Positions 1-34,172 of a stretch of DNA of 34,172 nucleotides are shown in pieces. The notes beneath the pieces were generated by a model. That model was not told where the DNA came from. It ran no database searches and was given only the letters and a program-made list of their open reading frames with translations. Made by a program: the position numbers and the translations under genes. How positions within the stretch are numbered: the first letter of the stretch is position 1; each line of letters opens with the position of its first letter. The DNA lies in IMG/VR virus record IMGVR_UViG_3300025120_000248, positions 1 to 34,172 of that record; one strand, written 5' to 3'. This stretch comes from a virus.

Positions 1-1756
1 CGTTTGCGTAGTTAGTGAAACCATTCTCTTTTACAACCTTGAGTACACTGTTTACCCTGCTTACCAATTCGTCTTTGTGTGAGATCAGGAATATGTTCTT
101 CTTCTGTGTCCTGCTCATTTCTTTCAACACTGCCATTGAACTCTCAACACCACTTATGTCCATGCCTGCGTCTACTAATTCATCAATGAACAGCAAGTTG
201 ATCTGTTGATAAAGGCTTTCCCACACATCTCTGAATGCCCAACTCAAACTCAATATCAGTCTGTTTCTCTCACCTCTGCTCAAATTATCAAAATCCAGTT
301 CTCTGCCCAACTCCTCGATAGTCACTGTGAGATCGGATTGGAAAGTGACTGTGTGTGGCAGTTTTACTTTGCCTAGGAAAAACGCTAGTCGTTGATTCAA
401 GTATGTCAAGTTCTGTTCTATGATCCTTGTTCTTATGAAAGAATCTTTTGCTGTAAGCAACTTATAAAGGAACTCTTGGTGCCTATGCAAATCTTCTAAT
501 TCGTTTGCTTGGTTGTAATCAACCTTTTGTATTGCAGTTTTCTGCATTTCCTCAATCTGTTCTGCGTAGACATCTTCTTTTTGCTCTGTCTGTTTCAGCT
601 GACGTTTGAGGTCTTGCAATGATCCTTTGTGATTGTATGCCTCGTCCATGGAGTCGTAGTAGGTATTTGGCGTGTTACCCAAATCGCCTATCGCATCTAT
701 GTCCTGTTGTATTTTTGCAAGATCACTTTCAAGTTTTGAACTGTATTCTTTGGATTCGGTCAGCGTTGCTTTAAGTTTGTCCACAAGATGAGTGTGTTTG
801 TCGTCTAACAATTCTTGTTCACAAGTAGGACATTTTTGTTGTGCGGCATACTCTAGATCGCTTTCGGTTTTATCTACTGTGCTTTTTGCTTTTGTAAACG
901 AATCCTCGTGGTATGCTTTTTCTTTCTGTAAACCCAACAATTTAAGATAGTTTTCGTTGTGTTTCTGTAATTTCTTGTGTTTTTCAATTTCAATCTCACT
1001 GTCCACTTTCTCCAGCTCCGCTATTGCTTCTTGGAAACTTTTTATGTCGTCTTGTTTTTGACTTGCCCAAGCATTGGATCTTATTTTCAAACTCTCAATG
1101 GATTCTTCTATCTTTTCATTTGATACAACAATGGCATCTATTTTCAATTTTTCTTCAGTTAGTAATTGTTTTGTAGCTTTTTGTTTGTCTTTCAATAGAT
1201 CTGCCTTTTGCGAAAGCAACGTTATTCCAAGCAACTGTTCAATTATTTCTCTTTGTTCTGCTTGTTTGGTTGAAAGAAACGGTTGCGTGTATGTGTTGAG
1301 TGCAATGATATTTTTGAACATGGCATGAGTCATGCCCATCAGTCGATTTATTTCAATCTGTGTTTCTTTGTTTTCTCCCTGTGCTTCGTTGGATTCTTTT
1401 TTCTGTTCAATATCATTTGCATAAAATTTGAATATTTGGGGTTTTCTTCCACGCTCTATTGTGTACTCAACATTGTTCTTTACAAACTTGACACTGACCA
1501 ACATGCCTTTCTCGTTGGTTTTGTTCACAAGGTTGTCTCGTCTGATGTTTGTTAGTGCTTCGCCAAAGAACACATATGAAAGTGCATTAATAATAGTTGT
1601 CTTACCAGTACCGTTTCTAGCACCTGCATCGTCACCACCCAGATCCATGTTCTCACCAATTACAAGCACAAGGCTTTTATTGGCAAAATTAATTGCTTGG
1701 GCTTGATTGCCCACACTCATGAAATTTTTAACTGTTAGTTCTTTTATTGTTAGCAT
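1..1756 (-). CDS. 46: gp46-like recombination endonuclease ATPase subunit (SbcC/Rad50 family), 3' end cut by window edge
   Basis: ABC-type SMC-like ATPase that should pair with the gp47 nuclease to resect DNA ends for recombination-dependent replication. The start codon at 1756 begins MLTIKELTVKNF, and the frame stays open to the left edge (about 585 residues seen). Visible motifs: Walker A GARNGTGKTT at residues 45-54; a long coiled-coil-like middle with a Rad50-type zinc hook CPTC (Cys309/Cys312, bases 821-832); ABC signature LSRGER at 492-497; Walker B LLFIDE at 521-526; and a switch histidine in LISHKDE (His560). All ATPase motifs are present, so only a short C-terminal piece is missing. 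Its first 29 bases overlap the end of the preceding small ORF, implying translational coupling in one transcript with gp47. Family assignment is secure; partnership with gp47 is inferred from T4. Confidence 0.95.
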   Translation of the reverse strand, partial: MLTIKELTVKNFMSVGNQAQAINFANKSLVLVIGENMDLGGDDAGARNGTGKTTIINALSYVFFGEALTNIRRDNLVNKTNEKGMLVSVKFVKNNVEYTIERGRKPQIFKFYANDIEQKKESNEAQGENKETQIEINRLMGMTHAMFKNIIALNTYTQPFLSTKQAEQREIIEQLLGITLLSQKADLLKDKQKATKQLLTEEKLKIDAIVVSNEKIEESIESLKIRSNAWASQKQDDIKSFQEAIAELEKVDSEIEIEKHKKLQKHNENYLKLLGLQKEKAYHEDSFTKAKSTVDKTESDLEYAAQQKCPTCEQELLDDKHTHLVDKLKATLTESKEYSSKLESDLAKIQQDIDAIGDLGNTPNTYYDSMDEAYNHKGSLQDLKRQLKQTEQKEDVYAEQIEEMQKTAIQKVDYNQANELEDLHRHQEFLYKLLTAKDSFIRTRIIEQNLTYLNQRLAFFLGKVKLPHTVTFQSDLTVTIEELGRELDFDNLSRGERNRLILSLSWAFRDVWESLYQQINLLFIDELVDAGMDISGVESSMAVLKEMSRTQKKNIFLISHKDELVSRVNSVLKVVKENGFTNYAN

Positions 1757-1901
1757 TCTCTTGTTGTTTTTTCCATTGTTTGTAACCTTTTAGCCATTCT
1801 TCTTGTGTAATTGGTTTTTTAAATATTTCAAAAATTCTGTGTTCTTTTTCAGGTTCCTTTTTTAAAGCCTCCCAAAACTTTTTTTTACTAACTCGTGACA
1901 T
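1728..1901 (-). CDS. Small basic protein between gp47 and gp46 (57 aa, unknown)
   Basis: A 57-residue ORF beginning MSRVSKKKFWEALKKEP and ending NNKRTNS. It overlaps the last 14 bases of gp47 and the first 29 bases of gp46, so it fills the whole junction in a third reading frame. The protein is strongly charged and lysine/glutamine-rich, with Trp residues in FWEAL and EEWLKGYKQW that suggest a small helical fold. No family is recognised. T4 also carries small ORFs (46.1, 46.2) between genes 47 and 46, which supports a real gene by position, although I see no sequence similarity to them. It has no strong ribosome-binding site and would rely on termination-reinitiation from gp47. The chief doubt is its small size. 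Confidence 0.6.
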   Translation of the reverse strand: MSRVSKKKFWEALKKEPEKEHRIFEIFKKPITQEEWLKGYKQWKKQQENANNKRTNS

Positions 1902-2910
1902 CTAAATCATTGTAGATCGCTGTCAATATGTTTTTGTCATATGTTTCAGAATCTACCCCTTGTAGTTGTTTAATCACAATTTGATCCACAGAATCAAACT
2001 TTTGTATTTCCACAGTTGGTTGCTGTGCTTGATCAATTTGTTCTGGGATAAGTTGTAGCTCTCTCAATTTGTATTTGTCTATAAATGTTTCTCGAATAAA
2101 GTTTGCCTCTTCATAGCTTATCTTAATATCTAATGTAACCCTCACATACATTTTTGGTAGTAAATGCGTTTCTGGGTCCTTTAATAATTCACTTATCTTG
2201 ATAGTCCTATATCTTGGCATATCTGGCCAATTGATATATTTTGGTTCTCCACCATACTCTAGAACCATCATGCCTCTTTCATCGTCCCATGCATCTGCGT
2301 AGTTGTGTGGAAATGCGTTACCCATGTATGTTACATTTTTCATATATTGTCTTTTATGAAAGTGTCCTGACCAAACTTTCCCACAGCCTGCAAAATGATC
2401 AGTTTGTATCCCTCCAACATCTGGCATTTCTACCATGGCATTCATTTTAAAATATGGAAGTTCAAAATGTCCAAATACATATTTCTGTTTCATTTTTTGT
2501 ATTTTTTTCCATTCATCGCCAACCACCCACGGGATAATTGCAACATCGTCCTCGACAAGCCATTCATTTACAAGATGAATATTAGGAATATTTCTAATGT
2601 ATTCCATAGAATTAATTTCTCTTTTTTCTCTGTAATACAAATCATGATTGCCCATGATCACATAAACTTTCTCAAATGCCGCACCAAGTCTTTCCATGTT
2701 GGAAACTGTGTAGTTCATTGTGGAAACGTTTGTTGCTGATCTATGATGGTGCCAGTCGCCCAGGAATATGCAAGTGTCACAACCTTCTGCCTTAGCCTGT
2801 TCAATGAACCAATAGACAAATGCTTCGCAGTCATCGTTGTGTACACGACTATTACCCTTCATTCCGAAGTGTATGTCGGTGAAACATGCTACCTTTTTAA
2901 AAAATGCCAT
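1888..2910 (-). CDS. 47: gp47-like recombination endonuclease nuclease subunit (Mre11/SbcD family)
   Basis: Calcineurin-like metallophosphoesterase, the catalytic partner of the gp46 ATPase. The five phosphodiesterase motifs are visible: DIH (Asp12, His14), GDWHHHR (Asp52), GNHD (88-90), GHFE (His148) and GHFH (His183, His185). These supply the two-metal (normally Mn) active site. The length of 340 residues matches T4 gp47 (339). The start at 2910 lies 3 bases after the gp55 stop (2914-2916) and follows only a weak AT-rich leader, so it is probably translated by coupling with gp55. The C-terminal third, after about residue 230, is the expected capping/gp46-binding part and has no motif I can name. 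The family call is secure. Confidence 0.95.
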   Translation of the reverse strand: MAFFKKVACFTDIHFGMKGNSRVHNDDCEAFVYWFIEQAKAEGCDTCIFLGDWHHHRSATNVSTMNYTVSNMERLGAAFEKVYVIMGNHDLYYREKREINSMEYIRNIPNIHLVNEWLVEDDVAIIPWVVGDEWKKIQKMKQKYVFGHFELPYFKMNAMVEMPDVGGIQTDHFAGCGKVWSGHFHKRQYMKNVTYMGNAFPHNYADAWDDERGMMVLEYGGEPKYINWPDMPRYRTIKISELLKDPETHLLPKMYVRVTLDIKISYEEANFIRETFIDKYKLRELQLIPEQIDQAQQPTVEIQKFDSVDQIVIKQLQGVDSETYDKNILTAIYNDLDVTS

Positions 2911-2913
2911 GTG

Positions 2914-3897
2914 TTACCATTTCTTTTTTATTATTGGTTTGTGATTAGTCATATCTATTTTATTCTTAAATTTTATGCCTTCAAAATCTTCAGTGTCCAG
3001 TTTGCCTTTTTTCTTTAGCACCTTGTTTAATTTTTTCAATGTAGTCTTGTTTACTTCATGAACATCTCCATGCACAGTTTTCATTTTCTTTTTGTAAGAA
3101 GGAGCATTGGTGTCGTTCTCATTCTGTCTCGTGAAGCTTGGCATCATGTTGTTGTATTCTAACAGGTCATCTCTGATTGCTTGATTTTTCTTTTCAATGT
3201 TTAATATTCTTGTGAAACTGTTTGTGATTGCCGCGGTATAATATGCAAATGGGTTGTCTGATTTGGATTCATCAAACTGCAATCCAATTTGTGATAATTG
3301 CATTAATGCTTGTGATTGCATTTCGTCATTGTAAGTATAACCTCTCCAGTTTGCTCTGGTACCGTATCTTTCACACAATTTCATGTACATCATTGCTAGT
3401 TGGTTTGTCATCTTGCCATGGTCACATGAAAAGTGTCCGTTATCCATACCGCCCACCCAGTGTGATTTACCTACACATTGTAGTTTGCCTTCTGCGTCAA
3501 TTCTGTAGTGTTGGAAAGGTGGAAAGTTTACTTTTGCATGATGATCTGATGTCTGTTTGGGATTTTTCTTCCTCTCGCTGTCTAGTGGCACATGATCAAA
3601 CATCATTACCCTAAACACAAGATCTGTTTTTTCTATTTTCCTAGGCGAAACTGTGTAGTCCACTAACTTAATTTTTTTTAATCCTGAATCTTTTGCCGCC
3701 TCCCATGCCTCTTGTGTCAGTCTCTTGGCTTTGGCTTTCCTTGCCATTGCTATTGCGTTAGCATTAATTTTTTTGAGACTAGCGACTATGAGGTCAAACT
3801 GTGAATCTTCCTTGCTCACATACGAACAGTATGTGTTTTTACTGGCATGTATCTGTAATAACAGATCTCGGTTGTTCAGGTATTTTACTCTCTTCAT
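2914..3897 (-). CDS. 55: gp55-like late-transcription sigma factor, extended marine form
   Basis: Sigma factor that directs host RNA polymerase to TATAAATA late promoters. Residues about 161-240 align by eye with the T4 gp55 core: WRGYTY, LQFDESK, NPFAYYT and SFTRILNIEKKN correspond to T4 FSGYTQ, HNFDETK, NPHAYIT and AFVQRIKKERKE. The N-terminal NNRDLL matches T4 NNKELL. At 327 residues it is far longer than T4 gp55 (185), because about 110 residues lie between these two parts (roughly 45-155, containing KTDLVFRVMMFDH and VNFPPFQHYR). I recall the same extension in cyanophage gp55. The C-terminus is lysine-rich (ends IIKKKW) and lacks the T4 SLDFLYE-type clamp-binding tail. The start is preceded by GGAG at 3902-3905. 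It is the first gene of the minus-strand block and controls the late promoter next to it. Confidence 0.9.
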   Translation of the reverse strand: MKRVKYLNNRDLLLQIHASKNTYCSYVSKEDSQFDLIVASLKKINANAIAMARKAKAKRLTQEAWEAAKDSGLKKIKLVDYTVSPRKIEKTDLVFRVMMFDHVPLDSERKKNPKQTSDHHAKVNFPPFQHYRIDAEGKLQCVGKSHWVGGMDNGHFSCDHGKMTNQLAMMYMKLCERYGTRANWRGYTYNDEMQSQALMQLSQIGLQFDESKSDNPFAYYTAAITNSFTRILNIEKKNQAIRDDLLEYNNMMPSFTRQNENDTNAPSYKKKMKTVHGDVHEVNKTTLKKLNKVLKKKGKLDTEDFEGIKFKNKIDMTNHKPIIKKKW

Positions 3898-3985
3898 AAT
3901 TCTCCAATGTTGTTAATGTAAAATGACCACAAACAGGTCTGTTGAATGTGCCGTGCGGGTAATTAAGTGCGCCTATAATTGTGCC

Positions 3986-3993
3986 TATAAATA
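3986..3993 (+). promoter_or_regulatory. T4-type late promoter upstream of the tail block
   Basis: Exact TATAAATA octamer, the gp55-dependent late promoter element of T4-like phages. It lies 44 bases before the first plus-strand start codon. Transcription would begin around 4000, leaving a leader of about 38 bases that includes an AAGGA ribosome-binding site at 4019-4023. It sits on top of the predicted start site of the divergent minus-strand promoter. Confidence 0.85.
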
Positions 3994-4000
3994 TAGTTTA

Positions 4001-4029
4001 AGTATACAAAAATTTATTAAGGAAAGCAA
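4001..4029 (-). promoter_or_regulatory. Sigma-70-like promoter for the gp55-gp47-gp46 block
   Basis: On the minus strand, TTGCTT (4029-4024) and TATACT (4006-4001) are separated by exactly 17 bases. Transcription would start near 3994 and give a leader of about 95 bases before gp55. The -35 hexamer also resembles a T4 MotA box (TTGCTT). No MotA is visible here, and MotA is not expected in marine relatives. The match was found by eye. Confidence 0.5.
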
Positions 4030-4037
4030 CCATTATA

Positions 4038-4871
4038 ATGGCATACGAGAAAATTGGTAAGATAGCAAAGAGTGTAGGATCAGGCTTATTCAACAGAACA
4101 CTGGGTAGGCTTTTTGGATCTGGCATTTCTAATGGTAGCAGTCATATCAGACGAGCCACTGCTCGTTGGAGTGGTAGAGCTGATAAAAAAGACTGGCGTG
4201 TCAAACTCACGGTGCCAACAGCTAGTGCAGAACTGACCAAATTTTTTGATTTTGACAACAATCCGATCATGCAACCATTGGCAGGTGTTGGCGGTATATT
4301 TTGGCCATTGACACCTTCAATGGTGATACAGCATTCTGCAAACTACAATGCAATGGACATGACACACAGCAATTATCCACACCAGGCCTATCAGAATTCA
4401 CATGTGGACTCTTTAAACATTATTGGTGAATTTCCAGTACAGAATCAGGACGATGCCAAGCATTGGGTGGCCACTGTAAACTTTTTAAGGACTGCTACAA
4501 AAATGTTCTTTGGCAAAGACGATGATACAGGATTGAAAGGAAATCCACCACCAATTTTGCATTTGTCAGGATATGGTGATCACATGTACCAAAAGGTACC
4601 TGTCGTGTTGAACTCATTCAACGTTGAACTTAGATCCGGCATAGATTACATTTCAACAAAACAAGATTCACAACCGTTTCAAAGCCAAAGACCTAATCCA
4701 CATTTTGATGTCAACTCGTCAGACTCTCAAACTTGGGCACCAACACTGTCAAACATATCAGTACTAGTGACACCAATTTACTCTAGAGAAGACGTGAAAA
4801 ACTTCTCTATGAAAAAATTCGTACGTGGTGAGTTGAACGGCAAAGGCGACAACGAGATAGGATTTATTTAA
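4038..4871 (+). CDS. 48: Baseplate tail-tube cap protein, gp48-like
   Basis: Predicted to cap the central baseplate hub and nucleate the tail tube, as gp48 and gp54 do in T4. The 277-residue sequence carries motifs I associate with marine gp48: PSMVIQHSANYNAMD, THSNYPHQAYQNS, FLRTATKMFFG and KVPVVLNSFN. The N-terminal 50 residues are basic and glycine-rich. It is the first gene after the late promoter, with AAGGA at 4019-4023 before the ATG. Its stop overlaps the next start as TAATG, so it is coupled to gp53. T4 gp48 is longer (364), and gp54 is the alternative because the two T4 proteins are related. The tube-cap role is more certain than the exact number. Confidence 0.72.
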   Translation: MAYEKIGKIAKSVGSGLFNRTLGRLFGSGISNGSSHIRRATARWSGRADKKDWRVKLTVPTASAELTKFFDFDNNPIMQPLAGVGGIFWPLTPSMVIQHSANYNAMDMTHSNYPHQAYQNSHVDSLNIIGEFPVQNQDDAKHWVATVNFLRTATKMFFGKDDDTGLKGNPPPILHLSGYGDHMYQKVPVVLNSFNVELRSGIDYISTKQDSQPFQSQRPNPHFDVNSSDSQTWAPTLSNISVLVTPIYSREDVKNFSMKKFVRGELNGKGDNEIGFI

Positions 4872-5170
4872 TGGCTGAATACTCAAACACATCACCATAT
4901 GCAGAAACAGGTGAATTGGCAAACTATTTGGATGTACTGAATCCAAGAACCCTGACAGCCGAACAGGATGACCAAAGTTACACAATAGAGAGAACTTATG
5001 CATACAGACCAGACCTACTGGCTTATGACCTTTACGGCTCACCAAGACTGTGGTGGGTGTTTGTGCAACGTAATCCAGACCAACTGGAAGATCCAATATA
5101 CGATTTCAAACCCGGCGTGACCATACAGTTGCCCAAGAAAGAAAATCTTCTCAAAGACCTGGGGATTTAA
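4871..5170 (+). CDS. 53: Baseplate wedge protein, gp53-like (short)
   Basis: A 99-residue protein resembling the N-terminal part of T4 gp53 (196 residues), the wedge protein that joins wedges to the hub. Support comes from the YRPDLLAYDLYGSPRLWWVF segment at residues 45-64, comparable with T4 PEELANAIYGNPQLYWVL, followed by a LysM-like end (PGVTIQLP, 81-88). The short, single-domain form is usual in myoviruses with simpler baseplates. Translation is coupled to the tube-cap gene through TAATG at 4869-4873. The next gene starts 3 bases after its stop. Family similarity is clear in the YGSP motif; function is by homology. Confidence 0.78.
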   Translation: MAEYSNTSPYAETGELANYLDVLNPRTLTAEQDDQSYTIERTYAYRPDLLAYDLYGSPRLWWVFVQRNPDQLEDPIYDFKPGVTIQLPKKENLLKDLGI

Positions 5171-5173
5171 TCC

Positions 5174-7447
5174 ATGGTTAATTTAGTAGCAAAACACACT
5201 GCAGGTTACAATATTCACGTAGACGACAACAGGAAAACTTTCAAAGACAAAACATATGTGGCAGATGTTTCTGAACCAAATCAGCTCCATAAGTTTGCGT
5301 CATACAATGCATTGTTCACTCTTTCCGCATTGAGCAAATCGGATCTTGAAAACACAAAATTTATGGACGGAGCACCACATGACATAATTTTGAGGAGCTC
5401 TGGTATAGCAGACGGCAATCTTGCCAGCCATCTAGAAGGATCTGCTAGTGCCCAAGAAAAAATGAGAGATCCAAATTATAGAAAGACGTTAAGTGAGAAC
5501 GAAAGAATGTCGGCCACATTGGCCAAGTCTGCTAGGACCTTCAAGCGTGACAGAGATATGTATTTCCAGAGTGTGGAAATAAAAGCCCTACCAGGCCCGA
5601 ACGAAAAAAGAAGACTGACTTCGGTGGTACAGATGACCATGAACATCATAGAGCCAGCGGGCATAACACTATTTGAGAAACTACGTGCGGCGGCCTTCAA
5701 CAACGGATCTTTTGATCACATAGATCATCCTTTTCTTCTTACAGTTGAGTTTACAGGTTTTGATACAAATGGAAGGATAATGACAAGTAATGAAACAAAA
5801 AACATGAAGAGGCTTATACCTGTGAAACTTATCGACGTGCAGATGACAGTGAACCAAGGTGGAACCGAGTACTCGGTCAAGGCAATTCCTTACAATGAGT
5901 TTGGTTTCATGAACAGGTTTAATTATGTAAGGACGTCAGGGACACTAAAACCGAGGAACAGGAAACTAAACACAGTGTTTACAGCCCTTGAAAATTTGTT
6001 GAACGAACAGAATGAATCAGAAAAGACAACAGCAGGCGTGTCTATACCGGACATATACAAAATATCTATAGACAGCTCTTTCGATGCTGACAAGGTGGAA
6101 GTGGACAGCAAGAGCATAGAACAGGCAGGGATGACCAAGCAGACTGATGTTACAGGTGCAGATGCAGGATTTTATGGTCCTGACGACGATATACCAACAA
6201 TAGATGTCATGAAGGTCAATACTGGAAATGCTATATCTAAGATACTCGAGGACATAATGAAATCTCATCCACTGTTGACCGACGTGAATTTTGATAAATG
6301 GAAGTCCAAAGTGGCCTCTACACTTTTGGGAGTACAGCAGGTGTCAGGCTCTCAGGGCGTGTACAACAAAGCAACTGACAAAGAAAATCCAGACATGTAC
6401 TTTCCGTACTTCAAAGTTAAATCAGCGGTAACACCGCTTGATAGATACGATAATAAGAGACAGAAACATCAAAAACTTATACATTTTATTGTTGAACCCT
6501 ACGAAGTACATGCATACTCATTGGCCATACCGGGCGTCAGCACAGGCGACAATTTTAAAAAGTTTGTGTACAAAACATACAACTACATGTTCACAGGAGA
6601 AAACGTGGATGTGCTTGATTGCGCCATAGACTACAAGTACTCCTACTTCCAGAGCAGACTGAAAGATGTGGACGCATCTAACGACAGACAAAATTTTGTA
6701 GAAAAAAAATCTATCGAAAAACAACCTGGTATTGCGAACGAGCCTGATTTTGTTCACGACGGAGCATTCAAGCATTCATTTGAGCCAGGCATAGCGGCCA
6801 ATGAAAAAACAGGCCCAACCGGAGAAACATTCACTAGGGTTGACCAATTCATAGACGAGCTTACGCACCCACTAGCGGACATGGTAAACATAAGGTTAGA
6901 GATACTGGGAGACCCAGCATGGATCGGGCAGTCACAATTCATACCGCCGGTACCAAAAAAAGTTGGAGATGGTATAACACAAGACACAGACATCGTTTAC
7001 TGGAGAGGTGGCAAAAGGGAGGCAATATGGAATTCAAAACTTAAATGCTACAACACAGATCTAGCAGAACCAATAATAATGCTTAGATTCAAGATGCCAA
7101 CGGACGTGGACACAAAAAAAGGTGTGTACGAGATGGGAGTCACTGAACAGGCCATGTTCTCTGGATTGTACAGGGTCATATCTATGGAACATAATTTTGT
7201 TGATGGCAAATATACAAATATATTAGAACTTACAAGATTCAACAACCAGGGAGTTTACATTTCCGATCCAATTGAAGATTACCAAACAACAGATTTTAAG
7301 AGTAAAGTAACTGTTCCTTCTACTAAAGAAGAGATAAAAAATTTCAAAGATAATTTTATAGCAGGGGCTACAGAACGTGTAACTAATATAGGAAAGAATG
7401 TAGTAAAAGATCTTACCGCTGAGGCAAAGAAAATTTTTAGAGGATAA
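5174..7447 (+). CDS. Large baseplate hub protein, gp27-position (757 aa)
   Basis: Placed directly before the gp5-like spike gene, where a hub subunit that docks the spike is expected. Features resemble tube-fold hub proteins (gp27, Mu gp44, VgrG): a first barrel-like region with IIEPAGITLFEKL and HPFLLTVEFTGFD near residues 155-195, a second region around 560-690, and a C-terminal GLYRVISMEHNFVDGKYTN near residue 663. The last segment is typical of the final strand pair of such hubs. T4 gp27 has 391 residues, so this protein is nearly twice as long; the region of about 260-420 looks like an insertion of low similarity. The C-terminal 60 residues are lysine-rich and may be a tail entering the tube. 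The hub role is inferred from position and fold-like motifs, not from a clear gp27 match. Confidence 0.6.
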   Translation: MVNLVAKHTAGYNIHVDDNRKTFKDKTYVADVSEPNQLHKFASYNALFTLSALSKSDLENTKFMDGAPHDIILRSSGIADGNLASHLEGSASAQEKMRDPNYRKTLSENERMSATLAKSARTFKRDRDMYFQSVEIKALPGPNEKRRLTSVVQMTMNIIEPAGITLFEKLRAAAFNNGSFDHIDHPFLLTVEFTGFDTNGRIMTSNETKNMKRLIPVKLIDVQMTVNQGGTEYSVKAIPYNEFGFMNRFNYVRTSGTLKPRNRKLNTVFTALENLLNEQNESEKTTAGVSIPDIYKISIDSSFDADKVEVDSKSIEQAGMTKQTDVTGADAGFYGPDDDIPTIDVMKVNTGNAISKILEDIMKSHPLLTDVNFDKWKSKVASTLLGVQQVSGSQGVYNKATDKENPDMYFPYFKVKSAVTPLDRYDNKRQKHQKLIHFIVEPYEVHAYSLAIPGVSTGDNFKKFVYKTYNYMFTGENVDVLDCAIDYKYSYFQSRLKDVDASNDRQNFVEKKSIEKQPGIANEPDFVHDGAFKHSFEPGIAANEKTGPTGETFTRVDQFIDELTHPLADMVNIRLEILGDPAWIGQSQFIPPVPKKVGDGITQDTDIVYWRGGKREAIWNSKLKCYNTDLAEPIIMLRFKMPTDVDTKKGVYEMGVTEQAMFSGLYRVISMEHNFVDGKYTNILELTRFNNQGVYISDPIEDYQTTDFKSKVTVPSTKEEIKNFKDNFIAGATERVTNIGKNVVKDLTAEAKKIFRG

Positions 7448-7449
7448 CA

Positions 7450-9960
7450 ATGAGTCTACACAATTATTTAAAAGGTGATGCGTCAACGCCAAAAGCACCG
7501 GGCAAAGACAAGAGCTGGGCCTTAACCAATCCAGGCCCCTACATAGGTACTGTAAAAGGAAACACAGATCCTAGCAGGATGGGTAGGTTGAGTGTGTTGA
7601 TACCGTCATTAGCACAGACCGGCAACGGTACATCAGACCAATTGATCACATGCGAATATCTGTCACCATTTTACGGTGCCAAGGGAGTACGGCACAACAT
7701 TCCAGGATCGGTAGAATACGAACACTCACAACACTCTTATGGTTTTTGGGCAGTACCACCTGATTTAGAAACAAAAGTATTGGTAATATTTGCAGAAGGC
7801 AAAATGAACCAGGCCTTTTGGATAGGTTGTGTACAGGATCCTTACACCAATCACATGATACCGGGAGTGGCATCAAGCACAAGAACACACGACAGTCTTG
7901 ATGGAACATTTGAAGGAGCAGACGCAGGGTTCCAGCAAGACAAACAATCAACATATGGATCGTTGAATGTTCCTGCAGGAGAATTGAACAGGGTATCAGT
8001 GGGTGCTTTACAGAATAACAATTATAATTCTACACCAAAACCCATACACCCATTTGCTGACATACTAGTAAAACAGGGATTGGGGGCAGACGACATACGT
8101 GGTAATACATCAAGTTCTGCACGTAGAGAATCACCTAGCCAGGTATTTGGTATAAGCACACCGGGTCGTAAAAATACAGGCACAACGAAACAACAAGTAG
8201 GACCCAAGGATTCAGAACTCACAGATTACGTTGTAAGAACACCAGGACATACCTTCACAATGGACGATGGAGCAATAGATGGATCAAACCAACTGACAAG
8301 ATTGAGAACAGCATCTGGACACCAGTTGCTTATGCATGACACCGAAGGAGTCGTTTACCTAGCCAATGGTTCAGGTAATGCATGGATAGAAATGAATAGC
8401 GATGGCAAGATAGATATCTATTCAGGAGTGGGCGGAATAAACATGCGTACACAAGGTGACTTTAACTTACACAGTGACGCCAACATCAACATGCACGCCG
8501 CAGGATCTGTAAGGATAGGTGCTGAGACAGACATGATAAATTCAGCATCGGCAATCTTTAACCTAGGAGACAAAGGAATATTCAACAGCTCACAGTCAGG
8601 ATCCATAAGAGATTTCGCCAGGGATGGATTGACGTCATTTACACCAGGGACACAACTGCATGGAGCAGGTGGATCAATCCATCTTGCAGGTGCACAGGTA
8701 CACATGAACTCAACAGGTGCAAGTTCAACTTGGGGACCAGGATGGCTGACAACGGACAAGGTGGGAATGACACCACGTGAAGAGGGAGATGTTGAATTAA
8801 CTAAGAAAGGAATCGAACCATTACAATCTTTTACAAAGAAAACAAATACAACAGTACACAGGTTTGTAACACACGAACCAATGCCGAGATTTAAAGGATT
8901 TACATCAGATGGACATCTGCCTAGCTTTGATCCTACAGATGACCAAATGGACACAAAGCAGTGGTACAGACTTTCCAGTACACCAGGCACAGTGGAATAC
9001 ATGGAACAGCAAAACAGATTGTCTAAGGTAGAAAGTATCAGGTTAGGACAGTTCCAAGCTGACGCAGAAAAATATTTAAAAAGCAAAATGGGCAACTCCA
9101 CCAACGCTATCAAGGCAAAGCAGATAGTATCAAACTTTGGTGACAAGTATGACAAAACTTTCAATATAATAAATCAGGCCAAGGGAAATTTTAAAGATAT
9201 AGATAGTATATCCAACAAGTTAAAGAACTTCAACCTAAGCGACTCAGTTACAGATGTTAAGAACAACCTAACGACACAGCTGACCAACCAGGTGATAGAA
9301 AGCATATCAGGGAACAATGCAGTTCAGTTGTTCAAGGACAACGTGTTTGTCAACAATGCTGGCAAGTTGTTCTCACTGGGTGATAGTAAAACAGGAAACG
9401 TTTTAGATGAATTCGGCACAAGCGGAAATGTATATGGCACATCTCTAAACAACGTGCTGAAAAATGTACAAGGTATCACAGGAAATTTAAACATAGGAAG
9501 CCTAGGATCAGTGGCGAACGACGTAAGCACGATCACAAACGTGTACAAGAATGTGATGGCAGGCAACATTACAAATGTAACACAGATATCAAGTATCGCA
9601 AACAAAGCCGTTGGGTTTTTCAAATCGCAAAAAGGTGGACCTGCAAACATGTACACGTCTCCATCAGGATTCTCCACAGTAATGAAATCAGTTGGTGCAT
9701 TTAAAACCAAGGCCGTCACTGCAATAAGCAGTTTCTTCTCAGGATTTAAATTCAGTGACATCAGACTCAAGGAAGACGTGCAATTAGTTGGCAAGTCACC
9801 CTCGGGCATCAACATATATTCGTTTAAATACAAACACACTGATGGAACATACGAGGGCGTGATGGCACAGGAAGTTCCATGGGCAAGAAAGATGACAGAC
9901 ACAGGATACTACATGGTAGACTACAACAAAGTGGATGTTGAATTTAGGAGATTGAACTAA
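7450..9960 (+). CDS. 5: gp5-like baseplate hub/spike protein with C-terminal S74 chaperone domain, no lysozyme domain seen
   Basis: Central spike of the tail. Residues about 28-140 form the gp5/VgrG OB-fold (YIGTVKGNTDPSRMGRLSVLIP region, FWAVPPDLETKVLVIF, AFWIGCVQD). Residues about 260-375 are a gp5C/VgrG-like beta-helix region (HTFTMDDG, TASGHQLLMHD, VYLANGSGNAWIEM, then alternating INMRT, FNLHS, INMHA, VRIGA). T4 gp5 has a lysozyme domain between these; here residues 145-255 are a polar linker with no lysozyme motif. Residues about 535-760 are helical and glycine/asparagine-rich. The end (768-836) matches the peptidase S74 intramolecular chaperone: SDIRLK with Ser769 and Lys774 at the spacing of the known catalytic dyad, then IYSFKY and GVMAQEV. 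Autocleavage before Ser769 would release about 68 residues. It is coupled to gp25 by TAATG. Confidence 0.85.
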   Translation: MSLHNYLKGDASTPKAPGKDKSWALTNPGPYIGTVKGNTDPSRMGRLSVLIPSLAQTGNGTSDQLITCEYLSPFYGAKGVRHNIPGSVEYEHSQHSYGFWAVPPDLETKVLVIFAEGKMNQAFWIGCVQDPYTNHMIPGVASSTRTHDSLDGTFEGADAGFQQDKQSTYGSLNVPAGELNRVSVGALQNNNYNSTPKPIHPFADILVKQGLGADDIRGNTSSSARRESPSQVFGISTPGRKNTGTTKQQVGPKDSELTDYVVRTPGHTFTMDDGAIDGSNQLTRLRTASGHQLLMHDTEGVVYLANGSGNAWIEMNSDGKIDIYSGVGGINMRTQGDFNLHSDANINMHAAGSVRIGAETDMINSASAIFNLGDKGIFNSSQSGSIRDFARDGLTSFTPGTQLHGAGGSIHLAGAQVHMNSTGASSTWGPGWLTTDKVGMTPREEGDVELTKKGIEPLQSFTKKTNTTVHRFVTHEPMPRFKGFTSDGHLPSFDPTDDQMDTKQWYRLSSTPGTVEYMEQQNRLSKVESIRLGQFQADAEKYLKSKMGNSTNAIKAKQIVSNFGDKYDKTFNIINQAKGNFKDIDSISNKLKNFNLSDSVTDVKNNLTTQLTNQVIESISGNNAVQLFKDNVFVNNAGKLFSLGDSKTGNVLDEFGTSGNVYGTSLNNVLKNVQGITGNLNIGSLGSVANDVSTITNVYKNVMAGNITNVTQISSIANKAVGFFKSQKGGPANMYTSPSGFSTVMKSVGAFKTKAVTAISSFFSGFKFSDIRLKEDVQLVGKSPSGINIYSFKYKHTDGTYEGVMAQEVPWARKMTDTGYYMVDYNKVDVEFRRLN
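9751..9957 (+). other. Peptidase S74 (intramolecular chaperone) domain at the end of the gp5-like spike
   Basis: Covers residues 768-836 of the spike protein. The sequence SDIRLKEDV, followed by a strand pair with IYSFKY and GVMAQEV, is the S74 signature. In endosialidases and phage fibres this domain drives trimer folding and then cuts itself off before the Ser of SDxRLK. The domain is near the minimum S74 length, with only a short stretch after GVMAQEV. Confidence 0.8.
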
Positions 9961-10373
9961 TGGCATATGGAGATAATTCATCAGGATCTGATCCAAACAA
10001 CTCGATAACTTTCAAAGGTTTCAGTTCGAGAGCCAATCAAACAAGTTTCAAACTGTATGACTTTGAGGTTGCCAAACAAGATCTAATTAACAGATTGAGC
10101 ATACGTAAGGGCGAGCGAGTAGAAAATCCAGAATTTGGCACTATCATATATGATGCCATATTTGAACCGTTTACAGAGGCACTTAAAGATGCCATAGTTG
10201 AGGATGTCACAGCTAACCTAAATGCTGATCCACGTATAAGCACAGAAGAAATAATAGTTTCTGAAGCAGATAAGGGTATAGCCATACAGGCTACAATAAC
10301 GTATGTACCTCTCAATATCACAGAGAAATTGAGATTTAACTTCGATGAAAATTCGTTGTTACGCCTATCTTAA
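9960..10373 (+). CDS. 25: Baseplate wedge protein gp25
   Basis: A 137-residue member of the gp25/gpW-like family (T4 gp25 has 132), which with gp6 and gp53 forms the conserved wedge core and touches the sheath. Diagnostic stretches are the dLINRLSIRKGERVENPEFG region (residues 41-60), a YDAIFEPF motif, and the beta hairpin ending LRFNFD. The start codon overlaps the spike gene's stop (TAATG, 9958-9962), with AGGAG a few bases upstream. The family is widely conserved in contractile tails, so the call is secure. A late promoter follows within the 42-base gap before gp6. Confidence 0.93.
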   Translation: MAYGDNSSGSDPNNSITFKGFSSRANQTSFKLYDFEVAKQDLINRLSIRKGERVENPEFGTIIYDAIFEPFTEALKDAIVEDVTANLNADPRISTEEIIVSEADKGIAIQATITYVPLNITEKLRFNFDENSLLRLS

Positions 10374-10393
10374 AGTACGCACTTAATTTAATA

Positions 10394-10401
10394 TATAAAT
10401 A
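10394..10401 (+). promoter_or_regulatory. T4-type late promoter upstream of gp6
   Basis: Exact TATAAATA within ATATATAAATATCC. It ends only 14 bases before the gp6 ATG at 10416, so transcription should begin about 8-9 bases upstream of the start codon. No ribosome-binding site is visible in that space. It would give gp6 and the giant downstream gene their own late transcript. Confidence 0.8.
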
Positions 10402-10415
10402 TCCATACAAACAGT

Positions 10416-13400
10416 ATGGCCACAACAGATAGACAGAACCGATTATTAGTTGCCGAAGATTGGAGAAAGATCTACCAATCATTCCAGCAGGCAGATTTCA
10501 AATCCTACGACTTCGAGACATTGAGAAGAACAATGGTAGCATATCTCAAAGAGAACTACCCAGATGATTTCAACGATTTTGTTGAGAGTTCTGAATATGT
10601 TGCACTGATAGATTTGATTGCTTACATATCTCAAGCACTTTCATTTAGAGTAGATTTAAATGCTAGGGAAAATTTCTTAGAAACAGCGGAGAGAAGGAAT
10701 TCAGTCCTTAGATTAGCAAGGCTTATAAATTACAATGCAAAAAGAAATTTACCAGCGACAGGACTTTTAAAAGTTAACACTATATCAACTACACAAGATG
10801 TACTTGATTCTTCAGGAACTAATTTATCTAACAGCACAATTATTTGGAACGACAGTGCAAACTCAAATTACAGAGAACAGTTTACAGCAATATTAAATGC
10901 CGCTAACCAGACAGGACAGTTGTTTGGCAATCCTAGAGAGTCGGCAAAAATAGGTGGCATAGATACAGAGGTTTACACATTAAGTTCTACACAATTGGAT
11001 GTACCGGTTTTTGGATTTACAAAAGCTATTGGTGGAACCAATAGAAAATTTGAAATTGTACCAAGCACAATAAACAAGTCAGAAACCATATTTGAATCTG
11101 CTCCCGTGCCAGGTACAGGGCTGACATACACATATAGATCAGATGGCTCTGGAGATTCTTCAAACACCACAGGTTTTTTCTTTCTTTTCAAACAAGGAAC
11201 TTTAGAAAGTCAAACTTTTTCAGTAGACACAGCCATAACAAATTATGTCAAAAGTTTTTCTACTTCCAACATAAATGACACTGACGTCTGGTTGTACAAA
11301 CTAGATCAATTTGGGCAAGTGTCTGAAGAATGGACTAAGATACCATCATTCACAGGAAACAATGCGATTTACAATTCACTAGCAAAATCAGAAAGAAATT
11401 CTTTCAATGTTGTTACAAAAGTTAATGATGCTATTGACCTTGTGTTTGGTGACGGGAATTTTTCTAACCTACCTTTAGGAGATTTTAGAACATATTACAG
11501 AACTAGTGACAACAGCAAATATGCAATACAACCAGCAGATATGCAAAGTGTAGTATTGAATCTTCCGTACACGGATAATAACGGAGCACTACAAACACTG
11601 ACTATGACCATGGGCTTAAGGTCATCAGTGTACAACAGTTCTGCAACAGAATCAAATGCTTCTATCAAAGAAAAAGCAGGACAAGTATATTATTCACAAA
11701 ACAGAATGATTACTGCTGAAGATTATCAAGTGGTACCGCTTTCAGCATCACAGGAAATTGTAAAAGTTAGATCAGTAAACAGATCAGCATCTGGAATATC
11801 AAGAGCAAAAGAAATTCTTGATCCAACAGGTGCATATTCAAATGTCAATGTATTTGCCGAAGACGGAATTCTTTACAGAGAAGAAAGCACACAGCAGTTT
11901 ACATTTACTTTCAACGATAGAGGTAACATACAGTCAACTATTGATACAGCGGTTGAGTCAAAATTAAAAGAAGCATATGCACGTCAATTTTATTATTTGA
12001 AATATACTGCAAAAGATTTAAGTAACCTGTCTGCAACATGGAATTCAACAACAACTTCAACTAATACAAACACTGGATACTTTACTTCAGGCGGCGCATT
12101 GGTTGTTGGAGAGTACGCAACATCAAACTTTAAATTTGCAAAACCAGGTGCACTTGTAAAATTTACATCACCAGATACTAGAGAATTTTTTAACAACTCA
12201 TTAGTGACAGCAGGTACCGACAATGCAGAAAATAGATCATGGGCCAAAATAGGTGCAGTGGTGCTTGACGGAGCCAATGCCGGTGTAGGAAACCTAGAGG
12301 ATGGAACAGGTCCGGTTACACTTAACAATGTTATACCAAATGGAGCAATAGTTAATTCATTAATACCAGCATTTACAACATCATTTTCAGCAACTCTTGA
12401 AGCAGATTTAATCAACAGGATTGTGGAATATGAGGAGTTTGGACTTAGGTATGATCAAGATTCTGAGGAATGGAAGGTTATTACATCAACAAATTTAAGT
12501 TCCAGCTCAGTATTCAGCACAGCAAGGCAAGGTGATACATCAGGCACTAATCTAGATGCCAGTTGGTGGTTCAAATTTGCTAATGATGGAAACACTTACA
12601 CAGTGACATATAGAAAATTAGATTATATATTTGAATCAGAAGCACAAAACAAGTTTCACTATGACATTGAAGAAAACATTTTTGACTACAAAACAGGAAA
12701 AAGTGTTAAGGACACTGTAAAAATTTTAAAAACAAACTCTATTGTGTCAACAGGTAACTCAATTGGATATACAATACCGTGGCAAGTTGTAGACACAGTG
12801 ACTGAAGCAGACGGATTTCAGGACAATAGAAAAGTAAAAGTTGGTTTTTTTGATGATGACGATGATGGTGTAGTAGACAATCCAGAACTATTTGACATTA
12901 TAGTTGAGCCAGACACGAGTGCAACAACTAAATTTGTGTTCTTTGAGAAGTACATATCTTATGACACAATAGAAAGATTTAAACCTTACGCGGCAACAAA
13001 TTTTTTAGTTTCCAAAAACGAAGCAGACATAACACTTTCTGCTATCACGTACACAGACGGGCAGTTGTTTTATTTTTATGATGAAGAAGAAGACGTAATT
13101 AAAAAATACAGTTCAACCACAAACACGCTAACAACAACTACAGATTACATAGCTAGAAGAGGTAGAAGTTCTATGAATTTCCAATACACTCATCACGCTG
13201 GACAAGAAACTAGAATTGATCCTAGTGTGTCAAATATTGTTGATATCTACATGTTAGAAAGAACATATGACAACTTATTTAGAATATGGTTGCAGGACGG
13301 TGGCACAAAACCTACAGAATCAACATCAGATCAGTTAAGAATTAATTACTCTGGAAAACTTAATCCCTTGAAATCATTATCAGATCAAATTATATTCCAC

Positions 13401-13904
13401 CCAGTAAAATACAAAATACTATTTGGGTCAAATGCAGACGAAGAACTACAAGCAACATTTAAAGTTGTAAAAAACAAAAATACTAATGTTACAGATGCAG
13501 TAATTAAGACAAGAGTAATACAAGCTATAAATGAGTTCTTTGCACTGGACAACTGGGATTTTGGAGATGCATTTTATTTTACAGAATTAGCCGCTTACAT
13601 ACACAATCAACTTGCTCCAGATTTGCTTACAGCAGTTATTGTACCTAATCAATCAGGACAGACATTTGGGTCTCTGTTCCAGATCAATTCCGCGGCAGAC
13701 GAAATTTTTATCAGTGGGGCCACCGTTGATGATGTTTCGATTATTACAGCACTAGGAGCCAATCAATTGGCGGCTTCAGGTACAGTGGTAACGTCAACAT
13801 CAACTGCCACAACCAACACCACAACAGGATCAGCAGTGTCAGGCTCTACTACAACAGGTACCGGTTCAAGTTCAAGTTCCGGCAGTAGTGGATCAGGATA
13901 CTAA
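10416..13904 (+). CDS. 6: Baseplate wedge protein gp6, enlarged (1162 aa)
   Basis: Central wedge protein that dimerises into the ring around the hub. The N-terminal part (FKSYDFETLRRTMVAYLKE, then FVESSEYVALIDLIAYI, then ARENFLETAERRNSVLRLA, residues about 28-110) is the conserved gp6/gpJ-like baseplate core. T4 gp6 has 660 residues, so about 500 extra are present, mostly in the middle and C-terminal half. One insert holds an aspartate run FFDDDDDGVVDNPELFD near residue 814, resembling a calcium-binding DxDxDG loop. The C-terminal part (about 1030-1130) again looks like wedge core (KIRVIQAINEFF-like helix, TELAAYIHNQLAPDL). The last 40 residues are Ser/Thr/Gly low complexity ending SGSGY. Its stop overlaps the giant gene's start as TAATG. 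Confidence 0.88.
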   Translation: MATTDRQNRLLVAEDWRKIYQSFQQADFKSYDFETLRRTMVAYLKENYPDDFNDFVESSEYVALIDLIAYISQALSFRVDLNARENFLETAERRNSVLRLARLINYNAKRNLPATGLLKVNTISTTQDVLDSSGTNLSNSTIIWNDSANSNYREQFTAILNAANQTGQLFGNPRESAKIGGIDTEVYTLSSTQLDVPVFGFTKAIGGTNRKFEIVPSTINKSETIFESAPVPGTGLTYTYRSDGSGDSSNTTGFFFLFKQGTLESQTFSVDTAITNYVKSFSTSNINDTDVWLYKLDQFGQVSEEWTKIPSFTGNNAIYNSLAKSERNSFNVVTKVNDAIDLVFGDGNFSNLPLGDFRTYYRTSDNSKYAIQPADMQSVVLNLPYTDNNGALQTLTMTMGLRSSVYNSSATESNASIKEKAGQVYYSQNRMITAEDYQVVPLSASQEIVKVRSVNRSASGISRAKEILDPTGAYSNVNVFAEDGILYREESTQQFTFTFNDRGNIQSTIDTAVESKLKEAYARQFYYLKYTAKDLSNLSATWNSTTTSTNTNTGYFTSGGALVVGEYATSNFKFAKPGALVKFTSPDTREFFNNSLVTAGTDNAENRSWAKIGAVVLDGANAGVGNLEDGTGPVTLNNVIPNGAIVNSLIPAFTTSFSATLEADLINRIVEYEEFGLRYDQDSEEWKVITSTNLSSSSVFSTARQGDTSGTNLDASWWFKFANDGNTYTVTYRKLDYIFESEAQNKFHYDIEENIFDYKTGKSVKDTVKILKTNSIVSTGNSIGYTIPWQVVDTVTEADGFQDNRKVKVGFFDDDDDGVVDNPELFDIIVEPDTSATTKFVFFEKYISYDTIERFKPYAATNFLVSKNEADITLSAITYTDGQLFYFYDEEEDVIKKYSSTTNTLTTTTDYIARRGRSSMNFQYTHHAGQETRIDPSVSNIVDIYMLERTYDNLFRIWLQDGGTKPTESTSDQLRINYSGKLNPLKSLSDQIIFHPVKYKILFGSNADEELQATFKVVKNKNTNVTDAVIKTRVIQAINEFFALDNWDFGDAFYFTELAAYIHNQLAPDLLTAVIVPNQSGQTFGSLFQINSAADEIFISGATVDDVSIITALGANQLAASGTVVTSTSTATTNTTTGSAVSGSTTTGTGSSSSSGSSGSGY

Positions 13905-16900
13905 TGGCAGATAACACAACAAACTCACTAACAAATAACGAAGTTGTCAAACAGGGCAACAACGAGTACAGACGAACTGTACAGCACCTCCCTGCGTTTT
14001 ACAGAACAGATTCTAACCAAAGATTTCTATCAAGCACACTTGATCCTTTGGTGCAGAAAGGTGCACTGGAGAGATTAGATGGATTTATAGGAAGACAAGA
14101 TTCCTATACCAGAGATGTTAAAGATAGATATCTAACTGCAACAAACAGAGACAGGATGGCGTATCAGTTGGAACCTGCTGTCACATATACCGACAAAGAC
14201 ACAACTTCGGTAAATCCAGAAGACCAGGTCAAATTTACGGGCACATATGATGATTACATAAATCAAATAAAATATTTTGGCGGAAAGATTGATAATCATG
14301 ATCGACTAAACAAAGAAACTGTATACAGTTGGAACCCGGCCATAGATTACGACAAGCTAATAAATTACAGAGAATACTACTGGATACCGGAAGGTGTAAA
14401 TGCAATAGAAATTGATTCGGTGGGTCCATCGGCAGTGGCAGAGTACAAAGTTGAAGTATCAAAGGACGACGGTAGTTCGGCAAAGGCCTACGTTTTCCCA
14501 CACAGAGAAAATGAAACGAATCCTATTATAAAACTGTACAGGGGAAATACATACAAATTTAACGTAGACGCTCAAGGTCATCCTTTCTATATCATGACTG
14601 AACCATACAAAAGCATGGTGGCGGAAGATGGATCGTCATCTACATTGTGGACGACTGGAGTTACAAACAATGGTGCTGATCAAGGCACAGTAACCTTCAC
14701 AGTTCCAACTACAGGCACTATACCAAACACTTTATATTATCAATGCGGAAACCATGATGCCATGTACGGTATCTTACAAATCAGAGATGTTACAACTCTA
14801 GCAAACATAAATCCAGAAGATGAAATAATAGGGGTAAAAAATTACAGCCTTAGAACAGTAGATTTGTCTAATGGCATGAAAATAAAATTTACTACAGACA
14901 AACTTACTTCAGGTTCATCTTACAAAACAAAAGAATATTATGTTGAAGGAGTTGGAGACTCAATCACATTGACAGATGTTGAAGATTTGATAGCACCAGG
15001 CAGTTACTCAAAAGAAAGCACAATCGCTTATGACTCTGTTGCTTATGATACTAGACCTTACGCAAAATCATTCTTTACTCCTGTAGCCCAGGATTATATT
15101 ACAATTAAAAGAGATTCCAGAGACCAAAATGCATGGTCAAGGTATAATAGATGGTTTCATAGATCAATTATTGAAGAGACTGGAAGAATAAACGGATACA
15201 CTCCATCGCTAGACGAAGGTGATAGAGCAAAGAGACCAATTATAGAATTTGATTCAGGACTTGCACTTTACAATCACGGTACAGTTGCAAAAAAATCAGT
15301 TACACTGTTTGACACTGTCACGAAAGATGCCTTTAGCACCATAAGTCAACAAACTGGTTACATAGTTGACGGACTGGCACTTGCAGACGGAATGAGAATT
15401 ATATTTGCGGGCGATACAGACCCAATTGTAAAGAATAGGATATACAAAATTAATTTTGCAACAGCAGGCGATAGCACACAGGTTATATCGCTTACTCCAG
15501 AAGACGACAGTGTACCAGCCGACAAGGACAGCATTTTCATAGAATTTGGAACTGTCAACACAGGTAAAACTTTCTATTATGATAGTGCTACTACAAGTTG
15601 GGTAGAAGCACAACAGAAAACAAAGGTTAATCAACAACCATTATTTGGTATGTGGGACAACACACATACAAGTTTTGATGATGCGACTGTATATCCTGGT
15701 TCAACGTTTGCAGGAGCAAAAGTTTTCGAATTTGCAACTTCAGATACAGCAATTAAAGACACTGTGTTAGGCATAAAAGTAAAATACAATACAATCAACA
15801 ATATTGGTGATATTGTTTTTGATTCAGATCATACTTCTGGAACATTTACATACAAAGTTGGCGCAAAAACAATTACTAAAAATTTAGCAGAAGGACATTT
15901 ACATTACACAACTAGCAGAGAAAGACACAACTCTAGAAGTGCTTGGGTAAAAAGAACAATTGACAGCAAACAGAGAGTAATAAGAACTGTAATTGTAGAT
16001 AAAACAGAAAAGAAACTTTTTCCAATAGACGTCTATAAAAATTCAGCCTCATTAACAGACTTAGAAGTTTCGGTGTCTGTCAACGGTAAAAGAAAGACAC
16101 TTACAACAGATTATCTACTGGTAAATGGTGCAACTAACAAATATGTTAAGTTTGTAAAAGATTTAGCAGAAAATGATCAAATTAGAATTGCAAGTTACAG
16201 CAGTGCTGACAAAATACAAAACAAAGGCATTTACGAAATGCCTGATAATTTGTCCCATAATGGTCTTAACCAACAACTAGGAACATTTACGTACGGACAG
16301 ATACTAGGACATGTCCGAGATATTTTAGATAGAAATCAGGATGTTACAGGAACAATACCTGGAGTTTGTAACCTAAGGGACAAGGCAAATGCAAGATTAA
16401 AAGGCGGAAGCATACAGCAACACGAAAGTTCATTACTACCAGCAGTATTTGGCTTAATAGACCAGGAAGCCAATGTAATGACCTCAATCGACTATGTAAA
16501 TTTAGAATACGAAAAATGGTACAACGCATTCCTAACACATGCGATGGGAACAGCATATGAAGGCATAGCCGCAGATAGAGTTGACGAGATAATCACTGCT
16601 ATCACACTTGGTAGAAAAAGTTCTTTTCCTTTCTACTACGAGGACATGGTGGGATGGGGAGAAAATGTTTCAACTAGAACTTATACAGTACAAGGCAGTT
16701 TGCAAACAGAGTACGCTTTAGACTCACAACATGATATTACAACAACAAGTAACAGGGCAGTTTATGTTTTCCTAAATGATGTGCAATTAATTTTAGGAAG
16801 TGATTACACTTTCAGCACATTAGATGATAGTGTAAACATTACAGCTACACTTGCCGCAGGTGACATCATAAAAATTAAAGATTATGCAGACACAACTGGC

Positions 16901-19900
16901 AGTTACATGCCACCGTCTCCAACTAAACTTGGAATGTATCCAAAATTTAAACCAGAATCTTTTACTGACACAACTTATATCACAGACACAGTAGTGATTA
17001 GAAAGCACGACGGATCAATTATAAAAGCATACGGAGATGAGAGAGACGACCTAATACTAGAACTTGAAAAAAGAATTTACAACAACTGCAAAGTTGCTTA
17101 CGACTCAACGTTGTTGGATTTAAATGACGTGATGCCAAGTGCATTTACTTCAACAGAATACGCATTACAGGAAGTGAATGACGTTATGGGCTCAGATTTT
17201 TATATATGGGCAGGCCGTAATAATGTGCAGTACATAAACAATTTAACATTTTCAGAAGGTTCACCTTTTACATACAATTATGGAAGAAGCACAGACAGAT
17301 TAAATGGTCATAGCCTTCCAGGATACTGGAGAGGAATTTACAATTACTTTTATGACACAGATGCTCCACACTTGAGACCATGGGAGATGCTAGGACATTC
17401 AGAGAAACCAACTAATTGGGAAACACTTTATGGCCCAGCACCTTATACATCAGCGAATGATGTGCTTTGGACTGCTATTGAAACTGAGCCAGGCAGATAT
17501 GGTAAGCCAGAAATAAAAAGTTACCTACCAGTCGATGCATCAGGAAATTTATTAGATCCATTAGCGGCAGGCCTTGTAGACAATTTTGACATACCGGGAA
17601 GACAAGCTTCTTGGAAGTTTGGAGATCGTGCACCAGCGGAAACGGCATGGAGAAGATCAAGTGCATACCCTTTCACAGCAATGAAAACATTGGCACTTAC
17701 CAAACCGGCCAAATTCTTTTCAGATTTTTTAGATAATTCTCGACTTACAACAAACATAAGTGGAAACAGAATATACAAAGATACAGGCGTCAGACAACAA
17801 CTGTCTACTAGCAAGTATCATCTAGAAATATCAACTGATAATGATACAGGAATTACAACAAGGTATCAGACAGCAGGGTATCAACCATTCGTTGTCAATT
17901 ATTTGATTTCACGTAATTTAGATCCAACTGTATTTTATATCAACAAGATGAAAAATTTATCTGTGCAGTTAGCATATAAACTAGGTGGATTTACAGACAA
18001 GGACAATTTAAAAGTATTGACAGATTCTGTATCTCCGGGTTCAACATCAGGCAGTAAATTTATACCAGACGAAAACTATAAAATATTATTTAGAACATCA
18101 AATCCTGTTGAAAGTTTTCAATATTCAGGTGTGTTGATAGAAAAAAATACAGATACTGGTACTGATGGTTCCACACTGTTGGGAGGATACAAAGTATTAG
18201 GATATTCAACAACAAAACCATTTTTTAAATTCAACTATCCTGTTAAGACAACTACACATAGTCCGGTATCGGTAGCTGATTCGGTGGTTGTCAAGAGATA
18301 CACTGCATTTAGAGAGTTTACTCAAGCAATACCTTATGGACATGTTTTTGATACCATACAAGATGTGGCAGATTTCCTTTTTGGATACGGCCATTGGCTA
18401 GAAGAACAAGGATTCAAGTTCAATAAATTTTCAAATGAACTAAAAGAAACACTTAATTGGTCCAACGCAGTGAGAGAATTCTTGTTCTGGACCACACAAG
18501 AATGGGCTCCGGGTAGTGCTGTTACAGTTTCTCCGGCCGCAGACGGTTTTGAATTAGACACCGACAATTCGATTGTTGGCAGATTGAGAAATCTTGCAGG
18601 AGACTACTCTCTATTAGATGCAGGCGGAAGGAAGATAGACATTAGAGAACTGTCAACAAAACGTATAGGCAAAACATTTGAGTTAGGGGTAAAATCAGAT
18701 AATGGTTTATACAATGTTGCATTGAACACAGTACAGAAAGAGCACGTGCTATTATTTGATAACAGCACAGCCTTTGCAGATATTATATTTGATCCATATA
18801 CAGGCTTCAGACAACAGCGATTGAAATTAGTTGGATGGAAAACATCAGGATGGAACGGAGATTATTACGCACCAGGATTTGTTTTTGATGCCGCCGAAGT
18901 AACTTACTGGTTACCAAGCACTGATTACAATATTGGCGATTCCGTTGAATATCAAGGAAGATTCTATGTTGCAAAATTAAATCACAATTCAGAAACCACT
19001 TTTGAAAATAAAAACTGGATATTAAAAGATAAGAAACCAGCACCACAACTTATTCCAAATTTTGAATACAAAATTTCACAATTTAATGATTTTTATAATT
19101 TAGAAACAAATAATTTTGATGAGTCACAACAGCAATTAGCCCAAAGGTTAATTGGATACCAATCAAGGGATTATTTAGAAAATCTTTTTGTAAACGATGT
19201 TTCTCAATACAAATTTTACCAAGGATATATTCGAGAAAAAGGAACACAAAATGCAATAGATCAAATTTTAAAAGCACAATACGAAGGAGAAGATATCGAT
19301 CTTGAGTTATATCCAGAATGGATGATCAGGACAGGGAGATTTGGAAACACAGATGCTACCGAAAGCATACAAGTTTTGCTTAAAGATAATGAGGTATCTG
19401 GTAATCCACAAAGTATTGAACTGTTTGATACAACAAACGAAACCAGAGAGTTTTATAGATCATTGTATGTTGGTGCATCTGCACTTTATAAAAAACCTGT
19501 AGAGTACTCAGCTAAAAATACTTTTGGCAGACTAGATTATACAAAAGCAGGGATGGACAGAGACTATGCACAGGTGTACAAGACAGCAGGGTATCCGAGA
19601 ACAACTCAAGTACAGCACACAGCTTTTAATATTACAGATTTACTAAATCTTGATGTAAACAGTATATCGGCAAATGATCTAATATGGGTGGCAAACAAAA
19701 GCAACAAAGATTGGGACGTTGTTAGAATGACTAATGCCAAAATAAAAATAGCTGAACTTAGAACAATGAATGGTACTACACAGTTAGAAATAACTTTTAC
19801 AGGGTCACATGGATTACTAGCACAAACACCAACTTCACTTGCTGATTATTTTGCAATCGCAAACAGCGAAGAGCCAACACTGAACGGAGTATACCAGGTG

Positions 19901-22900
19901 TCAAGCGTTTCAGATCACAAGACTGTCATAGTAGATTATACAGGAAACACAGCATTTATTCCAAATTTGGAAGACGGCTCAACTGCAGATACTTACGGAA
20001 ACATTTACAAATTTATATCAGTAAGATTAAATTCTATGGACAACGTCAATGATTTGATCAACTATGCTGATTACAACGATAAAGCGGATTCAATATCAAA
20101 ACCTGGAGACAAGGTTTATGCAGATACCGACAGTTCGGGACTATGGCAGGTATATGAGAAACAAGATCCTTACGTAGCAAAAATTCAAAAATCAACAGAT
20201 ATTGTAACATCAGATCAAAATTTTGGACATAGGATAGTTGCACGTAACGACGGTAGAACTATTGTTGTGTCTGCACCAGGCAAAGGACAAGGTGAAGTTC
20301 ACTTCTTATTCCGTTCAAGCACGGAAGCAGGTGCAGTCTTAAATGCTCAGTCAGTACAGACTATGACAGAAAATGATGATGCAACAAGTAGATTAGGTGA
20401 ATCACTATCAATGAGTACAGACGAGAACTTTGTAGTTGCTGGTGCACCATATACCAATGCAATAAGTTCAGATGGTAGCACAAGATTCAGCGACAACGGG
20501 CTTATAAAAATTTACGTTTGGGAGCCAACAACATTTAGTTACAATGTACTCAACACAATCACACCTCCTTTAGATGGTTCAACATCTGATTCGTCACAAG
20601 CACAGAACTTTGGATGGTCTCATAAGATTTCAGAACCAGGAGCAAGTTCGGCAAGAGCAACACCAGTGAAGTATCTTTTTGTAGGTGCTCCTGGATATGG
20701 ATCAGATACAGGACAGGTTTACATGTATGAATGGGGAATAGGTGCAGACTTATCAACATATGATACATGGACAAACTGCCTAACTTTAACATCAGCTGAT
20801 CCAGGACAAGGCAAAAGATTTGGGCATAGATTAGAAGCTAACGATACGGGGGATATACTTGCAGTAAGTTCACTTGCACCCGGCCAAGCAGGAAAAGTTG
20901 AAATTTACGTGAGAACTTCACAAGCAAATGACGACAGTACACAACATTCGTTTAGTCTTGCACAGACATTGACAGGTAGTAGTGCTGACGGATCAACACT
21001 TAACACAGGGTTTGGTGATGCGTTAACTATGACACACGATGGGGGTGTGCTAATAGTTGGTGCTCCAGGAGTTGACGGAACAGATACTGACACAGGTGCA
21101 GTATATTATTACAAATGGAATGCTGACGGATCAACAAACACATACACATTACAGCAAACAATAAATGGCCCAGACTCAAAATCTAACATGAAATTTGGCA
21201 CAAGTCTTGACATAAGCGACAATGGAGCTAGATTAGTAATAGGTTCCGAACAGGCATCCACACCTAGAGAAATGAAAGTTGACTCAGGTGCAACAACATT
21301 TGATTTACAAGACACAACAATAAGTGATTTAAATGTAGGTTCAGGTGCGGCATTCACTGCAACTATGTACAATACTCACTTTGTAATAGATGACAAATTA
21401 GTAACCGACAGCGTTTCGCCTAACGATGATTTTGGAAAAGGCGTTTGTATCATTGACAACTCCGTTATAGTTGGTGCACCACAAGATGAAGGTAACACTG
21501 GCTTACTCAATGACGGAACAGCAGGAGTATTTGATTTATCAGCAGATGGAGAATATGCATGGAAAAATATAGCATCTGAAACAGCACTAATGGATACAAA
21601 CAAACTTGGACAGGTATTTGATTTTAATAACAAAACAAAACAAGTTCGAGATTACTATGACTTGCATGATCCAGTCAAAGGCAGAATATTGGGAGTAGCT
21701 GATAGAGAAATAAACATCAAGACTACGTGGGATCCGGCAGTGTACAACATAGGGCCAAATGCAGATGTTAAGATTCCATGGGGAATAGAACACGTAGGCG
21801 AAGTATGGTGGAATCTATCAGCAGTGAAATGGACATGGTACGAGCAAGGTGATCAAGAATTTAAAACAAACAACTGGGGCAAACTTTTCCCAGGCTCAAG
21901 TATAGACATATATGAGTGGACAGAATCAAGACTGTTACCGAGTCAATGGAATACTTTACTTACAACAGCAGAAGGTAATACTTTAGGTTTATCAGGCACA
22001 CCTTTACACGCAGATGATTCGCAGTACACAGTAATTCAGAAATACAATTCAAGATTAGACACGCTTGTAGATTACTATTACTATTGGGTAAAAAATAAAG
22101 CAACAATGCCAACAAATAGTGTTGTAGAAAGAAAGAATACAACTGCATATGTGGCGAATGTAATTGCTAACCCGGAAAAATCTGGATTGAAGTATTATTC
22201 TGTAACAAGTCCTAACAGTTTGATACTGAATAATATAAGGAACTTGTCTCAGGACGATATTGTTTTAAATGTTGACATTAGGACCAATACATTTGATGGA
22301 GATTCACACGCGGTATGGAAGTTGGCAAAAGAAGGTGACAAAGATTATAGACCAGGACATCAGATTGAAACACGTTGGTGGGATTCACTAGTTGGACAAA
22401 ATGCTTCAGGTGATAAGGTTCCCGACATTGAATTGCCTATAAACGAAAGATATGGAAATAACATAAGACCGAGACAGAGTTGGTACGTAGATAGATTTGC
22501 GGCACTGAAAGAATTAATAGATTATGCAAACTCCGTCTTGATTAAACGGCAACTGGCAGGACAGATTAATCTTGCTAATCTGGATTCAAAAGATCCAGAA
22601 CCAACAAGTCAGAGTCTAGAGTGGGATACAAGCGTCGAAACATACGCAGACCTTACGTACATAAACACAGGTGATATTTCCGGATCAGTCAAGTATCTAG
22701 TAAAAGCAGATGAGACATCTAACGGATACTGGGCAATATATACCTGGGACGGCACAGAATTCACTAGAACAAAATTACAAACTTACAACACTTCTCCGTA
22801 TTGGAATTATGTAGATTGGTATGGCACCGATCCTGATGTACATCTAATGAATCACAGTGCAAATACTCCAATAGACAAGCAAGTAACATATGAGTACGAA

Positions 22901-25900
22901 CTAGACCAATTGAATTTGGAAGTAGGAAAACATGTGAAAGTTACAAATGCAGATACAGGTGGCTGGAAATTATTCATGCAGACTGCGTCAGGTTTTGTAA
23001 ATGTTGGAACGGAGAATGGAACAATTAGGTTGTCTACTAAACTTTATGATTACACACAAGATGCTACAGGATTTGCTGGAGATGACACATTCGATGATAA
23101 CTTCTTTGACCAAGAACCTGCAATAGAAACAAGGAAAATTTTAACAGCATTACGAGACGATTTATTTGTTGGCGATTTAGCATTAGAATACAACACACTT
23201 TTCTTTACAGGATTGAGAAGAGTGCTGTCTGAACAAACATATGTTGACTGGATGTTTAAAACATCCTTTATCAATGCTAAAAACTCTGTCAGAGCATTAG
23301 ATCAAAGAAAGACTTACACATTAGGTACAGATGATTGGATAGAAAGTTATATCAATGAGGTGAAACCTTTTCACACAAAATTGAGAGAATACAAATTAGG
23401 AAATACAGCATTAGATACACAGGACGGATTATTTACAGACTTTGACAGCCCGGCATTCTATGATGTGTCTATCGGAAAAATAAGACCATTTGATGTTGAC
23501 AGGGACAGTGGCAAACTAACAGAATATCCATGGCAGATGTGGAATGACTATCACAAGAAATATGTTTCTTCAATAACTGTTAGCAAATCAGGTTCTGGGT
23601 ACACTAAAATTCCAACAGTAACAATACTTGGAGGCACGACAGGATCAACAGGCCCATTCCAAATTCAGGCAACAAGCTCGAGTGGTGCATCGTCAGGCAG
23701 TTACGGCTATTACTACCCGTTGTTCACTAGTGAAGATCAGGCAAAGATTTGGGATTCGCAGAATGGTGGATCCGGTGTGGCACACTCTCACACATTCGAT
23801 GGGTACGCAGGAACGTTCTACATGCCAACAAGTCAAATTTCTAATCATGCACTGGCAGATAAATCCGGAACATACAAAATGTATGTCACACCTAGCACAA
23901 CAGCGGCAATTGCCACTGCAAAAGTATCTAACGGTAAGGTGACAGCGATCACGGTAACAGGTCTTGGTGCAAATTACACTTCAACACCTAAGGTGGCAAT
24001 CACAGGCGGTGCAGATGATGGATCGACACCAAGTGATACTGCAATAGCATATGCAAATTTAAAAAATGATCTTGTAAGAGATCTAGACACGACAATAAAA
24101 TTTGATAGGGTATCAAGCACGTCAAGTGTTGTTGATTGGACAGCATCTACTAGCTATGCATACGGACAACTTATTAGATACAACAATGAATTGTACAGGG
24201 CAACCAGTGCCTTTACATCAACAACAGACTTTGATGATGGAGAAAACGATCTTTACAAGTTCCGGGGCGATGAAGTAGGACTGACAGCCGCGGATAGAAC
24301 AAAAGGTTTCTATGCACCAGTGTCAGGCATGCCAGGAAATGAACTTTCGCAGGTTATGTCAGGAGTTGACTACGGTGGCACAATGGTGACAGGATTACTG
24401 TTTGATCAGAACCAAGGATGGGATAGATCTAAATGGTATGATTTTCCTTGGGATTCGTACGGTGTATCAAGAGTGAAAGCGTTTAGCTCCGACGGCCTTA
24501 CAGCTACATTTACAATCACACCTGCACCGGCTATCACAGAAGTGTACATGGTATATGTAACATCTGATGACAGCACTAGGAAAAAACGAAGCGAAATTTT
24601 TAGAGGTGATGGTTCAACAACAGCGTTCACACTAACTTCTATTCCAGATGCAGGAGCATTAGTAGAATTTATACCTTTCGATGACGACGGAGTGTTAACT
24701 CCAACAGATGATAGAACCCTTGACTCGATAGTCAAAGGTGGCCTATTTGGGTCTGCAATAGGAACAGCACCAAGCGATATATTGTTGGAAGGTGACGATT
24801 TCTTATCTCCAGCCACTAGCTATGCTCCAGAAGAAACAGTACCAGGGCAACTATTTGACACATTAGACATCAAAGTTTACACATCTCCAGAATCAGGTGT
24901 GCCATTTGTATCTAGCAAGAATCATAGAGGTGACGGAACGACACTGACGTTCAGTATAGGCGACTATCCAGGAACATTAGGTTCTGTGACGGTTTCAGTA
25001 AACGGTGTGACTCAAAAAGTTTCACTAGATGGGTCAACTGCTGGAGACTATTCGGTTGATATTGCAGGCAAAACAATTACTTTTCTAAGTACAGCACCAG
25101 CGGTCAACAGCGTGGTGGCAACAAAAGTTTTTGCGATAAGTGGTGAGAATTATAGAGTGCTTGACCAGTATACCGGTGATGGAAGTACAGTTACATTTAC
25201 AACAGGAATAAGAGATGATTTCAGTCCTATATTCACAAGGACTACTTCTGAAATATACATTACCATCGATGGTGTGCCAACAACAGCATACGCAACCACA
25301 ACTACTGCAGGTTCATTTACAGTTACATTCAACACGGCACCGACAGCAGATGCATTTGTACAGATTGCAGGATTTAACAGATCAGGATTAAGTTCTCGAA
25401 GTCATGCCAGTGTTAGAAATGAAAAAATTACATATGATGGATCAACAAATAGATATACGTTGACTTATCCGCCAGGATCAGTTGGACCATTCTCAGCCTT
25501 AACAATTATAGAAGTAAATGGAAAAGTACTCAGAGGACCTGACATTAGTTACTTCCAGGGAGACGACAGCACGTACAGTTACCAAGCACACCAGCACACT
25601 GATTTCTTTACAACGGATCAAACTAATATCACAGTTGACTCATCAACAACGACAGCAGATGCATTTATATTTGTAGATCGTGGAGAAGATTCAACAATAG
25701 ATCCACCTAAAACTATTACAAGTGCAGACCAAGTACAGCTTCATGTCAATGGAGTGTTGCAGTTGAGAAACACTGACTACTACCTAAACATAGGCGAGGG
25801 AACAGAGACAGCAGACGTCACTACTACAAAGGCAGACTCTAACACGATAACAGCTGACACGGAATCAGTCACTAACAGTGTGAGATTAGACGTACCAGCA

Positions 25901-26959
25901 TCATCTACGGACTTGGTTGCTTTGACAACTATTGTTGACAAGCACTTTCACAACGAGGGCACAGACATTATAATAGATCCAACAAAATTAGCGGTGGATG
26001 GCCAAACGATATCAGCAGGCGACATAATGTCAGTGACTACATTTAATAATGCATTAGGTATGAAACAGAGAAGAGAAGTGCTAGAAGGAAAACCAAACGG
26101 AGTATACAAATTGAGGTTCGAACCATTGAACGCTTCTTACACTTATGTTTGGTTGAACGGAGTTCAATTAGTACAAGGTTTTGATTTTACAATAGCAGGT
26201 AACACAATCAAAGTAGCCGGCAAAACAATGACATTGACAGACAGATTAGATGTCATGTATTTTGCAGTACCAAGTGCGACAAAAGCCACTGGGTTTAGAA
26301 TATTTAAAGACATGTTAAACAGAACTTTTTACAAACGTATCAGCAAAACAGCAACAACTGAATTAGTTGACGAGCTGACAAGCGAGTCTCAAACAATGCA
26401 AGTGACAGACGGCACTGTTTTGCCAGAGCCAAATGCGGCAAACAATATGCCTGGCGTTGTGTTTGTTGACAAAGAAAGAATAGAATACTTTACAAAATCA
26501 GGTGCAACATTAGGACAATTAAGACGTGGAACACTTGGAACAGGAATTAAGGATCATAGCGATGGCACATTAGTGGTAGATGCCAGCGGAACTCAAACTA
26601 TACCTTATGCGGATTCAGTATACACCAACACCTTTACAGGTGACGGTAGTACTGTTGTTTTCGCACTATCACAAGCCCCAGCCTCCGCTAGTGAGTTAGA
26701 CATATTCATTGGTGGCCAACGATTGTTGCTTACTAGCGAGGATGGATCAACTATTAACTACTCTGTGGACGGAAGCACAACAGCAGTGACCTTAACTACT
26801 GCACCAGCTGATGAAACACAGGTCAAAATCTTACATAAGAAAGGACAGGTATGGTACACAGCGTTAGACGGCAATCCAGCGGATGGTAAAGGCTTACAGG
26901 CATCCACTACAGGACAAGCTAAATTCATAGCTAATGAACCAACAAACGCACCTGAATAA
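13904..26959 (+). CDS. Giant mosaic baseplate/tail protein in the gp7 position (4351 aa)
   Basis: A single uninterrupted frame of 4351 residues, translationally coupled to gp6 by TAATG. In T4, gp7 (1032 aa) follows gp6, so the N-terminal part is the likely wedge arm, though I see no clear gp7 match. Modules by eye: N-terminal structural region with HLPAFYRTD (about 28-36); cupredoxin-like domain (about 178-297; His226, Cys281, His284, Met287); large wedge-like regions to about 2090 with a carbohydrate-binding-like module near 1665-1708; FG-GAP propeller (about 2100-2560); a tryptophan-rich segment (VGEVWWNLSAVKWTWYEQGD, about 2630); GSGYTKIP and GANYTSTP strand repeats around 3225 and 3350 flanking an HSHTF-containing domain; a second carbohydrate-binding-like module (about 3409-3455); and GDGST beta modules to the C-terminus. 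It has no signal peptide and no membrane segment. It is probably a baseplate-rim scaffold that also carries receptor-binding or adhesive domains. Confidence 0.8.
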   Translation: MADNTTNSLTNNEVVKQGNNEYRRTVQHLPAFYRTDSNQRFLSSTLDPLVQKGALERLDGFIGRQDSYTRDVKDRYLTATNRDRMAYQLEPAVTYTDKDTTSVNPEDQVKFTGTYDDYINQIKYFGGKIDNHDRLNKETVYSWNPAIDYDKLINYREYYWIPEGVNAIEIDSVGPSAVAEYKVEVSKDDGSSAKAYVFPHRENETNPIIKLYRGNTYKFNVDAQGHPFYIMTEPYKSMVAEDGSSSTLWTTGVTNNGADQGTVTFTVPTTGTIPNTLYYQCGNHDAMYGILQIRDVTTLANINPEDEIIGVKNYSLRTVDLSNGMKIKFTTDKLTSGSSYKTKEYYVEGVGDSITLTDVEDLIAPGSYSKESTIAYDSVAYDTRPYAKSFFTPVAQDYITIKRDSRDQNAWSRYNRWFHRSIIEETGRINGYTPSLDEGDRAKRPIIEFDSGLALYNHGTVAKKSVTLFDTVTKDAFSTISQQTGYIVDGLALADGMRIIFAGDTDPIVKNRIYKINFATAGDSTQVISLTPEDDSVPADKDSIFIEFGTVNTGKTFYYDSATTSWVEAQQKTKVNQQPLFGMWDNTHTSFDDATVYPGSTFAGAKVFEFATSDTAIKDTVLGIKVKYNTINNIGDIVFDSDHTSGTFTYKVGAKTITKNLAEGHLHYTTSRERHNSRSAWVKRTIDSKQRVIRTVIVDKTEKKLFPIDVYKNSASLTDLEVSVSVNGKRKTLTTDYLLVNGATNKYVKFVKDLAENDQIRIASYSSADKIQNKGIYEMPDNLSHNGLNQQLGTFTYGQILGHVRDILDRNQDVTGTIPGVCNLRDKANARLKGGSIQQHESSLLPAVFGLIDQEANVMTSIDYVNLEYEKWYNAFLTHAMGTAYEGIAADRVDEIITAITLGRKSSFPFYYEDMVGWGENVSTRTYTVQGSLQTEYALDSQHDITTTSNRAVYVFLNDVQLILGSDYTFSTLDDSVNITATLAAGDIIKIKDYADTTGSYMPPSPTKLGMYPKFKPESFTDTTYITDTVVIRKHDGSIIKAYGDERDDLILELEKRIYNNCKVAYDSTLLDLNDVMPSAFTSTEYALQEVNDVMGSDFYIWAGRNNVQYINNLTFSEGSPFTYNYGRSTDRLNGHSLPGYWRGIYNYFYDTDAPHLRPWEMLGHSEKPTNWETLYGPAPYTSANDVLWTAIETEPGRYGKPEIKSYLPVDASGNLLDPLAAGLVDNFDIPGRQASWKFGDRAPAETAWRRSSAYPFTAMKTLALTKPAKFFSDFLDNSRLTTNISGNRIYKDTGVRQQLSTSKYHLEISTDNDTGITTRYQTAGYQPFVVNYLISRNLDPTVFYINKMKNLSVQLAYKLGGFTDKDNLKVLTDSVSPGSTSGSKFIPDENYKILFRTSNPVESFQYSGVLIEKNTDTGTDGSTLLGGYKVLGYSTTKPFFKFNYPVKTTTHSPVSVADSVVVKRYTAFREFTQAIPYGHVFDTIQDVADFLFGYGHWLEEQGFKFNKFSNELKETLNWSNAVREFLFWTTQEWAPGSAVTVSPAADGFELDTDNSIVGRLRNLAGDYSLLDAGGRKIDIRELSTKRIGKTFELGVKSDNGLYNVALNTVQKEHVLLFDNSTAFADIIFDPYTGFRQQRLKLVGWKTSGWNGDYYAPGFVFDAAEVTYWLPSTDYNIGDSVEYQGRFYVAKLNHNSETTFENKNWILKDKKPAPQLIPNFEYKISQFNDFYNLETNNFDESQQQLAQRLIGYQSRDYLENLFVNDVSQYKFYQGYIREKGTQNAIDQILKAQYEGEDIDLELYPEWMIRTGRFGNTDATESIQVLLKDNEVSGNPQSIELFDTTNETREFYRSLYVGASALYKKPVEYSAKNTFGRLDYTKAGMDRDYAQVYKTAGYPRTTQVQHTAFNITDLLNLDVNSISANDLIWVANKSNKDWDVVRMTNAKIKIAELRTMNGTTQLEITFTGSHGLLAQTPTSLADYFAIANSEEPTLNGVYQVSSVSDHKTVIVDYTGNTAFIPNLEDGSTADTYGNIYKFISVRLNSMDNVNDLINYADYNDKADSISKPGDKVYADTDSSGLWQVYEKQDPYVAKIQKSTDIVTSDQNFGHRIVARNDGRTIVVSAPGKGQGEVHFLFRSSTEAGAVLNAQSVQTMTENDDATSRLGESLSMSTDENFVVAGAPYTNAISSDGSTRFSDNGLIKIYVWEPTTFSYNVLNTITPPLDGSTSDSSQAQNFGWSHKISEPGASSARATPVKYLFVGAPGYGSDTGQVYMYEWGIGADLSTYDTWTNCLTLTSADPGQGKRFGHRLEANDTGDILAVSSLAPGQAGKVEIYVRTSQANDDSTQHSFSLAQTLTGSSADGSTLNTGFGDALTMTHDGGVLIVGAPGVDGTDTDTGAVYYYKWNADGSTNTYTLQQTINGPDSKSNMKFGTSLDISDNGARLVIGSEQASTPREMKVDSGATTFDLQDTTISDLNVGSGAAFTATMYNTHFVIDDKLVTDSVSPNDDFGKGVCIIDNSVIVGAPQDEGNTGLLNDGTAGVFDLSADGEYAWKNIASETALMDTNKLGQVFDFNNKTKQVRDYYDLHDPVKGRILGVADREINIKTTWDPAVYNIGPNADVKIPWGIEHVGEVWWNLSAVKWTWYEQGDQEFKTNNWGKLFPGSSIDIYEWTESRLLPSQWNTLLTTAEGNTLGLSGTPLHADDSQYTVIQKYNSRLDTLVDYYYYWVKNKATMPTNSVVERKNTTAYVANVIANPEKSGLKYYSVTSPNSLILNNIRNLSQDDIVLNVDIRTNTFDGDSHAVWKLAKEGDKDYRPGHQIETRWWDSLVGQNASGDKVPDIELPINERYGNNIRPRQSWYVDRFAALKELIDYANSVLIKRQLAGQINLANLDSKDPEPTSQSLEWDTSVETYADLTYINTGDISGSVKYLVKADETSNGYWAIYTWDGTEFTRTKLQTYNTSPYWNYVDWYGTDPDVHLMNHSANTPIDKQVTYEYELDQLNLEVGKHVKVTNADTGGWKLFMQTASGFVNVGTENGTIRLSTKLYDYTQDATGFAGDDTFDDNFFDQEPAIETRKILTALRDDLFVGDLALEYNTLFFTGLRRVLSEQTYVDWMFKTSFINAKNSVRALDQRKTYTLGTDDWIESYINEVKPFHTKLREYKLGNTALDTQDGLFTDFDSPAFYDVSIGKIRPFDVDRDSGKLTEYPWQMWNDYHKKYVSSITVSKSGSGYTKIPTVTILGGTTGSTGPFQIQATSSSGASSGSYGYYYPLFTSEDQAKIWDSQNGGSGVAHSHTFDGYAGTFYMPTSQISNHALADKSGTYKMYVTPSTTAAIATAKVSNGKVTAITVTGLGANYTSTPKVAITGGADDGSTPSDTAIAYANLKNDLVRDLDTTIKFDRVSSTSSVVDWTASTSYAYGQLIRYNNELYRATSAFTSTTDFDDGENDLYKFRGDEVGLTAADRTKGFYAPVSGMPGNELSQVMSGVDYGGTMVTGLLFDQNQGWDRSKWYDFPWDSYGVSRVKAFSSDGLTATFTITPAPAITEVYMVYVTSDDSTRKKRSEIFRGDGSTTAFTLTSIPDAGALVEFIPFDDDGVLTPTDDRTLDSIVKGGLFGSAIGTAPSDILLEGDDFLSPATSYAPEETVPGQLFDTLDIKVYTSPESGVPFVSSKNHRGDGTTLTFSIGDYPGTLGSVTVSVNGVTQKVSLDGSTAGDYSVDIAGKTITFLSTAPAVNSVVATKVFAISGENYRVLDQYTGDGSTVTFTTGIRDDFSPIFTRTTSEIYITIDGVPTTAYATTTTAGSFTVTFNTAPTADAFVQIAGFNRSGLSSRSHASVRNEKITYDGSTNRYTLTYPPGSVGPFSALTIIEVNGKVLRGPDISYFQGDDSTYSYQAHQHTDFFTTDQTNITVDSSTTTADAFIFVDRGEDSTIDPPKTITSADQVQLHVNGVLQLRNTDYYLNIGEGTETADVTTTKADSNTITADTESVTNSVRLDVPASSTDLVALTTIVDKHFHNEGTDIIIDPTKLAVDGQTISAGDIMSVTTFNNALGMKQRREVLEGKPNGVYKLRFEPLNASYTYVWLNGVQLVQGFDFTIAGNTIKVAGKTMTLTDRLDVMYFAVPSATKATGFRIFKDMLNRTFYKRISKTATTELVDELTSESQTMQVTDGTVLPEPNAANNMPGVVFVDKERIEYFTKSGATLGQLRRGTLGTGIKDHSDGTLVVDASGTQTIPYADSVYTNTFTGDGSTVVFALSQAPASASELDIFIGGQRLLLTSEDGSTINYSVDGSTTAVTLTTAPADETQVKILHKKGQVWYTALDGNPADGKGLQASTTGQAKFIANEPTNAPE
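14435..14794 (+). other. Cupredoxin-like domain inside the giant protein
   Basis: Residues about 178-297. Hydrophobic strands (IIKLYRGNTYKFNV, GTVTFTVP, LYYQCGNHDAMYGILQI) fit a small beta-sandwich of the plastocyanin type. The potential type-1 copper ligands are His226 (AQGHPFYI), Cys281, His284 and Met287, in a C-x2-H-x2-M loop with the same spacing as amicyanin. Metal binding is inferred from the ligand pattern only. Confidence 0.65.
18896..19027 (+). other. Carbohydrate-binding-like module (CBM5/12-type), first copy
   Basis: Residues about 1665-1708 of the giant protein. Pattern: TYWLPSTDYNIGDSVEYQGR, then FYVAK and NWIL. Short aromatic beta modules of the type W-x-Y-x2-GD-x-V-x-Y-x-G-x2-Y occur in chitin-binding and tail-associated domains. 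A second, weaker copy lies at 24128-24268. The ligand is not known. Confidence 0.4.
20201..21583 (+). other. Seven-repeat FG-GAP-like beta-propeller in the giant protein
   Basis: Residues about 2100-2560. Seven units each open with FG or LG followed by a strand and, usually, VGAP or VSAP: NFGHRIV...VVSAP, RLGESLS...VAGAP, NFGWSHK...FVGAPG, RFGHRLE...AVSSLAP, GFGDALT...IVGAPG, KFGTSLD...VIGSE, and DFGKGVC...IVGAPQ. Between them are turns rich in Asp, Gly and Ser, as in integrin-alpha-type propellers, where Asp-rich loops bind calcium. Seven blades would close a ring. Blade 6 is degenerate, with a long insertion before blade 7. Confidence 0.7.
24128..24268 (+). other. Carbohydrate-binding-like module (CBM5/12-type), second copy
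   Basis: Residues about 3409-3455 of the giant protein: DWTASTSYAYGQLIRYNNEL, then YRATSAFTS. It shares the W-Y-G-V/L-Y-N/G-Y-A spacing of the first copy about 1740 residues earlier, but is divergent. It lies shortly before the GDGST-repeat region. Confidence 0.35.
24599..26860 (+). repeat. GDGST-type beta-module repeats at the C-terminus of the giant protein
   Basis: Four clear modules start with an aromatic/basic residue then GDGST or GDGTT, at residues 3566 (FRGDGST), 3674 (HRGDGTT), 3756 (YTGDGST) and 4244 (FTGDGST). Each continues with a TxFTL-type strand, a P-rich turn, a strand with VNGV, IDGV or IGGQ, and a TAPA-type end. Degenerate relatives occur around 3837 and 4050. The codons for the shared motif differ between copies (GGTGATGG, GGTGACGG), so these are old protein-level repeats, not recent DNA duplications. 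Such modules occur in fibre-like virion proteins. Confidence 0.6.
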
Positions 26960-26962
26960 ATA
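26955..26962 (+). promoter_or_regulatory. Possible late promoter overlapping the giant gene's stop codon
   Basis: AATAAATA differs from the late consensus TATAAATA by one base and includes the stop codon TAA (26957-26959). The next ATG is only 7 bases further on, so initiation at normal spacing would produce a leaderless message. No ribosome-binding site precedes that ATG. The match could be chance in AT-rich DNA. Confidence 0.25.
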
Positions 26963-26968
26963 CACTAG

Positions 26969-27694
26969 ATGACACAGGACAATAAACCAACAGAATCAAA
27001 AGAAGAGAACAAAAAGCCTCAAGATAACACAGGTGTTATGATGACAGGGCATATCAAGATTTTTGACCCAGAAACAGGCGAAGTGATTGTTGATAAAAGA
27101 AACGCAATACACTACGAAAATATGTCTCAAGGATTGGCTAATTCATTAGCAAACAAAAATACAGGTTTTGTACACGAAATGGCATTTGGTAATGGTGGAA
27201 CATCAGTCGATCCAACAGGTATAATAACTTATCTTACGCCAAACTCTACAGGTACAAGTGCCACATTGTACAATCAAACATATTACAAAGTTATAGATGA
27301 TAATTCTGCAACCAATAAAGATGTAACAAGAAACAAAATGGAAGTGAGACACACGTCGGGTAACAAGTACACTGACATCGTATGCACATGTACACTGGAC
27401 TACGGTGAACCTACAGGACAGGCCGCATTTGACAATACAACAGACTTCAATGGTGATTTTGTGTTTGACGAACTAGGATTGAAAAGCTGGGAAGGAACAG
27501 AAAACGGTTCAACTAACAAATTGTTGACACATGTAATATTTCACCCAGTACAGAAATCTTTGAACAGACTTATTCAGATAGACTACACTTTAAGAATACA
27601 GAGTTTAACAACATTCACTGAAACAAGTTCAACAGCACTGTCAACTTCAAACACAGTGAGTGGAACTACATCAGGTGGGAACACAGGATACTAA
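26969..27694 (+). CDS. Virion structural protein (241 aa), baseplate/fibre-associated
   Basis: Unassigned structural protein with a polar N-terminus (about 20 residues, Lys/Glu/Asp-rich) followed by GHIKIFDPETGEV, RNAIHYENMSQGLANSLA and EMAFGNGGTSVDPTG, then a domain ending IQIDYTLRI. The FGNGGT element is common in phage baseplate and fibre adaptor proteins of marine T4-like phages, where it is annotated only as a structural protein. Position after the gp7-like gene would suggest gp8, but the FxTFGR and PW motifs of gp8 are absent. The final 30 residues are Ser/Thr/Gly low complexity ending NTGY, echoing the end of gp6. It starts 9 bases after the giant gene's stop, with no ribosome-binding site visible. 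Confidence 0.7.
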   Translation: MTQDNKPTESKEENKKPQDNTGVMMTGHIKIFDPETGEVIVDKRNAIHYENMSQGLANSLANKNTGFVHEMAFGNGGTSVDPTGIITYLTPNSTGTSATLYNQTYYKVIDDNSATNKDVTRNKMEVRHTSGNKYTDIVCTCTLDYGEPTGQAAFDNTTDFNGDFVFDELGLKSWEGTENGSTNKLLTHVIFHPVQKSLNRLIQIDYTLRIQSLTTFTETSSTALSTSNTVSGTTSGGNTGY

Positions 27695-27700
27695 CATTAA

Positions 27701-28921
27701 ATGGCTTACATTGTAAACAAAACAAATAGTTCGGCTTCCCCGAACCAATTCACAGTACAGGATGGTGTTGTAAACACACAAACTGATTTAAGTTTTGTTG
27801 GAAAAGGCTATGCAGGTTATGGTGAACTGATAGCAGAGAACTTCCTACACTTAATGGAAAACTTTGCTAACACATCAGCACCACCTAAACCTGTGACAGG
27901 ACAGCTTTGGTGGGACAGCTCTGCTGTTAGATTGAAAGTTTGGAACGGTACAGCATTTACCTCACCTGGTACAGCACCATACCAATCAGATCCACCAGAG
28001 AACATGACGGCAGGTGACACATGGATTGACTCTGACACAGGACAATATTATTTTTACAACGGAACACAAAGTATTTTAGTTGGTCCACCAAGTACCACAG
28101 GTACGCAATCTGGATTTGTCTATGAGAGCATATTAGATTCAGATGATAATCTACAAAACGTGACACTTACCTACAATGACGGAGTCCTAGTTTATATCGT
28201 ATCTGATGTAGAATTTATACCTAAGGTATCAATATCAGGGTTTGCAACTATCAAAAAGGGATTGACTCTATCTACTGCTATTTCAGGCAATAGGTTTGCC
28301 GGCACAGCCACAGACTCAGATGCATTGGGAGGCGAATCAGCATCTACATTCTTAAAATCTAATGCAAATGACACCACAACAGGCACACTAGGTATTGTAA
28401 ATGACACAGGTTTGACTGTTGGTGTTGACAGTGATTTATCAGTTACTGTGGACAGCACAGGTGCAATAATTTCAAATGTAATATCAGACACTGACATTAC
28501 TTTCAAGGTAAATGATGGTGGTACAACCACAACTGTAATGACTCTAGATGGATCAGTTGCTCGTGTTGGTATTGGAACAACTACACCTACTACAAAATTA
28601 GAAGTGGTAGGAACGGTAAAAGCCACAGCTTTTGAAGGAATTATAGCAAATGGTGGAAGTTCATCATTTTCGGGCTTGACATTACTACAAAATGGCAATA
28701 TAGTATTTGAAGGAGCCACTGACGATGACAACGAAACCACTCTTACGGTAATCGATCCAACGGCAGACAGGACCATTTCCTTACCAAATGTATCGGGTAC
28801 GGTTATAACAACAGGAGATAGTGGAACAGTGACCAAAGACATGTTAAAATCAACAGTAACTCTACAAATACTCAACTCATCAGGATCAGTCTTAAAAACT
28901 ATACACGGCGCAGGAGCATAG
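27701..28921 (+). CDS. Tail-fibre-like virion protein (406 aa)
   Basis: N-terminal residues 1-90 contain the pattern ENFLHLMENFANTSAPPKPV, then GQLWWDSS and LKVWNGTAF, which I recognise from structural fibre proteins of marine T4-like phages and which is probably the virion-attachment part. The remainder (about 140-400) is beta-rich, with Asp/Thr/Gly repeats, VARVGIGTTTPTTKLEVVG and ATAFEGIIANG; the GIGT-TKLEV-GTVKA segment is typical of fibre shafts. Unlike many such fibres it stops soon after, without an S74 domain. AGGA lies about 10 bases before the start. It is probably a short fibre or whisker at the baseplate rim. Confidence 0.72.
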   Translation: MAYIVNKTNSSASPNQFTVQDGVVNTQTDLSFVGKGYAGYGELIAENFLHLMENFANTSAPPKPVTGQLWWDSSAVRLKVWNGTAFTSPGTAPYQSDPPENMTAGDTWIDSDTGQYYFYNGTQSILVGPPSTTGTQSGFVYESILDSDDNLQNVTLTYNDGVLVYIVSDVEFIPKVSISGFATIKKGLTLSTAISGNRFAGTATDSDALGGESASTFLKSNANDTTTGTLGIVNDTGLTVGVDSDLSVTVDSTGAIISNVISDTDITFKVNDGGTTTTVMTLDGSVARVGIGTTTPTTKLEVVGTVKATAFEGIIANGGSSSFSGLTLLQNGNIVFEGATDDDNETTLTVIDPTADRTISLPNVSGTVITTGDSGTVTKDMLKSTVTLQILNSSGSVLKTIHGAGA

Positions 28922-28924
28922 GCC

Positions 28925-29857
28925 ATGACGGTTAGAACACCCCTATACTGGAACGGAGACCAGATGCAGGAGATGAAGTCTACACAACTGACCGAACAAT
29001 ATAATCTTGGAATATATTATTACAGTTTACAACCATCAGTAGCTTTATCGGTATCTGGTTCAGGCGGAAATCTTACATCTATAGACGATACAAGATTACA
29101 AGCTGGAGCGGCATCTACGGCATCAGGTTCTTTTCCAAGCGAGGCAACGACAGCAGAGCCAAGTGTTGTGACAACATCATACCAAAGGATCACACAAACT
29201 CTTAATTCGGTCACACCAACATCAGACACAGGTGTAACGTTTCCGGTTTACTGGAACGGCACTCAGGTACAAGCAATGACACAGGCAGATTTTTTAGATA
29301 CTTTCGTTATACCAGCAATAAATTTAATGGCATTGGGAGATATCACTGTATCGCAGGGTGGCACATATCACGTGTCAACGTCGACCACAGTCACTGGATC
29401 TGCATTAGTATCAAGTACACCAATTTTCTCAGACACAAGAGCAGATACATCATTGTACTCGGCTGGAAGCATACCTGAATCGCAAGATCAACCTACAACA
29501 GTAACTAATTACTACCTACACAAAATAGAAGGAGACTCAGGCGAGCCATCAGTCATTGCAACTTTTCTTGATAGCAATAACGATATGAAACAGTTTTCGT
29601 CAGCATCATTGGGCGGATTAATGGCAGAATATATTCAGCAACAGGTGGTGTCGTCATCCACAGGATACACTCTACGTTATAACGTGGATGGCAGTGGCAA
29701 CACTAGGGGTACCGCAATGGTAAACACAATACTAACTGGAGGCAGTGGTAACTATCAACAGCTTTTTGCCAGCGGAAACGATTACAGAGCACAGGAGTTC
29801 CCAGATGGTTCACCAAGTACAGCAAACACATATAACTTTAAGATACTGAAAGCATAG
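28925..29857 (+). CDS. Conserved virion structural protein (310 aa)
   Basis: Begins TVRTPLYWNGDQMQEM and resembles a virion protein family conserved in cyanophages, including the stretch SVSGSGGNLTSIDDTRLQAG (residues 42-61) and PSEATTAEPS (71-80). A tandem internal motif is clear: PLYWNGDQMQEM near residue 6 and PVYWNGTQVQAM near residue 107, suggesting two related domains. The composition is Ser/Thr/Gly-rich and beta-like, with no catalytic motif. The AGGAG ribosome-binding site lies within the end of the preceding gene, and the start is only 3 bases after that gene's stop. Its function in the virion is unknown; a baseplate-periphery or neck location is equally possible. Confidence 0.72.
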   Translation: MTVRTPLYWNGDQMQEMKSTQLTEQYNLGIYYYSLQPSVALSVSGSGGNLTSIDDTRLQAGAASTASGSFPSEATTAEPSVVTTSYQRITQTLNSVTPTSDTGVTFPVYWNGTQVQAMTQADFLDTFVIPAINLMALGDITVSQGGTYHVSTSTTVTGSALVSSTPIFSDTRADTSLYSAGSIPESQDQPTTVTNYYLHKIEGDSGEPSVIATFLDSNNDMKQFSSASLGGLMAEYIQQQVVSSSTGYTLRYNVDGSGNTRGTAMVNTILTGGSGNYQQLFASGNDYRAQEFPDGSPSTANTYNFKILKA

Positions 29858-29867
29858 GAGATAGACA

Positions 29868-30185
29868 ATGGCAATATTCACAGGAAAAGTAATAGAGGCG
29901 TACTACACAAACGCAGATAACACTTGCATAGAAGTACTATACAAGGAGGGAGAGAAAGCAGTTGTTTACTACATGCAACCAGATATGCTTGATCCAAATT
30001 TTAAGGCCTTGTTGAAAGAGTATTCACTGGAAAAGATAAAGGAATCAACAGCACAAAGAAATAAAAATGCAACTAACCAACTTGAAGAGATCGTTAACAA
30101 GCACGTAGAACAAAGATTGAATGATCTCCTCCAAAAAGGTTCTATAACTAAAGAACAATTCGAAAAAGCTAAAAACCAAAACTAA
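29868..30185 (+). CDS. Small conserved phage protein, paralogue A (105 aa, SHOCT-like end)
   Basis: The N-terminal 60 residues (MAIFTGKVIEAYYTNADN..., YKEGEKAVVYYM, EYSLEKIKEST) form a small beta domain shared with the next gene. The C-terminal part is helical, and LLQKGSITKEQFEKAKNQ resembles a SHOCT motif, a short oligomerisation helix pair found at protein ends. Its ribosome-binding site GGAG lies 10 bases after the upstream stop, so it belongs to the end of the late structural transcript. No function is known to me; related proteins appear near structural genes in marine myoviruses, so it may be a minor virion or assembly factor. Confidence 0.7.
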   Translation: MAIFTGKVIEAYYTNADNTCIEVLYKEGEKAVVYYMQPDMLDPNFKALLKEYSLEKIKESTAQRNKNATNQLEEIVNKHVEQRLNDLLQKGSITKEQFEKAKNQN

Positions 30186-30201
30186 TAGTGCTATCAGTGT
30201 G

Positions 30202-30230
30202 TTGACTTCTGATGCTTAATACTTTATAAT
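30202..30230 (+). promoter_or_regulatory. Sigma-70-type promoter between the two paralogues
   Basis: TTGACT (30202-30207) and TATAAT (30225-30230) with a 17-base spacer: a five-of-six -35 and a perfect -10 for bacterial housekeeping sigma. Transcription would start near 30237, close to the AAAGGA ribosome-binding site (30236-30241) of the next gene, so the leader is short. This is not a late TATAAATA element, implying that the downstream cassette can be read early by unmodified host polymerase. Confidence 0.7.
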
Positions 30231-30248
30231 AATACAAAGGATTTAACA

Positions 30249-30719
30249 ATGGCAATATTCAGTGGTAAAATTATCGAGGCTTGTTTTGCAAACTCAGAAA
30301 ATAACACAGTTGAAGTTATATACAAGGATGGAAACAAGGCAATCAATCACTATCTTGCTGTAGATTTTAATAATCAAGACTTTAAAGATCTTATTGCAGA
30401 ATATAATACAGACAAAATTGCTGAGGCGACAATAGCAAGAAATAGGAACTATGCTAGACAGATAAGTGACATGGTTGATGAAGGAATAAAATCAAGGACT
30501 GACATCAAAAAAAAAGTTTCTGTAGAAGACTTTGTTAAAAAAATTTTAAAATTTGATCCTGCTGATCCCGAAAGCAAAGAAATATTGTTTACGACTAAAA
30601 TTGAGATATTTGAGACAGACAAATTAAAAAAATCTACTGATAAAGAATATAAAAAAAGATTGAGGTCAGCCAAAACTCCAATTGAACTATTGGCTATCTA
30701 CAACGAATTAAATGATTAA
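30249..30719 (+). CDS. Small conserved phage protein, paralogue B (156 aa)
   Basis: Residues 1-75 match paralogue A closely (MAIFSGKIIEACFAN, VIYKDGNKAINHY, FKDLIAEYN, ATIARNRNYARQ), so the two arose by tandem duplication. The C-terminal half is different: about 80 residues rich in Lys, Asp and Glu (KKKVSVEDFVKKILKFDPAD, then KEYKKRLRSAK) in place of the SHOCT-like tail of A. AAAGGA precedes the ATG at good spacing and the sigma-70-type promoter lies just upstream. Its stop overlaps the start of the glycosyltransferase-like gene by 8 bases, so it opens the enzyme cassette. No function is recognised. Confidence 0.7.
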   Translation: MAIFSGKIIEACFANSENNTVEVIYKDGNKAINHYLAVDFNNQDFKDLIAEYNTDKIAEATIARNRNYARQISDMVDEGIKSRTDIKKKVSVEDFVKKILKFDPADPESKEILFTTKIEIFETDKLKKSTDKEYKKRLRSAKTPIELLAIYNELND

Positions 30720-31287
30720 TGTATACAGTGTCAATGTTGGAACAAAATATGATAGGGACTTTGATCAAAGATTAAAAGATTCTATTGCAAAACATCTTAC
30801 ATTAGAACACACGTTCACTTGCCTAACAGATAAACCCGAAAAAGAATATGACATGACTGTCACACACCCTCAACTGCGAGGCGTATTCCATAAGCTATCA
30901 CTGTTTCAGTTTACAGGTAATTGTTTGTTTTTTGATTTAGACATTCAGATAAATGATAACATTGATTTCCTAGCCAACGAGTTTGATAAGCTAACACTTG
31001 TGAACAGCAGTCCATGGAAACAGCAGTCACTTAAAGAACCATTAAAATTTAGAATAACACAAAACACATTGATCAACTCGTCTATAATGCGTTGGACCGA
31101 TGAAAGAAAAGTTTTTGAAAAATTTATGAAACACAGGGATCTTTATGTAAGACTTTACTCGGGTATCGATAGATTTATATACAATGAAGATGTCAAGTAC
31201 AAGTATTTTATGGGAGATGCGATATCTAGCTGGCAGGAGGGTGTAAGTCATAATACAGTGATGTTACACAACCAAAAATATGTTTGA
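30712..31287 (+). CDS. Glycosyltransferase-like protein, GT-A type (191 aa)
   Basis: Begins INVYSVNVGTKYDRDF and carries FTCLTDKP, a KLSLFQF helix and CLFFDLDIQI with a DxD motif (Asp75, Asp77), the metal/nucleotide-sugar site of GT-A glycosyltransferases. LINSSIMRW follows near residue 120, like the acceptor-side loop in these enzymes. At 191 residues it is compact and lacks any membrane segment, so it would act in the cytoplasm. It overlaps the genes on both sides by 8 bases. Donor and acceptor are unknown. The family is called from the motif layout; enzymatic activity is not certain because the C-terminal metal-binding His is only tentatively visible (VMLHNQ). Confidence 0.65.
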   Translation: MINVYSVNVGTKYDRDFDQRLKDSIAKHLTLEHTFTCLTDKPEKEYDMTVTHPQLRGVFHKLSLFQFTGNCLFFDLDIQINDNIDFLANEFDKLTLVNSSPWKQQSLKEPLKFRITQNTLINSSIMRWTDERKVFEKFMKHRDLYVRLYSGIDRFIYNEDVKYKYFMGDAISSWQEGVSHNTVMLHNQKYV

Positions 31288-31936
31288 TAGAAATACTTTA
31301 GATACAATAAAGAGAATGTTGGACGGCAACACGGACAGGATTGTAGATATACTAAACAGTTTAAGTGCCAACCAGTACAGTAGCAAGGACTGGTTGATCG
31401 AAAAACTGAACGAATATCCTCATCATTACAGGTATAAAACTCTAGATAAAAAAATTGATATTACTCTTCTAGCGAGTTGGTATGGTTTATTGGCATACAG
31501 GTTAATAGATAAATTTCAACTGAAGAAAATAGGTCATATAGATTGTATCGATTTTGATCCTGCGGCAAAATCAGTAGCAAAAAAATTATGGAAAAAAATA
31601 GATGCTGACAATTTAAAAAACGGCAAGTTGACCTATGTGAAGTTCATAGAGCAAGACATCAATACAATTGACAATATACAGTCTCCCATAGTGATTTGTA
31701 CATCATGTGAACATCTTGATCAGGCCACAATATATAACACCATAAGTAGATTAGAGGAACATACGTTGGTTGTTTTGCAGAGCAACAACTATAAAGAAGT
31801 CGCAGAGCATGTCAATACTGTGGATACTGTTGAGGATTTCGCAAATCAATACGTGTCTAAACTGAGAAATATGAAAATATACGAAAAAGATTTTGTCAAA
31901 TACAAAAGGTTTATGATAATTGGAACAAAAATATGA
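31280..31936 (+). CDS. SAM-dependent methyltransferase-like protein (218 aa)
   Basis: Class I Rossmann-like layout. ITLLASWYGLLAYRL (about 61-75) stands where the SAM-binding glycine loop is expected. HIDCIDFDPAAKSVAKK (about 86-102) gives motif II with an acidic residue for the ribose, and IVICTSCEHLDQ (about 135-146) is in the motif IV position. The glycine loop is degenerate (SWYG), a variant I associate with phage-encoded relatives. The substrate cannot be read from the sequence. It overlaps the upstream gene by 8 bases and the downstream gene by ATGA, so it is made together with the two glycosyltransferase-like proteins. Fold call is moderate; activity unproven. Confidence 0.6.
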   Translation: MFDRNTLDTIKRMLDGNTDRIVDILNSLSANQYSSKDWLIEKLNEYPHHYRYKTLDKKIDITLLASWYGLLAYRLIDKFQLKKIGHIDCIDFDPAAKSVAKKLWKKIDADNLKNGKLTYVKFIEQDINTIDNIQSPIVICTSCEHLDQATIYNTISRLEEHTLVVLQSNNYKEVAEHVNTVDTVEDFANQYVSKLRNMKIYEKDFVKYKRFMIIGTKI

Positions 31937-32658
31937 TAGAAGATTTACTCAAGAAAAGACGTAACATATCCTTTTTCAAACAGGATAAAATTCCAGAGAA
32001 GCAGATGATAAAGCAGATTATGGAAAAAGCACAAGAATTGACACCGCACAAGAATAATTTTTGGCACTATGATATTGATGTCTACGGACCAGAGCACGTC
32101 AAACAAAAAAAGAAGTTGGCAATGTCTACAGTATGTGGAAAACATAAAAATGACAACGACCGCTGGCAGGGAGCCACAGACCAACAATGGAAGGATTTAG
32201 AAAAAGTATACGATGACTGGTTGTTGTATCATGCCGGAGATGAATCAAAAAATTACATCAAGGACGATCATTGGCATTTCAACGGTCAGGTAAACGCACC
32301 TTATTTGTTGGCTTATTATCCTGCTCCGGCAAAAATGAGAGAATCGCAAAAACACGGATACGCTTGGGAAAGTGGCAAGTTGGCCGACACATTTGAGCAA
32401 ATTGGCAAAGTACACAAAGATCAATTTAATCAACAGTGTGGCATGAATGCCATGGTTACAAGTTTGTTAGCAGTAGAACAGGGATTGGATGTGTCATTCT
32501 GTAAGTGCTACTTCTATCATCCAATGGTCCATAATGACATAACACACAGACCAGGACTTGCGTTCACTTTGGGAATTGGATATGGTGATTATGAAAAATT
32601 CAATCACAAGAGCTGGGTACAGAAACCAAGCATTGATGAGGTAATCAGGTGGCAATGA
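31933..32658 (+). CDS. Nitroreductase-like flavoprotein (241 aa)
   Basis: N-terminal LLKKRRNISFFKQDKIPEKQ, and then MEKAQELTPHKNNFWHYDI, reproduces the nitroreductase-family opening (Arg pair for FMN phosphate, IP turn, helix, PxxxN segment). Further on are CGMNAMVTSLLAVEQGLDV (the family's helix over the flavin) and a C-terminal LGIGYGDY followed by QKPSIDEVIRW, like the usual end with a KP-x-E-x-V motif. Members are FMN-dependent NAD(P)H oxidoreductases or act on modified ring systems; the substrate here is unknown. The middle part (about 60-150) contains an unusual Trp/His/Lys-rich insertion. Stop and start overlap neighbours as ATGA on both sides. It is unusual in a phage tail-adjacent region. 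Confidence 0.65.
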   Translation: MIEDLLKKRRNISFFKQDKIPEKQMIKQIMEKAQELTPHKNNFWHYDIDVYGPEHVKQKKKLAMSTVCGKHKNDNDRWQGATDQQWKDLEKVYDDWLLYHAGDESKNYIKDDHWHFNGQVNAPYLLAYYPAPAKMRESQKHGYAWESGKLADTFEQIGKVHKDQFNQQCGMNAMVTSLLAVEQGLDVSFCKCYFYHPMVHNDITHRPGLAFTLGIGYGDYEKFNHKSWVQKPSIDEVIRWQ

Positions 32659-33359
32659 AGATCATAGCAGTGCGTATTGGCGACAGATACGGACCAGAAT
32701 ATGAAAAATACCTTGAAGAGAAACTTCCTGAGTATGAATTTGTATGGGTGCGTAAACCGATACGGGACGATGTGTTGCTACAATGGAACAAGATGCATGG
32801 TATGTCGTTGGACATAGACGAACCTATCTGTGTCATGGACATTGATGTTCTACTTGTAAACAATTACAAAGAATTATTTGAATACCCCATCAAGAAGGGC
32901 CAGTTTGTTTCAATACCTGGATGGTGGAGAGACACTGAAAAAAAGAGATACAAGATCAATGGTGGATTTTTCAAGTACTATCCCAAAGACTGTAGATATA
33001 TCTATGATAAGTTTATAGAGGATCCGGACCTATGGCAGAATTATTATATCAAACGAGGCATAGCAAGGGGACCTGTGAATGGTGAACAGTACTTTGTAGA
33101 GGACAATGTAAACGAAGAACTAGAACTTATTACTGTACCAGAGAGCTGGGTTGCTCGATGGTGTGCAAAAGAAGAAATAGGAGTGAAGAATTTTGATTTA
33201 AATAAATGGAAGGTCAAAAATAGTCAGTTGTACCACCAAGTTACGGGCAACGACTACGTTTATTTGGGCGGCGAGTTCCATCCAGACATAAAGATGGTGC
33301 ATTTTACACACGCATTGAATAAACCGCATGACTGGGAGGATTATAAGGATTTTATATGA
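32655..33359 (+). CDS. Glycosyltransferase-like protein, second copy (234 aa)
   Basis: Starts at the ATG at 32655, which overlaps the previous stop as ATGA; an in-frame GTG at 32649 is possible but has less support. MKIIAVRIGDRYGPEYEKYL is related in layout to the first glycosyltransferase. VMDIDVLLV (Asp62, Asp64) is the DxD motif, INGGFFKYYP (101-110) the acceptor-side loop, and HFTHALNKPHDW near the end supplies a C-terminal metal-binding His. All three GT-A landmarks are present, which makes this the more convincing of the pair. The sequence is clearly divergent from the first copy. The next gene overlaps it by ATGA at 33356-33359. Confidence 0.72.
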   Translation: MKIIAVRIGDRYGPEYEKYLEEKLPEYEFVWVRKPIRDDVLLQWNKMHGMSLDIDEPICVMDIDVLLVNNYKELFEYPIKKGQFVSIPGWWRDTEKKRYKINGGFFKYYPKDCRYIYDKFIEDPDLWQNYYIKRGIARGPVNGEQYFVEDNVNEELELITVPESWVARWCAKEEIGVKNFDLNKWKVKNSQLYHQVTGNDYVYLGGEFHPDIKMVHFTHALNKPHDWEDYKDFI

Positions 33360-33919
33360 TAGTGTTGTACGGATACATGATATATTGGGTGGTAGCCGCA
33401 GTTGGTATAACCTACGGATACCATAGATATTTCGCACACGGTGATCGTAAGGTTAGTTCACTAGCAGAAATAGTGTTGCTTTACCTTGGATTATTATGTG
33501 GTGGTAGAAGTGCTCTGACATGGTCCGGTGTGCATAGGATTCACCATGCTCATGCAGACACAGATAGGGATCCACATAGCCCAAAAAATTATCCGTGGTA
33601 TGTAATACTTTTCAGTCTTTGGAAAGTTAAACAAATACCAAGAAAATACATGATAGATCTAATGAGAAATCCAAGAGTGATGTTTTTCCACAAATACGGT
33701 ATGTTCATTTTTGCCGCACACTGGTTAATAACACCATTGCTTTTTGGCGTAAATGCAGTTATAATAAATCTAATGTTGTTTATTCTTTCATATGTGGGTT
33801 TTGGTATACTGAACTTTTACGGACATGATGCCAAGGGTCCTGCAAACAATTTATTGATAAATTTAGTTGCACCGTTCGAAGGGAACCACAAGGATCATCA
33901 TGATTACTCAAAAATTTAA
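33356..33919 (+). CDS. Compact fatty-acid desaturase (187 aa)
   Basis: Membrane di-iron desaturase of the acyl-CoA/acyl-lipid delta-9 type. All three histidine boxes are present: HRYFAH (His23-His28), HRIHH (His60, His63, His64) and NHKDHH (His178, His181, His182), plus an extra GHD (His157). Hydrophobic segments at about 4-20, 36-55, 113-133 and 136-155 give the expected membrane helices. Bacterial relatives are usually around 250-320 residues, so this is a stripped version missing mainly N-terminal sequence: the first box comes only 23 residues in. It would introduce a double bond into host membrane acyl chains. Electron donors must come from the host or from the neighbouring nitroreductase-like protein, which is speculation. 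Confidence 0.85.
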   Translation: MIVLYGYMIYWVVAAVGITYGYHRYFAHGDRKVSSLAEIVLLYLGLLCGGRSALTWSGVHRIHHAHADTDRDPHSPKNYPWYVILFSLWKVKQIPRKYMIDLMRNPRVMFFHKYGMFIFAAHWLITPLLFGVNAVIINLMLFILSYVGFGILNFYGHDAKGPANNLLINLVAPFEGNHKDHHDYSKI

Positions 33920-34172
33920 CAGAAACAGCAGTGCAGAGTACGTGCAGATGGACTTTGATGTCCCGGTCAAACAACTGTTGACGGAATACGAACTGATCAA
34001 AGACCGATTAGTGATACACAGACCAGAAGATGGTCACAAAGATTGGTGTGCAGTAACCTTGTATGGATTTGATTCAGATAAAACAAACAGTCACTGGGAG
34101 TATGATCGTAAAAAACAAAAGCCAGGCATAACTGATGTTGGTGAACGTTGTCCACGCACAATAGAGTGGGTT
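33900..34172 (+). CDS. Possible aspartyl/asparaginyl beta-hydroxylase-like protein, cut by window edge
   Basis: A frame opening at ATG 33900, within the end of the desaturase gene (20-base overlap), and open to the right edge; 91 residues are visible. The segment WCAVTLYGFDSDKTNSHWEY, followed by GERCPRTIEWV, resembles the N-terminal part of 2-oxoglutarate/iron-dependent aspartyl/asparaginyl hydroxylase-like proteins found in marine phages, in which a CP-x-T segment precedes the iron-binding HxD. The iron ligands would lie beyond the window, so the assignment is tentative. It continues the same overlapping operon. Confidence 0.5.
   Translation, partial: MITQKFNRNSSAEYVQMDFDVPVKQLLTEYELIKDRLVIHRPEDGHKDWCAVTLYGFDSDKTNSHWEYDRKKQKPGITDVGERCPRTIEWV

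What the first reader, a model, noticed from the sequence alone, without database searches (positions are those of the whole stretch)
7450..9960. Baseplate spike lacks a visible lysozyme and ends in a self-cleaving S74 chaperone
T4 gp5 has a lysozyme between its OB-fold and beta-helix; here that position is a polar linker. The C-terminus carries an S74 domain with SDIRLK (Ser769/Lys774), which is typical of fibres and not of hub proteins. A spike that folds with an intramolecular chaperone and loses it by autocleavage would be a different maturation route from T4 gp5, which is cut beside its lysozyme.
Basis: partly seen in the sequence, partly recalled or inferred. Interest (0 to 1): 0.6.

Follow-up and report, generated by a model that had tools for sequence, protein, structure and literature searches.

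The report
Phage spike with self-cutting end cap
The cell-puncturing spike of a marine virus of bacteria has no built-in wall-cutting enzyme and instead ends in a sticky, acid-free tail capped by a small domain that probably cuts itself off, an arrangement that unrelated short-tailed phages also use on the proteins they inject.

Summary
ORF 7450-9960 (836 aa) is a T4-gp5/VgrG-type central spike: OB fold, polar linker, beta-helix, then a ~280-aa extension and a C-terminal S74 core with Ser769/Arg772/Lys774. No lysozyme was found in the linker. That absence is shared with every jumbo-phage relative examined, which carry either no enzyme, a lysozyme or a trypsin-like protease at the C-terminus.

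The interpretation needs correcting. The S74 here is a minimal form: 68 aa, without the trimerising coiled coil or the hairpin arms of known chaperones. It sits ~330 aa beyond the beta-helix. Its nearest isolate relatives are not fibres but podophage ejection proteins.

New evidence for removal: the Ser/Arg/Lys motif is invariant in all S74 spikes found. S74 is gained or lost repeatedly. S74-less spikes stop within a few residues of Ser769, so their encoded product resembles a cleaved one. The 40 aa before Ser769 are almost free of acidic residues; podophage ejection proteins show the same design.

Best explanation: self-cleavage at Phe768|Ser769 releases a cap from a membrane-active spike tail. 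Cleavage is inferred, not shown. New variant of a known kind.

The parts
7450..9960 (+). central spike gene (gp5/VgrG type), 836 aa plus stop
   Evidence: PHROG 13211; profile match to VgrG 8gra
7534..7839 (+). OB-fold domain, aa 29-130
   Evidence: PF04717; beta strands 30-129 in a low-confidence model
7840..8235 (+). polar linker, aa 131-262, no lysozyme
   Evidence: no family hit; aligns to lysozyme-free linkers of jumbo-phage relatives, shared RGxxSSxARRExPSQVxG motif
8236..8769 (+). spike beta-helix, aa about 263-440
   Evidence: DUF2345 weak hit; VgrG 8gra profile match at profile positions 278-420
8920..9633 (+). C-terminal extension, aa 491-728, helical in prediction, function unknown
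   Evidence: helices 500-619 in a low-confidence model; fast-evolving from aa 640 (pN/pS 0.60)
9634..9753 (+). acid-free, glycine-rich, cationic tail, aa 729-768; predicted mature C-terminus ...SFFSGFKF
   Evidence: D+E mean 0.21 per 40 aa against 4.08 background
9754..9957 (+). minimal S74 domain, aa 769-836
   Evidence: PF13884; profile match to 3gud, 6f45, 7dc3; model pLDDT about 90 over the domain
9754..9756 (+). predicted nucleophile Ser769; predicted cut just before it
   Evidence: 36/36 invariant; invariant also across podophage S74s
9763..9765 (+). Arg772, predicted oxyanion residue
   Evidence: 36/36 in spikes; replaced in some podophage S74s
9769..9771 (+). Lys774, predicted general base
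   Evidence: 36/36 invariant, AAG and AAA 18:18
4871..5170 (+). gp53-like baseplate wedge (context)
   Evidence: PF11246, phrog_7145
5174..7447 (+). virion structural protein upstream of the spike (context; hub position)
   Evidence: phrog_11190
9960..10373 (+). gp25-like baseplate wedge (context)
   Evidence: PF04965

Best explanation
The protein is the trimeric central spike of a marine contractile-tailed phage related to the jumbo-phage groups of PA5oct, 121Q and Atu_ph07. After its beta-helix it carries a ~280-aa extension ending in a ~40-aa cationic, acid-free, glycine-rich tail, followed by a minimal S74 domain. Most likely, once the spike trimer has formed through its own beta-helix, Ser769 activated by Lys774 attacks the Phe768-Ser769 bond and the 68-aa cap leaves, exposing the tail as the mature C-terminus. 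The tail then works at the spike tip, most plausibly by inserting into the inner membrane when the tube is driven in. The S74 is thus a removable cap or assembly checkpoint for a membrane-active end, not mainly a beta-helix folding chaperone. Shown: domain order, invariant motif, constraint, repeated presence/absence with stops at or near the predicted cut. Inferred: the cleavage itself, its timing, trimer dependence, and the membrane role of the tail.
For: Motif Ser/Asp/Arg/Leu/Lys invariant in 36/36 distinct spikes and kept in 70/70 further loci found without using it. S74 is the most constrained part (pN/pS 0.17) while the part before it is the least (0.60). On a tree of the core, S74 presence needs 8 changes, at least 6 forced by well-supported branches, and all C-terminal types together 10. 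S74-less relatives stop near the Ser position: L057 2 residues before, L075 1 before, L079 4 before, L073 2 past by alignment, and end in the same FF-x-F type motif. No S74 remnant follows the stop where it was read, and none is found elsewhere in the S74-less records, which are fragments. 40 aa before Ser: D+E 0.21 against 4.08 background, 87% with none against 4.4%. The same layout recurs in 27 podophage ejection-type proteins (22/27 without acid in the 25 aa before Ser, background 9.6%), and their S74-less versions (L169, L179, L183) also end about there. Self-cleavage just before this Ser is established for S74 domains of T5 pb1, MYRF and Bdellovibrio Bd3182.
Against: Known S74 domains need a C-terminal triple coiled coil to trimerise and cut (MYRF: PMC8326128, PMC3742443); this one lacks it. 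Foldseek found no solved S74 structure for the domain model, and the profile link to solved S74 domains is weak (E 0.0045). Stops at the domain edge could reflect plain domain swapping at a boundary. Three other S74-less spikes (L072, L077, L080) are too divergent for a firm end alignment. No mass-spectrometry data.
Confidence: 0.55

Rival explanations
1. The minimal S74 does not cut. It stays as a folded tip or trimer clamp at the end of the spike, and its conserved Ser and Lys are structural.
For: No coiled coil, which known S74 domains need for cutting; the domain is compact in prediction on its own.
Against: Ser and Lys are the two motif residues that stay invariant even in podophage S74s where Arg changes; S74-less relatives lack any replacement tip; Ser769 and Lys774 are the catalytic pair of the family.
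Confidence: 0.22
2. One reading: S74 is a true intramolecular chaperone needed to fold the spike beta-helix, then removed.
For: S74 domains of endosialidase, T5 pb1 and others act so; the spike is a beta-helix trimer.
Against: The beta-helix lies ~330 aa upstream; the folding arms and coiled coil are missing; close relatives fold the same core without any S74.
Confidence: 0.12
3. S74 is removed only during infection, as the trigger that frees the tail at the host membrane.
For: The nearest isolate relatives sit on podophage ejection-type proteins.
Against: Known S74 domains cut once folded and trimeric, during assembly; S74-less relatives need no trigger.
Confidence: 0.08

Closest known systems
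Phage T4 gp5 central spike / tail lysozyme
   Same: OB fold plus triple beta-helix, same gene neighbourhood (gp53, gp25, gp6), proteolytic maturation likely
   Different: no lysozyme; long C-terminal extension; predicted cut at the far C-terminus instead of Ser351/Ala352 beside the lysozyme (PMC3004832)
Jumbo-phage spikes of RaK2/121Q/CBB, PA5oct and Atu_ph07/Phosso
   Same: homologous OB, lysozyme-free linker and beta-helix (29-35% identity)
   Different: 121Q and Vibrio 2.275 end in a GH24 lysozyme, Atu_ph07 in a trypsin-like peptidase (Phosso has a similar GMAGGPVLD-type end), PA5oct and SCTP-2 stop after the beta-helix; the RaK2 and CBB lysozyme is published
Canonical S74 intramolecular chaperones (K1F endosialidase, T5 pb1, GA-1 gp12, MYRF)
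   Same: SDxRxK catalytic motif and core
   Different: no C-terminal coiled coil, no beta-hairpin arms, not next to a beta-helix
S74-bearing podophage ejection-type proteins (Microcystis Mwe-JY13, Sulfitobacter pCB2047-C, Vibrio PVA1 neighbourhood)
   Same: nearest S74 among isolates (up to 46% identity), equally short, preceded by an acid-free glycine-rich segment, S74-less versions exist
   Different: the rest of the protein is not detectably related to the spike extension
Evolved VgrG spikes of type VI secretion
   Same: spike with swappable C-terminal modules (family knowledge)
   Different: here a self-cutting cap rather than an effector

Membership tests
Peptidase_S74 (PF13884) core | profile score above the curated cut-off | tested here: met
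   22.4 bits against 22; 24.8 alone; 59 of 60 members of the S74 alignment match
Peptidase_S74 (PF13884) core | Ser-Lys dyad with Arg (SDxRxK) | tested here: met
   36/36 spikes; Ser and Lys invariant in a 60-row alignment with podophage S74s
Peptidase_S74 (PF13884) core | self-cleavage just before the Ser | not testable with these tools
   needs expression or virion mass spectrometry; indirect support only
[quoted passage not shown]
   only 68 aa from Ser to the end in all loci; GA-1 3gud matches only over its first 69 of 129 residues
Canonical trimeric S74 chaperone | beta-hairpin arms that embrace the substrate | tested here: not met
   no insertion of that length; described in PMC4690869
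Canonical trimeric S74 chaperone | directly follows a beta-helix or stalk | tested here: not met
   ~330 aa separate beta-helix and S74; an acid-free tail precedes it
T4 gp5-type spike | OB fold and triple beta-helix | tested here: met
   PF04717 marginal; VgrG profile hit 2.3e-5; PHROG 13211
T4 gp5-type spike | lysozyme domain between them | tested here: not met
T4 gp5-type spike | baseplate gene neighbourhood | tested here: met
   gp53, gp25, gp6
Podophage ejection protein | homology outside the S74 domain | tested here: not met
   profile of aa 491-768 finds none of 1127 ORFs; shared S74 and layout only

The most novel reading that the evidence does not exclude
A minimal, coiled-coil-free S74 is a mobile self-removing cap for membrane-active C-terminal tails, used alike on the puncturing spike of contractile phages and on the injected proteins of podophages, so that S74 has a second role distinct from fibre chaperoning.
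Probability: 0.35. Interest if true: 0.72.

Novelty: new variant of a known kind. Interest (0 to 1): 0.52.

Why it matters
If the cap comes off, this spike is matured by itself and carries a membrane-active end instead of a wall-cutting enzyme, which would change how such phages are thought to cross the inner membrane. It would show that S74 can cut without its coiled coil and that contractile and short-tailed phages share an accessory module for protein injection. It also corrects database names: several proteins labelled 'tail lysozyme' in this spike family have no recognisable lysozyme.

Tried and rejected
AF2 of the full-length monomer was poor (pLDDT 45.7), so it was not used for fold searches. 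Fold search of the S74 model against PDB gave nothing significant (best Foldseek E 0.88; VIA Z 3.7 or less, kinase N-lobes), although the library of viral predictions gave S74/ICA proteins. Single-sequence search of the C-terminus against PDB found only chance hits. A lysozyme elsewhere: no GH24 in 13, no SLT or M23 in 18 related records of 31-122 kb, no 121Q-type lysozyme among 7068 ORFs of the marine loci, no recognised cell-wall enzyme among the window proteins scanned; all are fragments, so a distant tail lysozyme is not excluded. A GH24 motif regex found nothing in the linker but also failed on the genuine 121Q lysozyme, so it carries no weight. A separate S74 gene acting in trans in S74-less phages: none found. 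Homology of the extension to podophage ejection proteins: none detected. Literature searches for a minimal S74 on spikes or ejection proteins found no description in the papers listed.

Full report
Observation. The ORF at 7450-9960 encodes 836 aa. It is the central spike: OB fold (PF04717, marginal), PHROG 13211 over aa 31-360, a weak DUF2345 hit, profile similarity of the beta-helix to T6SS VgrG 8gra (E 2.3e-5), and neighbours gp53, gp25 and gp6. PF13884 Peptidase_S74 starts exactly at Ser769.

Lysozyme. Nothing in aa 145-255 resembles a lysozyme. The segment aligns to the linkers of PA5oct, Atu_ph07, Phosso, SCTP-2, 121Q and Vibrio phage 2.275, including RGxxSSxARRExPSQVxG-type residues, and none of these has a lysozyme there. 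The empty position is therefore a property of the wider spike family, not a loss in this phage. In that family the C-terminus varies: GH24 lysozyme in 121Q and Vibrio 2.275, trypsin-like peptidase in Atu_ph07 (Pfam 6e-17; a similar end in Phosso), nothing in PA5oct and SCTP-2. The C-terminal lysozyme was reported for RaK2 and CBB (PMC3622015, PMC5259590).

The S74 module. 80 viral loci encode relatives; a second search with the S74 alone gave 80 top loci, all on spikes or on fragments consistent with spikes. Ser, Asp, Arg, Leu and Lys of SDxRLK are invariant in 36 distinct aligned spikes and the motif is present in all 70 new loci, retrieved with patterns that do not contain it. Lys uses AAG and AAA equally, so conservation is at the protein level; Ser uses AGT/AGC only. 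S74 has the lowest pN/pS of the protein (0.17), the 130 aa before it the highest (0.60).

It is a minimal S74. From Ser to the end are 68 residues in every locus. GA-1 gp12 (3gud) matches over its first 69 of 129 residues. The C-terminal coiled coil that MYRF needs for trimerisation and cleavage (PMC8326128, PMC3742443) and the hairpin arms of T5 pb1 (PMC4690869) are absent. It lies ~330 aa beyond the beta-helix. A folding role for the beta-helix is therefore doubtful; trimerisation would have to come from the spike itself (inference).

Turnover at or near the predicted cut. On a tree of aa 27-440, S74 presence needs 8 changes (at least 6 forced by starred branches) and all C-terminal types 10. 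The tree is a quick one with long outgroup branches. In S74-less relatives that keep the extension, the ORF stops near the Ser position: L057 2 residues before, L075 1 before, L079 4 before, L073 2 past by alignment; three others are too divergent to align there but end in FFRF or FKFF. Whether gained or lost, the encoded ends of S74-less spikes resemble what cleavage before Ser769 would leave. Domain swapping at a natural boundary explains this too, so it supports but does not prove cleavage.

The tail. The 40 aa before Ser769 contain on average 0.21 acidic residues against 4.08 for 40-mers over the rest of the protein; 87% of 39 distinct sequences contain none, against 4.4% of background 40-mers; mean net charge +2.6. 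L057, L064/L079 and L073 share this; the 595-611-aa forms have some acids but the same aromatic end. Acid-free, glycine-rich and cationic is what a membrane-active tail looks like, but hydrophobicity is moderate (best 19-aa Kyte-Doolittle mean mostly 0.5-1.5), below a classical transmembrane helix.

Ejection proteins. The nearest S74s among phage isolates are on the first of a run of three genes in podophages, annotated 'DNA transfer protein', 'DNA injection protein' or 'internal virion protein D', with neighbours such as 'released from the phage upon host infection'. Across 27 such proteins 22 have no acidic residue in the 25 aa before the Ser (background 9.6%), and S74-less versions (L169, L179, L183) end about where S74 would begin. 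Their S74 is similarly short. Some have Arg replaced (SDENAK in L193-L195, SSPEAK in L198) while Ser and Lys stay. The spike extension itself is not detectably homologous to them. These annotations are depositors' names, not tested functions.

Verdict. Best reading: a self-removing cap on a membrane-active spike tail (0.55 overall; the cleavage step is better supported than the membrane step). Rivals: permanent tip (0.22), true beta-helix chaperone (0.12), cut only during infection (0.08). New variant of a known kind; interesting chiefly because it joins two injection systems through one small module and makes a testable claim about S74 without a coiled coil.

Noticed in passing
L002:11914-15048 (Phosso) and L004:11905-14502 (Atu_ph07): Central spikes whose C-terminus resembles a trypsin-like peptidase (PF13365 E 6e-17 in Atu_ph07), although the Atu_ph07 record calls it tail lysozyme.
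   Followed up: partly
L048:4711-7734 and just downstream: Spike whose core is nearly the same as L036, but with a different, fibre-like C-terminus instead of S74; the next gene carries an HGTHVAS stretch like a subtilisin-type protease.
   Followed up: no
window 13904-26959: 4351-aa virion protein (phrog_10938) with chitin-binding-type CBM_5_12 modules and an FG-GAP repeat.
   Followed up: no
window 28925-29857: 310-aa protein with a faint trypsin-like signal (Peptidase_S7, E 0.018, below cut-off).
   Followed up: no
records W01-W06, G001-G005, G008, G014-G017: PAAR spike caps are found in PA5oct, SCTP-2, Atu_ph07 and Phosso, but not in 121Q, Vibrio 2.275 or the marine S74 contigs (which are fragments).
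   Followed up: partly
L193-L195 and L198: Podophage S74s with the predicted oxyanion Arg replaced (SDENAK, SSPEAK) but Ser and Lys kept; natural variants for testing the mechanism.
   Followed up: no
L006:7938-10589: Vibrio phage 2.275 spike has a weak M23 peptidase match (E 0.001, below cut-off) ahead of its C-terminal lysozyme, as noted for CBB.
   Followed up: no

Follow-up and report, generated by a model that had tools for sequence, protein, structure and literature searches.

A promoter-led, horizontally exchanged glycosyltransferase block beside the tail-fibre genes of a marine phage and its possible role in host-surface remodelling

The window analysed here is the whole stretch of 34,172 nt that makes up IMG/VR virus record IMGVR_UViG_3300025120_000248. 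Its last part carries two fibre-type genes, a promoter and a run of overlapping genes, all on the + strand:

27701..28921, + strand: FIB1, tail-fibre-type protein with PHROG matches to virion structural and tail fibre proteins
28925..29857, + strand: FIB2, Ser/Thr-rich protein encoded ahead of the block, putatively of the fibre or virion
30202..30230, + strand: sigma-70-type promoter (TTGACT-17-TATAAT) bounding the swapped block on its 5' side
30249..30719, + strand: TFL, first gene of the block, 156 aa, of an undescribed family, beside the glycosyltransferase genes
30712..31287, + strand: GT1, 191 aa, GT-A, GT8-like glycosyltransferase by profile similarity, with a DLD motif
31280..31936, + strand: MT, 218 aa, putative methyltransferase with a class-I SAM-type Rossmann fold and an invariant SCEH motif
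31933..32658, + strand: NR, 241 aa, putative divergent nitroreductase-family flavoprotein
32655..33359, + strand: GT2, 234 aa, GT-A-like glycosyltransferase with invariant DID and GEQ motifs, closing the block
33356..33919, + strand: DES, 187 aa, short acyl-CoA/DesA-type membrane fatty-acid desaturase (PF00487) with all His boxes
33900..34172, + strand: HYD, AspH-family Fe(II)/2-oxoglutarate hydroxylase, of which the N-terminal half (91 aa) is present before the contig ends (relatives, ~194 aa)

An initial annotation had described GT1 to HYD as an overlapping six-gene cassette whose proteins are made together. The six ORFs are real and co-oriented, with successive overlaps of 8, 4 (ATGA), 4 (ATGA), 4 (ATGA) and 20 bases, and TFL overlaps GT1 by 8 bases. 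The length of GT2 is counted from an ATG; its listed start is a GTG 6 bases upstream. The same order is kept in other marine virus contigs (L002, L004-L008 and L013-L015, among which L008 and L014 are a single contig), and in L003 the contig stops within HYD. Some of the loci with all six genes have additional genes inserted. Downstream, relatives carry further enzyme genes and then a second tail-fibre gene, a FIB1 paralogue that closes the enzyme block. FIB2 (26% Ser/Thr; FIB1, 25%) is present in 39 loci. The structural neighbour in the window is a protein of 4351 aa with matches to phrog_10938 and phrog_460, and gp6 of this phage is nearest to those of jumbo phages.

The functional calls of the initial annotation fared unevenly. 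The assignment of DES as a desaturase is solid: it scores 34.8 bits against PF00487 (cut-off, 29.7; E = 2e-8) and aligns to the acyl-CoA desaturases 4zyo and 4ymk (E = 2e-13) with coincident His boxes, the invariant residues being H23, H28, H60, H63, H64, N153, H157, H178, H181 and H182. Lipid desaturases of the same superfamily have reportedly been found in cyanophages by Roitman et al. in 2018. HYD, as judged from its full-length relatives, is just as solidly predicted to be a hydroxylase, since one of them (L002:10545-11126) reaches 48.2 bits against PF05118 (cut-off, 22.6; E = 1.3e-12), and the HxD...H iron site (H116/D118/H163), which in the window copy would lie beyond the end, is conserved among them. 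The nearest curated models are the lipid acyl 2-hydroxylases OlsC (E = 0.004) and LpxO (E = 0.03). HYD is not a true member of either family, with 13.5 bits against an NCBIfam equivalog cut-off of 500 for LpxO and 16.2 against 450 for OlsC. This proximity, together with the match of DES to acyl desaturases, weakly suggests a lipid-linked target.

For the remaining enzymes, single-sequence Pfam and PHROG scans were uninformative (GT1, GT2 and MT), and deep profiles had to be used. They support GT1 and GT2 as mutually related GT-A, GT8-like glycosyltransferases (hhalign, 98.7%). The GT1 profile matches mainly glycogenin structures across the DxD region (E about 0.009), and one of 31 GT1 members has a weak Glyco_transf_8 match (E = 0.0017), while the GT2 profile, built from 32 sequences, gave no convincing PDB match. 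AlphaFold models from eight-sequence alignments were poor (pLDDT of 46 for GT1 and 41 for GT2); a fold search with the former returned weak matches, several GT-A enzymes among them, to be taken as a hint. The MT profile matches spermidine synthases (E = 1e-5), in agreement with a class-I SAM methyltransferase Rossmann fold, and several members have weak Methyltransf_11/25/31 matches; the fold is thereby supported and the methyltransferase role putative, MT having no close characterised relative. NR falls below the PF00881 cut-off (16.6 bits against 23.5; E = 0.0095), and its profile matches nitroreductases in the PDB with E values of 0.001 to 0.02. Pfam and PDB searches with TFL gave no convincing match.

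GT2 relatives were found in 66 viral loci, 47 of them distinct. In 43 of the 47, a same-strand GT1 relative lies upstream, and 33 have an MT relative. The genes lying between GT1 and GT2 are variable tailoring enzymes. TFL is present in 44 of the 53 loci analysed, mostly directly adjoining the glycosyltransferase genes. A screen of 85k prokaryote genomes for GT2 returned just two loci, both in phage-like contigs, and the idea of a recent host gene was rejected on these grounds. The conserved order and the GT1-GT2 linkage bear out the proposal of a functional unit. Co-occurrence in related genomes, proposed as a check on the cassette, is far above random for GT1 with GT2 and mostly for MT, whereas NR, DES, HYD and others behave more like exchangeable cargo.

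The limits of this unit are different from those first drawn. The initial annotation had placed the six genes behind a sigma-70-type promoter, and the promoter itself holds up: in each of the 10 close loci, TTGAC-N17-TATAAT/TACAAT immediately precedes TFL, and its retention there in spite of diverged spacers argues that it is real. A bare consensus scan gave 28 sites against 25.7 expected, i.e., no excess. In two loci with an inverted cassette (L061 and L069), the first gene is preceded by a perfect 12/12 site. The transcript is predicted to start with TFL (30249), a gene that the earlier cassette left out. Mantel correlations within TFL-GT1-MT-NR-GT2 are 0.86 to 0.98 (0.87 to 0.95 for TFL with the other four), those of the block with the structural gene p241 are 0.11 to 0.25, and those with DES/HYD are about 0. 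FIB1 does not co-vary with GT1, MT, NR and GT2 (r about 0) and FIB2 does so weakly (r = 0.33 to 0.46). DES and HYD also occur together without GT1, MT and GT2 in L009-L012. The six genes are hence not a natural unit. By sequence comparison, the transferable unit is the conserved promoter plus TFL, GT1, MT, NR and GT2, beginning one gene earlier, and DES/HYD form a separate module, which, inherited separately, may serve another purpose than the glycosyltransferase block.

Gene content, order, promoter conservation and co-inheritance of this block are shown by the sequence comparisons, and so is its transfer between two phage lineages. Between lineages, identity is 85 to 88% for GT2 and 62 to 77% for GT1, and the GT2 tree requires at least three lineage changes. 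The terminase of a contig of the same lineage as the window (L053/L120) is nearest to PA5oct-type phages, and that of the other lineage is nearest to Phage C48C1 and cyanophages. By tblastn, gp6, the giant structural gene and p241 had no match on the other-lineage/VrlC loci tested or in the Pelagibacter phage Mosig. Fibre-type genes are common to both lineages as well (FIB2, and FIB1 in its N-terminal part), so the transfer possibly extended beyond the enzymes.

This type of island is already known from the host recognition cluster (HRC) of pelagimyophages (Zaragoza-Solas et al. 2020, PMC7029224). In the available text of that paper, the HRC adjoins VrlC, is hypervariable and combines tail fibres with GT8-type glycosyltransferases and radical SAM cassettes; its proposed role, in which the GT8 genes are included, is host surface alteration and avoidance of coinfection. 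The island of the window likewise lies in the structural region, with FIB1/FIB2 before it and, in relatives, a second FIB1-type gene after it, and VrlC is present in many of the related loci. The window phage differs in having no VrlC match, with the 4351-aa structural gene and gp6 in that place, so that, on the side covered by the window, its island is not bordered by VrlC, one of the two HRC borders given there (VrlC and gp14). In the same text, neither the GT1...GT2 bracket nor TFL as a partner is described, and no defined block is said to pass between lineages.

The closest isolate is Mosig EXVC030M (MT647606), the sole isolate match of FIB2 (51.6% identity, full length). Its tail-fibre island has relatives of TFL, GT1, MT, NR, GT2, DES and HYD and is annotated with nitroreductase-like, Asp_Arg_Hydrox, desaturase, TauD, methyltransferase, radical SAM and glycosyltransferase-like genes beside tail fibres. 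However, gene order and strand are different, the cassette proteins are mostly 27 to 36% identical, and there are extra carbamoyltransferase, aminotransferase and MoaA-like genes. Since FIB2 and cassette-gene relatives are shared with this SAR11 phage, the host is probably SAR11 (Pelagibacterales). In the light of Mosig and of the glycosyltransferase-rich islands described in PMC7029224, the earlier statement that no known phage pathway resembles this set was too strong. Our literature search found no match for the combined gene set, nor any description of the GT1...GT2 bracket, of TFL as its partner or of a transfer into the jumbo-related lineage. Surface-polysaccharide gene blocks of unproven function occur in other T4-like marine phages, the large cyanophages P-SSM2, S-SM2 and S-SSM7 (Sullivan et al. 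2010, PMC3037559), but these LPS clusters lie near hli03 or phoH, and the likeness is one of description. Arctic virus-encoded desaturases (vFAD, PMC7300359) belong to the same enzyme superfamily as DES and match 4ZYO structurally; unlike them, DES has only 187 aa and lies in a glycosyltransferase island.

The explanation we favour, with a probability of roughly 45%, is that the window covers the first part of a host-recognition island belonging to a marine phage that is T4-related and jumbo-like, that the core of this island is the promoter-led, horizontally exchanged TFL-GT1-MT-NR-GT2 followed by a second module starting with DES-HYD, and that the module remodels a host-surface glycan or glycolipid, the acceptor being our inference, so that a receptor is masked or changed. 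GT1 and GT2 would add sugars one after the other to an acceptor in the envelope of the infected cell, either a glycolipid or the core or O-chain of LPS. The enzymes encoded between and beyond them (a methyltransferase, a flavin reductase, 2-oxoglutarate hydroxylases, radical SAM enzymes, a desaturase and others) would modify the sugar so attached or the lipid moiety. The resulting surface would be specific to the phage, excluding other phages and sparing the progeny re-adsorption. Receptor masking fits the position beside tail-fibre genes and the diversification by swapping, and the sigma-70-type promoter, which is not of the late type, counts in its favour. On the other side, NR, MT, GT1 and GT2 are placed in their families by weak or profile-level similarity, no flippase or membrane glycosyltransferase was seen, and to our knowledge none of the families of the block belongs to a known LPS-modification (gtr-type) system. 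The glycan or glycolipid reading first proposed stays the most plausible one, though not with the six genes as a single unit.

The tight linkage to FIB2 and TFL suits decoration of the virion equally well, and this is the main rival, although we consider it rather unlikely. The targets of GT1 and GT2 would then be FIB1/FIB2 or TFL, and the attached sugar would be diversified by the tailoring enzymes, which would alter adsorption or shield the particle. In both lineages, and whichever way it is oriented, the block is flanked by FIB2 and a second fibre region, TFL co-varies with the glycosyltransferase genes, and the closest solved relatives of GT1, the glycogenins, are protein-glycosylating. 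FIB2 is itself preceded by a sigma-70-type site in several relatives, which also weakens the promoter as a divider between host-acting and virion genes and means that it is no proof of a non-structural block. Yet an acceptor might be expected to co-vary with its enzymes, as FIB1 does not and FIB2 does only weakly; the Ser/Thr richness of both proteins, which would suit glycosylation, is frequent in fibres, and what a desaturase would do on a protein is not obvious. Less probable still are independent metabolic genes, separately acquired at a recombination hotspot by the fibres with no joint pathway. The highly variable content between GT1 and GT2, the separate inheritance of DES/HYD and the divergence of NR across lineages (41% identity where GT2 has 85 to 87%, in L039 and L043) would suit such cargo, but not the fixed order of the linked GT1-GT2 pair or the tight co-variation of the five block genes. 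Sets of radical SAM, AspH-type hydroxylase, nitroreductase and glycosyltransferase genes are known in peptide natural-product clusters. Synthesis of a modified peptide or other small molecule, with the small linked protein TFL as substrate or carrier, is nevertheless very improbable: Twitch-domain radical SAM and PP-loop ATPase-like genes do recur between or beside GT1/GT2, but the TFL alignment has no leader/core layout (T61 is the only invariant Ser/Thr and S129 is nearly so), and no exporter or protease appears among the annotated neighbours.

We would go one step further, more tentatively: TFL-GT1-[variable tailoring enzymes]-GT2 may be a phage-specific modular glycan-writing system, in which a fixed glycosyltransferase pair and its dedicated partner TFL enclose interchangeable modifiers, the whole moving as a unit between unrelated large phages that probably share hosts and giving each a distinct sugar signature. 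Hypervariable glycosyltransferase islands of SAR11 and cyanobacterial phages are usually described as a jumble of unproven function. Here the frame of promoter, TFL and GT1...GT2 is fixed, the edges of the block can be measured, and there is evidence that it was exchanged between two phage lineages in whose adjoining structural genes no similarity is detectable. In place of a loosely conceived "LPS-like AMG island" there is now a defined module that can be expressed and tested, and it suggests that the surface chemistry of cells is contested in a dominant group of ocean hosts.

The window carries a real, conserved, exchangeable and promoter-led gene block. The six overlapping enzyme genes listed in the initial annotation, GT1 and GT2 (GT8-like glycosyltransferases), MT (putative methyltransferase), NR (putative nitroreductase), DES (desaturase) and HYD (AspH-family hydroxylase), were recovered exactly, all on the plus strand, with overlaps of 8, 4, 4, 4 and 20 bases. 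However, the list had been cut by the end of the source record, a 34172-base contig from an uncultivated virus, which stops inside the sixth gene (HYD, residue 91 of ca. 194). A further gene, TFL, is part of the same transcript as GT1 and the following genes. Coordinates in the window are:

13904-26959, virion structural protein of 4351 aa (phrog_10938 plus a phrog_460 head-closure-type stretch)
30202-30230, promoter TTGACT-17-TATAAT, ahead of TFL
30249-30719, TFL, upstream of GT1 and overlapping it by 8 bases

A second TFL copy (105 aa, 29868-30185) lies before the promoter, is 41% identical to the 156-aa copy after it (30249-30719), and close relatives have a single copy.

GT1 and GT2 are mutually homologous (hhalign 98.7%) with invariant DxD motifs, the profile matches of GT1 being weak and mostly to glycogenins. 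MT has an invariant SCEH motif and, by profile, a class-I SAM fold (spermidine synthases, E=1e-5), while NR shows nitroreductase similarity below the cut-off. DES scores above the PF00487 cut-off and aligned with acyl-CoA desaturases across all His boxes. Full-length HYD relatives are PF05118 proteins with HxD...H, and the closest curated NCBIfam models, OlsC and LpxO, score far under their cut-offs.

The full six-gene order was found again in related loci L002, L004-L008 and L013-L015 (L008 and L014 being the same contig), and as far as the contig end in L003. Some syntenic relatives have insertions: a 452-aa protein ahead of GT2 or, ahead of DES, a radical SAM gene or a pair of other ORFs. 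Past HYD the relatives carry more genes of the AspH family, one of the TauD family, methyltransferases and others, as far as a second fibre gene. Scanning with a GT2 profile identified 66 viral loci. Among GT2 loci at under 95% identity (n=47), 43 had a co-oriented GT1-family gene upstream; of the other four, one had it on the opposite strand and three had under 2.2 kb of sequence ahead of GT2. An MT-family gene occurred in 33 of the 47. Of 53 loci analyzed, 44 had TFL and 39 had the fibre-type gene FIB2. In 19 GT2 loci the cassette runs in the opposite direction to FIB2/TFL, and GT2 adjoins TFL. Between GT1 and GT2 the enzymes vary: AspH-type hydroxylases, radical SAM (NF033640, E=2e-59), PP-loop ATPase-like proteins, methyltransferases, NR, and a family of ca. 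430 to 480 aa lacking a Pfam match (L075:5655-6983 and 15 other loci), often directly after a hydroxylase. The PP-loop (QueC/TilS-like) cargo was seen at L094:5207-6001, L058:6720-7475 and L007:13776-14744. In L092, GT1, NR and GT2 appear fragmented, by frameshift errors or gene decay. The island also occurs on MAG contigs labelled Flavobacteriales and Chloroflexi (L116, L117), probably misbinned or integrated phage sequence.

The six genes had been taken as one unit, but this was not borne out by pairwise gene distances (Mantel) among ten loci belonging to the window's lineage: the co-varying block is TFL-GT1-MT-NR-GT2, without DES and HYD. Distances of these five genes inter-correlate (r 0.86-0.98, p 0.0005-0.004), a signal that comes largely from two allele classes. 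In the same loci they track FIB2 weakly (r 0.33-0.52) and do not track the neighboring structural gene p241 (r 0.11-0.25, p 0.07-0.31), the fibre-type gene FIB1 (r -0.06 to 0.10), or DES and HYD (r about 0). Between the window and L004/L006/L051, TFL-GT2 are only 36-67% identical, versus 88-93% for p241, 81-86% for DES and 84-90% for HYD, which places the block edges at FIB2/TFL (the promoter site) and GT2/DES.

The window also codes for SbcC/SbcD-like proteins, a T4-type late sigma factor, gp25-like and gp6-like (1162 aa) baseplate proteins, and fibre proteins. T4-type late promoter motifs TATAAATA are found at 3986 and 10394, directly before a structural gene (4038) and the gp6-like gene (10416). 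The gp6-like protein and the late sigma factor have their closest matches in jumbo phages (Atu_ph07, SCTP-2, PA5oct); a 139-kb contig from the window's lineage (L053/L120) has a terminase with 55.6% identity to PA5oct-type phages. The Agrobacterium phage Atu_ph07 (L018) has a 4449-aa counterpart of the 4351-aa protein at the same place, and the slot after this giant gene also has a radical SAM cassette, with three radical SAM genes in this slot alongside hypothetical proteins. FIB2 and the island, common to the window and the Pelagibacter phage Mosig, suggest a SAR11 host.

The block crosses lineages. Five loci with genes of the VrlC lineage (VrlC borders the host recognition cluster of pelagimyophages), namely L038, L039, L040, L042 and L043, have GT2 85-88% and GT1 62-77% identical to the window, and starred branches of the GT2 tree force at least three lineage label changes. 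Searching L038, L039 and L043 by tblastn with gp6, the giant gene and p241 gave no match, the loci being short and the backbone comparison incomplete. For the terminase encoded on another contig of the VrlC lineage, the closest match is in Phage C48C1 (71.8%), followed by cyanophages (48%). Cross-lineage FIB2 identity is 50-53%; therefore, fibre genes are also common to both lineages, though more diverged.

This type of island is already known. The open-licence literature yielded no description of the GT1...GT2 bracket, of the TFL family or of the block moving between these lineages, a coverage that makes this absence weak evidence. The main rival explanation is that the enzymes glycosylate the phage fibres. 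In the window's lineage TFL has a strong sigma-70 site ahead of it. Perfect 12/12 sites occur before FIB2 in L070 and L078 and, in L061 and L069, before the gene that opens the inverted cassette; T4-type late motifs are enriched ahead of FIB genes (21/40 versus a 17% background). This pattern favors non-late transcription of the block but does not establish that the block acts on the host. Situated beside receptor-binding genes, the two GT8-like enzymes and the accompanying sugar- and lipid-modifying enzymes may remodel the host surface. Such remodelling would fit as the pathway of the block, and the same role has been proposed for the islands of pelagimyophages (PMC7029224).
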